From: Bacteroidales bacterium
Lineage (GTDB): Bacteria > Bacteroidota > Bacteroidia > Bacteroidales > Muribaculaceae
DNA length: 54,634 nt
NCBI GenBank assembly: GCA_014800735.1
Contig: JAAVFP010000023.1
Coordinates: 26,981 to 81,614, forward strand
Direction: 5' to 3'
This document shows positions 1 to 54,634 of this stretch, piece after piece. The first letter of the stretch is position 1; each line of letters begins with the position of its first letter. A model generated the notes under the pieces. The model was not told the origin of the DNA, searched no databases, and saw only the letters and a list, made by a program, of their open reading frames with translations. The position numbers were made by a program, and so were the translations under genes.

Positions 1-2085
1 GACCGCTATAAGGCCAATGTGAATATCAACCGTTTCTGGAACGGCAATCAGATTACCATTCTGGGCGGTGCCAATAACATCAACGAACCGGGCTTTGCCG
101 ACGGCGCAAGCCGTTTCCGCCGATTCGGTGGCCAGAACGGTATCACCAACAGCCAGGCGTTCGGTGTGAACTTCAACATTGGCAACGGCGATATTTTCCG
201 TGTGGGTGGCGACGTGATGTACAGCCACACCAGCCGCAACACCGAAACTTCGTCCGAAACCCAGTACTTCATCGGCGACTCGACCTCCTACACCAGCTCG
301 CGCAGCAAGTCCGTGGACAAGGGTCACAACATCCGCGCCGATTTCCGCATCCAGTGGAAGCCCGACAGCTTCAACACCCTCGACATACGTCCCAATATCT
401 CGCTGAACTACAACGACTCCTGGAGCAACGACTCCACAAGTTCCTTTGCCGGAACGGATCTTCGTCCGCTCGTCACCCGAAGCATCAATGATGCCACCTC
501 CGACGGTCATGCTTTCTCGGCAGGTCTGTCCCTCATCTACAACCATAGCTTCAAGCAGCGCAAGGGCCGTTCGTTCTCAATTTTCACACGCTTCAACACC
601 AGCAACCAGCGCGAGAATGAGAACACCTATTCGTGGAACAAATTCTTCCTGCTCAACGACTCCATTGACCTCTACGACCAGTACACCGACAACCACACCT
701 GGAACAACAACTTCAGCACCCGCCTGAGCTGGACCGAACCGCTGGGCAACGTGAAGAACGGCAATTTCCTGACCCTGGCCTACAACTTCTCCTACCGCTG
801 GAACAATGCCGACAAGATGGTCTACGACCACCCCGTGACGTTCCCCGACGGTTGGCAGGGTAACCCGGTCATCGACCCCAACCCTGTGTTCAACGACGAC
901 CTGTCCAACCGTTTCCGCAACAATTATCTCAGTCAGGATATCCGCCTCGGCTTCCGCCACGTGGATGCGAAAACCAACCTCAACGTCGGTCTGTCGCTTG
1001 TGCCCCAGTCGTCGCAGTCTATCAACCTGATAAACTCCGAAAAGAATATCCCGCGCCGCAACGTGTTCAACGTGGCTCCCTTCCTGCGCTACCGCTACCG
1101 CGCCACCAAGACACGCAGTATCACCGTGGACTACAACGGCCGCACCCAGCAGCCCAGCATGACTCAGCTGCAGCCCGTGGCCGACATGAGTAACCCTCTG
1201 CGTATCGTTATCGGTAACCCCGAGCTGGCCCCGACTTTCACCCACAACATGAACCTGCGCTTCCAGGACTTCAACCCCGATGCACAGCGATCCATCATGG
1301 CTATGGTGAACGCCACTTTCCAGCAGAACTCAATCGTGTCCAAAACCACCTACAACAACGAAACCGCCGGTCAGATTACCACCTACGACAACGTCAACGG
1401 TGTGTGGAGCATCCGCGGCATGAACATGATTTCGCTGCCTTTCAAGAACCGTGCCTTCACGTTCAACAACAACCTGTTCCTGAACTACAACAACTCCATC
1501 GGTTTCATCGAGGGCCAGCGTAACCGCTCGGGTTCGTTCATGGTGGGTGAAAGCTTCGGTATTGCCTATCGCCCCGAGAACCTTGAGTTCGAGCTCCGAC
1601 CCAACTACAACCTGCAGAGCCTCACCAACTCGGTTCAGAGCCGCAACAACAGCAACCGCACCGTGCACACCTACGGCGGTTCGTTCTACGCCACCTACAC
1701 CACACCCATCGACATCATCCTGAACACCGACCTCAACTACTCGGCCACCTCGGGCTACTCCGACGGCTACGACACCCGCACCTGGATGTGGAACGCAAGC
1801 ATCTCCTACCAGTTCCTGCGTGGCAAGGCCGCTACACTCACCCTACGCGCCTACGACCTTCTGGGCCAGCGCTCCAACGTGCGCCGCAACACATCGGCTA
1901 TGATGATTCAGGACTCACGCTACAACTCCCTCACCCGCTACTTCATGGTGTCGTTCAGCTACAAGTTCAACACCTTCGGCAAGGGTCAGGGCCCCCGTGG
2001 CATGGGCGACGAAGGTCCCGGTGGCCCCGGCGGTCGCCGCATGGGTCCCCCGCCCGGTGGTGGCGGTCGTCCTCCCCGCTTCTAA
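1..2085 (+). CDS. Outer-membrane beta-barrel protein, TonB-receptor-like (5' partial)
   Basis: The frame is open from base 1, so the start lies upstream of the window; the GTG at 19 is internal. About 695 residues are visible. They consist of alternating aromatic/polar strands rich in Asn, Tyr and Arg, with repeated patterns such as FRNNYLSQDIRLGFRH and SFSYKF near the end, typical of the barrel half of TonB-dependent or OMP_b-brl_3-type outer-membrane proteins in Bacteroidota. The last ~35 residues form an unusual Gly/Pro/Arg-rich tail (GPGGPGGRRMGPPPGGGG) after the final strand-like segment, which may be periplasmic or surface exposed. The plug and TonB box, if any, are outside the window. 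A strong terminator follows at once. The substrate cannot be inferred. Confidence 0.8.
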   Translation, partial: DRYKANVNINRFWNGNQITILGGANNINEPGFADGASRFRRFGGQNGITNSQAFGVNFNIGNGDIFRVGGDVMYSHTSRNTETSSETQYFIGDSTSYTSSRSKSVDKGHNIRADFRIQWKPDSFNTLDIRPNISLNYNDSWSNDSTSSFAGTDLRPLVTRSINDATSDGHAFSAGLSLIYNHSFKQRKGRSFSIFTRFNTSNQRENENTYSWNKFFLLNDSIDLYDQYTDNHTWNNNFSTRLSWTEPLGNVKNGNFLTLAYNFSYRWNNADKMVYDHPVTFPDGWQGNPVIDPNPVFNDDLSNRFRNNYLSQDIRLGFRHVDAKTNLNVGLSLVPQSSQSINLINSEKNIPRRNVFNVAPFLRYRYRATKTRSITVDYNGRTQQPSMTQLQPVADMSNPLRIVIGNPELAPTFTHNMNLRFQDFNPDAQRSIMAMVNATFQQNSIVSKTTYNNETAGQITTYDNVNGVWSIRGMNMISLPFKNRAFTFNNNLFLNYNNSIGFIEGQRNRSGSFMVGESFGIAYRPENLEFELRPNYNLQSLTNSVQSRNNSNRTVHTYGGSFYATYTTPIDIILNTDLNYSATSGYSDGYDTRTWMWNASISYQFLRGKAATLTLRAYDLLGQRSNVRRNTSAMMIQDSRYNSLTRYFMVSFSYKFNTFGKGQGPRGMGDEGPGGPGGRRMGPPPGGGGRPPRF

Positions 2086-2093
2086 GGTTTCCA

Positions 2094-2126
2094 GGGTTAA
2101 AGGCCATGTTGCCTTTAACCCTTTTT
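2094..2126 (+). terminator. Rho-independent terminator after the barrel gene
   Basis: A perfect 11-bp stem, GGGTTAAAGGC (2094-2104) with GCCTTTAACCC (2111-2121), encloses a 6-nt loop and is followed by five T. Confidence 0.93.
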
Positions 2127-2137
2127 AGTTGTAAATA

Positions 2138-2170
2138 TTGAAGTTAAACTATTTAATTTTGCTACTTTTG
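2138..2170 (+). promoter_or_regulatory. Bacteroidota promoter for lepB
   Basis: TACTTTTG at 2163-2170 matches the TAnnTTTG -7 element, with TTG at 2138-2140 about 22 bp upstream. It lies between the preceding terminator and the lepB ATG, giving a leader of roughly 20 nt. Confidence 0.7.
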
Positions 2171-2196
2171 CACTCTGAATAAATTTTAACCGAAAA

Positions 2197-3678
2197 ATGA
2201 CTGAACCAATCGAAAAAATATCCTTTGGCGAAAATCTGCGCCGCCGAATCAAGGACACCAAGGTAACCCACTGGATTCGCTTCGGCATCGTGTCGCTAAT
2301 TTTTCTGGCGTGGGTAGCCTGGATGGGCGATTGGTGGCTGGCGATATTCGAGCTTCTTCTGTTCGATATCTACATCACCGGCTTTATTCCTTTCACCTGG
2401 TGGAAGAAAAGCAAATCAGCCGCCGTGCGCACGGTGATGAGCTGGGTGGATGCCCTGGTGTATGCACTCATCCTGGTTTACTTCGTTTTCGCTTTCGTGG
2501 GGCAGAACTACCAGATACCCTCCAGCTCGCTTGAGAAAACACTGCTCACCGGCGACTATCTGTGGGTCAACAAGATGGTCTACGGCCCCCGCGTGCCTAT
2601 GACCCCTGTTCATTTTCCCCTGGTTCACAACGAGCTTTTCGGCTTCAAGAGCTACCTCGATAATCCCTCGGTGGAATACCGCCGCCTCAAGGGCCTGCGC
2701 AACGTTGAGGAAGGCGATATCGTGGTGTTCAACTTCCCTGCCGGCGACACCGTGAGCACCCGCTACGAAAACAGTCCAAACTACTACGACTTCCTGGTGC
2801 AGATGCACGGCTGGAAGGAAGTGAATACCAACAAGCGCGAGTACGGCGACATTATCTACCGTCCGGTGGATCGCCGCCAGAATTTTGTGAAGCGCTGCGT
2901 GGGTCTGCCAGGCGATAACTTCAAAATCAAGGGCGACACCATCTACGTCAACGGCCAGGCACGCGAATTTCCTGAAAATGTGCAGTTCAGCTACCTGTTC
3001 GCCACTTCGCGTCCGCTCGACGAGGACGACCTCCACAACCTGGGTATAGCCGTGAGCGACCTCCAGGTGATTGAACCGCTCAACCAGGGCCGCGCCAATC
3101 TGCAGCCCTTCATCCCTGCCGCTTCACCGCAGTCATACGCCTACATCGCTCCCCTCACCTCGGGGATGATTGATAAAATGAAGGCTGACGGCCTGCTCAC
3201 CGACTGGATTAAGTTCCGCCTGGTGGCTCCCTATTTCAACATGGGTGACTATGGCGACATCCTTTTTCCCACCGGTCTGGCCGGCGGGTGGAGTCTGGCT
3301 GATTATGGCGGCGAACAGGGCCTCACCATCCCTGCCAAGGGCATGACAATAGAGCTCACTCCCGAGAACTGGCTGATATATCAGCGCTGCATCCGCAACT
3401 ACGAGAACCACCCCGACGCGCACTACGACGCCGATTCGGGCCGTGTGATTATTGATGGCGCTCCGGCCGATACCTACACATTCAAGATGGATTACTACTT
3501 CATGATGGGCGATAACCGCGATGCCTCGCAGGACTCCCGTTTCTGGGGTTTTGTGCCTGAGGACCATATTGTCGGCACCCCGATGATTGTGCTTGCATCC
3601 TTCGACCAGGAACGCGGCTGGTTCGACGGCAAAATCCGCTTCAACCGCATTTTGCGCGACGCTAATCCGGATAAATAA
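2197..3678 (+). CDS. lepB: Signal peptidase I
   Basis: This inner-membrane serine/lysine protease removes signal peptides from exported proteins. Hydrophobic segments lie near residues 28-72 and 88-105. The catalytic Ser motif is IPSSSLEKTLLTGD (nucleophile about Ser111, corresponding to SGSM in E. coli) and the general-base Lys is in FVKRCVGLPGD (about Lys232). The C-terminal signature MGDNRDASQDSRFWGFV is intact. At 493 aa it is longer than E. coli LepB; the extra sequence lies mostly between the Lys box and the MGDNR box, as is common in Bacteroidota. The ATG follows a good promoter. The WbqC-like gene starts 2 nt after the stop, so the two are co-transcribed. Confidence 0.95.
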   Translation: MTEPIEKISFGENLRRRIKDTKVTHWIRFGIVSLIFLAWVAWMGDWWLAIFELLLFDIYITGFIPFTWWKKSKSAAVRTVMSWVDALVYALILVYFVFAFVGQNYQIPSSSLEKTLLTGDYLWVNKMVYGPRVPMTPVHFPLVHNELFGFKSYLDNPSVEYRRLKGLRNVEEGDIVVFNFPAGDTVSTRYENSPNYYDFLVQMHGWKEVNTNKREYGDIIYRPVDRRQNFVKRCVGLPGDNFKIKGDTIYVNGQAREFPENVQFSYLFATSRPLDEDDLHNLGIAVSDLQVIEPLNQGRANLQPFIPAASPQSYAYIAPLTSGMIDKMKADGLLTDWIKFRLVAPYFNMGDYGDILFPTGLAGGWSLADYGGEQGLTIPAKGMTIELTPENWLIYQRCIRNYENHPDAHYDADSGRVIIDGAPADTYTFKMDYYFMMGDNRDASQDSRFWGFVPEDHIVGTPMIVLASFDQERGWFDGKIRFNRILRDANPDK

Positions 3679-3679
3679 A

Positions 3680-4336
3680 GTGCTGCAGTCACCCCTGATA
3701 CGCCGCCCCGAGGGTTCCTGTGCCCTGCTGCCGCCGCAGCTTTTCGGCTCGGTGGGCTACTACCGTGTCGTGGCCGATTTCCCCGCCGTGTGTGTGGACA
3801 ACGCCATGCGATACGACAAGCGCTTCAAGTCCGTTCACCGTTTCGAGATTGCCGATGCTTCAGGCCCGCTGCGCCTCACCGTGCCCGTAAGTCGACCCGA
3901 GGGCGCTTTTGAGCGTGGCAACCTGCGCTGGCAGGATGTGCTTGTGTCGGCCCACGGCCGCTGGTGGGAGGTCATTCCCACGGCCCTTGAATCGGCCTAC
4001 GGCCGCACGCCATTTTTCGAGTTCTATATTGACCGCCTTATGCCTCTGTTTGCCCCCAGGCCGCTTGAAGGCACCGAAACGATAACTGACCTATGCGGTC
4101 GTGCCGACCGCGCCGTGCGGTCGATTCTGGGCTTCGATGCACCTATTGTGGCGGCCGATAGCCTTGATAATTATATAGTTGAGGACTTCCGCCGAGCTGA
4201 TTTCGGCGTACTCTGCCCTGCTCGACCTTACTGGCAGGTGCGGGCTGACCGCTTTGGTTTCAGGCCCGGCCTATCAGTTCTCGACCTTATTTTCAACCTC
4301 GGTCCTGAGGCACCGCTTTATTTCGTCGGCGAATAA
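3680..4336 (+). CDS. WbqC-family protein
   Basis: This 218-aa protein resembles the WbqC-like family (biochemical role not established; some members sit in O-antigen or polysaccharide loci). Visible family features are the N-terminal LLPPQLFGSVGYY and a central RWWEVIPTALESAYGRTPFF followed by an aromatic-rich C-terminus. The GTG at 3680 is chosen because it follows the lepB stop by one base and starts just before the conserved region; the longer open frame would overlap lepB. Its last 44 bases overlap the end of the convergent NhaC gene. Linkage to lepB is familiar from Bacteroidales. The family call is good; the molecular function is unknown. Confidence 0.8.
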   Translation: MLQSPLIRRPEGSCALLPPQLFGSVGYYRVVADFPAVCVDNAMRYDKRFKSVHRFEIADASGPLRLTVPVSRPEGAFERGNLRWQDVLVSAHGRWWEVIPTALESAYGRTPFFEFYIDRLMPLFAPRPLEGTETITDLCGRADRAVRSILGFDAPIVAADSLDNYIVEDFRRADFGVLCPARPYWQVRADRFGFRPGLSVLDLIFNLGPEAPLYFVGE

Positions 4337-5600
4337 GGATTGAAATTGTCAGAGTCACGGCCAGTGCCCACGGATAGTAGAGATACTGCCACGGCGCTGC
4401 CGGCGATATTCCCGCCAGCCCCGTAGCCAGCAGGCACTGGGCACCGTAGGGAATCAGACATTGCACTATGCACGATGCCGTGTCCAGAATCGAAGCACAT
4501 TTGCTCCCGTCAATACCGTATTTTTTGCTTATGTTGCGCGCAATGCCGCCCACGGTGATGATTGCCACCGTGTTGTTGGCCGTGCACAGGTTCACCAGGC
4601 CAACCAGTACAGCAATCACGGCTTGGGCTCCGCGGGTACCGGCCACCCGTCGTGTCATTGCGTTCAGCAGAAAGCCTATGCCGCCCGCAGCCTGGATAAT
4701 ACCCAGCATGCCGGCCGCAAGGAGCGTGATGATTATCAGCTCGCCCATGGAATCGATGCCTGCACCGGCATATTTGGCAAGCTCCAGCAGCCCGACACCG
4801 CGAATAACACCCATTATCACCGCCGCCACTATACCCATTGTCAGCACTATGGTCACGTTGATACCTATCACAGCGGCCACAATCACCACCAGGTAGGGAA
4901 TCATCAGCCACCATTCGGCATCCGTGCCCACATGCACGTCAGGAACTCCCTGGCCCATGGCTATATACAGCACAAGTGTCACTAACGCCGCCGGGAGCAC
5001 TATGCGCAGGTTGGCGCGGAATTTGGCGCTCATGCTCACCTCCTGCGAGCGTGTGGCAGCTATGGTTGTGTCAGAGATAAACGAAAGATTGTCGCCGAAA
5101 AACGCACCGCCCAGAATCACAGCAACAAAGAAGGGAACCGGAGCACCTGCGGCAGCCGCCAGCTCAACAGCCAGTGGGGTAAGTGCCACCACCGTGCCTA
5201 CCGACGTGCCGATGGACAGCGAGATGAAGCAGGCTGCCACGAACATCATCGGTGCTATGTACTGCCCCGGAAATATGCGCAGCGCAAGGTTCACGGTAGC
5301 GTCCACGGCTCCAAGCTCCTTGGCGAGCGATGCGAAAGCTCCGGCCAGAATGAATATCCATATCATATACAGGATGTTGACGTGTCCGGCCGACCGCGAG
5401 AACACCTCGATGCGCTCAGGCAGCGGATATGTACGGAAAATCACTATTGCCCACACCGAGGCCAGCACCAGCGACACCGCTATGGGCATCGAATAGAAAT
5501 CCCCTACTACCACCGACACAGCCACATAGCTCAGCAGGAACACAGCCACGGGCGAGAGTGCCAGCAACCCTTGCAGGGTGGATATATTTTTATCGTTCAT
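4293..5600 (-). CDS. NhaC-family Na+/H+ antiporter
   Basis: A polytopic inner-membrane protein of 435 aa with about 11 hydrophobic segments. The central stretch with SIGTSVGTVVALTPLAVELA and GGAFFGDNLSFISDTTIAAT is the hallmark of NhaC-type antiporters, where the GDNLS and SDTT residues line the ion pathway. It is expected to exchange external protons for internal Na+. The ATG at 5600 is preferred over the in-frame TTG at 5612 because a -7 element at 5627-5634 predicts a leader of about 20 nt. The 3' end overlaps the WbqC-like gene tail to tail. Specificity (Na+/H+ versus malate/lactate exchange as in MleN) cannot be settled from sequence. Confidence 0.88.
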   Translation of the reverse strand: MNDKNISTLQGLLALSPVAVFLLSYVAVSVVVGDFYSMPIAVSLVLASVWAIVIFRTYPLPERIEVFSRSAGHVNILYMIWIFILAGAFASLAKELGAVDATVNLALRIFPGQYIAPMMFVAACFISLSIGTSVGTVVALTPLAVELAAAAGAPVPFFVAVILGGAFFGDNLSFISDTTIAATRSQEVSMSAKFRANLRIVLPAALVTLVLYIAMGQGVPDVHVGTDAEWWLMIPYLVVIVAAVIGINVTIVLTMGIVAAVIMGVIRGVGLLELAKYAGAGIDSMGELIIITLLAAGMLGIIQAAGGIGFLLNAMTRRVAGTRGAQAVIAVLVGLVNLCTANNTVAIITVGGIARNISKKYGIDGSKCASILDTASCIVQCLIPYGAQCLLATGLAGISPAAPWQYLYYPWALAVTLTISILIRRRNKAVPQDRG

Positions 5601-5626
5601 TATATTGCACAAATTGAAAACTCTCG

Positions 5627-5634
5627 CAAAATTA
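5627..5634 (-). promoter_or_regulatory. -7 promoter element for the NhaC gene
   Basis: On the minus strand this reads TAATTTTG, matching TAnnTTTG, 27 bp before the ATG at 5600. No clear -33 element is visible. Confidence 0.6.
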
Positions 5635-5645
5635 CGAAAAAAATC

Positions 5646-6515
5646 CTACGCCTGAGCCATTTCTCCTGCCAGACTGTTCATTTCCAGGCATTTTTGCCGC
5701 GTAAGTGCTCCCGGCGCACTCACAATCAGCAGCCTCCCCTTCTCGCACAGGGCGAAATCGCCCTCGGCCGGTTTAAATCGTTCGGACATAGGCGTGTTTG
5801 TAATCAGTATAATCTTGCTGTTGAGCGCCTCGGCCTCCTTGCGGATAGCTTTCTCGGCCGGCGAAATGAACGGCGACACCAGCACACCGCCGTTGGCTGC
5901 CGTGTGGAGCCATCGCTGGCGGTTGGCTTCGCGCACATCAGGCCCCTCGCTGCGATGCACCACAACTTGCTCCTTGAATGGATTTTCAAGCAACTGCACG
6001 TTGCCGTACACCTGAAACTGCCGGCTGCCGACAGGCAGGCTGTTCACGCGCCTGAAATAATCAGGAAACTCCTTTCTGACTGCCAGTCGTCTGGGATTAT
6101 CGCGGATATATTTGAAAATTGTGTCTAGCGAGCGGCTTTTGTACAGAATGCAATCATAAAAATCCTCCTCGAAAACCGGCGAGTCAACTCCTGTCAGAAG
6201 CCGGAACTCCTGGCCTATTTTCACCTTGAACATCCCGATATAACTACCCAAATGCCTGGGAACTGGGGCGGTAACGAACAGCAGCAGGTGGATATGGTCG
6301 GGCATAATCACATACTGAAGCACCCGCAGGTGGCTGTCAAGCTGAGGAATCCGGCCAATATTCGCCGCTATTATTTGCCCTAACGGAGTGCGTGCTATGC
6401 TGACATCAGGCAGCTTTCCGCACAGATGCCCGAACACCGGCACCCCGGCCGCTTTGGTGATGGTGATATGATAAATACAGCGGGCGCGGTAGTCGTGCTT
6501 GTAAGCGCGGGGCAT
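5646..6515 (-). CDS. REP-associated (HUH/Y1) transposase-like protein with an extra C-terminal domain
   Basis: The N-terminal ~150 residues match the IS200/REP-type single-strand transposase fold: a beta strand CIYHITIT and the HUH motif YVIMPDHIHLLLFV, followed by a helix (LGSYIGMFKVKIGQEF) where the catalytic Tyr normally sits; the Tyr in LGSY is the likely candidate but is not certain. Residues ~170-289 form a second, Rossmann-like region (GGVLVSPFISPAEKAIRKEA, then GRLLIVSAPG) that recalls DprA-like nucleotide-binding folds. The ATG at 6515 is chosen over a TTG at 6539. There are no terminal repeats or partner genes, so this looks like a single-copy domesticated gene. REP-like elements occur elsewhere in the window (17927-18011), but a link is inference. 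Confidence 0.8.
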   Translation of the reverse strand: MPRAYKHDYRARCIYHITITKAAGVPVFGHLCGKLPDVSIARTPLGQIIAANIGRIPQLDSHLRVLQYVIMPDHIHLLLFVTAPVPRHLGSYIGMFKVKIGQEFRLLTGVDSPVFEEDFYDCILYKSRSLDTIFKYIRDNPRRLAVRKEFPDYFRRVNSLPVGSRQFQVYGNVQLLENPFKEQVVVHRSEGPDVREANRQRWLHTAANGGVLVSPFISPAEKAIRKEAEALNSKIILITNTPMSERFKPAEGDFALCEKGRLLIVSAPGALTRQKCLEMNSLAGEMAQA

Positions 6516-6530
6516 AAGGCTTGGGGTTTT

Positions 6531-6546
6531 AAACAGCAAGCTGTTT
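6531..6546. repeat. Short perfect dyad upstream of the HUH gene
   Basis: AAACAGC and GCTGTTT are separated by AA. The dyad overlaps the TTG alternative start and lies just upstream of the chosen ATG, so it could be an operator or a transposase target. Function unproven. Confidence 0.4.
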
Positions 6547-6601
6547 ACACAATAAAAAAACTGCTGTTGGTGAATAAAAGGTGTAAATTTTTGTCATTGT
6601 G

Positions 6602-6619
6602 CCTATTGCTTGCAATAGG
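6602..6619. repeat. Perfect dyad between comM and the HUH gene
   Basis: CCTATTGC and GCAATAGG are separated by TT, 15 bp past the comM stop. It has no T-tract on the minus strand, so it is a poor intrinsic terminator. Like the dyad at 6531-6546 it has a 2-nt centre. Confidence 0.4.
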
Positions 6620-6633
6620 AAAAGGGAAATGGC

Positions 6634-8187
6634 TCAGAAAAGCGCGGTGCTGTTGCCCCAGCCTGAGCGGTCAAGGTTGCGGTAGTTGATGGCCTCGCTG
6701 ACGTGCACAGGGAGGATGTCGGCGCTACCGGCCAGGTCGGCGATGGTGCGGGACACCTTCAGAATGCGGTCGTAGGCGCGGGCGCTCATGTCGTATTTAT
6801 TCATGGCGTTGCGCAGAATGTTCATGGCATCGGCCGACAGGTGGCACCAACGGTTCATCAGGCGGGAGTTCATCTGCGCATTGCAGTGCACCTCGGGCTC
6901 AGCGGCAAAACGCTCGGCCTGGATGCGGCGTGCGGCAATCACACGCGTGCGGATGTCGGCGCTGCGCTCGCCCTCGCTGAGGTCGGAAAGCTTTTCGAAG
7001 GGCACGGGCTGGATTTCGCATTGGATGTCGATGCGGTCAAGCAGCGGGCCCGATATGCGGTTCACATATTTACTTACCGCTCCCGGCGGGCAGGTGCAAG
7101 CCTTGGTGGGGTGGCCGTAGTAGCCGCACGGGCAGGGGTTCATGGAGGCAACCAGCATGAAGCCGGCCGGATATTCCACCTGGTAGCGCGCACGACTCAC
7201 ACTTATGTGCCTGTCCTCCAATGGCTGACGCAGAACTTCGAGAACCGCCCTCGGGAACTCTGGAAATTCGTCGAGGAACAAAATTCCATTATGCGCAAGC
7301 GATATTTCGCCCGGCATGGGGTTGGAACCGCCGCCGACCATGGCCACGGGCGACACCGTGTGGTGGGGCGAACGGAAGGGGCGCACAGTCATCAGGCGCG
7401 ACCCGCGGCGCAGCTTGCCAGCCACGGAGTGAATTTTGGTTGTTTCGAGCGCCTCGCCAAGCGTGAGTGGGGGCAGGATGGAAGGCAGGCGCTTGGCCAT
7501 CATGGATTTGCCCGACCCCGGAGGGCCTATAAGCAGAATATTGTGTCCGCCGGCGCAGGCCACCTCGAAGGCACGCTTCACGTTCTCTTGGCCCTTAACC
7601 TCGCTGAAATCATAGTCGAAATTGCCTATCGAGGCCGCGAATTCGGCTCTGGTGTCAACCACCGTGGGCTCAAGCTGTGCCTCGCCTTGCAGAAAATCAG
7701 CCACCTGGCGCAGATTGGCCACGCCGTACACCTCAAGATTATTCACCACGGCAGCCTCGCTTGCATTTGCCTCAGGCACGATTAGTCCCTTGAAGCCACG
7801 CGCACGCGCTTCGATGGCCATGGGCAGGATGCCGCGGATGGGCTGCACGCTGCCGTCGAGCGAGAGTTCACCCATTATCATATATCGGTCAAGCTCAGGC
7901 GCTTTGATAACCTCCGAAGCTGCCAGGATGCCGATGGCTATGGGCAGGTCGTAGGCTGCGCCCTCCTTCTTCACGTCGGCCGGAGCCATATTGATTGTCG
8001 CCGACTTACGCCCCATGCGGTAGCCCGACTGGTTCAGTGCCGAACGCACACGCTCGTGGCTCTCCTTGACAGCAGCGTCCGGCAGTCCCACGATGCAGTA
8101 CTGCACACCGTTCTCCACCACCGTTTCCACGGTGACAACGATGGCATTGATGCCTTGCACGGCTGCAGCGTAGGTCTTTACAAGCAT
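6634..8187 (-). CDS. comM: YifB/ComM-family Mg-chelatase-like AAA+ ATPase
   Basis: A 517-aa AAA+ protein. In naturally transformable bacteria ComM is a hexameric helicase promoting branch migration; many non-competent species also carry it. The N-terminal ChlI/Lon-protease-like domain spans residues ~20-145. The Walker A motif is GPPGSGKSMMAKRLPS, the Walker B region is GILFLDEFPEF, and a four-Cys cluster follows (NPCPCGYYGHPTKACTCPPG). The C-terminal helical domain ends near DLAGSADILPVHVSEAI. The ATG at 8187 (MLVKTYAAA) is the family start; the open frame continues upstream without homology. It starts 5 bp after the lipoprotein stop, so it is the third gene of an apparent pldA-lipoprotein-comM operon. 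Confidence 0.92.
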   Translation of the reverse strand: MLVKTYAAAVQGINAIVVTVETVVENGVQYCIVGLPDAAVKESHERVRSALNQSGYRMGRKSATINMAPADVKKEGAAYDLPIAIGILAASEVIKAPELDRYMIMGELSLDGSVQPIRGILPMAIEARARGFKGLIVPEANASEAAVVNNLEVYGVANLRQVADFLQGEAQLEPTVVDTRAEFAASIGNFDYDFSEVKGQENVKRAFEVACAGGHNILLIGPPGSGKSMMAKRLPSILPPLTLGEALETTKIHSVAGKLRRGSRLMTVRPFRSPHHTVSPVAMVGGGSNPMPGEISLAHNGILFLDEFPEFPRAVLEVLRQPLEDRHISVSRARYQVEYPAGFMLVASMNPCPCGYYGHPTKACTCPPGAVSKYVNRISGPLLDRIDIQCEIQPVPFEKLSDLSEGERSADIRTRVIAARRIQAERFAAEPEVHCNAQMNSRLMNRWCHLSADAMNILRNAMNKYDMSARAYDRILKVSRTIADLAGSADILPVHVSEAINYRNLDRSGWGNSTALF

Positions 8188-8192
8188 ATCGG

Positions 8193-9209
8193 TCAGAGTT
8201 TCAGCAAACTGTCGGCCACGGCGGTCACACGTCCGGTATCCGCACCGCGGTAAATCTGGTGCCCCGTTGAGTCGCATATCACGTAGAACGGCAGCGAGGG
8301 GATTGCAAGCCGGTCAACGCCTATAGCCGAGATATTTCCGGCCACCCAGCCCTGGGTCCATGTGGCCGAGTCAGGACGCGTGGTGCTTCGCCACTCGATT
8401 GTGTCATTGTCCAGCGAGAGGTCCATCACCCGCAGGCGGTCCTTGGGCGTGCGTTTGCTCAGCGAGCGCAGAGTGTTCACATGCGCAGTGCCGCGGGTGT
8501 TGCGCGTGGTGAAGGAGAGCAGGGTATAGGGTTTGTCCGAGGGCTTCATCACCGGAAATTCGCCGCGGCGGAAAAAGTAGGGGATAGGCATCACCTCCGT
8601 GTCGGCGGCCACAGCCACCAGACGTTGGAGCGATTCCATATATCCGTCCGTCAGCGCTGAGGGGCGGGCCTGGAGGTCGATGAGCGACAGCAGCGAGTCG
8701 GCCTCCATTGGGTCGGCACTTGAGTCGTAGGCCGTGAGCAGGAGCAGGGTAGAGGTCACGCTCCCAGGATTGGCTGCAATGTGCTGTGCTACAGCTTCGT
8801 TGGCCTTGCGGCCTCCTTCGCGGAGAGTCTTGGCGTTCTCGCGCAGGAAGCGGCTCCAATCCTCGTTGGTGCGGTTGCCACGGATTTCCACCGCGTAGTG
8901 GTCCGTGCGATCCATTTTAATTTCATAGGTTTCACCGTTCACGGCATAGAGCCGCGCCAGTGGGCGGTAGTCGTAGTCAAGAATCTCCACCATAGCCGGC
9001 GATTTGGCACTTCCGTAGAACTCGAACTCGCCCTCGCGCGCTGCCGTCACAGCCGTGCGGTAGGCTCCGTCGGCATAATAAGCAATGCGAAGGTTGAGCG
9101 TGGGCTTGCCCTCGATGGTGCCGTTCACGCGGAATTGCTCCGTGTCCGCGCATCCCCCGCAGGCAAGCAGCAGAAGGACAAGCAGTGAGATGGTTGCGAA
9201 ATATTTCAT
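8193..9209 (-). CDS. Lipoprotein with DUF4369-like and thioredoxin-like domains
   Basis: This 338-aa protein has a lipoprotein signal (SLLVLLLLACGGCA; either Cys could be lipidated). Residues ~25-110 resemble the DUF4369 domain found at the N-terminus of Bacteroidota thiol-disulfide proteins (GTIEGKPTLNLRIAYYADG). The C-terminal ~130 residues have a thioredoxin-like pattern (PYTLLSFTTRN at the first strand, and IPSLPFYVIC with the cis-Pro and following strand), but the CxxC active site is absent: TTRNTRG occupies its place. It is therefore probably not an oxidoreductase and may be a binding or structural protein of the cell envelope. Its ATG overlaps the pldA stop by one base, showing tight co-translation. 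Confidence 0.75.
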   Translation of the reverse strand: MKYFATISLLVLLLLACGGCADTEQFRVNGTIEGKPTLNLRIAYYADGAYRTAVTAAREGEFEFYGSAKSPAMVEILDYDYRPLARLYAVNGETYEIKMDRTDHYAVEIRGNRTNEDWSRFLRENAKTLREGGRKANEAVAQHIAANPGSVTSTLLLLTAYDSSADPMEADSLLSLIDLQARPSALTDGYMESLQRLVAVAADTEVMPIPYFFRRGEFPVMKPSDKPYTLLSFTTRNTRGTAHVNTLRSLSKRTPKDRLRVMDLSLDNDTIEWRSTTRPDSATWTQGWVAGNISAIGVDRLAIPSLPFYVICDSTGHQIYRGADTGRVTAVADSLLKL

Positions 9210-10063
9210 CAGAAGTCGCTGAACAGTTTGGGTTTAATCAGCAGGCCTATGCGCACCTGCGAGTGAAACTTGTTGTACTCCAGCAGCCCTTCGCCGTAGC
9301 CGTTGTAGAATTGCAGGAACAGGAACTGATTGTCGCGCTTGAAAATGCGGTAGGAGATGTCGATGATAGTATTCCAGTTCATGTTCCAGCCCTTGCGCTT
9401 CACGAATGTGGCACCGGCACAGAAGCGGCGGTTGTCCGACAGCGCCTGGAAGCCCCACTGCCAGAATCCGCAGTAGTTCAGAATGTCCTTGTTGTTCTCA
9501 CCGTCGATAATAGGAATCCATATCTTGCCGTGCACCATCAGGTTTTTGGTCACGAACACGTTGCCGGCCAGCGCTATGCGGTTCCATGAGCGCGACTGGA
9601 TGCTGTCGCGGCCATTGCTCTCGTGCTCGACGATAAATGTCATTTTGCCCACGTAGCGGTCCTTGACAAAGAAAGGTTTCGTAAGGCCTATGCCCGGATT
9701 GAAATTCAGGTCGGTCATCGGCAGTGATTTCTCCAGGATGTTCCAGAAACACTTCTGGCTGTAGAACAGATAGAGATACGTGCCCCAGGGAAGGGTGGTG
9801 CGCGTGAGGCGCTGCGCTATCGAAATCTGGAATTTCACGTTCGTGTTCGCCTTGGTCGGTTTCGGGCCCACGGACGGTCCGAATATAAAATAATTGTCCT
9901 TATACAGGCCGAAATAAGGCTGATTGGAGAAGTCGCGCTTTACGCTGTCCTCGGCCAGACCGGCTTCGGCTCCGCCGGTAACAATGATTTGCGACATTGC
10001 CGACGGCACTCCCAGCGTGGCCAGCAAAAGCAGGAATGTGATGAGGCGGGCGGATATTTTCAT
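9209..10063 (-). CDS. pldA: Outer-membrane phospholipase A
   Basis: This 284-aa beta-barrel enzyme hydrolyses acyl chains of phospholipids that reach the outer leaflet of the outer membrane. After a signal peptide (ITFLLLLATLGVPSAMS) the diagnostic block VEHESNGRDS...SRSWNR carries the catalytic His, Ser and Asn (compare HQSNG...SRSWNR in E. coli PldA). The C-terminal QFYNGYGEGLLEYN matches the conserved YSGYGESLIDYN strand. The ATG at 10063 is chosen because a -7 promoter element lies at 10084-10091, which puts the upstream GTG (10096) before the transcription start. It heads an operon with the lipoprotein and comM. Confidence 0.9.
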   Translation of the reverse strand: MKISARLITFLLLLATLGVPSAMSQIIVTGGAEAGLAEDSVKRDFSNQPYFGLYKDNYFIFGPSVGPKPTKANTNVKFQISIAQRLTRTTLPWGTYLYLFYSQKCFWNILEKSLPMTDLNFNPGIGLTKPFFVKDRYVGKMTFIVEHESNGRDSIQSRSWNRIALAGNVFVTKNLMVHGKIWIPIIDGENNKDILNYCGFWQWGFQALSDNRRFCAGATFVKRKGWNMNWNTIIDISYRIFKRDNQFLFLQFYNGYGEGLLEYNKFHSQVRIGLLIKPKLFSDF

Positions 10064-10083
10064 GCGGATTCGGTTTATTACTG

Positions 10084-10091
10084 CAAAAGTA
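10084..10091 (-). promoter_or_regulatory. -7 promoter element for the pldA operon
   Basis: Minus-strand TACTTTTG, 20 bp before the pldA ATG. A -33 element is not obvious. Confidence 0.6.
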
Positions 10092-10153
10092 CGCACAATT
10101 GCGCGAATAGCCGAATAATCAGCGCTGAAAAATGAATTTTGACCAAATTATCA

Positions 10154-10186
10154 GCAAAAAAAGCCGCCGCACGTTCGTGCGGCGGC
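10154..10186 (-). terminator. Rho-independent terminator of the POT transporter gene
   Basis: GCCGCCGCAC (10163-10172) pairs with GTGCGGCGGC (10177-10186) around a GTTC loop. The A-run at 10156-10162 becomes the T-tract on the minus strand. Confidence 0.93.
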
Positions 10187-10208
10187 CAACGTCGTGGTAT
10201 ATGCAACG

Positions 10209-12008
10209 TCAGATAACGTCGTCTTCGATTGTTTCAAGAGGATCAGCCACTTCAGGTGCGGGCTGATCGTCGGTAGCGGCTTCAAGCTTCTTCATGATAG
10301 AGAAGATGAAGGCACCCGACAGGAAGCACAGGCAGATCAGGATACCCCAGATTGCAGCCACCGGGATTTTGCCCCACAGGAGCATAGGGATGGACACCAG
10401 ATAGTTGCCGATAGCGGTAGCGGCGAACCAACCGCCCATCATCGATCCCTTGAGTTTGGGAGGTGCCACCTTGCTCACGAATGATATGCCCATGGGCGAG
10501 AGTAAAAGCTCAGCAAAGGTGAGCAGCAGATAGGTTGTGATAAGCCAGTTGGGCGATACATCGCCGTTGGTACCCACCAGATTGAGCGAGCCGAACACCA
10601 TCACGATATAGGCGATACCGGCAACAAGCATACCGTAGCCGATTTTGCGGGGTGCCGAGGGCTCCTTCTTCATGCGTGCCAGCCAGCTGAAGAGCGCAAT
10701 GGAGAAGGGTGTCAGCACAACTACATAGAAGGGGTTGAACTGCTGATAGGCTGCTGGGTCGATACCGGTGAGCACTGCGGGTGTGTCAAAGATGTAAATA
10801 TAACCTACGGCAGCAACACACAGTGCAAGAATTATACCGCTCACAAGGCGACTCTTGGCCGTGGCGCTCTGGATGAGCGAGAAGAACGCATACACACCGA
10901 TAAAGATTGCGGTCAGTGCACCCAGATTGAAGCCGATGCGAGTCCAGCTGCCTGTTTCGGACGCCGTACACGATTTTGCGAATTCCGTCAGCGTCTGGCC
11001 GTTCTGGTGGAACACCATCCAGAAGAAAATTACCACTGTGAACACCAGCAGAAGAGCCACTACGCGCTGCTTGGTCTGCTCAGGAGTGAGGCTGACTTCG
11101 GGAGTCGTGTTGGCCGACTTGGCTGTCGATTTCTTGTCGGTGATGATATGGGCGTAAGTCTTACGTCCGAAAGTATAGATCAGGAAGCTAACGATGAGCG
11201 AAACGCATGCCAGCGAGAAAGCATAGGAGCAACCGGTGGAGAACGCCGTGATATAATCCGTTGCGAACTGCGAGAGGGAAGTGAACGTCACATCGCACTG
11301 AGCGGCGAAATCCGAGATATACTGCGACAGGAACGTACCCAGATCGCCTCCAGCTGCCATACCCTTCTGGGTGGCGAACTCAGTCATCGATTTCAGTGTT
11401 TCCGGGTCGGTAGGCATCTTGGTGAACGAGTCCGTGTCCAGGCACCAGTTGCTCACGGTGGCCATCATGGGGTCGTTGGTCAGGAAGCCCGCGCGGCGGA
11501 GTCCGTAATTTTTCAATGCGATTGCAGCACCGGGAGCATACATCGAGCCCAAATTGATTGCCATATAGAACAGCGAGAAAGCGGTGTCGCGGCGGTCGCT
11601 GTACTGCGGATTGTTGTACAAATCACCAACCATCACCTGCAGGTTGCCTTTGAACAGACCCGTGCCGACCGAAATCAGGAGCAGCGCCGCAAAAAGCACC
11701 ATCACCGACATATTGTTGCGTACGGGTGTCGGGGCCGACAGCAGTGCATAACCGATAAACATGACGGCAATACCCGTAACAACGCACTTCGAAAAGCTCC
11801 ACTTGTCAGCCAGCCAGCCGCCAACAAGAGGCATAAAATATACGAGTGCTAAAAAGATTGAGAAAATCTGGCCCGTCCATGCGGAGTCAAAGCCGAATTT
11901 GGCCTGAAGATAGAAAAGGAAGATAGCCAGCATAGTGTAGTAGCCAAAGCGCTCGCCGGTATTCGACAACGCCAAGACGTACAATCCCTTAGGCTGATTC
12001 TTAAACAT
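10209..12008 (-). CDS. POT/PTR2-family proton-coupled oligopeptide transporter
   Basis: A 599-aa major-facilitator protein of the inner membrane that couples proton flow to uptake of di- and tripeptides. The N-terminal NTGERFGYYTMLAIFLFYLQ contains the ExxERFxYY-type motif of the family, and GTGLFKGNLQVMVGDLY matches the conserved helix 3-4 signature. About 14 hydrophobic segments are seen. Two loop insertions stand out: residues ~160-250, and a polar loop (KKSTAKSANTTPEVSLTPEQT) joining the two halves. The last 25 residues are acidic. It is monocistronic: a terminator follows and no clear TAnnTTTG promoter was found upstream. Fits an asaccharolytic or mixed feeder using peptides, consistent with the nearby tryptophanase. 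Confidence 0.92.
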   Translation of the reverse strand: MFKNQPKGLYVLALSNTGERFGYYTMLAIFLFYLQAKFGFDSAWTGQIFSIFLALVYFMPLVGGWLADKWSFSKCVVTGIAVMFIGYALLSAPTPVRNNMSVMVLFAALLLISVGTGLFKGNLQVMVGDLYNNPQYSDRRDTAFSLFYMAINLGSMYAPGAAIALKNYGLRRAGFLTNDPMMATVSNWCLDTDSFTKMPTDPETLKSMTEFATQKGMAAGGDLGTFLSQYISDFAAQCDVTFTSLSQFATDYITAFSTGCSYAFSLACVSLIVSFLIYTFGRKTYAHIITDKKSTAKSANTTPEVSLTPEQTKQRVVALLLVFTVVIFFWMVFHQNGQTLTEFAKSCTASETGSWTRIGFNLGALTAIFIGVYAFFSLIQSATAKSRLVSGIILALCVAAVGYIYIFDTPAVLTGIDPAAYQQFNPFYVVVLTPFSIALFSWLARMKKEPSAPRKIGYGMLVAGIAYIVMVFGSLNLVGTNGDVSPNWLITTYLLLTFAELLLSPMGISFVSKVAPPKLKGSMMGGWFAATAIGNYLVSIPMLLWGKIPVAAIWGILICLCFLSGAFIFSIMKKLEAATDDQPAPEVADPLETIEDDVI

Positions 12009-12150
12009 AGGACAATGATTGGTTTATAGGATAATTATTATTAGCGATTGCTGAGCCGCACACAACGGCACCGCTAATTTAGTAAAAATCTCCGACATAC
12101 CGCGTCAACCCTGCTGTAAAACATATTTTTGAAAACAGGGGTTTGTTATT

Positions 12151-12179
12151 ATTGGTCTAATCCGACTAATTAGTCTAAT
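12151..12179. repeat. GTCTAAT-type intergenic palindromic repeat, copy 1
   Basis: Contains the perfect 12-bp palindrome GACTAATTAGTC (12164-12175) flanked by GGTCTAAT and TCTAAT. A related patch, TCTAATTAGTCCAAT, lies at 25259-25273. Confidence 0.45.
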
Positions 12180-12214
12180 AAAAAATCCGCACCCCGGAGT
12201 GCGGGATGCGGATT
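12180..12214 (-). terminator. Terminator of the left susD gene
   Basis: AATCCGCA (12184-12191) pairs with TGCGGATT (12207-12214); an alternative inner pairing is CCGCAC with GTGCGG. The A-run 12180-12185 gives the T-tract on the minus strand. Confidence 0.85.
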
Positions 12215-12237
12215 GTAAAGTAGAGTAGAGCAGGGGA

Positions 12238-14049
12238 TTACCAGCCCGGGTTCTGGGGCAGGGTCAGACCCTTGTCAGCATACAGGGTGATGATGGTGGT
12301 ACCCAGAGGCTGCAGATATTCGCGGTCGCTGAATACGCGAGATTCGGTAACACCGCCCGATACTGCACCGTTGATGTAGCCGTTGGTTACACCCAGGTCC
12401 TTGAGCTGAGCTTCGGTAGCACCGCTCACGTTAGCACCGAGGATGATGTTGATGTTCTCGGGCTTGGTGGTGTCAAGAAGGTCGAGTTTGTGCCAGCGAA
12501 CGAGGTCCCAGTAGCGGTGGTTGCAGTCGAACATAAGCTCGCTGCGACGCAGACGGCGGATTTCCCACAGCAGGCTCGATACGCCCATATTGTTGGCGGG
12601 GTCGTTCATGCCCTCGAGGTAAGCCTTGTTGAGGTTCGAGGTTTCGATTTTAGCACGTTCCCACAGAGGCTTCATGCACATGGTGATGTCGGCATCGGTG
12701 AGTTCGCCAAGCTCGGCGCGGGCCTCCAGGTAGTCGCAGTAGGTGTACGACAGCCAGTAGATAGGAGCGCACTCCTGGTTCGAGCCGTTGGTGTAGGTCT
12801 GCTGGTAGGGTGCGTTGGCCTGAACATACTTCTTGATGGTGTAGCCGGTGGTGGACTGCAGCGCGTTGGAGTTAGGACGGCTGAAGGTCACCTGAGTACC
12901 GAAAGCAAGCTTCGGGTCGATGGTTTCGCCAAGGCGAGCATCGCGAACGGCCAGCAGGTTGCTGATGTCGAAGGTATAGGTGCGGGTGACATTACCGTCC
13001 TTATCGGGCTCGCTTTCAACGTAGCTGATTTCGGGAGCGTCGGTAGTGTCGTAGCTGGTCAGCGCTTTGGGCTTGCCGTCCTTGAACAGGTAGCTGTCGA
13101 ATGCGTCCTTGGTCATACCCAGGATGCGGGTTTCGGTGCTGAGGTAAGAAGCGGTGGAGTGACCCAGAGTACCGGTCTTGTAGCCGCGGGCAAAGATGAT
13201 TTCGGGGTTGTTCTTGATGCCGGGAATGCCGAGGGCGGCGTCAGCGTCCATGAACGAAGTGTAGATGTCAAGATAGTTGCTGCATACGCTGTAGCCCTGA
13301 GCCATGATGGCGTTGCAGGCCTTCACAACTTCACCGTAGTACTTCTTGGCGCGGGTTTCGTCTTTCTGGTGGTAGCGGGCAAAGGCTGCTTCGTAGAGGC
13401 AGATTTCGCTCTTCATGGCGTTGGCCATGTCCACGTTGAATTCGAAGATACCGTTCTGAGTCATCATGTTGGCGATGGCGAAGTCAAGGTCTTCGAGCAC
13501 GAAATCCATCACGGTGTTGCGGTTGGTGCGCTCGCCGTAGAGTTCGGGCGAATCGGGATCGAGAACTTCAGTCACCAGAGGCACATCGCCCAGGTTGCGA
13601 ACCAGGTCGTAGTACTGCATGGCGCGAATCAGACGGGCCTGTGCAATCATGTTGTTGTTTTCAACAGCATTTGCCAGGTTGGAGTTGTTGATGATGTAGT
13701 TGCAACGACGAACCTGAACGTAGCTTGCATCCCAAACGCTATTGGAGGTAGGCACCTGACGGTAGGCCCAGAGAGCAAGGCTCACGTTGGCACCGGAGGC
13801 AATAGCGGAGCACTGGTCGTCGCTCAGCGATTTGTACCAGTAGTTGTTCACCCACGAACCACCCGAGCCGTAGCCGGTGAAGTTAGTATAGAGTTGGTTG
13901 ATCTGTGCCTGGACGTTCACTTTGCTGGTCCAGTAATCAGGGTTGTTGGTCTGGCTGTCGGTGGGGTAGCGGTTGTCATCGAGGAAGTCGTTACAGCCGG
14001 TGAGAGCTGCACCCAGAGCGACAAGACCAAGAATTATTGATTTTTTCAT
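12238..14049 (-). CDS. SusD/RagB-family nutrient-binding lipoprotein (left pair)
   Basis: This 603-aa outer-membrane surface lipoprotein is the lid-like substrate-binding partner of the adjacent SusC-type channel. The signal peptide ends in the lipobox LTGC (ALGAALTGCNDFLDD). The N-terminal TPR-like helices contain the typical AQARLIRAMQYYDLVRNLGDVPLV block, and the C-terminus has the family pattern SSLLWEIRRLRRSELMFD...YWDLVRW and ends LPQNPGW. It begins 18 bp after the SusC stop on the minus strand and is clearly homologous to the right-hand SusD (21827-23578), but the loops between conserved blocks differ, implying different ligands. No glycoside hydrolase or regulator gene accompanies it. 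Confidence 0.95.
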   Translation of the reverse strand: MKKSIILGLVALGAALTGCNDFLDDNRYPTDSQTNNPDYWTSKVNVQAQINQLYTNFTGYGSGGSWVNNYWYKSLSDDQCSAIASGANVSLALWAYRQVPTSNSVWDASYVQVRRCNYIINNSNLANAVENNNMIAQARLIRAMQYYDLVRNLGDVPLVTEVLDPDSPELYGERTNRNTVMDFVLEDLDFAIANMMTQNGIFEFNVDMANAMKSEICLYEAAFARYHQKDETRAKKYYGEVVKACNAIMAQGYSVCSNYLDIYTSFMDADAALGIPGIKNNPEIIFARGYKTGTLGHSTASYLSTETRILGMTKDAFDSYLFKDGKPKALTSYDTTDAPEISYVESEPDKDGNVTRTYTFDISNLLAVRDARLGETIDPKLAFGTQVTFSRPNSNALQSTTGYTIKKYVQANAPYQQTYTNGSNQECAPIYWLSYTYCDYLEARAELGELTDADITMCMKPLWERAKIETSNLNKAYLEGMNDPANNMGVSSLLWEIRRLRRSELMFDCNHRYWDLVRWHKLDLLDTTKPENINIILGANVSGATEAQLKDLGVTNGYINGAVSGGVTESRVFSDREYLQPLGTTIITLYADKGLTLPQNPGW

Positions 14050-14067
14050 TGTTGTTTCAGTTGGAGA

Positions 14068-17000
14068 TTAGAAAGATACCTGGAGACCGAAGGAGTAGCT
14101 CTTCATGGTGGGGTGGTTACGACCGAAACCATAGAGACCTTCGCTTACACCGCCATGAACTTCGGGGTCAAGTTTGAACTTGCCGGCGCCGTTGTACACG
14201 AAGAAGGGATTCTCAGCCGAGAAATAGATGCGAGCCTTCTGGATATAAGCCTTCTTGGTGATGTCGTAGGGAAGGGTATAACCGAAGGTGATGTTCTTCA
14301 TGCGCAGGTAAGCCATGTTCACGATGTAGCGGTCGTTGTTCACGTAGTTGTTCCAACCCTGGTTACAGGTGTTGCGCATGTTGCTCATGTAGCCCATGTC
14401 GCCGGTGGTCAGACGGGGATAGAGGTTATCCTGATCGATGATGTAGTCGATGATCTTGCCGTCGCCGTCAACAACCACCTTGTTGTAGCTGGTCTGGTGT
14501 TCGAACAGACCGGAGTTGGACTGTGCGAAAGGCTGAACCGAGTTCGATACTACCCACATTGCACGCTTGCCTACGCCCTGGAAGAAGAGGTCGAGGTCGA
14601 AGCCTTTCCACGATGCACCCAGACGGAAGGAGTATTCGTAGCGGGGCAGTGCGTTACCGATAACCTTGAGGTCGCCGTGGTTGTGGAGTGTACCCACGGG
14701 GATTGCATTGCCTTCGGCATCAACCATGTTCGGGTCACCGTTGCTGATGGTGCCGTCGCCGTCGAGGTCCTTGTACTTGATATCGCCGGGGCCGAAGTGG
14801 AACGAACCGGTGCGGAGCTGTTCCTGGTTGGCTACGCCGGGAGCGTACTGCCAGATACCGTTTTCATCCTGGCCGGAGAAGTCGGATTTCTCGAAGAAGC
14901 GATCAACTTCAAAACCCCAGATGTCGCCGTAGGTCTGACCTTCATAGAAGCGGTAGCCGCTTTCACCGAAGTAGTAGGAATAGAGGGTGAGGCTTTCATT
15001 ATTGGCCCACTTGGTCACCTTGCTCTTGGCATCGCCCAGAGTTACGGTTGCCCACATGTTCCAGTCGCCGAAGCTCTTGTTGTAGTTAACCGAGAGTTCC
15101 CAGCCGTTGGTGCGGAGAGTACCGGCGTTTTCAGTAGGAGCGGAAGCACCCAGGGTCGAGGGCACGGGCATACCGGGAGCGAGCATGTCCTTGGTTTCGC
15201 GGTTGAACCAGTCGAAGGTCACGTTGAGCGAGTTGTTCAGGAAGCCCAGGTCGAGGCCGACGTCGGTGGTTACTACGCGTTCCCAGGTCAGCGAGCTGTT
15301 CACAAGGGTAGGCATGGTGGCGCCGTTGAGCTGAGTTGCCGAGCTGTTGAGCCAGCTTACGTTCTTGTTGCCGGGGGTGATGGTGGAGATAAACACGTTG
15401 GTACCAACGTTTTCGTTACCCAGGTGGCCGTAGGATGCACGGAGTTTACCGTTGCTCCACCAGCTGCTCAGGGGTTTGAAGAAGTTTTCTTCGCTGAAGC
15501 GCCAGCCTGCCGAGAACGAGGGGAATACTGCCCACTGCTTGTTGGCGGGGAAGCGGGTCGAACCGTCGTAGCGTACGTTGGCTTCGAATAGGTAGATGCC
15601 GTTGTAGTCGTAGTTCACACGGCCGAAGAAACCGGCGGTTGCGCTGTGGCCCGAACCACCGGTGATGGTGAAGTCGGATGCCTCGGAACCGTAAGTCAGG
15701 TTAAGGTCAATCAGGTCAAGGTCATAGCGGCCCTTGTGCTGGGCATAGAGGTTATCATAGGTATAACGCTCGGCGCTGAAACCGCCCATCACCTTCAGGT
15801 TGTGCTTCTGAGCGAAGGTCTTGGCGTAGGTGGCGAATACGTTGGTGGTCCAGCGGTCCATGTCGTTCTTGCGGGCACGCACCAGAGTGCCGTCCTGGCC
15901 GGTGGTAGGCCAAGTGTAAACTGCCCAGGGCTTGCTACCCCAATCCCAGGTTTCCTGCACCTTCCACGATGCCTTGGTGTCGGCGCTGCGGAAGTCGTAG
16001 GTAAAGTCGGCCTGCAGGGTAAGACCCTTGATGATTTCAGCATTCATCCAGGCCTGGATACGGGTCTGGCGGGTGCGGGTCTTGTCGATAGGAGCAAGGA
16101 TACGTTCGCTCAGGGTGTTGCGGAAGTAGCGGTCCTCGCCGGTTTCCGGGTCGGCGATAGTACCCCAGGTCGATACGAACGGAGCCCAGCGCATTGCATA
16201 CTGCAGGGTGTTGTTCGGGGTGTTGGGTTCCTCGTAGTCACGCTGAGTGAAGCTGATGCGCGTACCGGCCTTCAGCCAGTTGGTGATTTCGGTGCTGATG
16301 TTGGCGTTGGCCATGTACTGCGACAGCTTTTCGGGCACGTAGCGCATCATGTTCTCGCGGCCGTCGTAGCCGAAGCTCAGGCGGTAGTTGGTCTTGCCGC
16401 TGGTGCCTTCAAGGCTCACGTTGTGCTTCTGCTGCGGAGCCCACTGATATACAGTGTTCTTCATATCCCAGTCAGCGTAGCGGATGAACTTGCCGTCAAC
16501 AATACGGTAGTCACCGATATTGTTCTCGTCCTGATAGGGCTGCAGGGCAACGATGCTGCTGTAGCGGTCGCCATGCTGCTCGTACCACTTCTGGAAGTAG
16601 GGAATCATTTCGTCGTAGAACATATCACCTACCACCGACTTGTTCGAAGCACCGTTGCCGCTGTAGTAAGCCTGCATCGAAGCCTCGGCATCCTCGTAGG
16701 AGCGAACGAAGTTGGGGAGAACAGTAGGAGTTGCCCAGGAGAAGTTGGCGCTATAGTTCACGCTCACCTTATCCTTCTTGTCGGCGCTCTTGGTGGTGAT
16801 AAGGATTACACCGAAGGAAGCGCGTGCACCGTAGACGGCAGCCGAAGCGGCGTCCTTCAGGACGGAGATATCGGCGATGTCGTTGGGGTCAATGAAGTTG
16901 AGGTTATCAACGGGCACACCGTCCACAACAATCAGAGGGTCGGAGCTACGGCCGTTGGTCAGTGAACCGACACCGCGGATGCGGATAGCCGAGCTGCTGT

Positions 17001-17511
17001 TGATGTCACCGCTGGTGCTGGTGATGGTAAGACCGGGAACCGAACCCTGGAGGGCTTTGGTCACGTCGGCCACGGGGCGGCTTTCCATGGTGCGGGCAAC
17101 GTCGACGGTTGCTACGGCACCGGTAAGGTTAGCCTTTTTCTGCGAGCCGTAACCGATAGCCACGAGTTCGTTGAGCATTTCGGTGGTGGGCTGCATGTAG
17201 GCGATCATGTCGGGAGCGGCCTTCATGGTCATGGTCTGATAGCCTACGTAGCTGATTTCAAGCTGAGCGCCGGCGGCTACACGGATTTTGAAGTGGCCGA
17301 AGGCGTCGGTGGCAACAGCATTGGTCTTGTTGCCCTTCTGAACTACACTTGCGCCGATAACGGGCTCGTCGTTTTCATCAAGAACGGTACCGTTGATCAC
17401 GGTCTCGGCCTGACCCTGCTGCTGCGGTTCGGGCAGAGCGTACGCTGCGGGTGCACCCACCAGCGGAAGGCCTGCGAGCAGAAGCATTGTCAAGTAATGA
17501 TGCTTTCTCAT
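14068..17511 (-). CDS. SusC/RagA-family TonB-linked outer-membrane transporter (left pair)
   Basis: A 1147-aa TonB-dependent importer. It has a signal peptide (LLLAGLPLVGAPAAYA), then a carboxypeptidase-D regulatory-like domain (~residues 38-110, VINGTVLDENDEPVIGASVV), a TonB-box-like stretch (ELVAIGYGSQKKANLTGAV), the plug with SusC signature YGARASFGVILITTK, and a C-terminal barrel ending SFGLQVSF. Its first ~240 residues are almost the same as those of the right-hand SusC (18396-21803), while the barrels diverge more, as expected for paralogues with different substrates or for gene conversion of the shared periplasmic part. A -7 element at 17751-17758 predicts a leader of about 230 nt that contains operator-like site 1. 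Confidence 0.96.
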   Translation of the reverse strand: MRKHHYLTMLLLAGLPLVGAPAAYALPEPQQQGQAETVINGTVLDENDEPVIGASVVQKGNKTNAVATDAFGHFKIRVAAGAQLEISYVGYQTMTMKAAPDMIAYMQPTTEMLNELVAIGYGSQKKANLTGAVATVDVARTMESRPVADVTKALQGSVPGLTITSTSGDINSSSAIRIRGVGSLTNGRSSDPLIVVDGVPVDNLNFIDPNDIADISVLKDAASAAVYGARASFGVILITTKSADKKDKVSVNYSANFSWATPTVLPNFVRSYEDAEASMQAYYSGNGASNKSVVGDMFYDEMIPYFQKWYEQHGDRYSSIVALQPYQDENNIGDYRIVDGKFIRYADWDMKNTVYQWAPQQKHNVSLEGTSGKTNYRLSFGYDGRENMMRYVPEKLSQYMANANISTEITNWLKAGTRISFTQRDYEEPNTPNNTLQYAMRWAPFVSTWGTIADPETGEDRYFRNTLSERILAPIDKTRTRQTRIQAWMNAEIIKGLTLQADFTYDFRSADTKASWKVQETWDWGSKPWAVYTWPTTGQDGTLVRARKNDMDRWTTNVFATYAKTFAQKHNLKVMGGFSAERYTYDNLYAQHKGRYDLDLIDLNLTYGSEASDFTITGGSGHSATAGFFGRVNYDYNGIYLFEANVRYDGSTRFPANKQWAVFPSFSAGWRFSEENFFKPLSSWWSNGKLRASYGHLGNENVGTNVFISTITPGNKNVSWLNSSATQLNGATMPTLVNSSLTWERVVTTDVGLDLGFLNNSLNVTFDWFNRETKDMLAPGMPVPSTLGASAPTENAGTLRTNGWELSVNYNKSFGDWNMWATVTLGDAKSKVTKWANNESLTLYSYYFGESGYRFYEGQTYGDIWGFEVDRFFEKSDFSGQDENGIWQYAPGVANQEQLRTGSFHFGPGDIKYKDLDGDGTISNGDPNMVDAEGNAIPVGTLHNHGDLKVIGNALPRYEYSFRLGASWKGFDLDLFFQGVGKRAMWVVSNSVQPFAQSNSGLFEHQTSYNKVVVDGDGKIIDYIIDQDNLYPRLTTGDMGYMSNMRNTCNQGWNNYVNNDRYIVNMAYLRMKNITFGYTLPYDITKKAYIQKARIYFSAENPFFVYNGAGKFKLDPEVHGGVSEGLYGFGRNHPTMKSYSFGLQVSF

Positions 17512-17726
17512 AAAATAGTTTGGTTGATTGGTTTTTTAGGTTCCCCATCGGCTCCACGCTGATGGGGGAGCGTCAAGGATAGGATAGATTCTTGTTGTTC
17601 TTGTTTAGCTTAATCGGTTGTTACCGTTTTTTTTGATTGGATTTCTTTTTCGTGGTATTTTTGAGATTTTAAGTTGATTTATAGAAAGTTAGTTAATAGT
17701 TTGCTCTGGTTAGGGCGTAGTTCGCA

Positions 17727-17739
17727 CTCTTACTAAGAG
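17727..17739. promoter_or_regulatory. Operator-like palindrome CTCTTAnTAAGAG, site 1
   Basis: CTCTTACTAAGAG lies just downstream of the predicted start of the leftward SusC transcript. It is one of three copies in this divergent spacer; sites 1 and 3 also share the preceding GCA. Confidence 0.6.
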
Positions 17740-17750
17740 AGAAACTGCTG

Positions 17751-17758
17751 CAAATTTA
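17751..17758 (-). promoter_or_regulatory. -7 promoter element for the left susC-susD pair
   Basis: Minus-strand TAAATTTG. The same octamer serves the right-hand pair. Confidence 0.6.
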
Positions 17759-17886
17759 TGAAAAATATTTTGAAAGTCATTAATAATTCTTTTCATTTTT
17801 TTAAGTAATTACTCATAAATCCGGTCTTGTTTAGCAAAGAGTCTGGAACTTGTGCTGAAAATCAGCACTTTACACCGATGCAGTGA

Positions 17887-17899
17887 CTCTTAGTAAGAG
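17887..17899. promoter_or_regulatory. Operator-like palindrome CTCTTAnTAAGAG, site 2 (inverted)
   Basis: CTCTTAGTAAGAG is the reverse complement of sites 1 and 3. Read on the minus strand it shares the 17 bases CTCTTACTAAGAGTCAC with site 3. Confidence 0.6.
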
Positions 17900-17926
17900 A
17901 TACTATATATTAATGTGTATGTACAC

Positions 17927-18011
17927 GTAGGGACGTGCCTCCGGCACGTGACATTTAAGTATCTGAAAATAACCGATCTATACTCGTCAAGTGCCAATGG
18001 CGCGTCCCCAC
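17927..18011. mobile_element. REP/MITE-like palindromic element
   Basis: An 85-bp element with imperfect terminal inverted repeats, GTAGGGACGTGCC (17927-17939) and GGCGCGTCCCCAC (17999-18011), agreeing at 11 of 13 positions. Its left half folds as ACGTGCC-TCC-GGCACGT and its right half as a weaker GTGCC-AAT-GGCGC hairpin, the two-hairpin layout typical of REP doublets. It has no coding capacity. A REP-type HUH transposase gene occurs at 5646-6515; mobilisation by that protein is only a hypothesis. Confidence 0.6.
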
Positions 18012-18119
18012 CGTTCAACGCACAATTTTAGCCGCGTTTATAAGCTCGGAAAACAATCTTTTTCAAAAAATATGTTCAATAACATATAAAAATTTTTAAA
18101 AATGTTCGGAATATATTCG

Positions 18120-18127
18120 TAAATTTG
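18120..18127 (+). promoter_or_regulatory. -7 promoter element for the right susC-susD pair
   Basis: TAAATTTG, predicting a 5' leader of about 260 nt. The -33 region is only T-rich. Confidence 0.6.
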
Positions 18128-18277
18128 CCGTTGCTGTGGTGGAGTCTACCACTCCCTACAGTGTGTATTGTTCGAAAAATTGTACACAATATTTTATAAA
18201 TCAACAAATTAACCGTTTAACCCCTAAAGACTGATCATATAAAACAACCACTCAAACATCTTCTTTCGGTATAGGCA

Positions 18278-18290
18278 CTCTTACTAAGAG
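18278..18290. promoter_or_regulatory. Operator-like palindrome CTCTTAnTAAGAG, site 3
   Basis: CTCTTACTAAGAG lies within the predicted leader of the right SusC transcript, 105 bp before the ATG. Confidence 0.6.
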
Positions 18291-18395
18291 TCACTTCCTT
18301 CCCGATTTTTCTCATCAAGCAACAGAAAAAATTAACTCAATCTCCTCGGCTTCGGCCGGGATAAGAAATCAACCAACAATCCAAACCAATCTTTT

Positions 18396-21300
18396 ATGAG
18401 AAAGCAACAGTTTGTGACACTGCTTTTGCTTGCGGGCCTTCCGCTGGTCGGCACTCCCGCCGCCTACGCACTGCCCGAGCCGCAGCAGCAGGGTCAGGCG
18501 GAAACCGTCATCAACGGTACCGTCCTGGATGAAAACAACGAGCCCGTTATCGGCGCAAGCGTAGTTCAGAAGGGCAACAAGGCCAACGCCGTTGCCACCG
18601 ATGCCTTCGGTCACTTCAAAATGCGCATCGCACCCGGAGCTCAGCTCGAAATCAGCTACGTAGGCTACCAGACTCTGACCATGAAGGCCGCTCCCGACAT
18701 GGTTGCCTACCTCCAGCCCACCACCGAAATGCTCAACGAACTCGTGGCTATCGGTTACGGTACTCAGAAAAAAGCTAACCTCACCGGTGCTGTGGCAACT
18801 GTGGACGTTGCCCGCACAATGGACAGCCGCCCCGTGTCCGACGTCACCCGCGCTCTTCAGGGCGCCGTCCCCGGCCTCACCATCACCACCACCAACGGTG
18901 ACTTCAACTCCGACGCTTCTATCAAAATCCGCGGTACAGGTACCCTGTCCAACAACCAGACTTCGTCGCCCCTCATCGTGGTTGACGGTGTGCCCGTTGA
19001 CGACATGTCCAACCTCAACCCCGAGGACATCGCCGACATCTCCGTGCTCAAGGACGCCGCTTCGGCTTCTATCTACGGTACCCGCGCTGCCTTCGGTGTG
19101 ATCCTCATCACCACCAAGGGCGGTGAAACCAAGGATCGCGTGAGCGTTAAGTACACCAGCAACTACGCCTGGAACCACGCTTCCTACTATCCTCACTTCG
19201 CCAAGACCGCTGTCGACCTCGAAACTGCTCTCCAGACCGTAGGTCGTGGCGTTGGTGCTTCCACCGAGTGCTTCGGTATGAACTACTGGGACGTTATCCC
19301 CTATGCCAAGGCTTGGGACGAGCAGCACGGCGGCAAACTCTACACCGACGCTGTTGAGCTCCAGCCCTTCCAGAGCTGGGACAACGTAGGTGACTACGCC
19401 ATCCTCCCCGACGGTACCTGGGTTCGCTACGCTGACTGGGATACCGGTAAGACCCTGCTCGGCACTTCGCCCTCGATGAAGCAGAACATCAGCATCGACG
19501 GTACCGTTGGCAAAACTTCCTACCGCATCAGCTACGGCTACGACACCAAGAAAGGTCTCATGCGCTACAACCCCGAAGAACTCGCCCGCAACATGGTGAA
19601 CGCTTCGGTTCAGACCGAAATCTTCTCCTGGCTGAAGGCCGGTGGTCGTCTGGCTTGGTTCAACCGTACTTACAAGGAACCCAACGTGTCGCGTAACTCC
19701 TACCAGTACATGTGGCGTTTCCCCTCCTACTTCGAAACCTACGGCTACGCTAAGGACGACGAGGGTACTCCCTACTACTTCCGCAACGAAATGGGTGTGC
19801 GTTCAACCGCTCATCAGGACGTTACCAAGGTCAACCAGACCCGCCTGCAGGGCTGGCTGAATGCCGAAATCATCAAGGGCCTCAACCTCCAGGCTGACTT
19901 CACCTACCAGGTGCGCAACATGGACTACAACTCGGCCTACACCCCCGGCACCGTGTGGAACAACTGGACCGCATCGCCCTTCACCCTCTACACCGCTCCC
20001 TCGCAGTCCGCTACCACTGCTACCCGTCAGAGCTACCGCGATGACCTCTACACCATCAACGTGTTCGCTACCTACGACCACACCTTCGCTCAGGATCACA
20101 ACCTCAAGGTGATGCTCGGTGGCACTGCCGAACGCGAGCAGTACGATAGCTTCTATGTTCGTCGCACCGGCCTGCTTGACAACAGCCTCCCCGAACTCAA
20201 CCTTACCGACGGTACCACCTACACCACCAGCTCTAACCGCTGGCACCGTGCTACCGCAGGTTTCTTCGGCCGTATCAACTACGACTACAAAGGCAAATAC
20301 CTCTTCGAAGCTAACGGTCGCTACGACGGTTCCAGCCGCTTCCCCGCAGCTGACCAGTGGGCATTCTTCCCCTCCTTCTCCGCAGGCTGGCGTTTCTCCG
20401 AGGAAAGCTTCATGAAGCCCCTCAGCTGGTGGAGCAATGGTAAACTCCGTGCTTCCTACGGTCACATCGGTAACGAAGCTGTAGGCTCTAACATGTTTAT
20501 CTCCACTATCTCGCCCGTCACCGCCAGCAACGTACACTGGCTCCAGAACGGTGTGAAAGTCAGCGAGGCAGGCATGCCTACCCTCGTTTCCGCTTCGCTC
20601 ACCTGGGAACGCGTAGTCACCACCGACGTTGGTCTTGACCTCGGCTTCTTCAATAACTCCCTCACCGCCGGCTTCGACTGGTATCAGCGCGACACCAAGG
20701 ACATGCTCGCTCCCGGCGAGGTTATGCCTGCCGTTCTCGGTGCTTCCGCTCCCTACACCAACGCTGGTTCGCTCCGCACCCGCGGTTGGGAACTCTCCCT
20801 GGGCTGGAACCACAGCTTCGGCGATGCCGACTTCTACGTAACCGCTACCCTGGATGACGCTATCACAAAGGTTACCAAGTGGAACAACCCCAACATGCTC
20901 ATCTACTCCTACACCGGTCCCGGCTCCAGCAGCTACACCGAAGGTCAGACCTACGGCGACATCTGGGGTTTTGAAACCGACCGCTACTTCGAAAAATCCG
21001 ACTTCACCGGCCAGAACGCTGACGGTTCCTGGAACTATGCAGCCGGTGTGGCTGACCAGAGCGGCCTCGAAAGCCAGAGCGGCTTCCACTACGGCCCCGG
21101 TGACATCAAGTACAAGGACCTCAACGGCGACGGCGTGATCGACGGCGGCAAGGGTACTATGGACGACCACGGTGACCTCAAGGTTATTGGTAACGCTATG
21201 CCCCGCTTCGAGTACTCCTTCCGTCTGGGCGGCGCATGGAAAGGCTTCGACCTCGACCTCTTCTTCCAGGGCGTTGGCAAGCGCAACTACTGGGCTACCG

Positions 21301-21803
21301 GTTCTATGACCATTCCTATGGCAGCTTCGGCTCTCGGTACCTTCGAGCACCAGCAGTCCTACAACCGCTACATCATGGATGTTGATGAAACCGCTCACAC
21401 CTACACTATCGTTGACTACGATATCAACCAGAACAACATGTATCCTAACATGGTTGGTGGCTCGGGCGCCGTTAACGGCAACATCAGCAACATCGGCCGC
21501 GGTACTTCTAACTTCTATCCCCAGAGCCGCTACCTGATGAACCTGGCTTACCTCCGCCTCAAGGCCCTCACCTTCGGTTACACCCTGCCCTACGACATCA
21601 CCAAGAAGGCTCTCATCCAGAAGGCTCGCGTTTACTTCTCGGCTGACAACCTCTGGGATCTCTACAACGGCGTTCGCAAATATCAGATGGACCCCGAAAC
21701 CACTCAGAGCTATAGCGGTACCGCTAACGACGGCGTAGGTGGCTTCGGTCGTACAACCCCGATGATGCGCAGCTATTCCTTCGGTCTTCAGGTAACTTTC
21801 TAA
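18396..21803 (+). CDS. SusC/RagA-family TonB-linked outer-membrane transporter (right pair)
   Basis: A 1135-aa paralogue of the left SusC. In order: signal peptide (LLLAGLPLVGTPAAYA), carboxypeptidase-D regulatory-like domain (VINGTVLDENNEPVIGASVV), TonB-box region (ELVAIGYGTQKKANLTGAV), plug with YGTRAAFGVILITTK, and a barrel ending SFGLQVTF. Codon choice is strongly skewed toward a narrow set (GCT/GCC, GGT, AAC, CTC, TTC), which suggests very high expression compared with the left pair. The SusD partner follows after 23 bp. Substrate unknown; the neighbouring metallophosphoesterase hints at a phosphorylated compound, but a terminator separates them. Confidence 0.96.
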   Translation: MRKQQFVTLLLLAGLPLVGTPAAYALPEPQQQGQAETVINGTVLDENNEPVIGASVVQKGNKANAVATDAFGHFKMRIAPGAQLEISYVGYQTLTMKAAPDMVAYLQPTTEMLNELVAIGYGTQKKANLTGAVATVDVARTMDSRPVSDVTRALQGAVPGLTITTTNGDFNSDASIKIRGTGTLSNNQTSSPLIVVDGVPVDDMSNLNPEDIADISVLKDAASASIYGTRAAFGVILITTKGGETKDRVSVKYTSNYAWNHASYYPHFAKTAVDLETALQTVGRGVGASTECFGMNYWDVIPYAKAWDEQHGGKLYTDAVELQPFQSWDNVGDYAILPDGTWVRYADWDTGKTLLGTSPSMKQNISIDGTVGKTSYRISYGYDTKKGLMRYNPEELARNMVNASVQTEIFSWLKAGGRLAWFNRTYKEPNVSRNSYQYMWRFPSYFETYGYAKDDEGTPYYFRNEMGVRSTAHQDVTKVNQTRLQGWLNAEIIKGLNLQADFTYQVRNMDYNSAYTPGTVWNNWTASPFTLYTAPSQSATTATRQSYRDDLYTINVFATYDHTFAQDHNLKVMLGGTAEREQYDSFYVRRTGLLDNSLPELNLTDGTTYTTSSNRWHRATAGFFGRINYDYKGKYLFEANGRYDGSSRFPAADQWAFFPSFSAGWRFSEESFMKPLSWWSNGKLRASYGHIGNEAVGSNMFISTISPVTASNVHWLQNGVKVSEAGMPTLVSASLTWERVVTTDVGLDLGFFNNSLTAGFDWYQRDTKDMLAPGEVMPAVLGASAPYTNAGSLRTRGWELSLGWNHSFGDADFYVTATLDDAITKVTKWNNPNMLIYSYTGPGSSSYTEGQTYGDIWGFETDRYFEKSDFTGQNADGSWNYAAGVADQSGLESQSGFHYGPGDIKYKDLNGDGVIDGGKGTMDDHGDLKVIGNAMPRFEYSFRLGGAWKGFDLDLFFQGVGKRNYWATGSMTIPMAASALGTFEHQQSYNRYIMDVDETAHTYTIVDYDINQNNMYPNMVGGSGAVNGNISNIGRGTSNFYPQSRYLMNLAYLRLKALTFGYTLPYDITKKALIQKARVYFSADNLWDLYNGVRKYQMDPETTQSYSGTANDGVGGFGRTTPMMRSYSFGLQVTF

Positions 21804-21826
21804 CCGACTAATCAAATCCAGAAACA

Positions 21827-23578
21827 ATGAAAAAACAACTCATATACGGTTTCCTCGGAATCGCCGCTGTAGCCACTCTCACCGGCTGCGACGATCTCCT
21901 GAACGACAACCGCTATCCTCAGTCCATCCAGACCTCGAATGCTGAGTTCTGGTCCAACCCCAGCAACGTGCAGAGCGAGTGCAACTACTTCTACGAGCTC
22001 TTCTCGGGCTACGGCAACGGTTCCGGCCTTGGCGAGTTCTACGCTCCCGGCCTTAACGACAACCAGACCTCCAGCAACGGTGGCGAAAACCTTGCCAACT
22101 GGAAGAACATCAACGTACCCGCTTCTTCCACCAACTGGAGCAACCCCTACATCTACATCCGCCGTGCCAACCTTATCATCGAAGGTGTTGAAGGCAGCTC
22201 GCTCACCGAAGGCGAAAAAGCCAACTACCTGGGCATCGCCCGCATGATCCGCGGCTGGCAGTACTACGGCCTGGTGCGCGCCTACGGCGATGTGCCTCTG
22301 GTTGAAACTGCTCTCGACCCCTCCAACCCCGAGGACTACGCCGTGCTTTTCGAAGCCCGTACCAACCGCAACACCGTGATGGACTACGCTCTGGCCGACC
22401 TCGACTACGCTGTTGCCAACATCTCCGCTGCTAAGAGCAAGAACGCCTTCAGCAAGGACCTTGCCAAGGCTATCAAGAGCGAAGTTTGCCTCTACGAAGG
22501 TTCCTACGCACGCTACCACGCTAAGGACGAAAGCCGCGCCACCAAGTTCTTCACCGAGGCTGCCAAAGTGGCCGGTGAACTCGTGGATGCTTACCCCATC
22601 GGCGACAACTACCAGGCTCTCTATAACTCCTTCCGCGGTGCTCTCTCGGCCAACGCCGAAGTCATCTTCATGAAGGAATATGAGAAGGACGTGTTCATGC
22701 ACCCCACCGTGGACTACACCAGCTCGTCGACTCCTATCAGCGGTATCACCAAGGATGCCTTTGACGCTTACCTCTTCAAGGACGGCAAGCCCCTGGCTCT
22801 GACTTCCGAGGATACCTCCGACCTGCCCGTTGTTACCTACGAAGACAGCGAACCCGACAAGGACGGCAAAGTTACCCGCACCTACACCCTCAATATCGCT
22901 GACGTACTCGCCGTGCGCGACGGTCGTCTGTCCCAGACTATCGACGAATATGTGTACTTCACCGGTACTCCCTACCAGCGCTCCAACTCCATGCCTATGA
23001 CCTCGCGCACCGGCTACGGTGTCAAGAAGTTCGTAAGCCCCGAAATGGACTACACCTACACCACCACCGTATGGAACTACACCTGCGCTCCCCTCTACTG
23101 GGGTGCCCTCGTTGGTCTGGATCTCGTTGAGGCTAAGGCCGAACTCGGTACCCTTACCGATGCCGACCTGGACAAGACCATCAACAAGATGTTTGCCCGC
23201 GCTGATCTTCCCAAGGCTACCGTGGCTTCGCTTTCTTCGATGAACGACCCCGCCAACAACATGAACGTTTCCAGCCTCCTCTGGGAAATCCGTCGTTGCC
23301 GTCGTTGCGAGCTCATCTACGACAAGGACCTCCGTTACTGGGACCTCGTTCGCTGGCACCAGCTCGAGCTCCTCGACTCCGAAAAGCACCCCAACATCTA
23401 TCTGGGCGCCAACGTTTCGGGCATGCCCGAGGATGACCGTCCTGCCAACGTTGATGGTTACATCAATGCCAAGGGTAAAGGCAGCCGCGTATTCTCCGAC
23501 CGCGAATACCTCTTCCCCATCCCCTCGGGTCAGATTGGTCTGAACACCAACCTCACTCAGAACCCCGGCTGGAACTAA
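21827..23578 (+). CDS. SusD/RagB-family nutrient-binding lipoprotein (right pair)
   Basis: A 583-aa surface lipoprotein with lipobox LTGC (AAVATLTGCDDLLND). The conserved N-terminal block IARMIRGWQYYGLVRAYGDV and the C-terminal block SSLLWEIRRCRRCELIYD...YWDLVRW are present, and the protein ends TQNPGWN. It works as the substrate-capturing lid on the SusC channel encoded 23 bp upstream and shares that gene's strongly biased codon use. Compared with the left SusD it is 20 aa shorter and differs mainly between the conserved helices. A strong terminator follows 23 bp after the stop, closing a two-gene operon. Confidence 0.95.
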   Translation: MKKQLIYGFLGIAAVATLTGCDDLLNDNRYPQSIQTSNAEFWSNPSNVQSECNYFYELFSGYGNGSGLGEFYAPGLNDNQTSSNGGENLANWKNINVPASSTNWSNPYIYIRRANLIIEGVEGSSLTEGEKANYLGIARMIRGWQYYGLVRAYGDVPLVETALDPSNPEDYAVLFEARTNRNTVMDYALADLDYAVANISAAKSKNAFSKDLAKAIKSEVCLYEGSYARYHAKDESRATKFFTEAAKVAGELVDAYPIGDNYQALYNSFRGALSANAEVIFMKEYEKDVFMHPTVDYTSSSTPISGITKDAFDAYLFKDGKPLALTSEDTSDLPVVTYEDSEPDKDGKVTRTYTLNIADVLAVRDGRLSQTIDEYVYFTGTPYQRSNSMPMTSRTGYGVKKFVSPEMDYTYTTTVWNYTCAPLYWGALVGLDLVEAKAELGTLTDADLDKTINKMFARADLPKATVASLSSMNDPANNMNVSSLLWEIRRCRRCELIYDKDLRYWDLVRWHQLELLDSEKHPNIYLGANVSGMPEDDRPANVDGYINAKGKGSRVFSDREYLFPIPSGQIGLNTNLTQNPGWN

Positions 23579-23601
23579 TCACAGCATCACTTAATACAAA
23601 A

Positions 23602-23628
23602 GGGACCGCCGCGTGCGGTCCCTTTTTT
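23602..23628 (+). terminator. Terminator of the right susC-susD operon
   Basis: GGGACCGC (23602-23609) pairs with GCGGTCCC (23615-23622) around a 5-nt loop, followed by six T. Confidence 0.95.
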
Positions 23629-23655
23629 GGATATTAGATATATGTATAACTTTCT

Positions 23656-25239
23656 ATGAAACGACTGATTTTTGCATCAATCTTAGCTACAGCTCTCGCT
23701 CCCGCAGCCATCGCTGCAACTGTTTCGGGAACCGTCAAGGACACCGCCGGAAATCCCATGGCCGGAATCCCTGTGTCCGATGGCTTCGCAGTGGTGCTCA
23801 CCGATGCTTCGGGCGCCTATTCGCTTGAAACCGACAAGGCCGCAGGCCTGGTGTTTGTCACAACTCCCTCGGGCTACACCCCGGCAGCATCCAACGTGAA
23901 CCTCCCACTGTTTTGGAACCTCATCACCAGCCCTGCCGACGAGGATGAGCGCGCCGACTTTGTCCTCGCTCCCGTGGATGACTCCCGCTTTGCCTTCATC
24001 GCATTTGCTGACAACCAGATTAGCAACCGCCACGGCGAGGTGACATGTTTCAACACCACCACCGTGCCCGATATCAATGCCTCGCTCGCCCAGCTGCGTG
24101 CCGAGGGCTACGAGCCTTTCTTAATCGCGCTCGGCGACCAGGCCCATGACTGCTACTGGAAAGCCAACCGCTACGGCCTGCAGGAAGCTTATGCCGACCT
24201 GCGCAAGCTCGAAGCGCCCCTCTACAATGTGATGGGCAACCACGACAACGACAACACCGCAATGAACGATTTCGACGCCGCTGCTGAGTGGCGCCGCAAC
24301 GTAGGCCCCAACTACTATTCGTTCAATAAGGGCGGAGTGCACTTCGTGGTGCTGGACAACATCGAGGTGGTGGACGAAAGCCCCCTCAAGAGCAAGGACG
24401 GCGAGTGTGTCTACAAGCACCGCATCGCCCCCTATCAGCTTGACTGGCTCCGGAAGGACCTCGCCTTGGTAAAGGACAAGGATACTCCCCTGGTGCTTCT
24501 GATGCACGCTCCGCTCTATTATTTCCCCGGCGGCACACGCCAGTACTACATTGAAAATCCCGAGGAACTGCTTGAACTTCTGGCCGATTTCAAGGACGTG
24601 CGCGTGCTTTCGGGCCACACCCACGTGAGCTACGCCACCGCAAGCGAGGACGGCCGTATCTACGAGAACAACTACGGCGCCGTGTGCGGCTCCTGGTGGC
24701 TCAATGCGCGTGTGGACCTCGGCAACGACAACAACATCTGCCGCGACGGCACTCCCTCGGGCTACGGAATCTGGCGCTGGAACGGCAAGGATTTCTCCAA
24801 CTACTTCAAGGGCACCGGCCTGCCCGCTGACGTGCAGTTCTGGGCTTACGACCTCAACGAGGTTGAGTTCGACAACGAAGCTGTCGCTGCCGAGTACCTC
24901 AAGGGTCGCAAGAAGGAGAACGAGGTACTTGTGAACGTGTGGGGCTACGGTCCCGGATGGAAAGTCGAGGTGTTCGAAAAAGGCAAACCGCTCGAAGTTG
25001 AGCGCGTGCGCACCAAGGATCCCCTCTTCCTCATTTCCTGCCCCATCCCCTATGTTGAACAGGGCCGCGAGCTTATCGGCACGGTACGCCCCGTGTTCAC
25101 CATGCACATGTTCAAGGCTAAAGCCAAAAAGGCCAAAACGCCCATCGAAATTCGTGTGACCGACCCCGAAGGCCGCGTCTACACCGAAACCATGGAGCGC
25201 CCCCGCCAGCTCACAACCAAAATGAAAGGCGCGGAATAG
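23656..25239 (+). CDS. Secreted calcineurin-like metallophosphoesterase
   Basis: A 527-aa exported phosphoesterase with three parts: a signal peptide (LATALAPAAIA) plus an N-terminal beta-sandwich domain (residues ~22-105, VSGTVKDTAGNPMAGIPVSD); the catalytic domain (~110-345); and a C-terminal beta domain (~350-510), the MetallophosN/MetallophosC arrangement common in Bacteroidota. Metal-ligand motifs are visible in order: FADNQ, GDQAHD, GNHDND, MHAP and SGHTH. The first motif has Gln where many family members have His, as is frequent in this subgroup. It is expected to act in the periplasm or at the cell surface; the substrate is unknown. It follows the SusC/SusD operon but after a strong terminator, so co-regulation is unproven. 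Confidence 0.88.
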   Translation: MKRLIFASILATALAPAAIAATVSGTVKDTAGNPMAGIPVSDGFAVVLTDASGAYSLETDKAAGLVFVTTPSGYTPAASNVNLPLFWNLITSPADEDERADFVLAPVDDSRFAFIAFADNQISNRHGEVTCFNTTTVPDINASLAQLRAEGYEPFLIALGDQAHDCYWKANRYGLQEAYADLRKLEAPLYNVMGNHDNDNTAMNDFDAAAEWRRNVGPNYYSFNKGGVHFVVLDNIEVVDESPLKSKDGECVYKHRIAPYQLDWLRKDLALVKDKDTPLVLLMHAPLYYFPGGTRQYYIENPEELLELLADFKDVRVLSGHTHVSYATASEDGRIYENNYGAVCGSWWLNARVDLGNDNNICRDGTPSGYGIWRWNGKDFSNYFKGTGLPADVQFWAYDLNEVEFDNEAVAAEYLKGRKKENEVLVNVWGYGPGWKVEVFEKGKPLEVERVRTKDPLFLISCPIPYVEQGRELIGTVRPVFTMHMFKAKAKKAKTPIEIRVTDPEGRVYTETMERPRQLTTKMKGAE

Positions 25240-25241
25240 GT

Positions 25242-25276
25242 CTTATTGGACCAATAAGTCTAATTAGTCCAATTAC
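25242..25276. repeat. GTCTAAT-type palindromic repeat between convergent genes, copy 2
   Basis: CTTATTGG-A-CCAATAAG (25242-25258) is a perfect dyad, followed by TCTAATTAGTCCAAT, which recalls the repeat at 12151-12179. It sits between the metallophosphoesterase stop and the truncated end of the yidD-tatD gene and may also act as a weak bidirectional terminator. Confidence 0.5.
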
Positions 25277-25281
25277 CCCGG

Positions 25282-26052
25282 TCACCCCATGTCACTCTCC
25301 CGGAACAGTCGTTCCGGGGGAATGATTTCGGCGGTGGCCGGGTTGTGTTTTTCACCCAGCGAAATGTCGAATCCGGCCGCTAAAAGCTGTCGCGCAAGCT
25401 CGGGTTTGCCGCGGAAGCCGTGCACAATCCAGCGCTGCCGGGGTCTCAGCTCCTTGCGCAGCGCAATAAGGCGTCCGTAGCGCTTCACACAGTGAATTAT
25501 GAGGGGAAGTTCCATCCGCTCGCTCAGCGCGGCCTGACGGCGAAATATGGCCTCCTGAGTGGCCTCATCGCCGCCTCGCAGTGCGTCCAGTCCGGCCTCG
25601 CCTATCGCAATCACACGCGGGTCGGCCGCCATCCGCTCAAGCTCGGCCCAGGTGGCCTCGTCCACCGCTTCGGTGGTGCTCCAGGGGTGAATGCCCACGC
25701 TGTACCATGCCTCGCCGAGCGCGGTGTCAATATCGTCGCCCGGCTCGAGGTTGGTGAGGATGCGCGGCCCGCGGTGCACGTGCGAGTGTATGTCCGTGAA
25801 CTCCTCAAGCGCCGGGGTGGGGCGGGGCACAGGGTCGTAGCCCGAGCCGCCCCAGGGATTGCAGCGCAGAATGCGCTTGGCCGCCATGGCCGTGCCGCGG
25901 ATAGGGCCGTAGAGCTCCAGCGCCTCCAACGCATAGCGGCTGCAGGTGGGTGTGAAGCGGCACGCCGGCGGTGTGAGCGGCGAGATACAGCAACGGTAAA
26001 ATTGAATGGGTAGCCCCAGTCCGCGGGCCACTATGCGGCTAAGCCTGTTCAT
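25282..26052 (-). CDS. YidD membrane-insertion factor fused to a TatD-family hydrolase (C-terminally short)
   Basis: This 256-aa protein joins two genes that are usually separate. Residues ~1-80 are YidD: an amphipathic start ([20 protein letters not shown]) and the signature [15 protein letters not shown]...[17 protein letters not shown]; YidD helps YidC insert proteins in the inner membrane. From residue ~85 a TatD-type metal hydrolase follows: HSH ([11 protein letters not shown]), GEAGLD, the His in [12 protein letters not shown], the His in [13 protein letters not shown], and the last ligand in RESD. The frame then stops two residues later (MG), where TatD proteins normally continue for several tens of residues. 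The start overlaps rnpA by 14 nt. Membrane tethering of the TatD part would be unusual. Confidence 0.85.
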
Positions 26053-26446
26053 GGCCTTGCGGGGGAAATGCTTCGGCCAGTTGGCGCAACAGGCGCAGCA
26101 TAGCGCGCTCCACACGCCTGTAGCTCACCGTCTTATCGGCCACGTAGATGAAGGCCGCGTCAAGGCGCACACCGGTCGTGAGAGCGAAATCCTGATGGTG
26201 CAGACGGTAAGCCTCGCGTGTGCGACGGCGCATAAGCACACGGTCCACAGCGTGGTGCAGCCGCTTTTTGGGAATGGATATAAGGAACGCCACAGGCGCG
26301 TCCGAGCTGCGCCCCGGATTATTCCGCGCCACAAGGCGCAGAGGGTAGGCCAGGGCGGCAAAATCAGCTCCGCGCGCGCCGAAGAGTTGCTCGATGGCGC
26401 GTGCGGAGCAAAGTTTTTCTTTCTTATATAAGCCGAGCTTTTTCAA
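26039..26446 (-). CDS. rnpA: Ribonuclease P protein component
   Basis: The 135-aa basic protein subunit of RNase P, which with the RNA subunit trims the 5' ends of tRNA precursors. Family features are the N-terminal [12 protein letters not shown] (the usual L-x-x-x-x-x-FxxLF-type start), the strand [17 protein letters not shown] and the RNR-like helix [13 protein letters not shown], then the C-terminal [16 protein letters not shown]. No ATG precedes the conserved region; a TTG at 26446 (M-KKLGLYKK) fits best, 13 bp after the hemD stop. The 3' end overlaps yidD by 14 nt, the classic rnpA-yidD coupling. Confidence 0.88.
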
Positions 26447-26459
26447 GTGCAGGCGTGTG

Positions 26460-27209
26460 TTAGCCCTCGTTGGCTTTGGCCAGGAAGAGGTCCATGGCCG
26501 CGGGCATCGACGGTGCTTCGGGAGTGGGAGCCACCACGTCGACACGCAGGCCGGCGTCCTCCACGCTCTTCACGGTGGCGGGGCCGAAGGCGGCGATGGC
26601 GATGTCGCCCTGCTTGAAGTCGGGGAAATTCTTGAGCAGTGCCTCGATACCCTGGGGGCTGAAGAAGGCCAGCATATCGTAGTCGAACGCTTCGTCCGGA
26701 CCGAAGTCGTTGCTCACCGTACGGTACATAACCGCAGGAGTGGTAATGATTTTATTTTCAGCCAGAACGGAAGCCTCGGCGCCGTTGTTCACGTCCGACA
26801 CGGCGAACAGAATCTTCTCGTTCTTGTGCTTCTGCATGGTGGGCAGAAGGTCGGCAAGCTTGCCGGTTTTGGAAGCGAAGATTTTGCGCTTGCGGTAAAC
26901 GATGTATTTCTGGAGGTAGTTGGCAATGGTTTCGCTGGTGCAGAAATATTTCATAGTGGCCGGAATGCTGATGCGCATCTCTTCGCACAGACGGAAGAAA
27001 TGGTCCACAGCTGTTTTGGCAGTAAAGATAACAGCAGTAAAGTCAGCGATATTCACTTTCTGCTGGCGGAATTCTTTGGCCGACAGTCCCTCGACTTTGA
27101 TGAACGGGCGGAACACGATTTCGACACCGTATTTTTCGGCAAGATCAAAGTAGGGCGATTTCTCGGAGGCAGGTTTCGGTTGGGAAACCAGGATTTTTTT
27201 GATTTTCAC
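26460..27209 (-). CDS. hemD: Uroporphyrinogen-III synthase
   Basis: This 249-aa cytoplasmic enzyme cyclises hydroxymethylbilane with inversion of ring D, the step feeding heme and cobalamin synthesis. The two-domain HemD fold can be followed: the N-terminal KKILVSQPKP, then DFTAVIFTAKTAVDHFF, and in the second half ILFAVSDVNNGAEASVL, DMLAFFSPQGIEALL and IAIAAFGPATVKSVEDAG, which match the loosely conserved family motifs. Sequence conservation in HemD is low, but gene order (DUF4271, hemD, rnpA, yidD, tatD) is the one seen across Bacteroidales and supports the call. It starts about 25 bp after the DUF4271 stop. Confidence 0.9.
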   Translation of the reverse strand: MKIKKILVSQPKPASEKSPYFDLAEKYGVEIVFRPFIKVEGLSAKEFRQQKVNIADFTAVIFTAKTAVDHFFRLCEEMRISIPATMKYFCTSETIANYLQKYIVYRKRKIFASKTGKLADLLPTMQKHKNEKILFAVSDVNNGAEASVLAENKIITTPAVMYRTVSNDFGPDEAFDYDMLAFFSPQGIEALLKNFPDFKQGDIAIAAFGPATVKSVEDAGLRVDVVAPTPEAPSMPAAMDLFLAKANEG

Positions 27210-27234
27210 TCTTCTAAATTCTTGTAGCTTTGCG

Positions 27235-28254
27235 TCATAAAGTGCCGCTCAGGATGCTGTGTAAAAGCAGCATAATCCCGACGGGAGGTATAATTTCAAC
27301 ACTGCAAAGATACAAAATAAAATAGAGCCACGACTCATAATTGCGGTAAAAAATTCTGAATCCCTTCGAAATAAATACAACTCTAAACAGGAAATATATT
27401 GAGAGTGAAATGATTACGAGAATGTAGTGCCACTCGGGCACATTTATCAGCAAAAGTGCCGGAATCACTAGCCCGATGCCTGCATAGGCCTGCGATGCCG
27501 CAAATCCGCGCAACCACTGCCGGCAGCCAAGGGGCGTGGAAAAGGCGTAGCCGATCAGGATATAGGCGCACATCTGCACTGCATAGTAGCCCGCCAGAAC
27601 ACCCATGGCGATGGCTGCACCTGCAAAGCTCGGAGCGGCTGGCGCATAGGGGATGTTGTAGAGCGCCACACCGCCGAACACACAGAACACCAGCGCCAGC
27701 ACTATGGCAGCGCGCAGCGACACTGCCCGGCTTTCGTCGAACACGTTGCGGCGTTTGCGGATACTCCACAGGTCGCGTCGGTAGCGCAGGAGCGTGCGCC
27801 GGATGGCGCCCGCGTTGAGGGCCGCCAGCGCAAGCACTCCGGCCAGCACGCATGATAGGCCCGTGCTGTGCGAATAGTTGGCAGCAAGCGGCTCTGGGTC
27901 AAGGCCGACATTGCTGTTGGAGGGGCGAATCATGATAATCGTGCGGTTCAGGCTGTCCGCGCGTGCCTCGGCTTCGGCCTCGGCCACCAGGCTGTCGCGC
28001 TCAGCCACGGGCATGAAACGCATGTCGCCGCTTACGGTGTCGGCGGCAATCGAATCGAACAGCACCGTGGATAGCGGATGGACCGCCGCATAGCTCGGTG
28101 GCTCAAAACTGTTTTCTGCCGGCAGCTGGCGTCGCCATGGGCGTGCGGCTGCCTGCTCGGCACCATCCTTGCCCGGCACAGCCGGTGCCGGCAACAGCGA
28201 GTGGATGATGCTGTCGTTGGCAAATTCAGGGCTGTCGGCGCGGTTGGTGGGCAT
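27235..28254 (-). CDS. DUF4271-domain membrane protein
   Basis: A 339-aa protein whose first ~125 residues are polar and disordered-looking, followed by about seven hydrophobic segments from residue ~135 to the end (for example TGLSCVLAGVLALAALNAG and LYFILYLCSVEIIPPVGIM). The membrane half matches DUF4271, a family of unknown function confined largely to Bacteroidota and usually found upstream of hemD. It starts 2 nt after the LOG gene stop, so it is translated from the same transcript. No catalytic motif was recognised. Confidence 0.8.
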   Translation of the reverse strand: MPTNRADSPEFANDSIIHSLLPAPAVPGKDGAEQAAARPWRRQLPAENSFEPPSYAAVHPLSTVLFDSIAADTVSGDMRFMPVAERDSLVAEAEAEARADSLNRTIIMIRPSNSNVGLDPEPLAANYSHSTGLSCVLAGVLALAALNAGAIRRTLLRYRRDLWSIRKRRNVFDESRAVSLRAAIVLALVFCVFGGVALYNIPYAPAAPSFAGAAIAMGVLAGYYAVQMCAYILIGYAFSTPLGCRQWLRGFAASQAYAGIGLVIPALLLINVPEWHYILVIISLSIYFLFRVVFISKGFRIFYRNYESWLYFILYLCSVEIIPPVGIMLLLHSILSGTL

Positions 28255-28256
28255 GG

Positions 28257-28829
28257 TCAGAACTTAGCGGAGAATTCGGTTTCGGGATTTTCGGCCAGCG
28301 CTGCGTCAACAGCCTGGGCTGCCGTGGTGGCCACAGTGAACAGCCTGCGGTGGTCGGGCCGCATGAAGCCGGCCGCTACGGCCGCCTCGATCATGGCAAG
28401 TAGGGGAGAGTAGTAGCCGTCCACATTATATATCACCACATTGCCGCTGAAAAGCCCCAGCTGCCTCCATGTGATGATTTCCAGTAGCTCCTCGAAGGTG
28501 CCTATACCTCCGGGCAGCGCTATCACACCGGTGGCCTGGGCGGCCATCAATTCCTTGCGGCGATGCATGTCCGGCACCACAATCAGCTCGGTCATGCTCC
28601 GGTGGTGCCAGCCGCGGTCCACCATGAACTGCGGAATGATGCCCGTGGCCTGTCCGCCCACAGCCATGCAGGCGTCCACCACGGCACCCATCAGGCCCGT
28701 GTGGCCCGCACCGGTCACCAGGCGCACACCGCGAGCGGCAATCTCGCGGCCAAGCCCGGCGGCAGCCTCCAGAAAATCAGCCCGGCAATCCGATGCCGAA
28801 CCGCAGTACACGGTGATAGCTTTTTGCAT
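28257..28829 (-). CDS. LOG-family protein (TIGR00730-type Rossmann fold)
   Basis: A 190-aa Rossmann-fold protein of the LOG (lysine decarboxylase-like) family. It has VYCGSAS at the first strand, VTGAGHTGLMGAV in the nucleotide-binding loop, and the diagnostic LPGGIGTFEELLEIITW. Proven members are phosphoribohydrolases that release bases from nucleoside monophosphates, including cytokinin-activating enzymes. It is the first gene of a five-gene minus-strand operon (LOG, DUF4271, hemD, rnpA, yidD-tatD). The -7 element ends 4 bp before the ATG, so the transcript appears to start at, or a base or two from, the initiation codon. A second LOG gene lies at 40486-41040. Confidence 0.9.
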   Translation of the reverse strand: MQKAITVYCGSASDCRADFLEAAAGLGREIAARGVRLVTGAGHTGLMGAVVDACMAVGGQATGIIPQFMVDRGWHHRSMTELIVVPDMHRRKELMAAQATGVIALPGGIGTFEELLEIITWRQLGLFSGNVVIYNVDGYYSPLLAMIEAAVAAGFMRPDHRRLFTVATTAAQAVDAALAENPETEFSAKF

Positions 28830-28833
28830 GATG

Positions 28834-28841
28834 CAAAGTTA
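28834..28841 (-). promoter_or_regulatory. -7 promoter element immediately before the LOG gene
   Basis: Minus-strand TAACTTTG, ending 4 bp before the ATG at 28829, implying a leaderless or nearly leaderless mRNA. Confidence 0.55.
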
Positions 28842-28900
28842 GTAATTTTTTCGCATATCCGTGAGTTTACACAATTCCATAGCAGGATTTTTCCGTGCTC

Positions 28901-28934
28901 TTGGCTATGAATAATGTTATTTTTACTACTTTTG
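28901..28934 (+). promoter_or_regulatory. Promoter for the large surface protein
   Basis: TACTTTTG at 28927-28934 with TTG at 28901-28903 (spacing slightly long). It predicts a leader of about 130 nt. Confidence 0.55.
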
Positions 28935-29069
28935 CAATTAAGTTCGATATTTTTAAGGCAAGATTACCGGCTTATGATTGATTTATTTGTCAAAATCTTA
29001 ACCATTCCGGAGTTTATACATTAATATTTATCATCATACTTGAATATTCGTTTAATTAACCAAATCATA

Positions 29070-32000
29070 ATGAAACATTTTTATTCTGCGACACTTTTCG
29101 CAGTAATGCTTGCCACCTCGGCTCAAACCGGGCTTCAAGCCCAGAACCAGAGCCGTGCCTATGGCATTCAGGTCTACTCGGAATCCATGGCCGAGGGCGA
29201 CCACCAGAAGCTCGTTTCTTTCCCCCTCGAAAAACCTGCGGATGTGCGGGTGGAGAAAGAGTTCACCGATTTCAACGTGATGGCCGCCACATGCAACGAC
29301 GGCACGTACTACATGCTCCTGACCGACGACGGCCTGGTGCCGAGCAAGTTTGTGACCTACGACCTCACCCGTAAAACCGTGACCGAGGTAAAAACCTACG
29401 GTATCGCCGACCTCACGGCTGCCCTGATGGTCACCGACATGACCTATGACCCTACCTCGGATGTTATCTACGCCATGGCCGCCAACCTGGCCGAGGGTAC
29501 CCTCGTGGGCGACGATTTTGATGCCCCCTTCGGTCTTTATAAAATAGACATCACCAACGGTGCTGCCGAGCTCGTGGGCTACGAAGAAACCGCTATGATT
29601 ATCGCCCTTGCCTCCAACGACTATGAACTCTGGGGTGTGGACCAGGAAGGCAACGTGTGGATTGTGGACAAGCTCCGCGGACGCCTGGACGACATCATGT
29701 ACTCCACCGGCATCGATGCCGTGGGCCTCCAGTCCATGGCCTACGATTTCGAAGGCGGCCACTTCTACTGGCCGTCCTATACCGCTGAGGGCTCCGAGGG
29801 TAAGAGCAATCTGCTGTGGTTCGGCGTGAATGACTACTGGGAAATTGAAACCGGCGAAGTAGGCGCCGTGGGCGACAACATCGAGCTCATCGGCTTCTAC
29901 ATCGACAACAATCCCGTCAACAACAATGCTCCTCAGGTCGTGGCTGACCTCACTGTCACCCCCGCCGACGGTGGCAAGAACGAAGCTGTACTCGCATGGA
30001 CAAACCCCACCACTACCATCGGTGGCGATGCTCTCACCGGCACCCTCACCCTCACTGTGAAGCGCGGCGATGTGACTGTTAAGTCCGACCTCACCGGAAC
30101 TCCCGGCCAGGCCATGACCTGGACCGATACCAATGTTGAGTCGGCTCTCTACACCTACTCCGTCGCCGTTAGCGCCGATGGCCTCGAAGGCCCCGCCGAA
30201 TTCGCCGAGCCGGTATTTGTAGGCACCGATGTGCCCGGGGCTCCCGCAGCCGTCACCGCTGCCAAGGGTCAGGGCTATGACATCTCCGTGAACTGGACAG
30301 CCCCCACTGCAGGTGCACAGGGCGGCTGGGCCGACCTTTCGGACCTGCGCTATACCGTGGTGCGTTACCCGGACGGCAAGGTGATTGCCGATAAGACCGC
30401 CGAGCTCAGTGTGCTCGACAACACAATTACCACCCAGGCCGGCTACTCCTACGGTGTGAAAGCCGTGAGCGGTACTGCCGAGGGCCCGGAAGCGATGAGC
30501 AACATCGTTGTGACCGGTCCGGCCATCCAGCCTCCCTACGCAATGACCCTCGACGAGGACGACGCCACACTTTGGACCGTATATAATAAGGACGGCGACG
30601 ACAATGCCTGGTACGTGTTCCACGAAATGTGGGGTGGCACCACCGATCCCTTTTTCTATTTCTTCCCCGAGGATGACCTCGACCCCGAGAAGGCCAACGA
30701 CGACTGGATTGTGTCGCCCACCTTCGCTCTGAAGGCCGGCAAGAAATATGTTGTCACCTACGATCTTCGCCTCTACGGCATCTTCCAGGCCAACACCAGC
30801 CTGTGGATTGGCACTGAGGCCAACCCCGAGGGCATGACCCGCGAACTCTACGCCAACGAGTGGGAAACCATCAACGTGGAATGGCTCACCCACACCATCC
30901 CCTTCACCGTGGATGCCGACGGCGACTACAGCTTCGGTTTCGAACTGAAGAACCTTGTGCCGGCTCACTTCTATAAATTCACACTCAAGGAAGTGCCCGA
31001 CGTTGACCTAACCGCCACCACCATCAACGGCCCCTCGATTCTCACCATGGGCCAGCCCTTCGAGTTCCGCACCAATGTGGGCAACCTCGGTTTCGACACC
31101 GTCGGTTCCTACGATGTCAAGCTGGTGGATAGCGAGAACAACACCCTTGCAACTGCCGCTGTAACCGAGCCTATCATCCCCGGCGAAGTGGTCGAAGTGA
31201 CTATTGAATGGACTCCGAAGGCTGCCGGCCGCTACACTGTTCACGCCGTAGTGAGCGTGGAGGGCGATGCCGTTGCCGATAACAACGCAGGCTCCGAGCT
31301 TACGGTTGTAGTTGTGGACGGTGGCACCTGGGCCGATGCTGTTGAGGCCAACGACATCACCGGCATGGAGCCCTTCATGATTCGCAGCAACTACAGTGCC
31401 TGCCAGACCGCCTATCCCGCCGCCGAGCTTAAGATTGCCGCCGGCACCGAGATTCAGGCTATCAAGTACGGCATGTCCTTCATGACCACTAAGGCTATTG
31501 ACTGCAACATTGAAATGTGGCTGGCCAACGTGGACTTCGAGGACTTCGACTACGCCGACCAGCTGGATGAGTCAAAACTCACCAAAGTTTTCGACGGCTC
31601 TAAAACTCTCTCACCCGAGGACAAAGATTTGACCCTTCTGTTCGACACTCCCTTTGTCTACACCGGCAAGGGACTCGTGATAGCCACCCGCCACAATTCG
31701 GAGAGCATTGCTTCCGTTGTGTTCGATTGCTACTACGACCGCAAGTCGCCCATCTATAGCCTCGTTTACTACAGCGACGACGAAGCTTTCGACTTCAGCC
31801 AGATGATGTACCTCTACGAGCAGAGCCTGCCTTCAATCAGCATGCTCGTTTCGGAGGGGGAGAGTAGTGTAACCGCTCCCGAGGCATCGGCCACCGCTGT
31901 TGCCTACGACCGCGCCAGCCGCACACTGGCCGTGGCCGGCGACTTCACTGCATGCCGCGTCTACACCGCCAGCGGTGTGCTCGTGGCTTCCTTCGTTCCG

Positions 32001-32096
32001 GGCGATGCCATGGTTCTCCCCGAAACCTTGAGCGGCATCGGAATTGTGGAAGTTTCCACTGCATCCGGAAATATAGTCAAGAAAATTGCCTTCTAA
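29070..32096 (+). CDS. Large secreted surface protein, probable type IX secretion cargo
   Basis: A 1008-aa exported protein (signal peptide ATLFAVMLATSAQTGLQA). Residues ~30-290 form a repeated-strand, propeller-like region (TYDLTRKTVTEV, LYKIDITNGAAELV). Two fibronectin-III-like segments follow (~290-490), then a choice-of-anchor/cleaved-adhesin-type domain (~495-650, DDWIVSPTFALKAGKKYVVT), a CARDB-like domain (~655-760, VDLTATTING) and a further beta domain. The last ~70 residues (ACRVYTASGVLV...GNIVKKIAF) look like a type A C-terminal sorting domain of the type IX system. The ATG at 29070 is placed directly before the signal peptide. It is monocistronic between its own promoter and terminator. 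The ligand or enzyme activity is unknown; adhesion is an inference. Confidence 0.8.
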   Translation: MKHFYSATLFAVMLATSAQTGLQAQNQSRAYGIQVYSESMAEGDHQKLVSFPLEKPADVRVEKEFTDFNVMAATCNDGTYYMLLTDDGLVPSKFVTYDLTRKTVTEVKTYGIADLTAALMVTDMTYDPTSDVIYAMAANLAEGTLVGDDFDAPFGLYKIDITNGAAELVGYEETAMIIALASNDYELWGVDQEGNVWIVDKLRGRLDDIMYSTGIDAVGLQSMAYDFEGGHFYWPSYTAEGSEGKSNLLWFGVNDYWEIETGEVGAVGDNIELIGFYIDNNPVNNNAPQVVADLTVTPADGGKNEAVLAWTNPTTTIGGDALTGTLTLTVKRGDVTVKSDLTGTPGQAMTWTDTNVESALYTYSVAVSADGLEGPAEFAEPVFVGTDVPGAPAAVTAAKGQGYDISVNWTAPTAGAQGGWADLSDLRYTVVRYPDGKVIADKTAELSVLDNTITTQAGYSYGVKAVSGTAEGPEAMSNIVVTGPAIQPPYAMTLDEDDATLWTVYNKDGDDNAWYVFHEMWGGTTDPFFYFFPEDDLDPEKANDDWIVSPTFALKAGKKYVVTYDLRLYGIFQANTSLWIGTEANPEGMTRELYANEWETINVEWLTHTIPFTVDADGDYSFGFELKNLVPAHFYKFTLKEVPDVDLTATTINGPSILTMGQPFEFRTNVGNLGFDTVGSYDVKLVDSENNTLATAAVTEPIIPGEVVEVTIEWTPKAAGRYTVHAVVSVEGDAVADNNAGSELTVVVVDGGTWADAVEANDITGMEPFMIRSNYSACQTAYPAAELKIAAGTEIQAIKYGMSFMTTKAIDCNIEMWLANVDFEDFDYADQLDESKLTKVFDGSKTLSPEDKDLTLLFDTPFVYTGKGLVIATRHNSESIASVVFDCYYDRKSPIYSLVYYSDDEAFDFSQMMYLYEQSLPSISMLVSEGESSVTAPEASATAVAYDRASRTLAVAGDFTACRVYTASGVLVASFVPGDAMVLPETLSGIGIVEVSTASGNIVKKIAF

Positions 32097-32117
32097 ATAA
32101 TTAGAACAATAAATTTG

Positions 32118-32155
32118 GCGCCTCTGCGGTCGGTTGACCTCAGAGGCGCTTTTTT
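32118..32155 (+). terminator. Terminator of the surface-protein gene
   Basis: GCGCCTCTG (32118-32126) pairs with CAGAGGCGC (32141-32149), with an inner GGTC/GACC stem, followed by six T. Confidence 0.95.
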
Positions 32156-32347
32156 ACCCCTAAATCTCGACGATTTTTGCCGAGGGTAGGGCAGGGCAGC
32201 TCCAAATTTTTAATTCTCGCGAAGTTTAAAATTGACTAATGAGCTATGACAAAGCTGAATATAACTATTTTGTGTATTTGTATTTCTTGCTTATCTAAAA
32301 TTTTGTGCCTGATTACCCCTCATTACTGCTAATTGAATTAAATTTAG

Positions 32348-32355
32348 TATCTTTG
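32348..32355 (+). promoter_or_regulatory. -7 promoter element for ybeY-mnmG
   Basis: TATCTTTG, 23 bp before the ybeY ATG. A -33 element is not obvious. Confidence 0.6.
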
Positions 32356-32378
32356 CACGTTAATGTAATCACGAAAAT

Positions 32379-32807
32379 ATGACTCCGGAATTTCAGTGGA
32401 TGGTATCGGGGGTTGAGCTCCCGAAGCTTGATTATCAACGGCTTGAACAGTGGATTGTGAATGTGGCTCAATCCCACGACCGCATTGTGCGCTCCGTCAA
32501 CTACATTTTCTGCGACGATGCTAAGATTCTGGAAGTCAACCGCGAATTCCTTCAGCACGATTATTATACTGATATAATCACCTTTGATGACTGCACGGGC
32601 CGTTTGCTGCGTGGCGACATTTTCCTGTCGCTCGACACTGTGCGAAGCAATGCCGAGCTTGTAGGCGCTACCTACGACCGCGAACTGCTCCGCGTGATTA
32701 TCCACGGTGTCCTCCATCTGTGCGGTATCAACGATAAGGGTCCCGGCGAACGCGAGATTATGGAAGCAAACGAGGATGCCGCACTCGCAATGTGGGACTC
32801 GATGTAA
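32379..32807 (+). CDS. ybeY: Endoribonuclease YbeY, rRNA maturation factor
   Basis: A 142-aa zinc-dependent RNase involved in 16S rRNA 3'-end processing and ribosome quality control. The metal-binding motif IIHGVLHLCGINDKG is present, with the third His of HxxxHxxxxxH replaced by Asp (GINDK), as often seen in Bacteroidota. The preceding YTDIITFDD and RGDIFLSLDTV match the conserved core sheet. It is followed after 10 bp by mnmG and is probably transcribed with it from the promoter at 32348-32355. Confidence 0.93.
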   Translation: MTPEFQWMVSGVELPKLDYQRLEQWIVNVAQSHDRIVRSVNYIFCDDAKILEVNREFLQHDYYTDIITFDDCTGRLLRGDIFLSLDTVRSNAELVGATYDRELLRVIIHGVLHLCGINDKGPGEREIMEANEDAALAMWDSM

Positions 32808-32817
32808 TTTTGACACT

Positions 32818-34698
32818 ATGAGATTTGATTTTGATGTAATTGTGGTTGGAGCCGGTCACGCCGGATGCGAGGCCGCCCATGCGGCGGCTCGCATCGGTGC
32901 GCGCACACTGCTCATCACAATGGATATGAACAAGATTGCGCAGATGAGCTGCAACCCTGCCGTAGGCGGTATTGCCAAGGGCCAGATTGTCCGCGAAATC
33001 GATGCCCTCGGTGGCATGATGGGTATTGTCACCGACCGGACCTCCATTCAGTTCCGCATGCTCAACCGCTCCAAGGGGCCGGCCATGTGGAGCCCGCGTT
33101 CTCAGGCCGACCGCAACAAGTTCTCGGCCTTGTGGCGCGAGATTCTCGAGAACACCCCTAATCTGTCCATGTGGCAGGGTAGTGTGGACCGTCTGGTCTT
33201 CGATGAGGACGGTTCCCTGGCCGGCGTGCAAACCGTGGAGGGTGCCGAGTTCCGCGCACGCTGCGTGGTGCTTACCAACGGCACCTTTCTCAACGGACTC
33301 ATGCACATTGGCCGGGTAATGTTCCCCGGCGGCCGCATCTCCGAACCGTCATCCCACGGACTCACCGAGCAACTCAAGGAACTGGGCTTCGCTGCCGACC
33401 GCATGAAAACCGGAACACCCATGCGCCTGGATGGCCGAACTATTGATTTCAGCAAAACCATCCCCCAGGACGGCGACACGGATTTCCACCATTTTTCCTA
33501 TCTGCCCGGTGTGCGCTCGCAGCTTAAACAGCGCCAGTGCTATATTGCGTATACCAACGCTACAACCTGCGAAATCCTTCGCCGCGGTCTGCCTGATTCA
33601 CCGCTTTATAATGGACAGATTCAGTCCATCGGACCGCGCTACTGCCCTTCGGTCGAAACCAAAATTGTCACCTTTGCCGACAAAACCGAGCACCAGCTCT
33701 TCCTGGAGCCCGAGGGTGAAACCTCGCAGGAATTTTACGTGAACGGCTTTTCGTCGTCCATGCCAATGCCTATTCAGATTGAGGCTATATCGACTGTCCC
33801 GGCTCTTGCCGATGCGCAGCTGTACCGCGCAGGCTATGCTATCGAATACGACTTTTTTGACCCCCGTCAGCTTCATCACACACTCGAAACGAAGCTTGTC
33901 CCCGGTCTGTTTTTTGCCGGACAGATCAACGGCACCACGGGCTACGAGGAAGCGGCAGGGCAGGGCCTGGTGGCTGGGGCCAATGCAGCCCTTCAGGCGT
34001 TGGGTAAACCCGAGTTTACTCTCGGACGCGACCAGGCCTACATCGGCGTGCTGATTGACGACCTTGTGAACAAAGGCGTGGACGAACCCTACCGCATGTT
34101 CACCTCTCGAGCCGAATACCGCATCCTGCTACGCCAGGACGATGCCGATATGCGCCTCACCCCGCAGGGCCACGCAATCGGGCTGGCCGACGACGAGCGC
34201 TTACAGCTGATGGAAACCAAGCGTGCGCTCCGCGACAATATCATTGACTTTGCGCGGAACACCACCGTGCGCCCGGCCGAGGTGGAGCAGTTGCTTGCCG
34301 ACAGCGGTTCGACCCCTCTCACCCAGGGCGTGAAGCTTTATTCGCTCGTGCAGCGTCCGCAGCTCACCATAATGTCGCTTGCCGGAGTCCTCCCGCGCCT
34401 GAACGCGCTTGTTGAAAACATTCCAGCCGACCGCCGCGAGGAAATTGTTGAGGCTGCGGAAATTCTCATAAAGTACGAGGGCTACATTGCCCGCGAGCAA
34501 AGCATCGCGGATAAACTTCACCGTCTTGAGGAGGTCCGCCTGCCGGTCGATATTGACTACGATTCAATTCTGTCGTTATCCACCGAAGCCCGCCAGAAAC
34601 TCAAGCTTCACCGCCCGACGACAGTGGGCAATGCCTCGCGCATTCCCGGTATTTCGCCCAGCGATGTGAACATTTTGCTGTTACTCATGAACCGCTGA
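32818..34698 (+). CDS. mnmG: tRNA uridine-5-carboxymethylaminomethyl modification enzyme MnmG
   Basis: A 626-aa FAD-dependent enzyme (formerly GidA) that with MnmE installs the carboxymethylaminomethyl group at wobble U34 of certain tRNAs. The dinucleotide-binding motif VIVVGAGHAGCEAAHAAARIG is at the N-terminus, MSCNPAVGGIAKGQIVREID follows, and the second conserved block KTGTPMRLDGRTIDFSK and the C-terminal helical domain are complete. The ATG at 32818 precedes the FAD motif by a few residues; the longer open frame overlaps ybeY without homology. A parS site lies directly after the stop. MnmG next to parS is a classical origin-proximal arrangement. Confidence 0.97.
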   Translation: MRFDFDVIVVGAGHAGCEAAHAAARIGARTLLITMDMNKIAQMSCNPAVGGIAKGQIVREIDALGGMMGIVTDRTSIQFRMLNRSKGPAMWSPRSQADRNKFSALWREILENTPNLSMWQGSVDRLVFDEDGSLAGVQTVEGAEFRARCVVLTNGTFLNGLMHIGRVMFPGGRISEPSSHGLTEQLKELGFAADRMKTGTPMRLDGRTIDFSKTIPQDGDTDFHHFSYLPGVRSQLKQRQCYIAYTNATTCEILRRGLPDSPLYNGQIQSIGPRYCPSVETKIVTFADKTEHQLFLEPEGETSQEFYVNGFSSSMPMPIQIEAISTVPALADAQLYRAGYAIEYDFFDPRQLHHTLETKLVPGLFFAGQINGTTGYEEAAGQGLVAGANAALQALGKPEFTLGRDQAYIGVLIDDLVNKGVDEPYRMFTSRAEYRILLRQDDADMRLTPQGHAIGLADDERLQLMETKRALRDNIIDFARNTTVRPAEVEQLLADSGSTPLTQGVKLYSLVQRPQLTIMSLAGVLPRLNALVENIPADRREEIVEAAEILIKYEGYIAREQSIADKLHRLEEVRLPVDIDYDSILSLSTEARQKLKLHRPTTVGNASRIPGISPSDVNILLLLMNR

Positions 34699-34700
34699 AT

Positions 34701-34716
34701 TGTTCCACGTGAAACA
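34701..34716. promoter_or_regulatory. parS centromere site (ParB binding)
   Basis: TGTTCCACGTGAAACA matches the bacterial parS consensus TGTTnCACGTGAAACA at every position. It lies 3 nt past the mnmG stop in the mnmG-apt gap. Such sites nucleate ParB spreading for chromosome segregation near the origin. No parA or parB gene is in the window. Confidence 0.85.
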
Positions 34717-34772
34717 AATGGGTGCTCAAATTTCATGAAATCAATTATTTAAACCTATATAATCTACGAACA

Positions 34773-35291
34773 ATGGACTACATCAAATCGAAAGTGCGCG
34801 ATGTGATTGACTTCCCCACAAAGGGCGTAGTCTTCAAGGACCTTACCACCGTATTCAAGGACCCCAAGGCACTGCACATTATCGGCGATGAACTCGCAGC
34901 CCTCTACAAGGACAAGGGTGTCACCAAAGTGGTGGGCATCGAAAGCCGCGGCTTCATCGGCGGTTCAATCCTGGCCTACGAAATCGGTGCAGGCTTTGTG
35001 CCCGCCCGCAAGCCCGGCAAGCTCCCCGCCGACACTATCCGCATGGAGTATGCCAAGGAGTACGGCACGGATGTAATAGAAATCCACCGCGATGCTATCG
35101 GCCCCGACGATATCGTGGTGCTTCACGACGATGTGCTGGCAACCGGTGGAACCATGGCTGCTGCCTACAAGCTTGTGGCAAGCCTCAAGCCCAAGAAAAT
35201 CTACGTCAACTTCATCATCGAGCTTTCCATGCTCGGTGGCCGCGCGGCCCTGCCCGCCGATGTCGACGTCACCTCGCTCATCACATATTGA
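34773..35291 (+). CDS. apt: Adenine phosphoribosyltransferase
   Basis: This 172-aa purine-salvage enzyme makes AMP from adenine and PRPP. The PRPP-binding motif VVLHDDVLATGGTM is intact, and the adenine-site and flexible-loop regions VVGIESRGFIGGSILAYEIG and ARKPGKLPADT match the family closely. Length is normal. The ATG at 34773 is chosen because the conserved N-terminus (DYIKSKVRDVIDFP) starts there; 57 bp separate it from the parS site. A strong terminator follows. Confidence 0.96.
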   Translation: MDYIKSKVRDVIDFPTKGVVFKDLTTVFKDPKALHIIGDELAALYKDKGVTKVVGIESRGFIGGSILAYEIGAGFVPARKPGKLPADTIRMEYAKEYGTDVIEIHRDAIGPDDIVVLHDDVLATGGTMAAAYKLVASLKPKKIYVNFIIELSMLGGRAALPADVDVTSLITY

Positions 35292-35306
35292 TTGAAACTC
35301 ATTTGG

Positions 35307-35341
35307 TCGGGGACCTCGCAAAAGCGGGGTCCCCGATTTTT
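35307..35341 (+). terminator. Terminator after apt
   Basis: TCGGGGACC (35307-35315) pairs with GGTCCCCGA (35328-35336), extended by CTCGC/GCGGG around AAAA, then five T. Confidence 0.95.
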
Positions 35342-35373
35342 ACAATAAAAATTTAGCGCGGAGTGTGAAAAGA

Positions 35374-35405
35374 TTTGAAAATTCCGTGAAAAATCTTTAA
35401 CTTTG
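35374..35405 (+). promoter_or_regulatory. Consensus promoter upstream of the TonB receptor leader
   Basis: TTTG (35374-35377), 20 bp, then TAACTTTG (35398-35405): a full match to the Bacteroidota consensus. Transcription should start near 35411. Confidence 0.8.
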
Positions 35406-35410
35406 CCGCG

Positions 35411-35530
35411 TGAAATCATATCGTCGAAATACAGCAGCGCGCCGGAGGCACACTTGCCTCCCCTTGGCTGCTATCATTATATATTAACCGAGCTTATACC
35501 CGGCCGCTGCCGGAGGCGCTCGGTTTTTTA
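35411..35530 (+). ncRNA. Structured leader RNA ending in a terminator (attenuator or riboswitch candidate)
   Basis: A ~120-nt RNA starts at the consensus promoter and ends in a strong terminator, 48 bp before the TonB receptor ATG. Its first hairpin is GGAGGCA (35444-35450) with TGCCTCC (35455-35461), enclosed by AGCAGC (35433-35438) with GCTGCT (35467-35472). The sequence GCCGGAGGC occurs twice, at 35441-35449 and 35509-35517; the second copy is inside the terminator stem. GCCTCC could therefore pair with either copy, a layout that would switch between terminator and antiterminator. No known riboswitch class was recognised. It could instead be a stand-alone small RNA. Confidence 0.6.
35486..35529 (+). 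terminator. Terminator within the leader of the TonB receptor operon
   Basis: AACCGAGC (35486-35493) pairs with GCTCGGTT (35518-35525), with an inner CCGGC-CGCT-GCCGG hairpin (35500-35513), followed by a T-tract to 35529. No second promoter is visible between it and the receptor ATG. Confidence 0.85.
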
Positions 35531-35577
35531 CTTGCCAATAACCATCATTTCATTATCAATAATATCTTATCAACGCA

Positions 35578-38307
35578 ATGAAACGACTTTTATCAGTGTT
35601 CATCGTGATTTGGATTACCGGCATGCTCGCTATTGCATCCGGAGCCAATATCGAATGTCGCGGTACAGTGGTTGACGAAGAGGGCGAACCGGTAATCGGC
35701 GCCAGCGTAGTCATAACCGGCGGAGCTCCGCTCGCTACTACGGACCTCGACGGTGTGTTCAAAGCCAAAGTGCCCGAAGGCACCCGCTCGCTCACCATCA
35801 CCTACGTGGGCTACAAACCTGCCGTGGTAAACGTGAAGCCCGACATGGGCACAATCAAACTTCAGCCCTCCAACGAGATGCTCAACGACGTCGTTGTGAC
35901 CCAGTCGCTGGCCCGCACCCGCCAGACTCCCGTGGCTGTGTCGCAGGTCAACAAGGCTGAAATCGACGTGAAGCTCGGCACCCAGGAACTCCCCGAAATC
36001 CTCAACACCACTCCCGGTGTGTGGGCCACCAAGGACGGTGGCGGCTTCGGCGACGCCAAAATCAATATGCGCGGTTTCCAGGGCCCCAATGTGGCTGTGC
36101 TCGTAAACGGTATTCCCGTCAACGACATGGAAGGCGGCTGGGTGTACTGGTCCAACTGGGCCGGCCTGAGCGACGTGGCCTCCAACATCCAGACCCAGCG
36201 CGGTCTTGGCGCTGCCGTTCTTTCGGCTCCCTCAGTGGGTGGTACCATCAACATCACCACCGAGAGCCTCGATGCTGAAAAAGGCGGTAGCGTGTGGTAC
36301 GGCTTCGGCAACGACGGCATGAACCAGTTCGGCATGAAGGTGTCCACCGGCCTGATGAAAAACGGCTGGGCCGTGACACTGCTCGGCTCGCGCAAGTGGG
36401 GCGACGGCTACATCCAGGGTACTCCCTATAACGCCTACAACTACTTCGTGAACATCTCCAAGCGCATCAACGACAAGCACCAGCTGTCGCTCACCGCTTT
36501 CGGCGCTCCCCAGTGGCACTACAAGCGCGGCAGCCAGGATGGACTCTCCATCATCAACTACCAGAAGTATGCCGTTGACTACATGGGTCAGGACAGCCCC
36601 TACAAGTACAACGCTACCTTTGGCTACGACCTCCACGGCCAGGAGCGTACTTCCAGCAAGAACACTTACCACAAGCCCCAGATTTCGCTTGCTCATATCT
36701 GGAAAATCGACAACAAGTCCAGCCTCTCAACCACCGCTTATGTATCCATCGCCAGTGGTGGCGGCTACGCCGGTCAGGGCCGTGGCACATGGGAAGGCCA
36801 GAACCTGAGCAACGCCAGCTGGTACGGCGCATCCAACGGTGCCATCAACACCCTTTTCCGCAACGCCGACGGCACCTTCGCCTACGACGAAATCCAGCTG
36901 ATGAACATGCAGTCCACCACCGGTTCGAACATGGTTATGTCCGAGTCCAACAACTCGCACAACTGGTATGGCCTCGTGTCCACCTATCAGAACAAGTTCT
37001 TTGACGGCAAGCTCAACTTCCTTGCCGGTATCGACCTCCGTTACTACATCGGTTATCACGACAACCGAATCATCGACCTCTATGACGGCGAATACTATAT
37101 GGACGACAGCTCGCGTAAAAACGTGAAGCCCGAGAACAACGCCGCCGCTGCCGACCCCAACTGGAAGTATGAAAAGCTCGGCGTGGGCGACGTTGTTTAT
37201 CGTAACTTCGAAGGCCGCACCGGCAACGAAGGCGCCTACGTTCAGGGCGAGCTCAGCCTGCTCGACAAGAAGCTTACCCTCGTAGCTTCCGGCTCGCTCA
37301 ACAACACCAGCTACCAGCGTGTGGACCACTTCTACTACGACGAAGCTCACGCCAAATCCGACGTCTACAACTTCCTTGGCGGAACAGTGAAGGCCGGTGC
37401 CAACTACAACTTCGACCGTCACAACAGTGCATTCTTCAACGTGGGCTACATCTCCCGCGCTCCCTTCTTCGCCAGCGGCGTGTTCCTGAGCCAGGCTACC
37501 AGCAACGCTGCTAACCCTGATCCCCTCAACGAAAAGGTATTCTCAGCCGAAGTTGGCTACAACTTCCGCTCGCGCTACTTCTCGGCCACCGTCAACGCTT
37601 ACTACACCAAGTGGATGGACAAGACCACTACCCGCTCGGGTTCCATCGAAACCGGCGAACACGCCGGCGACCGCTACTACCTGAACATGGCCGGTGTTGA
37701 TGCTCGCCACATGGGTATCGAAATCAATGCCACCTGGGCTCCCGTGCGCTGGTTCGAAATGACCGGTATGCTTTCGCTGGGCGACTACCAGTGGGACAGC
37801 AACGCCAAGGGTTACTACTACAACCAGCTCGGTCAGCCACTGGCAGCCCTCAACGGTACTGTGGCTTCCGGCATCCTCGCTCCCGACCACGCCTGGGGCG
37901 AAGTGATGCAGAAGGGTGTCAAGGTGGGCGGTTCGGCTCAGACCACCGCTGCCATCGGCGCTACCTTCCGTCCCTTCCAGGGCTTCCGCATCGGTGCCGA
38001 CTGGAAAGTGGCCGCTCGCAACTACAGCGACTACACCCTCTCCGTTCCCTCGGCCAACGCTGTGGTTGAACTCGGCAATCCCTGGGAAATTCCCTGGGGC
38101 AACGAGCTCTCACTCAACGCTTCCTATCGCTTCAAAATCGGAGGTCTGGACACCACCCTCTATGGCAACGTGCACAACCTCTTCAACTACTACTATATCG
38201 TGGACGCCCGCTCGAATTCGGCTGTGGACGCTACCTGGGAGAACATCTACGGTGTGTTCTACTCCTTTGGCCGCACTTATTCGATGAAACTCCGCATAAA
38301 CTTCTAA
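35578..38307 (+). CDS. TonB-dependent receptor with carboxypeptidase-like N-terminal domain
   Basis: A 909-aa outer-membrane active transporter. The signal peptide (IVIWITGMLAIASGA) is followed by a carboxypeptidase regulatory-like domain (residues ~25-95, CRGTVVDEEGEPVIGASVV), the plug (INMRGFQGPNVAVLVNGIPV...SVGGTINITTE) and a long barrel that ends in YSMKLRINF. It is not SusC-type: no SusD follows and the plug lacks the SusC signature. The next gene, 13 bp on, encodes a lipoprotein that probably works with it. Expression appears gated by the leader terminator at 35486-35529. A cobalamin adenosyltransferase lies in the next operon, but the substrate cannot be deduced. Confidence 0.92.
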   Translation: MKRLLSVFIVIWITGMLAIASGANIECRGTVVDEEGEPVIGASVVITGGAPLATTDLDGVFKAKVPEGTRSLTITYVGYKPAVVNVKPDMGTIKLQPSNEMLNDVVVTQSLARTRQTPVAVSQVNKAEIDVKLGTQELPEILNTTPGVWATKDGGGFGDAKINMRGFQGPNVAVLVNGIPVNDMEGGWVYWSNWAGLSDVASNIQTQRGLGAAVLSAPSVGGTINITTESLDAEKGGSVWYGFGNDGMNQFGMKVSTGLMKNGWAVTLLGSRKWGDGYIQGTPYNAYNYFVNISKRINDKHQLSLTAFGAPQWHYKRGSQDGLSIINYQKYAVDYMGQDSPYKYNATFGYDLHGQERTSSKNTYHKPQISLAHIWKIDNKSSLSTTAYVSIASGGGYAGQGRGTWEGQNLSNASWYGASNGAINTLFRNADGTFAYDEIQLMNMQSTTGSNMVMSESNNSHNWYGLVSTYQNKFFDGKLNFLAGIDLRYYIGYHDNRIIDLYDGEYYMDDSSRKNVKPENNAAAADPNWKYEKLGVGDVVYRNFEGRTGNEGAYVQGELSLLDKKLTLVASGSLNNTSYQRVDHFYYDEAHAKSDVYNFLGGTVKAGANYNFDRHNSAFFNVGYISRAPFFASGVFLSQATSNAANPDPLNEKVFSAEVGYNFRSRYFSATVNAYYTKWMDKTTTRSGSIETGEHAGDRYYLNMAGVDARHMGIEINATWAPVRWFEMTGMLSLGDYQWDSNAKGYYYNQLGQPLAALNGTVASGILAPDHAWGEVMQKGVKVGGSAQTTAAIGATFRPFQGFRIGADWKVAARNYSDYTLSVPSANAVVELGNPWEIPWGNELSLNASYRFKIGGLDTTLYGNVHNLFNYYYIVDARSNSAVDATWENIYGVFYSFGRTYSMKLRINF

Positions 38308-38320
38308 TCGCAAGCAAATT

Positions 38321-40369
38321 ATGAGAATTAAAACAATTTCTGGAGCCCTGCTCGCACTCGCAATCGCCGGAGCACTCAGCGCTTGCGACGAAAACTCCTG
38401 GAACGACAAGCTGGATGGCTTCGAGGATATGGTGAACGAGCCCGTGGTGGACCAGCAATCCATCGAATACACTCTCACCGAGAACGACTACTCCCTCATC
38501 GCTTCCAATGCCACCAACGTGGCTCTGGCCGGCGACGACCGTGCCGCCCTTTCGGCTGTTGGTACTCAGAAGGCATTCTCCGATGCCGCTCCCGCTTCGG
38601 TCTACGTGCCTGCATTCCTGTCGTCCACTTCATTCCCCTACTTCGCACTCACCGACGGCTCCAGTGTGCGCCTCACCTACGATGTGATGCTCGCCGCCGA
38701 CCCCGTCGTGGCTCAGGCCGCCGGCACCCAGCAGTACACTATCTCCGACGACCAGTACGCTCAGGACGTGTGGGGCTCCGACGAGGACTTCATCGCAGCC
38801 TTCGCCCCCTCGCATGCCGCTGATAAATACATCCCCGCTCTGCTCGCAGCCAATGTTGACCCCGAGGTCAACCCCTACTGCGTGGTGACCTACAACTACG
38901 CCGCTCAGGAACCCACCTTCGGCACCGGCGACGAGCCCGAGCAGCCCGTTGAGTTCGAACCCACCGACGTGCTCGGCAGCGTTGCCAAGGGCGACGACGC
39001 CACAATCCGCGGCGTTGTGATGGCAATCTGCGGCCAGGGCTACATGCTTGCCGACAAAGGCGGCGCCATCTTCGTGTACATGGGCAGCTCCTTCGACACC
39101 GGTTCTGTGGCCATCGGCCAGCAGCTCCAGATCGAGGGCTCCATCGGCGCATATAACGGCGGTCTTCAGGTGACCGGCTCTTCGGCCACCGTTACCCTCA
39201 TCGGCACCCAGGAAGTGGAATACCCCGCTGCCAAGACCTACACCGGTGCTGAGCTCGACGCCGTAATCACCCGCGAAGGCGATCACCTGGGCATCTACGC
39301 CACAATCACCGGCACAGTGTCCGTCAACGGCAACAACGTCAACATTCTTGTGGACGGTGCCGAAACCGCTCAGGGCAGCATCTACGGTGCCACCGATGCC
39401 GTGAAGGCTCTCCTGCCCGATGGCTCCACCAAGACCATCACCGGCTACTTCATTGCCGTTGCCGGCAAGCGCTACTGCAACTTCGTGGTGACAGCTATCG
39501 ACGGTACTCCCGTGCTCAAGGCTGCCGCTGCCAAGGCTGTTACCTCGCCTGTGGCAACCCAGAGCCTCAACGCCGTTTACTACTACGACGGAGCCAAGTG
39601 GGCCGTGCCCGCCAACTTCTCGGTGCTCAACCCCGACACCTACGCCGAGATGGGCCAGAAGTACAAGAACCTCACCACCGCCGAGCCCTACCTGTCCACC
39701 TGGCTGGCCCGCAACTTCCCCTACGCTGTTGAAGGCGACGTGCGCAACGTGCTCTGGCTGCACTACAACGGCAGCACCACTGCCTACGATTGCACCCAGT
39801 ACGTCTACAACGGTTCGGCCTGGACCGCTCCTGCCACCAAGGCTACAGAAACAAGCCAGTTTGTGCGTGCCAACGGCAAGTGGATGTACGACCCCAACGT
39901 GACCATCAATCTGCCCGCAGGCCGCGGTGTGGAAATCTCCACACTCTACTATCAGGCTTGTGTCGATTGGGTGTACGAGAACATCTGCGTGCCCCTGGGC
40001 GACACCAGCATCAAGAGCGGCAAGTTCTACGTTTCGTCCTACGGTAACAACGAGTACTACTCCGGTACCTCGGCCTACCAGGGCAATGTGGACCTCCGTC
40101 CCTCCGCCGCCCGCGACCAGTACCCCGCCGAGTACGCCTCCATGTCCGACGACGAAATCGTGGAACTCGAAAAATCCCGTTTCATGAACGAAGTTATGCC
40201 CGGCGCTCTGGCTGCCATCCACCCCGATGCCAAGCCCATCGACGGCCTTGATGTGTTCTACACCATCAACTTCGTGGTCTACACCGGTGCCAGCGACAAC
40301 TACACCGCTGTGTTCAAAGTGGTAGGACCCGGCAAGTTCGAGCCCGTATCCTGCACCTGGGACAAATAA
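38321..40369 (+). CDS. Large surface lipoprotein with an OB-fold-like domain, partner of the TonB receptor
   Basis: A 682-aa predicted lipoprotein (lipobox LSAC in GALSACDENSWND). After a ~200-residue N-terminal region rich in Ala, Asp and Tyr, residues ~215-310 have an OB-fold pattern like that in secreted nucleic-acid- or sugar-associated proteins of Bacteroidota (VAKGDDATIRGVVMAICGQG, GQQLQIEGSIGAYNGGLQVT). The C-terminal third contains Trp/Tyr-rich repeats (YYYDGAKWAVP, YVYNGSAWTAP). It is co-transcribed with the receptor, a position analogous to SusD, so a ligand-capturing role is likely but inferred. I do not recognise a named family for the whole protein. Confidence 0.7.
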   Translation: MRIKTISGALLALAIAGALSACDENSWNDKLDGFEDMVNEPVVDQQSIEYTLTENDYSLIASNATNVALAGDDRAALSAVGTQKAFSDAAPASVYVPAFLSSTSFPYFALTDGSSVRLTYDVMLAADPVVAQAAGTQQYTISDDQYAQDVWGSDEDFIAAFAPSHAADKYIPALLAANVDPEVNPYCVVTYNYAAQEPTFGTGDEPEQPVEFEPTDVLGSVAKGDDATIRGVVMAICGQGYMLADKGGAIFVYMGSSFDTGSVAIGQQLQIEGSIGAYNGGLQVTGSSATVTLIGTQEVEYPAAKTYTGAELDAVITREGDHLGIYATITGTVSVNGNNVNILVDGAETAQGSIYGATDAVKALLPDGSTKTITGYFIAVAGKRYCNFVVTAIDGTPVLKAAAAKAVTSPVATQSLNAVYYYDGAKWAVPANFSVLNPDTYAEMGQKYKNLTTAEPYLSTWLARNFPYAVEGDVRNVLWLHYNGSTTAYDCTQYVYNGSAWTAPATKATETSQFVRANGKWMYDPNVTINLPAGRGVEISTLYYQACVDWVYENICVPLGDTSIKSGKFYVSSYGNNEYYSGTSAYQGNVDLRPSAARDQYPAEYASMSDDEIVELEKSRFMNEVMPGALAAIHPDAKPIDGLDVFYTINFVVYTGASDNYTAVFKVVGPGKFEPVSCTWDK

Positions 40370-40391
40370 TCCTCCCCTGAAAATCAAAAAT

Positions 40392-40430
40392 AGCGAAGCC
40401 AGCAGTCACATGCCGGCTTCGCTTTTTTTT
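40392..40430 (+). terminator. Terminator of the receptor-lipoprotein operon
   Basis: AGCGAAGCC (40392-40400) pairs with GGCTTCGCT (40415-40423), then a run of T to 40430. The T-tract overlaps the -33 element of the next promoter. Confidence 0.95.
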
Positions 40431-40459
40431 GCATGTGACGGATAATTGCTGTATATTTG
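40428..40459 (+). promoter_or_regulatory. Consensus promoter for the LOG-adenosyltransferase operon
   Basis: TTTG (40428-40431), 20 bp, then TATATTTG (40452-40459). Confidence 0.8.
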
Positions 40460-40485
40460 TGGCTGTAATCAGAGAATAAGATACC

Positions 40486-41040
40486 ATGAATGTTGTAGTT
40501 TACTGCTCATCCGCCGAAAACCTCCCGCCCGACTGGCAGGCGGCCGCCGCCGCCACAGGCCGGTGGATTGGTGAGCACGGTGCCCAGCTGATTTACGGTG
40601 GCGTGAGCCGCGGGCTGATGGAAATTGTGGCCGAGGCCGCTCACAGCGCAGGTGGCCGTGTGGTCGGTGTGGTGCCCGCCCGCCGTTTCAGCGCAGCATC
40701 AGCTCTGAGCGATGTGACTGTGCCCACCAACGACCTCAGCGACCGCAAAGGCACCATGCATATTCTGGGCGATGTCTATGTGGCACTTCCCGGCGGCTAC
40801 GGCACCCTCGACGAACTCGCATCCACCTTCGCCTACCTTAATTTCACCCGCCAGAACAGGCCCGTGATTGTGTTCAACCCCGATGGCATCTACGACCCCA
40901 TCCTTCAGCAGTACGCCCGCATGGCCGCCGTGGGGCTGATGCCCAAGGCCGCACTCGACCTTATTGTGGAAGTACACTCCGTGGCCGAGCTCACCACTGC
41001 CCTGGCACGCGCCGCAAAACCCGCACGCAAATCCAAATGA
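40486..41040 (+). CDS. LOG-family protein (second copy)
   Basis: A 184-aa Rossmann-fold protein of the LOG family with VVYCSSAE at the first strand, IYGGVSRGLMEIVAE at the nucleotide loop, and LPGGYGTLDELASTFAYLN, the family signature. The likely activity is hydrolysis of the N-glycosidic bond of nucleoside monophosphates. It differs clearly from the copy at 28257-28829, so it is an older paralogue rather than a recent duplicate. The last 4 bases overlap the start of the adenosyltransferase gene (ATGA), so the two are translationally coupled; the functional link is unclear. Confidence 0.9.
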   Translation: MNVVVYCSSAENLPPDWQAAAAATGRWIGEHGAQLIYGGVSRGLMEIVAEAAHSAGGRVVGVVPARRFSAASALSDVTVPTNDLSDRKGTMHILGDVYVALPGGYGTLDELASTFAYLNFTRQNRPVIVFNPDGIYDPILQQYARMAAVGLMPKAALDLIVEVHSVAELTTALARAAKPARKSK

Positions 41041-41591
41041 AAAGCAACGTCTACACCCGCACCGGCGATGCCGGCACAACATCGCTCATAGGCGGCGAGC
41101 GCATCGCCAAGGACGATGCGCGCCTCGAAGCCTACGGCACCGTCGATGAGCTCAACTCCTGGATCGGCCTCCTGGCCAGCCTCCCCTCCGTGGGCCCCGA
41201 CGCGCAGGCCACACTCCGCAGCGTGTCCAACCGTCTTTTCGACATCGGCAGTGCTCTGGCCACAGCTCCGGGCTCGTCCTGGCAGCCTCCGGAATTCCCC
41301 GCCGCGGAGGTGCTGGCGCTCGAGGCCGCTATCGACGCCCTGGATGCCGCTCTGCCGCGTCACAACCGCTTCATCCTACCAAGTGGTCATCCCGACTCCG
41401 CGCGCGCCAATATCGCGCGTTCTGTGGCCCGACGCGCCGAGCGCCGCATCATCACCCTTGCTGTCCTCGCGCCGGTGGACCCCGCAATCCTCCGCTACAT
41501 CAACCGCCTTAGCGATTATCTCTTCATTCTGGCCCGCTACATCAATGTGAGCAACGGCGCCGAGGAAGTCTTTTGGGAACCACTTCCCTAA
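41037..41591 (+). CDS. Cob(I)alamin adenosyltransferase, PduO type
   Basis: This 184-aa enzyme transfers the adenosyl group of ATP to cob(I)alamin to make coenzyme B12. The N-terminal motif VYTRTGDAGTTSLIGGERIAKDD is the PduO-type ATP-binding loop, followed by AYGTVDELNSWIG. The C-terminal block SARANIARSVARRAERRII and YINRLSDYLFILARYIN contains the conserved Arg, Glu and Asn positions of the trimeric active site. Length is typical. It overlaps the LOG gene by 4 nt and is followed by a bidirectional terminator. Confidence 0.95.
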   Translation: MKSNVYTRTGDAGTTSLIGGERIAKDDARLEAYGTVDELNSWIGLLASLPSVGPDAQATLRSVSNRLFDIGSALATAPGSSWQPPEFPAAEVLALEAAIDALDAALPRHNRFILPSGHPDSARANIARSVARRAERRIITLAVLAPVDPAILRYINRLSDYLFILARYINVSNGAEEVFWEPLP

Positions 41592-41606
41592 GGCGATAAA
41601 TGACAC

Positions 41607-41647
41607 AAAAAAACCGGGCCGTGCAGCTGTGCATGGCCCGGTTTTTT
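41607..41647. terminator. Bidirectional terminator between the adenosyltransferase and tryptophanase genes
   Basis: AACCGGGCC (41612-41620) pairs with GGCCCGGTT (41635-41643). A-rich sequence on the left and T-rich sequence on the right allow it to stop transcription from both convergent genes. Confidence 0.93.
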
Positions 41648-41672
41648 AAGGGGGGTGAGCTATGGGGGCGGA

Positions 41673-43052
41673 TTATTCGCCCGCGGGAGCCAGTTGAACG
41701 GTGAAATGGCGCATCAGCGGGGCCTCCCAGGTGATTTTCACGCCGCGGGTGATTTCATCACGACGGTCGAAAACATTCTTGAGAGCCACGGCCACAACGT
41801 CCATGTGGTTGTGCGTGTAGGTGCGGCGGGGAATAGCCAGGCGCAGCAAGTCGAGGCCTCCGAAACGATTCTCGCGCGTCACAGGATCGCGGTCGGCCAG
41901 GATATAGCCTATTTCGCAGCCGCGGATACCGGCCTCGCGGTAAAGCTCCACAGTGAGTGTCTGGGCGGGGAATTCCTCCTTGGGTACGTTGGTAAGGATT
42001 TTTCCGGCATCCACAAAAATGGCGTGGCCACCGGCAGGGCGCTGATAGGGAATGCCGAACTCATCCAGGCGCTTTGCCAGATACTCCACCTGGTGGACGC
42101 GGGTCTCAAGATTGTCGAACTCCGTATTCTCGTCCAGACCCACAGCCAGGGCCTCCATGTCGCGCCCGTTCATGCCGCCGTAGGTCAGATAGCCCTCGAA
42201 GGGGATGGCGAACTGCTTGGCACCCTCGGCCCAGTCCTCGTGGCGGGTGGCGATAAAGCCGCCCATGTTCACGATGGCGTCCTTCTTGGCCGACATTGTC
42301 ATGGCGTCGGCCAGGTCGAACATCTCGTGCACGATTTCCTTGATTGTCTTGTCGGCATAGCCCTCCTCGCGCGTCTTGATGAAATAAGCATTCTCGGCAA
42401 AGCGTGCGGAGTCGAAAATCACGCGCACACCGTGGCGGTCGGCCACCTCGCGGACGGCCTTGAGATTAGCCATCGACACCGGCTGGCCACCGGCAGTATT
42501 GTTGGTGATGGTCACGATTACGAACGGCACCCGGCCCTCGTTCTCGGTGAGCACGCGGTCAAGCATCTCAACGTCCACATTGCCCTTGAACGGATGCTCC
42601 AGCTGGGTGTCCTTGGCTTCGGCAATAGTGCAGTCCACAGCAGTGGCCTTGCGACTCTCTATGTGGCCCTTGGTGGTGTCGAAATGCGAGTTGCCGGGCA
42701 CCACATCGCCCGCCTTCACCAGCGCGCTGAAAAGCACGTTTTCGGCCGCGCGCCCCTGGTGGGTCGGAATCACGATGGGGAAACCGGTGATGCGCTCAAT
42801 GGTGTCGCGCAGTTTGAAGAACGAGCGTGCGCCGGCATAGCTCTCGTCGCCCATCATCATCGCGCTCCACTGGCGGTCGCTCATAGCGCCCGTACCGGAG
42901 TCGGTGAGAAGATCGATATACACCTGCTCGGCAGGCAATTGAAACACATTGTAATGGGCTGCCTTGATCCACTCCTCGCGCTCGGCGCGGGTGCTTTTGC
43001 GGATAGGTTCAACCATTTTAATTCGCCAAGACTCGGCAAAAGGTAGTTCCAT
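41673..43052 (-). CDS. tnaA: Tryptophanase
   Basis: A 459-aa PLP-dependent beta-eliminating lyase giving indole, pyruvate and ammonia from tryptophan. The cofactor Lys lies in TMSAKKDAIVNMGGF, and GAMSDRQWSAMMMGDESYAG and IPTHQGRAAENVLF match the family. Tyrosine phenol-lyase is the close alternative, but two specificity positions favour tryptophanase: Asp in NSHFDTTKGH (Thr in tyrosine phenol-lyase) and a hydrophobic residue in GCEIG (Arg in tyrosine phenol-lyase). Translation starts at the ATG at 43052, with a promoter at 43084-43113. No tnaC-like leader peptide or tryptophan permease is adjacent. Indole production is a relevant gut signal. Confidence 0.93.
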   Translation of the reverse strand: MELPFAESWRIKMVEPIRKSTRAEREEWIKAAHYNVFQLPAEQVYIDLLTDSGTGAMSDRQWSAMMMGDESYAGARSFFKLRDTIERITGFPIVIPTHQGRAAENVLFSALVKAGDVVPGNSHFDTTKGHIESRKATAVDCTIAEAKDTQLEHPFKGNVDVEMLDRVLTENEGRVPFVIVTITNNTAGGQPVSMANLKAVREVADRHGVRVIFDSARFAENAYFIKTREEGYADKTIKEIVHEMFDLADAMTMSAKKDAIVNMGGFIATRHEDWAEGAKQFAIPFEGYLTYGGMNGRDMEALAVGLDENTEFDNLETRVHQVEYLAKRLDEFGIPYQRPAGGHAIFVDAGKILTNVPKEEFPAQTLTVELYREAGIRGCEIGYILADRDPVTRENRFGGLDLLRLAIPRRTYTHNHMDVVAVALKNVFDRRDEITRGVKITWEAPLMRHFTVQLAPAGE

Positions 43053-43083
43053 GGTAGTGATATTTAATTGAAGGTAGTGAACG

Positions 43084-43113
43084 CAAAATTAATAAAAAAG
43101 GCATAAAAGCCAA
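43084..43113 (-). promoter_or_regulatory. Promoter for tnaA
   Basis: Minus-strand TAATTTTG (43084-43091) with TTG (43111-43113) 19 bp upstream. Confidence 0.7.
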
Positions 43114-43164
43114 TGCCTCTAAATATTTTTAACAGCCCGAAGGAAAATAAATTTGCTTAAAAAA

Positions 43165-43194
43165 TTGTTAGTAGTTAGAAAATAACTATATTTG
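43165..43194 (+). promoter_or_regulatory. Promoter for the DUF2795 gene
   Basis: TTG (43165-43167), 19 bp, then TATATTTG (43187-43194). Confidence 0.75.
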
Positions 43195-43249
43195 CGCACT
43201 TTTCGCAACAGACAAAAATAATAACCTCACAATATAAATTCAAGACACT

Positions 43250-43471
43250 ATGTATTGGACACTTGAACTTGCCTCAAAACTCGAAGACGCACCCTGGCCC
43301 GCAACCAAGGAGGAACTCATCGACTACGCCATGCGCAGCGGCTCACCCCTCGAGGTAATTGAAAACCTCCAGGAAATCGAAGACGAAGGAGAAACCTACG
43401 AATCAATCGAAGACATCTGGCCCGACTACCCCTCCAAAGAAGACTTCCTCTTCAACGAGGACGAGTACTAA
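43250..43471 (+). CDS. DUF2795-domain small protein
   Basis: A 73-aa acidic protein matching DUF2795: WPATKEELIDYAMRSGSP, with helix EVIENLQEIEDEGETYESIEDIW following. The family is small, widespread in bacteria and without an established role. The C-terminus is strongly acidic (FLFNEDEY). It is monocistronic with its own promoter and terminator and is the last clearly core-like gene before the AT-rich accessory block. Confidence 0.9.
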   Translation: MYWTLELASKLEDAPWPATKEELIDYAMRSGSPLEVIENLQEIEDEGETYESIEDIWPDYPSKEDFLFNEDEY

Positions 43472-43501
43472 ACAATAAATTGTTGTAGATATCTGATAGA
43501 T

Positions 43502-43543
43502 AATGGCTAAGAAGATGAATAATTTTCTTGGCCATTGCTTTTT
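43502..43543 (+). terminator. Terminator after the DUF2795 gene
   Basis: AATGGCTAAGAA (43502-43513) pairs, with one G-U, with TTCTTGGCCATT (43525-43536), followed by five T. The right arm is also the first of three regularly spaced repeats. Confidence 0.75.
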
Positions 43544-43614
43544 ATCCCGCTTTACTCCATAGTTTTCTTGGCCAATCCCCTTTTTCTTTGTAAGTTTTGG
43601 GATATTCTTGGCTA
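43523..43614. repeat. Three 12-bp direct repeats at exactly 40-bp intervals
   Basis: TTTTCTTGGCCA at 43523 and 43563, and TATTCTTGGCTA at 43603. A fourth, inverted copy (TGGCTAAGAA) is at 43504-43513. The sequence between copies is not conserved, so this is iteron-like rather than a CRISPR array. It lies at the left edge of the accessory block. Confidence 0.6.
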
Positions 43615-43662
43615 AATTCTGACACTCCTCATAGGTTTGGGGGTATCTAAGAGTTCTATGCA

Positions 43663-43680
43663 ACAACCAGAATCAGTTGT
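43663..43680. promoter_or_regulatory. Operator-like dyad ACAAC-N8-GTTGT, site 1
   Basis: ACAACCAGAATCAGTTGT. The half-sites and spacing are identical to those of the dyad 29 bp downstream. Confidence 0.6.
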
Positions 43681-43691
43681 TTTCTAGTAAT

Positions 43692-43709
43692 ACAACCAAT
43701 TATTGTTGT
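43692..43709. promoter_or_regulatory. Operator-like dyad ACAAC-N8-GTTGT, site 2
   Basis: ACAACCAATTATTGTTGT. It covers the -33 element of the SatD-like gene promoter, a position suited to repression. Confidence 0.65.
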
Positions 43710-43736
43710 ATGTTTTAGTTTTATTTCATATCTTTG
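43706..43736 (+). promoter_or_regulatory. Promoter of the SatD-like gene (leaderless)
   Basis: TTG (43706-43708), 20 bp, then TATCTTTG (43729-43736). The -7 element ends 5 bp before the ATG, so the mRNA probably starts at or next to the initiation codon. Confidence 0.7.
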
Positions 43737-43741
43737 TTTCC

Positions 43742-45406
43742 ATGAAAATCGGAGCAATAATAACCGGAGATATTGTGGATTCCACAAAAATGACAAAGTC
43801 TGAACGCACTACAATGTTACAACTGTTGCAATCTCTGTCTGAAAGGCTGTCTCCATTGTGTAAAACGAATATTGAGATTTTCAGAGGAGATCGCTTCCAA
43901 CTAAGAGTTACCGAGCCAACCAAAACATTGCAGATAGCGCTGGCAATACGTGCTATTATCCGCGCCAATAAATTTGTAGGTAATAATGAGCAATGGGATG
44001 CTTGTTTGGCTATCGGTATCGGCACATTGGATTATGAAACAGATTCTCTTTCCACAAGTGACGGTGAGGCATACAGGCTATCGGATAGAAGACTTGGAGC
44101 ACGCCTGTATATTGACACTCCATGGGAAGAAGTGAATAAGGAACTAATGGTTTCCACTCTATTTGCTGATGATATAGTGACAGGGTGGACTCAAAGTCAA
44201 AGCCGGATAATGTTTGAGAAACTTGTCAAGGATCAAAATCAGGAACAGATTGGCAAGATATTGGAGGTTTCTCAGCAGAGTGTCAGCAAGACCTTGAAGG
44301 CGGCAAAGTGCCACATTATTTATAGTTGTATTGGAAGATTTGAAGAGCTTGTGACAGCGAGGAAATCTTTGAATTATACATACTGGAAGAAATATGTCAA
44401 AGAGTCTTCAAAGTTTTATATAGATAAGATGATGGAATTGACTGAGAATGGTGACAGACGTGAAATTCAGGGTGAATTGCGAGGGAAAGAAACGCCTCAT
44501 CATCTTATGTATAAACTCCCACGATTAGAATGCCCTGAGAATCCAGAAATCTACTATGAGTTTCTAATTGAATACGATATATACGATTCAGATGTGGGTA
44601 TATATTATGGCGTTAAGGGTATTTCTCCGGATGGCTCTAATCATGATGAGGCGATTGAGATTGCGACAAATCATTATGAAAAAATTAAGCCCAAATTATG
44701 CAAAATACTTAATAATGTATTTATAGATAAGGATTTTTCGAGAAGGTTTAAGATGACTAACAATGCCAATGACAACACATATTGGCCATTTTGGATTTCA
44801 TTATATGAGGATGAAGATATTAATAAAGTCGGTGTACTTGCTATAAATATAATCAGAGATACCTATGAGAAGCTTCTTCGTCCAAATCCGGAAGTTGAAA
44901 ACTATGTTGCGAAACTAAAGGGCAGGATGCCAAGTCAAAAATGTTTATCACGATTTACCGAAGATTCAATCAAATATTGGAGGGATTCTTTAGATTGTGT
45001 AGGCAAAAAAATAGATAGGCGCGTCTCAAGGTTAATTCTTGAGTTCCTTGCCCGCTCGCTTAAAGCGGGTTGGTTTAAACAACCTGTAATACCGGGAGCG
45101 ACTAATGGATATATGTTCATCCATAAGCACGCAAAGCATAAACGGGAATTCACAATCTTTTGGAAGACTCTGTTGAAAATGGTCGGCGAAAAACTAGAAC
45201 TACCTAAAGAAAAAAAGAAAATTGACGTTAGCTGGCATGCCGTAAGTTGCGTTTTTATGGCGGCCGATGGTTCTGTGTGGAGTGAAGACAATTTAAAGAG
45301 TACATATCAAACGAATTATCTGAATAAAGTTGAAAAAAACGAGGAGTACAAATTCTGGGAAAGAGAAATATCTGAAATTTTAAAGCAATGCTCTGAACCG
45401 TTATAA
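43742..45406 (+). CDS. SatD-like protein with HTH and a large C-terminal region
   Basis: A 554-aa cytoplasmic protein. Residues 1-~135 resemble the SatD family, which has a cyclase-like palm pattern: GAIITGDIVDSTKM at the first strand, IEIFRGDRFQL, then a strand IGIGTLDYETD and SDGEAYRLSDRRLGARL. Residues ~165-190 (NQEQIGKILEVSQQSVSKTL) look like a helix-turn-helix. The remaining ~350 residues, including a Trp-rich stretch and WFKQPVIPGATNGYMFIHKH, match nothing I recognise. The N-terminal Asp and GD residues could bind metal, so nucleotide chemistry is possible but unproven. Start at 43742 is fixed by the promoter. Paired dyads over the promoter suggest autoregulation. Base composition is clearly more AT-rich than its left neighbours. 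Confidence 0.65.
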   Translation: MKIGAIITGDIVDSTKMTKSERTTMLQLLQSLSERLSPLCKTNIEIFRGDRFQLRVTEPTKTLQIALAIRAIIRANKFVGNNEQWDACLAIGIGTLDYETDSLSTSDGEAYRLSDRRLGARLYIDTPWEEVNKELMVSTLFADDIVTGWTQSQSRIMFEKLVKDQNQEQIGKILEVSQQSVSKTLKAAKCHIIYSCIGRFEELVTARKSLNYTYWKKYVKESSKFYIDKMMELTENGDRREIQGELRGKETPHHLMYKLPRLECPENPEIYYEFLIEYDIYDSDVGIYYGVKGISPDGSNHDEAIEIATNHYEKIKPKLCKILNNVFIDKDFSRRFKMTNNANDNTYWPFWISLYEDEDINKVGVLAINIIRDTYEKLLRPNPEVENYVAKLKGRMPSQKCLSRFTEDSIKYWRDSLDCVGKKIDRRVSRLILEFLARSLKAGWFKQPVIPGATNGYMFIHKHAKHKREFTIFWKTLLKMVGEKLELPKEKKKIDVSWHAVSCVFMAADGSVWSEDNLKSTYQTNYLNKVEKNEEYKFWEREISEILKQCSEPL

Positions 45407-45446
45407 TTGTTTTGTTGACGTCATTTCGGGTGTAAAAACATCATGG

Positions 45447-45454
45447 TAACTTTG
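45447..45454 (+). promoter_or_regulatory. Possible -7 element overlapping the terminator stem
   Basis: TAACTTTG directly before and into the terminator arm at 45453. It could drive the downstream genes, since no other promoter was found between here and the DUF3825 gene; a chance match is equally possible. Confidence 0.35.
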
Positions 45455-45493
45455 CCACCGCAATCGAAAACCGATTGTGGTGGCATCTTTTTT
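45453..45493 (+). terminator. Terminator of the SatD-like gene
   Basis: TGCCACCGCAATCG (45453-45466) pairs, with one G-U, with CGATTGTGGTGGCA (45472-45485), followed by TC and six T. Confidence 0.9.
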
Positions 45494-45531
45494 GAAGGGT
45501 GACATCAAACACAAACATAACTAAAGATAAA

Positions 45532-45774
45532 ATGAAAAAACAACGAAAAGATGCCTGGGACGAATATCGTCGGACAGGTGTCAACAACAGTAATTTCGAT
45601 CTCAACGATCGAGATGAGATCGCAGCCATCACCGGATGGAACTGCGCAAGAGACAAAGGTCGTGCAGACGCATTTCGCAAATACCACCGCACGGGGGTAA
45701 ATCACAGCGAATATGACCTGACCGACCACGACCAGATTAGTTCAATCCTCAATGATCGAAAGAATCGTCGATGA
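45532..45774 (+). CDS. Small protein of two tandem ~28-residue repeats
   Basis: An 80-aa basic/polar protein with two copies of one motif: RKDAWDEYRRTGVNNSNFDL then NDRDEIAAI, and RADAFRKYHRTGVNHSEYDL then TDHDQISSI, joined by a short linker TGWNCARDKG. No family was recognised. The ATG at 45532 places the start a few residues before the first repeat. It lies 38 bp after the terminator of the SatD-like gene. Conservation of the repeat (W/F-x-x-Y-x-R-T-G-V-N-x-S-x-[FY]-D-L) suggests a real protein; a binding role is possible but unknown. Confidence 0.6.
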   Translation: MKKQRKDAWDEYRRTGVNNSNFDLNDRDEIAAITGWNCARDKGRADAFRKYHRTGVNHSEYDLTDHDQISSILNDRKNRR

Positions 45775-45817
45775 TTGTATGCTTCAGACTATAATAACCA
45801 ATATACAGAAGTAATAT

Positions 45818-46939
45818 ATGCCAATTATAGGAATGAAGAAACTTAACGGGCATCAGATTGATGTTCTCCGCCGTGCAATACTATTCCTCGTTGCACGCGA
45901 CGGGAAGGCTCGCCTCGTGATTCTAGCATCTCATCTACTGACACTCGATGAAAATGGTTTCAAAAGCGGATACTGGTGTGGTTATCGCAAACTACACCTA
46001 ATGATAGAGGCGTATCCGGAATTCTTTGAAATCTATGATGCCGATACAACTGATATGTCAGTGCGTATTGTCGGTAATCAAGGCCGTGTGGGTAATCAAT
46101 ATGCAAAGCAGCCTATCGATATGAACTTCGACCACTTTGTCTATAACTACATCACTTCTGAATTCGCAGATGAAATACGCCGAGAGTATAATCTCTCGGA
46201 TGGCATGGAAGATTACTGTGTATTCTGCAATTTCTTGAGGTATACTTATTACAAAGCAGAGAAAGAAGGGAAGGTATTGGAGCATGGCAACCTGAGAATG
46301 TTTCACACCGGTTGGTTCCACGACAACACCGATGATGTGTATATGTTGTGGGGCTATGATGAAGCGGGTAAAGTACAGGTATACTTTATTCGCCGCAGCG
46401 GTAAAGATGCACGAGATCTCATTCGGCTGTTTGGAAAAAGGGTCCCTATATTGGTTGAATTTCCCCTTCTGCAGTTCGAAACGAACCTACATATAGAGCC
46501 GGAGTATGGTCACATAATTGACGAACATGTTGACAGAATACCTGAAGAGACGATAGAAATGATACGTCATAGCATCGGTCTACAAGACAACGTTGAGAAT
46601 CAAAGTACTCAGGAGATTGTGCGCCTAGGACGTAATTTCCTTAGAAGACTTCTCGACGGCTGTATTACGGACACCCGGAAGCGACTTGCCAACCGCAGCG
46701 ATGAAGCAGTGCTGTTTTGGAACAGAACAACCAACAAGATGTGTTGGCTGATTCCTCTGAGGCTTGGGATTACCGAGAAGGTGAACCTTACTCTTGTCGT
46801 GGAGCCAAGTGTACTAAATGGAGAACCGACATACCGGGCCCACACCATATTGCCGCTTAGAGAAGCCTTCAAATGTGCACGTTTGCTTGGCCCTGTAAAG
46901 GCAGAATGGCTGAAGGATGCCTGGAAAGACAATAATTAA
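45818..46939 (+). CDS. LOTUS/OST-HTH-like and DUF3825 domain protein
   Basis: A 373-aa protein. Residues ~8-90 (LNGHQIDVLRRAILFLVARD through YDADTTDMSVRIVG) fit the winged-helix pattern of LOTUS/OST-HTH domains, which bind RNA in other proteins. Residues ~125-340 match DUF3825: CVFCNFLRYTYYKAEKEGKV, then MFHTGWFHDNTDDVYMLWGY, and the late block ALLFWNRTTNKMCWLIPLRL in related form (AVLFWNRTTNKMCWLIPLRL here). DUF3825 is uncharacterised and often follows an OST-HTH domain. The start could be ATG 45818 or the ATG at 45833. The zinc-ribbon gene starts 24 bp downstream. An RNA-related role is an inference from the N-terminal fold. Confidence 0.75.
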   Translation: MPIIGMKKLNGHQIDVLRRAILFLVARDGKARLVILASHLLTLDENGFKSGYWCGYRKLHLMIEAYPEFFEIYDADTTDMSVRIVGNQGRVGNQYAKQPIDMNFDHFVYNYITSEFADEIRREYNLSDGMEDYCVFCNFLRYTYYKAEKEGKVLEHGNLRMFHTGWFHDNTDDVYMLWGYDEAGKVQVYFIRRSGKDARDLIRLFGKRVPILVEFPLLQFETNLHIEPEYGHIIDEHVDRIPEETIEMIRHSIGLQDNVENQSTQEIVRLGRNFLRRLLDGCITDTRKRLANRSDEAVLFWNRTTNKMCWLIPLRLGITEKVNLTLVVEPSVLNGEPTYRAHTILPLREAFKCARLLGPVKAEWLKDAWKDNN

Positions 46940-46963
46940 TAATAACTTTTAAATCTGTAGATT

Positions 46964-47092
46964 ATGGGTACAGGATTTCGATGCCCCAAATGTGGGAGCT
47001 ATCATACCGTTTGGATTCCTTTCTCTATGGACGTAAAGTGCCTATGCTGTGGCAACGTCTTCGACCCAGAAGAGGAGGAACAGGAGGATTAG
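46964..47092 (+). CDS. 42-residue zinc-ribbon protein
   Basis: A very short open frame, MGTGFRCPKCGSYHTVWIPF and so on, with two metal-binding knuckles (CPKCG and CLCCG, 16 residues between the pairs) and an acidic tail FDPEEEEQED. The arrangement is that of a stand-alone zinc ribbon. It starts 24 bp after the DUF3825 gene and is probably co-transcribed with it. Too short for automatic gene finders with a 60-codon limit. It may be a subunit or adaptor of the neighbouring protein; function unknown. Confidence 0.7.
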   Translation: MGTGFRCPKCGSYHTVWIPFSMDVKCLCCGNVFDPEEEEQED

Positions 47093-47189
47093 TTTAGTCC
47101 TCGAAAGTTAACTAACGGACACGGCTTTGAAGCCAGATATGGGTAGAAATTTTATCGAAACATATCCGTCCACTATCACATATTAACCC

Positions 47190-47227
47190 GACTGCCGGGG
47201 TTCATGGTGGCCACCGCCCCGACAGTC
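47190..47227 (+). other. RNA hairpin in the gap before the FtsZ-C-like gene
   Basis: GACTGCCGGGG (47190-47200) pairs, with one mismatch, with CCCCGACAGTC (47217-47227) around the palindrome GGTGGCCACC. There is no T-tract, so it is not a standard terminator; the rest of the 181-bp gap shows no promoter or ORF. Confidence 0.5.
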
Positions 47228-47273
47228 ATAATTTATCCTTTAGATGATTTCCCGCAACTAAAGACTCAAAACA

Positions 47274-47660
47274 ATGAAACTCAAAATACAACAAACAAAT
47301 CTGGAGCCGATACGCAGGCTTCTGACTTATACTGACTCGGAACAGGTGATTGCCGTCAGTGATGAAGATGTGGACAATCTTTTGGACTCGGCTACAACCT
47401 TGTCCTTGCATACTTCACGTGGAGTCAATCTTAAAGATGCTCTTCAGAAACTGGACACGCAGGTACTCGACTGTGGAAAGGCAATAAAAGCCATATTCGT
47501 GGTGCGATGCTCACAGTCATATCAATTGCCTGTTTCGGAATTGTCAGATCTCAGCCAGTATATCAATGATAATCTACCCAAGGCCGATGTCCACTGGGGA
47601 TTTTCCATAATGGACGAATCAGAAGCAAATGTCACAGTCGTGGCAGCGACAACATATTAA
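47274..47660 (+). CDS. Stand-alone FtsZ C-terminal-domain-like protein
   Basis: A 128-aa protein that lines up with the C-terminal (non-GTPase) domain of FtsZ. AVSDEDVDNLLDSATTL corresponds to the VDFADVKTVM helix, TSRGVNLKDALQKLDTQVLD to the helix with GxAxGEDRA, AIKAIFVVRCSQSYQLPVSELSDL to the GVLVNITAG-LRLDEF strand and helix, and DVHWGFSIMDESEANVTVVAATTY to the final VIxGTSLDPD-VTVVATG strands. The GTP-binding half (GGGTGTG loop) is absent and there is no room for it upstream. It might interfere with or dock on FtsZ, or act as a structural module with neighbouring membrane proteins; both are inference. The homology is remote and judged by eye. Confidence 0.6.
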   Translation: MKLKIQQTNLEPIRRLLTYTDSEQVIAVSDEDVDNLLDSATTLSLHTSRGVNLKDALQKLDTQVLDCGKAIKAIFVVRCSQSYQLPVSELSDLSQYINDNLPKADVHWGFSIMDESEANVTVVAATTY

Positions 47661-47678
47661 ATCACAATAAGATCAATA

Positions 47679-47771
47679 ATGAGTCTGTCATGTGCCATTG
47701 CAGCAACTGCCATCTTCGCCAAACCGATGGTCAGGATTTCCATGAGAAATAATAAGAATAGTAACGACTAA
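47679..47771 (+). CDS. Possible 30-residue peptide
   Basis: An ATG-initiated frame, MSLSCAIAATAIFAKPMVRI plus a polar SMRNNKNSND tail, 18 bp after the FtsZ-C-like stop. The first half is hydrophobic, which would suit a small membrane or toxin-like peptide. There is no homology or ribosome-site evidence, so this is weakly supported. Confidence 0.3.
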   Translation: MSLSCAIAATAIFAKPMVRISMRNNKNSND

Positions 47772-47782
47772 AACCTTCTAAT

Positions 47783-47819
47783 GGGAGGCAATGGAATCGC
47801 GCCTCTTCTATTGCCTCCC
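47783..47819 (+). other. Hairpin in the leader of the YaaW-family gene
   Basis: GGGAGGCAAT (47783-47792) pairs perfectly with ATTGCCTCCC (47810-47819). There is no T-tract. An in-frame ATG at 47791 lies inside the left arm, which favours the ATG at 47830, just after the hairpin, as the true start. Confidence 0.55.
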
Positions 47820-47829
47820 CAATAAAGAT

Positions 47830-48561
47830 ATGTACTTAGATAGAGATTTGATTTTCCTCAATAAGGCAACCAATGATGATCTGTTGGTGCTTTGCGATAT
47901 CGTAACGAAAGAGAACGACGGCACTTATCGCACTACTGAGACTCTTTCCTCCACACGTTCTTACATTGGAAATTATCCGGATAATATCAAGAGGATGCTG
48001 CCCGAACTAATCCATGAGTTCAGGCTGTTCGGAGGTAATTCGGTACTGAATTTCTTTCGAGGAGAGGGACCGGGGTACTCGGAAATACTTCGCGATGTAG
48101 CAAACAAATGCAAAGTATCATTCAACGATGCGACTGCTAAGGATGAGCACGTGGAACAAATGCTGCTTGGTAAGCTTATAAAGGAGGTTCTTGACAATGC
48201 GTCGGATTATGAATTACGACAAATGATGCGAGAGTTGGATCTGCAGATTCCTTACTACAACCGCCGTAGGGTGATACTTGATCTTGAAAAATTGTGGAAA
48301 TCACATGATATTGCAGGATTCCTGCTCCTGACATCTGTTACTTCAATAGTCTTGACTCGATTGACGGGAATTGCTATAAGCACAGTTGCCGGAATCACAC
48401 TTCCAAGATTAACAGCGGTAATGCTGGGTCCGATTGGCTTGATTATGACCTCGCTATATTGTGCTATTGATTTTGCAGGTCCGGCGTATAGAGTCACCAT
48501 CCCCGCAGTAATTCAGATTGCCTATATTCGACAAAAAATAAAATTTAACTTAAAACAATAA
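47830..48561 (+). CDS. YaaW-family (UPF0174) protein
   Basis: A 243-aa protein clearly related to E. coli YaaW. The N-terminal DRDLIFLNKATNDDLLVLCD corresponds to YLNDSDLDFLQHCSEEQL; EFRLFGGNSVLNFFRGEG and YSEILRDVANKCKV match the conserved middle; and AGPAYRVTIPAVIQIAYIRQ is nearly identical to the C-terminal signature. Two hydrophobic segments (~residues 160-215) indicate membrane attachment. The family has no established function. Start chosen at 47830 because the upstream ATG (47791) is buried in a hairpin and the family begins near here; the longer form would be 256 aa. The small membrane protein follows after 6 bp, so they are coupled. Confidence 0.85.
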   Translation: MYLDRDLIFLNKATNDDLLVLCDIVTKENDGTYRTTETLSSTRSYIGNYPDNIKRMLPELIHEFRLFGGNSVLNFFRGEGPGYSEILRDVANKCKVSFNDATAKDEHVEQMLLGKLIKEVLDNASDYELRQMMRELDLQIPYYNRRRVILDLEKLWKSHDIAGFLLLTSVTSIVLTRLTGIAISTVAGITLPRLTAVMLGPIGLIMTSLYCAIDFAGPAYRVTIPAVIQIAYIRQKIKFNLKQ

Positions 48562-48567
48562 TTGCAA

Positions 48568-48834
48568 ATGATAGTAATATTATGGTGCGTAGCCATCCTG
48601 CAATGGCTCTGCTATATTTATTTGCCTACAGTGATGATGTACGGAGTAATACGTATGATGGCACAGCAGGATGTAACAGCTACTATATGTTCCCCATTTC
48701 TGGGAATCAAGAAAGTGTCCATGAAAAGCGGTTTTATTATATGGATGGTCCAGGTAATGTTTTTGGGTGTTGTTCTATATGATATAGGCCAATGGATTAG
48801 ATTTGGAGTCAATCCTCTCATAAAAATGTGGTAA
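48568..48834 (+). CDS. Small membrane protein with two hydrophobic helices
   Basis: An 88-aa protein with hydrophobic segments at residues ~2-28 (ILWCVAILQWLCYIYLPTVM) and ~55-78 (GFIIWMVQVMFLGVVLYDIG), joined by a short polar loop. No family recognised. The start ATG at 48568 lies 6 bp after the YaaW stop and the next ATG lies 11 bp past its own stop, so it belongs to a tight three-gene unit of YaaW, this protein and the Cys-rich repeat protein. Confidence 0.65.
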   Translation: MIVILWCVAILQWLCYIYLPTVMMYGVIRMMAQQDVTATICSPFLGIKKVSMKSGFIIWMVQVMFLGVVLYDIGQWIRFGVNPLIKMW

Positions 48835-48845
48835 CATGTTAGATT

Positions 48846-49625
48846 ATGGAAACAAACAAAACTAATGAGCAAAGCTCAAAATACCGCAACCCCCACTTCA
48901 GACCTACTCTCGTAGAATGCGATACCTGCTCAGGATGCGGAAAAGTTGATTGTACCGTATGTCAAGGGTCAGCTGAATGTCCTGCATGTGATGGTACTGG
49001 GCAATACCCCTGCCAGAGTTGCGATGGGGATGGTCAATGTGGCTTATGTAAAGGAAGTGGCGAACTCATATGTAAAAAATGTGAGGGAGAGGGCCGTTTT
49101 ACTGCGACGTGTAAGATATGTGATGGAGACGGTGTTTGTCCAGAATGTTATGGCGAAGGAGGATATTGGCTAGGTTTATATTCCTATAAATGCTCAGCTT
49201 GCGCTGGTACGGGAGAGTGTGGTTCATGTGGAGGCTCTGGAGAAAAGGAACTGTAGTGCCGAAACTGCGAAGGGACAGGCAAAATAGAATGTTTTAGATG
49301 TGATGGCGACGGCGAATGTAAGAAATGCGATGGCCAAGGATTCTTTGAATGCAAACGATGCGAAGGCGAGGGCAAATGTTCACGTTGTGATGGTCGAGGC
49401 TATTTCCATTGCAAAGAATGTAGAGGCAGAGGAAAAGTCCACGAAAATCATAGACAAGGAAACACCCGGAAACAAAATGTGTCCAGACATCAAGCATCGA
49501 GCAATGTCGGTACTCGCAGCAGAACATCAGCTCCGTCTTACGGCCCGGTACCGATAAGAATAGTAGGTAGAATCGATCTTGAATCCAATGATTGCACCAT
49601 TCATCCATATAAGAATCCCGAATAA
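48846..49625 (+). pseudogene. Cys-rich DnaJ-like zinc-finger repeat protein, interrupted by in-frame TAG
   Basis: The reading frame runs 259 codons but is broken by TAG at 49254-49256. Ten CxxC-type modules (e.g. CPACDGTG, CQSCDGDG, CKKCEGEG) precede the stop and six more follow in the same frame (CRNCEGTG, CFRCDGDG, CKKCDGQG, CKRCEGEG, CSRCDGRG, CKECRGRG). Modules resemble the CxxCxGxG zinc-binding repeats of DnaJ, but there is no J domain. The sequence around the stop (GSGEKEL-stop-CRNCEGTG) aligns with an earlier module (GSGELICKKCEGEG), showing that one ancestral protein was split by a point mutation. A 136-aa truncated product could still be made; readthrough is possible but unproven. 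The 3' end overlaps the rhuM remnant. Confidence 0.8.
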
Positions 49626-50124
49626 TGATCGGATAACAAATTGTTTTCTTGGCGAACTGTATAATACGAGCAACGCTAAGGTCAGGGAGCACATTAAGCA
49701 TATCTTCGACGACGGAGAACTTGATGAGGAATCAGTTGTTCGGAAATTCCGAACAACTGCCGCTGATGGCAAATCCTATAATGTAACGTTCTATAATATC
49801 TACATGATTATCTCACTGGGGTATGGAATTAAGTCATTGATTGCCACTCATTTCAGGCGGTGAGCTACCGAGCGGCTGAAGGAGTACATTATCAAGGGAT
49901 TTACCATGGATGATGAGCGGTTGAAGGGAAATGGCGGAGGTGCTTATTGGCGAGAACTGCTCGACAGAATCCGCGACATCCGGTCATCTGAAAAGGTGAT
50001 ATATCGGCAGGTACTTGACCTTTATGCAACGGCGGTAGATTATGACCCTCGTTCGGCGATTTCTGTTGAGCTTGCGAAACGTGAGTTGCTGATTTCAATC
50101 TTGTCGATCTCAACGACAGCCTGA
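49588..50124 (+). pseudogene. rhuM-family remnant, interrupted by TGA
   Basis: The translation carries RhuM-family signatures: EHIKHIFDDGELDEESVVRKF, then TTAADGKSYNVTFYNIYMII, and, after the stop, ATERLKEYIIKGFTMDDERL and ELLDRIRDIRSSEKVIYRQV. The stop TGA at 49861-49863 falls exactly where the family has Trp (FRxWAT), consistent with a single TGG to TGA change. The N-terminus lacks roughly 30 residues of the family, and the C-terminus diverges soon after VDYDP and ends early. RhuM proteins have no settled function, though they occur beside restriction or abortive-infection genes. The remnant overlaps the end of the Cys-rich repeat frame. Confidence 0.8.
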
Positions 50125-50247
50125 TGTCGATATAACTCACTGCAGCAGCTGGCCATCCAAAGCTCGTGGGTAAAGTGGTGTGCCATGAACCGGAGGTGAG
50201 AACCGTTTTCTTGCTCTGTGCGTTATAAAAACAAAAAAGAATCCACT
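50125..50247. other. Right edge of the accessory block
   Basis: A short gap where base composition returns to GC-rich. It has no tRNA, integrase or obvious direct repeat. TTTTCTTG at 50206-50213 matches part of the left-edge repeat TTTTCTTGGCCA, but eight bases is within chance. Confidence 0.3.
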
Positions 50248-50610
50248 ATGACAAGAAAAGAACTCACTGACCTTATAGCCGAAAAGGTGGCTGAAGTCAT
50301 CAATAATCCCGCACCCTGGGGCGAGGATCCGCAGATAAGCATTATTCCCACAACTTTGCTTGTTGACATCGAACGACACGAGGATGCCGACCGCTCGATT
50401 GAGTTCAGCAACGAGGCCATCGAGGCCGACGCCGCCATCGATGGCGATTATTCGGAAGACGCTGCCGATTTCCAGTCGGCCTCCGACCCCGACCTCTATC
50501 CGGTCGGGACTCTCATTGACTATGCCGGCAAGAAGCCCGATTTGAAGAAAATCGCCCGGCTTGTTGAGCAATACATCCCCGAGCAGGCCGAAAACCTCTA
50601 CGCCGAGTAA
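50248..50610 (+). CDS. Conserved-looking small acidic protein, function unknown
   Basis: A 120-aa cytoplasmic protein: an N-terminal helix (MTRKELTDLIAEKVAEVINN), an acidic Asp/Ala/Glu-rich middle (DADRSIEFSNEAIEADAAID) and a C-terminal helix (KPDLKKIARLVEQYIPEQAE). No family recognised. GC-rich codon use matches the core genes rather than the accessory block to its left. The ATG at 50248 is preferred because the upstream codons have no features. A 13-bp-stem terminator follows 19 bp after the stop. Confidence 0.7.
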   Translation: MTRKELTDLIAEKVAEVINNPAPWGEDPQISIIPTTLLVDIERHEDADRSIEFSNEAIEADAAIDGDYSEDAADFQSASDPDLYPVGTLIDYAGKKPDLKKIARLVEQYIPEQAENLYAE

Positions 50611-50629
50611 CTCCGCGCCCAATCCATAT

Positions 50630-50669
50630 AATTGGCTGTGTCAAAACTATAAGCGACACAGCCAATTTT
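50630..50669 (+). terminator. Terminator after the small acidic-protein gene
   Basis: AATTGGCTGTGTC (50630-50642) pairs perfectly with GACACAGCCAATT (50655-50667), followed by a short T-run. Confidence 0.85.
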
Positions 50670-50788
50670 GTATCCTGCTCACTGCTGAATTGTTCCAGTC
50701 CTGCACTGTCGTCCTCAAGCAATGGCAGTGTTGCATTCACGCATCAAAAAAACATATTTTTTAAGATTAAAAAATGTGCTTTTCATAA

Positions 50789-50806
50789 TAATTTTGGTTA
50801 ATTTTG
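50789..50806 (+). promoter_or_regulatory. Tandem -7 elements for nhaD
   Basis: TAATTTTG occurs at 50789-50796 and again at 50799-50806. The resulting ~100-nt leader contains a small hairpin, GGCAGCC (50878-50884) with GGCTGCC (50894-50900), just before the ATG at 50909. Confidence 0.55.
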
Positions 50807-50908
50807 TTGCCGCAAAATTTTTGCGCGACATCACACTACAAATCTAATCGTCTAACACCTTAAATTTAGTTGACCCAGGCAGCCGGGATTGGGGGCTGCC
50901 AGAAGTAT

Positions 50909-52330
50909 ATGCTTACAGCGCTTATTGTGATTTTTGTTATCGGCTATCTTGCCATTGCCCTTGAGCACCCGCTCAAAGTTGATAAAACCGCCTCGGCCCT
51001 ATTGCTGGGCATGGTGTTGTGGATTGTCTATGCCCTTGGGGCCGACTCCATTGTGCCCCTTATCCACGGCGATGAACTCAAGGCCTACGTCGGCGGCACC
51101 TCGCTTGCCAACGAATCCCTGTTTCACCAGTCCCTGGCCTATGTGGTTAATGTGCAGATAGTTGAAAATCTCGGCGAAATCACCCAGACCCTCCTGTTCC
51201 TCATCGGAGCGATGACTATCGTTGAGCTTGTGGATGTGCACGGAGGCTTCCGCATTATCACCGAAAACATCAAGGCCCGCAATAAGAAAGCCCTGCTATG
51301 GGTGCTGTGCGGCACAACGTTCGTCCTCTCGGCCGTGCTCGATAATCTCACCACCACCATCGTGATGGTGATGCTCCTGCGCAAGCTGGTAGCCGACAAA
51401 AATGACCGCTGGCTCTATGCCGGCATGATTGTCATTGCAGCCAACACCGGCGGTGCATGGTCGCCCATCGGCGATGTCACCACGATTATGCTGTGGGTCA
51501 AGGGCAACGTTACAGCTCCGGCCCTTATCAAATTCGTGGCCATTCCCAGTATTGTTGCTCTGGTGGTGCCGCTGCTCATCATCTCGCGCCAGCTCAAAGG
51601 CCGCATCGCCGAGGTGCCCCAGCCCGCCGCCGCTGCCGCCGGCAACCACTCATCGCCCTGCAACCACCGCGAACAGCTCACCATGTTCACACTCGGCATC
51701 TGCGGCCTGATATTCGTGCCCATCTTCAAAACCATCACCCACCTTCCGCCGTTCATGGGCATGCTGCTGGTGCTCGGCATCCTGTGGGTGTTCACCGAGT
51801 GCTTCTACAACGGCAAGAAGATGCTCGACCGTGCCCAGGAGCACCGCATCCCTCGCGTGATTTCGCGCATCGACATGCCTTCGATCCTGTTCTTCCTCGG
51901 CATCCTCATGGCCGTGGCCGTGCTTCAGGCCACCGGCGTCCTGGGCGCACTCGCCACCTGGCTCGATACCAACGTACACAGCGTCTACGTCATCAACATC
52001 CTTCTTGGCGTCCTTTCGTCGATTGTCGACAACGTTCCTCTCGTCGCAGCCGCCATGGGCATGTATCCCATTGCCGATGTCACCGCCACGGGCTATGCCG
52101 CCAACTTCGTTGTTGACGGCTGTTTCTGGGAATTCCTCAGCTATTGCGCCGGTGTGGGCGGCAGCATCCTCATCATCGGTTCCGCGGCCGGCGTGATTGC
52201 CATGGGACTGGAGAAAATCAACTTCGGATGGTACCTGAAGAAAATCTCACTCCCGGCCCTCCTCGGCTACCTTGCCGGCGCCGCCGTATATATCCTTGAA
52301 GTCGAGTTCCTGAAACCGCTCTTAGGCTAA
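50909..52330 (+). CDS. nhaD: NhaD-family Na+/H+ antiporter
   Basis: A 473-aa inner-membrane antiporter with about 12 hydrophobic segments. NhaD features include the N-terminal YLAIALEHPLKVDKTASALL, TTFVLSAVLDNLTTTIVMVM with the conserved Asn/Thr-rich helix, ANTGGAWSPIGDVTTIMLW, and VLSSIVDNVPLVAAAMGMYP. It should exchange Na+ or Li+ for protons. The ATG at 50909 (MLTALIVIFVIG) is the family start; the upstream extension lacks homology. A short hairpin (50878-50900) lies 8 bp before the start and could modulate translation. It converges on dut, with 18 bp between stops. With the NhaC homologue this is the second Na+/H+ antiporter in the window. Confidence 0.94.
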   Translation: MLTALIVIFVIGYLAIALEHPLKVDKTASALLLGMVLWIVYALGADSIVPLIHGDELKAYVGGTSLANESLFHQSLAYVVNVQIVENLGEITQTLLFLIGAMTIVELVDVHGGFRIITENIKARNKKALLWVLCGTTFVLSAVLDNLTTTIVMVMLLRKLVADKNDRWLYAGMIVIAANTGGAWSPIGDVTTIMLWVKGNVTAPALIKFVAIPSIVALVVPLLIISRQLKGRIAEVPQPAAAAAGNHSSPCNHREQLTMFTLGICGLIFVPIFKTITHLPPFMGMLLVLGILWVFTECFYNGKKMLDRAQEHRIPRVISRIDMPSILFFLGILMAVAVLQATGVLGALATWLDTNVHSVYVINILLGVLSSIVDNVPLVAAAMGMYPIADVTATGYAANFVVDGCFWEFLSYCAGVGGSILIIGSAAGVIAMGLEKINFGWYLKKISLPALLGYLAGAAVYILEVEFLKPLLG

Positions 52331-52348
52331 CTAAAAGACTTTCAGCCT

Positions 52349-52792
52349 CTACTCCGTACCCGTATGGCCGAAAGCGCCGGTGCCACGCTCGGTGGTGTCG
52401 ATGCGCTTCACCGGCTCCCACTCCACGTGCACATACTCCTTGATAACCATCTGAGCTATGCGTTCGCCCGGAGTGATAGTGTAGGGCTCATTGGACAAAT
52501 TTATCACTATTATACCGATATCGCCGCGGAAGTCGGCATCCACCGTGCCCGGCGTGTTGACAATCGAGAGACCATGCTTCAGCGCCAGGCCCGAGCGCGG
52601 GCGTATCTGGCACTCATATCCCTGCGGCAGCTGCATGCGCAGTCCCGTGGGGATGAGCGTGCGCTCCAGCGGCCCCAGCGTTACCGGTTCAGTGATATTG
52701 GCGCGCACATCCATGCCTGCGGCCGAGTGAGTTTCGTAGGCCGGCAACTCAAAAGGCGAATCGTTGATTATTTTTACTTTGATACGTTCCAT
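52349..52792 (-). CDS. dut: dUTP diphosphatase
   Basis: A 147-aa trimeric dUTPase that hydrolyses dUTP to dUMP, keeping uracil out of DNA. All five family motifs can be followed: HSAAGMDVRA; RPRSGLALKHG; GTVDADFRGDIGIIVIN; GERIAQMVI; and the C-terminal arm RGTGAFGHTGTE. The start ATG at 52792 (MERIKVKIIN) is standard; the upstream codons are spurious. Transcription runs toward nhaD. Confidence 0.97.
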   Translation of the reverse strand: MERIKVKIINDSPFELPAYETHSAAGMDVRANITEPVTLGPLERTLIPTGLRMQLPQGYECQIRPRSGLALKHGLSIVNTPGTVDADFRGDIGIIVINLSNEPYTITPGERIAQMVIKEYVHVEWEPVKRIDTTERGTGAFGHTGTE

Positions 52793-52847
52793 TATTCTGG
52801 GTTTATTACAAAGTAACAATTCCACTTGGCTGACGGTTTTTTGAGCC

Positions 52848-52878
52848 TTGCTAATGTGGGGGCAAATGAGTAATTTTG
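52848..52878 (+). promoter_or_regulatory. Promoter for the sulfatase-family gene
   Basis: TTG (52848-52850), 20 bp, then TAATTTTG (52871-52878). It sets the start of translation at ATG 52900. Confidence 0.75.
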
Positions 52879-53278
52879 CAGGCGCAAAACCTAATCCCGA
52901 TGGTCAAAGATTTTTTCCGGAGCCGCACCGGTGTGTTGTGGCTGGGCATGTTTGCCTCATTGCTCTATTTCGTTATTGTTTGGAGCCTTGGCAGCACATT
53001 CCGCGGTATGTCCAACTGGGTTCTATATCCCATCAACCTCATGGCGGCCGGAGTGTTGACATTACCCTACATGCTGTCGCGCCGCGTGTGGGTGCAGATT
53101 GTGGTTATGGTGGCGGTGCAGCTGCTGCTGATTGCCAACCTGATGTACTACCGCACCTATTTCACAGCCATACCCCTGGGCAGCTATGCCCTGGTGGGCA
53201 ACGTGGCCGAATTCACCGCCAGCATCCGCGACTCGCTCCGGGCCCTCGACTTCGGTTTCCCGCTCATCACCATACTGA

Positions 53279-53313
53279 CGGCTTGGCGGGCGCTGCAAGC
53301 GCCCGCCAAGCCG
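53279..53313. repeat. Perfect 15-bp inverted repeat inside the sulfatase gene
   Basis: CGGCTTGGCGGGCGC (53279-53293) and its exact reverse complement (53299-53313), with loop TGCAA. It encodes a short Ala/Pro/Arg-rich loop between the membrane region and the soluble domain and ends where the 22-bp tandem repeat starts. Confidence 0.85.
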
Positions 53314-53354
53314 TGCGGAGCGCGGACCTGGGCCGTGCGGAGCGCGGACCTGGG
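53311..53354. repeat. 22-bp exact tandem duplication causing the frameshift
   Basis: Units 53311-53332 and 53333-53354 are identical (each begins CCGTGCGGAG and ends GACCTGGG), and a partial third copy (CCGTGC) follows. As 22 is not a multiple of three, the copy number sets the frame. Confidence 0.92.
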
Positions 53355-54634
53355 CCGTGCTGGGCGTCGGCACCGGGGTCTGTGCGCTGGCGGCCTCCGT
53401 GGGCGTGGCCTGCAAGGGCGGCTTCATGACGGAAGTAGGACGCATTTCGCAGTCCGCATTCAGCAGCCCAACCGTTGTGCCGGTCTACACCGTTGCCGGT
53501 AACCTTATCTACCAATCCATGCTCAAGCCCACGGTGCTAACCGACGAAATGGCCGCCCAAGTGGCCGACTGGCGCCGAGGCAAGGACGAAATTATGCCCT
53601 ACGCAGCCCTGCCGGACAGCGTGGAGCGCCGCCGCTCACTGGTGATAGTGCTGTGCGAGTCGCTTGAAAGCTGGGTAATCGACGCCGAAATCGGAGGACA
53701 GGCCATAACACCTTATCTCAACAGCCTGGTGGCCGATTCCACCACCTTCTACGCCCCCTACGTCGTGACCCAGGTTGGTGCCGGCCGCTCCATCGAGGCG
53801 CAGCTGCTCATCTTCGCCGGTCTGCTGCCCATGCAGAATTCCATCTACAGCATGAACCACGCCGACTCCGCCTATCCCACGCTCAACAAGGCCATGCGGC
53901 AGCGCTACGGCACGGAGAGCTACCTGCTCAGCGTCGACAAGCAGAGCACCTGGAACCAAGTGGGCGTGAGCCGCGCTTTTGCCTACGATTCCCTCCTGGA
54001 ATACTCCGCCTGGTCCCACCACGAGCTAATCGGCCGCCCGCCGCGCCCATCGGACCGCTCCTTCTTCAGCCAGAGTGCCGACAAGCTCGCCAACTCCGGC
54101 CTGTGGCCCATCGGGGAGTCTCGACTCATTACTATGGTCACATATTCAGGCCACAACCCCTTCGTGCTCCCCGATAAATTCCGCGACCCGTCCTTCGACG
54201 GCGCCCTGGCCGACTGTCCGCCCCGCATGGCCGACTACGTGCGCATGGCTCACTACACCGACAGCGCTCTGCCCGAGATTATAGAGTACCTCAAATCGCG
54301 CCCCGACTACAAGGATATGATAGTCCTAATAACCGGCGACCACGAGGGTCTTGCCTCCGACCGCAGCGCCATTCTGCGCAGCCCCGCCGGCAGTGCCATC
54401 GTGTCGCCCGGGCAGTACACACCGCTTATCATCCTCAACTCGCCCATCCCCGGGCGCTATGACGAGGTTTTGGGCCAGGTCGACATCTACCCGACGCTCC
54501 TCAACCTCCTCGGGCTCGACGACTATCCCTGGAAAGGGCAGGGCAACAGCGTGTTCTCGCCCCATAAACCGCCCTTCGCCATCGTCACCATGACGGGCGA
54601 AATCGTGGGCGACACCACCGCGCTCGCCCCCGAA

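Follow-up and report, generated by a model that had tools for sequence, protein, structure and literature searches.

Juk, short for jumbo phage killer, is a type of immunity that has been described in Pseudomonas, against nucleus-forming phages. In the passages on Juk that we draw on, the system combines a sensor (JukA) with diverse effectors, and JukA alone is sometimes protective (PMC13282480). FtsZ, the division protein, also has a precedent in phage sensing. According to the excerpt on CapRel-Ebc immunity, the trigger is Gp0.4-FtsZ, and Gp0.4 touches the FtsZ synergy loop, 262-270 and 292-303 (PMC13423816). Finally, the part of the FtsZl1/FtsZl2 paper considered here describes FtsZ-derived proteins in accessory operons, a setting like the one below (PMC2875224).

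We analyzed a stretch of 54,634 nt (the window) from a Bacteroidales bacterium of the Muribaculaceae (GCA_014800735.1, contig JAAVFP010000023.1, positions 26,981 to 81,614). It includes six adjacent genes, which encode a small protein (p80), a DUF3825 protein, a zinc ribbon, a stand-alone C-terminal half of FtsZ (FtsZC), a JukA/YaaW-family protein, and a membrane protein (TM). We see roughly an even chance that the block around these genes was brought in as cargo, with the 3' end of a DUF2795 gene serving as the integration hotspot, and that its core is a horizontally moving module, most likely anti-phage. We infer the defence role, and likewise which proteins would be the sensor and the effector.

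The DUF2795 site and its probable cargo

The block follows a resident DUF2795 gene (43250..43471, 73 aa, Pfam E=4.8e-17; all features described here are on the + strand) that we matched in 22 of 25 genomes of the same genus. It ends near 50,250, at the start of a resident 120-aa gene (50248..50610) whose relative downstream of the module in another genome, L014, is 77% identical at the amino acid level. As the preliminary description had proposed, this is an AT-rich island between GC-rich flanks, with its recognized genes all on one strand. In 1-kb intervals, the GC content is 0.365-0.478 (37-48%) across 43,001-51,000 versus 0.547-0.654 (55-65%) at 38-43 kb and 51-54.5 kb.

An integration hotspot lies at the 3' end of this DUF2795 gene. 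The gene's last 24 bp (43448..43471) form an att-like core that is repeated downstream in relatives. Allowing up to 4 mismatches in 283 kb, we found 14 matches beyond intact-looking DUF2795 genes, versus a mean of 0.0 in 20 Markov-shuffled sets. (The raw count of 15 included one, in L147, that is the gene's own end by its coordinates.) There was no exact match in viral contigs. The att-like stretch that follows (43472..43638; 28 copies aligned) has a terminator-like stem (43501-43537) and TTCTTGGCCA-type repeats, and it is common to L014 (at 209) and a third genome, L013 (at 3893), with 80% DNA identity. In L013, repeat copies at 3893 and 13054 flank the module on both sides. The window has the left copy only, with none at 49,000-50,300 even at 8 mismatches.

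In relatives, the site is also occupied by SatD, RhuM, an AAA/DUF4143 gene, integrases, and others. A tyrosine integrase directly follows DUF2795 in L133 (Pfam, 6.9e-19), and integrases adjoin DUF2795 in 3 of 20 same-genus loci (the other two, L144 and L147, by tblastn), with a fragment in L135. We saw no integrase within the window's block. No tRNAs were found within the window, so there is no tRNA integration site, and no Rfam family reached its gathering score across 43,200-50,900. The DUF2795 3' end offers a practical handle, as a single site at which to mine this family for cassettes. Among the literature matches listed, neither DUF2795 nor SatD came up in a relevant way.

The first gene of the block (43742..45406) encodes a 554-aa fusion of a SatD-like and HTH part (about aa 1-207) to an unnamed C-terminal domain (about aa 238-532). 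The SatD label given earlier stands in part: the match (E=2.5e-4) is below the Pfam cut-off, as is that of a stand-alone SatD relative (E=6.2e-6), and the label omits the C-terminal domain, for which neither Pfam nor the PDB gave a convincing match. The N-terminal part alone matches in 18 other genomes and the C-terminal part alone in 4. In all six related genomes listed, SatD-HTH is followed by DUF3307 (Pfam-tested in one). Here it is fused to the other domain and DUF3307 is missing, so this is not a SatD-DUF3307 pair. Sequence motifs suggest that SatD might be a class III nucleotide cyclase, but matches to the Ma1120 cyclase are weak (E 0.46-1.1) and the best match is an unrelated carbamoyltransferase (0.0045). 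The first gene of the block is unlike that of L013 or L014, and a terminator-like hairpin of 14 pairs followed by a T run (45453..45485, fragment z -4.35) lies between it and the module.

At the other end, the neighbourhood in this genome is decaying. A Cys-rich gene resembling a DnaJ zinc finger is cut by an in-frame stop (49,254-49,256) into a first piece (48846..49256) and a second (49257..49625, 88.5% amino acid identity to the L013 gene); the L013 copy is intact, with 259 aa. The rhuM remnant (49579..50124) also has an in-frame stop and begins with a foreign N-terminal stretch. Its first piece matches Virulence_RhuM (Pfam E=3.8e-9), and the L013 copy is intact, with 338 aa. Compared to L013, the window lacks the segment from the Cys-rich gene to rhuM, including the N-terminus of rhuM. 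(PADLOC labels the remnant and its RhuM relatives as a candidate defence family, PDC-S05.)

The preliminary description had placed all of these genes in one possible system. The SatD-HTH part is instead a cassette of its own at this hotspot, the rhuM remnant is a hotspot neighbour or debris, and both are outside the system; the Cys-rich gene probably is as well. A mosaic of unrelated insertions, named earlier as the outcome contrary to a single system, describes half of what we find: the block is part mosaic and part unit.

The six-gene module

The module begins with p80 (45532..45774, 80 aa), which by eye has two similar halves, has no convincing family, and is 89% identical in L013 and 94% in L014. 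Next is the DUF3825 protein (45818..46939, 373 aa, Pfam E=1.7e-23). It had been described as LOTUS/DUF3825; the DUF3825 assignment is clear, but the N-terminal LOTUS/OST-HTH match is weak (E=0.22). Its structure model is unusable (pLDDT 37.5). Relatives at 32-33% identity are present in two genomes (G300 and G521, at loci L064 and L065). We found no match in plasmids or phages and confirmed no relative in viral contigs, and DUF3825 was not mentioned in the literature searched, which took in few subscription papers. (We set aside a DUF3825 match in G481 as evidence for the module, as it is weak and overlaps another long frame.) In L013, a central segment of DUF3825 is swapped, with 50-80% identity between ends of 87-100%. 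This is a pattern that would be expected of a part under diversifying pressure. The zinc ribbon (46964..47092, 42 aa) has a CxxC..CxxC pattern and an acidic tail.

A hairpin (47190..47227, z -3.83 in a 91-nt fragment) that is kept in L013 and L014 precedes the gene for FtsZC (47274..47660, 128 aa). The preliminary description called this protein FtsZ-C-like. Pfam alone does not detect the FtsZ C-terminal domain in the window's FtsZC, but the family profile matches solved FtsZ structures (best E=3.3e-6, profile positions 14-128). Of the PDB sequences at E<=1, 37 of 40 are FtsZ (5 below 0.001). We also ran leave-out tests, and a model from the window, L013, L014, and L015 alone recovers a genuine FtsZ (L023) at 1.8e-5. 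By these profile comparisons, FtsZC is homologous to the C-terminal domain of FtsZ. The ORF aligns to the C-terminal half only, and the N-terminal GTPase domain is absent. A structure search with a poor model of FtsZC listed 50 matches, none of them FtsZ. At the T7 loop, some relatives retain NxDxxD-like residues (NIDKED in L020), while the window's clade has AVSDED and a pair of proteins from a second locus has a gap; longitudinal contacts of the FtsZ type may therefore have disappeared. The FtsZC query found 9 of 247 genomes in the family, including this one.

The JukA/YaaW-family protein (47830..48561, 243 aa) probably starts just downstream of a hairpin with 14-nt arms (47783..47819, z -5.27 in a 63-nt fragment), which is kept in L013 and is one base short in L014. 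Alternatively, it may start further upstream, at an in-frame ATG at 47791. The protein matches DUF3944 (E=1.3e-8) and PADLOC's JukA (E=2.9e-51, tested from 47791), and it is 33-35% identical to three plasmid homologues with an equivalent start. Three JukA models give it 79-172 bits, which places it in the JukA/YaaW family. The same models give 64-241 bits to plasmid JukA-like proteins and 76-192 bits to E. coli YaaW. (With two of these models, the chromosomal YaaW scores 146 and 192 bits versus 172 and 159 for the window's protein.) Because YaaW scores about as high, the match to JukA does not by itself imply defence. Besides L013 and L014, the nearest homologues found are encoded on plasmids (one of Acinetobacter, one of Methylomonas, and several of E. 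coli) and in 4 viral contigs. Across 295 genomes of the order, the JukA model finds one, which is this genome. JukA-like genes from the wider Bacteroidota (27-63 bits) look like a different branch, and the stretches retrieved around them contain neither FtsZC nor DUF3825.

TM (48568..48834, 88 aa) starts 6 bp after jukA and has two hydrophobic segments. Its relative in 1 other genome of 247 adjoins another FtsZC and carries an in-frame stop. TM has no PADLOC match, and the other members beside JukA/YaaW have no convincing one (the zinc ribbon is best, E=0.0096).

The whole module is found in two other genomes, L013 and L014, at 82-97% identity per gene. DNA identity across the module is 91.2% in L013 and 94.0-96.4% in L014. 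The dS of module genes is mostly 0.02-0.2. Outside the module, dS is 0.88 for the 120-aa gene (L014), 3.1 for DUF2795 (L013), and saturated for a PduO-like gene (L013). Because the flanking genes are far more diverged than the module genes, these comparisons indicate that the module moved by recent horizontal transfer. The dN/dS ratio is 0.17-0.48 in 16 of 17 comparisons, so selection is mostly purifying. (FtsZC gives 1.2 between the window and L014, from few changes.)

Proposed joint function and its alternatives

In our proposal, the six genes are a candidate mobile anti-phage system. By analogy to JukA in Pseudomonas, the JukA/YaaW-family protein would sense an early infection structure or protein, and TM would be the membrane effector. 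DUF3825, with its weakly LOTUS-like N-terminus, and the zinc ribbon might partner FtsZC by binding RNA or protein. FtsZC could either bait phage proteins that bind FtsZ or tubulin or block division once activated. The preliminary description had guessed at defence acting on the envelope or division. This is a reasonable lead, since the central genes moved together, three of them recur elsewhere, and one member belongs by sequence to the JukA/YaaW family.

Alternatively, independent cassettes may have stacked up behind DUF2795, so that the module genes adjoin through insertion history and do no joint work. We consider this unlikely, but it deserves real weight. The first gene differs between the window and L013/L014, the same site elsewhere holds SatD, RhuM, AAA/DUF4143, and integrases, two genes here are broken, and three near-identical copies of the module amount to one lineage. 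Counting against our proposal more generally, JukA and FtsZC are seen adjacent in those three closely related copies only; FtsZC and DUF3825 are found without JukA, and JukA is found elsewhere without them. Also, 10 of 12 DUF3825 loci outside the module lack FtsZC in the larger stretches (some only 5-7 kb). On the other hand, the six genes keep their order, with spacing that is identical in L013 and has two shorter gaps in L014, and dN/dS is below 0.5 in nearly all comparisons. Furthermore, two additional genomes, both from one genus, have DUF3825, the zinc ribbon, and FtsZC side by side at another locus that is unrelated to this one, where DUF3825 is 32-33% and FtsZC about 20% identical to the window's. 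What holds of the preliminary proposal is that the central genes co-occur and moved together, in three genomes.

If the genes do work together, several roles are conceivable. FtsZC might be an integrated decoy: phage division inhibitors or tubulins would bind it, DUF3825 and JukA would read this out, and the membrane effector would fire. We rate this as improbable, but it fits the Gp0.4-FtsZ trigger, because the contacts on FtsZ given in the CapRel-Ebc excerpt appear, by residue numbering, to fall in the half equivalent to FtsZC. It is similarly improbable, if anything slightly more so, that the module controls stress or division within the cell, like a YaaW acting on the envelope or division, rather than countering phages. 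FtsZC does derive from a division protein, and yaaW (annotated as msyB), which scores like JukA, adjoins dnaK-yaaI in an E. coli record. Also, 4 of 8 JukA-like loci in the wider Bacteroidota adjoin genes that we take to be amylomaltases. Against this are the very patchy spread of both JukA and FtsZC, the AT-rich mobile setting, and the recent transfer. More doubtful again is an effector role for FtsZC itself. Once infection leads to its release or synthesis, it would bind host FtsZ or phage tubulin with its T7-loop face and cap the filaments, which would stop division. The C-terminal half of FtsZ carries one polymer face, FtsZC is the half with the T7 loop, and some relatives have NxDxxD-like residues; but the altered or missing motif in the window's clade and the second-locus pair suggests that longitudinal contacts may be lost. 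Very unlikely is a hidden toxin-antitoxin pair, such as TM as the toxin and its neighbour as the antitoxin. TM is small and close behind jukA and the accessory genes are small, but there was no convincing toxin or antitoxin family match in Pfam, NCBIfam, PADLOC, or PHROGs, and TM's sole relative in the 247 genomes is broken.

Under our preferred anti-phage reading, a JukA-relative module in gut Bacteroidales would bring Juk-type immunity to one of the main orders of the gut and identify further partners for it. The FtsZ fragment within it would make the question of immune decoys for phage targets directly testable, and a true decoy would be a bacterial counterpart of decoy immunity in plants.

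Comparison with FtsZ, YaaW, and Juk

FtsZC is homologous to FtsZ along nearly its whole length, but it lacks the GTPase domain, and in the window's copy the T7-loop motif is partly lost. As described in the excerpt cited above, FtsZl1 and FtsZl2 differ in having an FtsZ-like nucleotide-binding domain (PMC2875224). CapRel-Ebc is described as using the host's own FtsZ and a sensor that is a toxin-antitoxin fusion, while the window has a separate FtsZ fragment beside a JukA relative (PMC13423816). Among the literature matches listed, which cover few subscription papers, none concerned a defence locus that encodes half of FtsZ on its own.

E. coli YaaW is 27% identical to the window's protein over 240 aligned positions. 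The corresponding NCBIfam family (PRK10236, named MsyB) matches it at E=9.3e-22, with 78 bits versus a cut-off of 395. YaaW is apparently in a fixed place beside dnaK, while the window's protein is in a mobile block. Compared to Juk, the module has no visible JukB-like match, and DUF3825, the zinc ribbon, and FtsZC, which precede jukA in the window, are a set that the Juk passages do not mention. What the module shares with Juk is a protein of the JukA/YaaW family, a membrane protein encoded immediately behind it, and an accessory mobile setting.

An AT-rich island at the end of a DUF2795 gene

The island at about 43.1-50.9 kb of the window has a GC content of 37-48%, versus 55-65% around it, and the GC3 of its genes is 0.32-0.48, versus 0.65-0.75 for three resident genes measured on both sides. 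These computed values confirm the AT-rich block of the preliminary description. Its one-strand layout also holds: the recognised genes of the island are on the + strand. The order is DUF2795, a SatD-HTH fusion, an 80-aa protein (p80), DUF3825, a zinc ribbon, a stand-alone FtsZ C-terminal half (FtsZC), JukA/YaaW, and an 88-aa protein with two hydrophobic segments (TM), followed by an interrupted Cys-rich gene, a rhuM remnant, and a resident 120-aa gene. (Two more local GC dips lie at 17,001-18,500 (0.39-0.47) and 31,501-33,000 (0.48-0.49).)

The block is not a plain operon: the 3' end of DUF2795 is an integration hotspot. The last 24 bp of this gene (43448..43471) reappear downstream of it in relatives. 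We surveyed 31 sequences (283 kb), namely 20 same-genus loci (L128-L147), 8 further loci (L148-L155), the other two copies of the p80-to-TM module (L013 and L014), and the window, and found 15 matches with at most 4 mismatches outside an intact-looking DUF2795 gene; 20 Markov-shuffled sets gave a mean of 0.0. By coordinates, the match in L147 is the gene's own end, which leaves 14. Extra copies occur in at least six of the 20 same-genus loci (L135, L136, L140, L141, L145, and L146), a minimum count because several contigs break off after a few hundred bases to 5 kb. In L133, a tyrosine-integrase gene lies immediately 3' of DUF2795 (Phage_integrase, E = 6.9e-19), relatives of this gene are present in L144 (88%) and L147 (50%), and L135 has a fragment of it. 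Cassettes at the hotspot include SatD-DUF3307, RhuM, AAA/DUF4143, an integrase, and others. Copies of the repeat flank the module in L013 (at 3893 and 13054); the window has the left copy only. No paper among the literature matches listed describes DUF2795 as an integration site.

An alignment of 28 copies of the repeat shows a terminator-like stem after most of them, in many cases accompanied by TTCTTGGCCA-type repeats; the stem sequence varies and the pairing is retained (judged by eye). (At least two classes of stem/repeat sequence follow the DUF2795 3' end, at 43,448-43,638 in the window and in L013, L014, and L128-L155.)

The first gene after DUF2795 varies. In a family sample of 247 genomes, its protein was matched in 22 besides our own: 18 by the SatD-HTH part alone (about aa 1-209; open frames of 205-327 aa), 4 by the C-terminal part alone, and none by the fusion. 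In each of L028-L034, which hold the seven close SatD relatives (≥60% identity), the 24-bp repeat lies about 250-510 bp upstream of SatD, and a DUF3307-type gene follows SatD in all six close-relative genomes whose downstream side was inspected (split in two frames in G365). A SatD-DUF3307 unit of 1.8-1.9 kb lies between 24-bp repeats in L149 (1574-3491) and L154 (1442-3218, with DUF2795 read forward, i.e., on the reverse strand of L154). Because the repeats bracket it, this unit may itself be a minimal cassette. At the same place, L013 and L014 have a different fusion, of a RhuM-type N-terminus (Pfam, 5.8e-6, below the cut-off; PADLOC PDC-S05, 3.5e-24) and a C-terminal domain that is 30-32% identical to its window counterpart. 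The window's SatD departs at residues common to the other five aligned proteins (RGDSF is RGDRF, and the SG[RK]xLD stretch is altered and 4 residues shorter), which hints at decay or repurposing. The window's fusion gene terminates in a strong hairpin and T run.

At the other end of the island, the Cys-rich gene is probably an optional neighbour: it is interrupted in the window, intact in L013, and without a match in L014. The rhuM gene of the preliminary description is a remnant only. In L013, about 3.5 kb with several genes separates the two; the window lacks this stretch.

Transfer of the module

With the JukA protein as query, a scan of 84,980 species genomes that detects close relatives only added two loci, L013 and L014, which come from MAGs named Mgla_MAG. 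Both conserve the module's gene order. DNA identity of aligned blocks is 94.0-96.4% for L014 (p80 to TM) and 91.2% for L013 (p80 to the Cys-rich gene). From p80 on, spacing is equal within 3 bases in L013, and two gaps are shorter in L014. Module genes have dS of 0.02-0.21, except for the L013 DUF3825 against the other two (0.59 and 0.64). Beyond the module, the 120-aa gene (L014) has a dS of 0.88 and DUF2795 (L013) one of 3.1, and for what we take to be a PduO-like gene (L013) dS is saturated. These comparisons indicate that the module travels as a unit. Within it, 16 of 17 comparisons give a dN/dS of 0.17-0.48; for FtsZC between the window and L014 the value is 1.2, with very few changes.

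The L013 DUF3825 (6029-7153) is a mosaic relative to the window, with 87-100% identity at nt 1-540, 50-80% at 541-1020, and 93% over the rest. (Its central part, nt 541-1020, is swapped, and both ends retain 87-100% identity.) By eye, a 30-codon small ORF can be read at 47,679-47,771, between FtsZC and JukA; L013 has it as well, and L014 carries a deletion there. Hairpins lie at 47,190-47,227 (z -3.8), 5' of FtsZC, and at 47,783-47,819 (z -5.3), 5' of the likely JukA start; both are strong (z per fragment), are fully or almost fully conserved in L013 and L014, and may be sites where the transcript is processed or attenuated. L014 also has, downstream of its module and on the opposite strand, a gene (6172-6726) that, from its sequence, is presumably TerD-like.

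The FtsZ-like protein and its neighbours

The preliminary label of FtsZC (128 aa, 47274..47660, +) as FtsZ-C-like was borne out. A profile of 11 family members matched 40 Protein Data Bank sequences at E ≤ 1, of which 37 are FtsZ (5 of the 37 below 0.001; best 3.3e-6). Profile positions 14-128 align with FtsZ residues 219-338, a stretch confined to the T7 loop and the C-terminal domain. A model built from just four proteins (window, L013, L014, and L015) detects a genuine FtsZ (L023) at 1.8e-5 and recovers other FtsZC proteins. Pfam FtsZ_C matches 4 of the 11 members weakly (best 0.0076) and does not match the window protein. Some relatives retain the T7-loop residues (NIDKED in L020), which the window protein has lost in part (AVSDED). 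Structures predicted from three-sequence input give no structural confirmation for FtsZC (pLDDT 46.9) or DUF3825 (pLDDT 37.5).

In the family sample (own genome included), the FtsZC query matched at least 9 genomes (a lower bound, because the FtsZC of G300 escaped the search), DUF3825 6, and TM 2. The only other full-length DUF3825 relatives, in G300 and G521 (32-33% identity), directly adjoin a zinc ribbon and FtsZC in the order FtsZC-ribbon-DUF3825. Their FtsZC is about 20% identical to the window's, and their ribbon resembles the window's in type. The trio lies between genes that we take to be gliding-type and, one gene further on, pckA-type. As G300 and G521 share genus and place, they count as one independent recurrence. 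Counting against the association, among 11 other non-self genomes with a DUF3825 match, 10 were fetched as larger stretches (L066-L068 and L086-L092; some only 5-7 kb), and none of these stretches has FtsZC.

FtsZC also adjoins a broken TM relative in G509. In G322, it occupies the same hotspot, about 5 kb downstream of DUF2795 and preceded by a PDDEXK_4 gene. Other neighbours are RtcB, WYL, and ADP-ribosylglycohydrolase genes. (In L015, at 9833-10530, FtsZC is beside a TM relative with one in-frame stop, beside a presumably tpiA-type gene; part of the module may have existed here in a second copy that has since decayed. G521 has two different FtsZC genes on separate contigs, L020 and L065: one after a domain that we assume to be HAD-like, in a longer ORF, and one in the DUF3825 trio.)

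Comparison with anti-phage systems

The YaaW protein matched all three PADLOC JukA models (E from 1.2e-22 to 2.9e-51). E. coli YaaW itself scores 146 and 192 bits with two of them, so family membership is no proof of Juk function. Among 295 genomes of the order, only our own matched the JukA model; in the phylum, 9 of 198 did, with our own counted among them. The nearest plasmid relatives are from Acinetobacter (36%), Methylomonas (36%), and E. coli (34%); at the loci inspected, there and elsewhere, the neighbour is an HTH gene, DUF4258, or a small gene. The check proposed beforehand, whether the genes co-occur in other genomes, came out partly positive: the module order is kept in L013 and L014, and DUF3825, ribbon, and FtsZC are together at a second locus, but outside the three module copies JukA was never beside FtsZC among the loci inspected, nor with FtsZC or DUF3825 in the stretches covered.

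According to passages of PMC13282480, the infection vesicle is where JukA detects early phage proteins, Juk effectors are diverse (JukB makes pores), and JukA by itself sometimes protects. By analogy, the JukA-family protein would probably be a sensor and the two-TM protein behind it probably a membrane effector. The literature passages on Juk contain no description of FtsZC as a partner. For FtsZC, our idea is a candidate decoy; the main alternative is a candidate effector that caps FtsZ. The decoy idea comes from CapRel-Ebc, which, in the passages of PMC13423816 (2026), is triggered by phage T7 Gp0.4 bound to FtsZ. The reported Gp0.4 contacts (the synergy loop, 262-270, and 292-303) would, by residue numbering, fall in the half of FtsZ that FtsZC represents.
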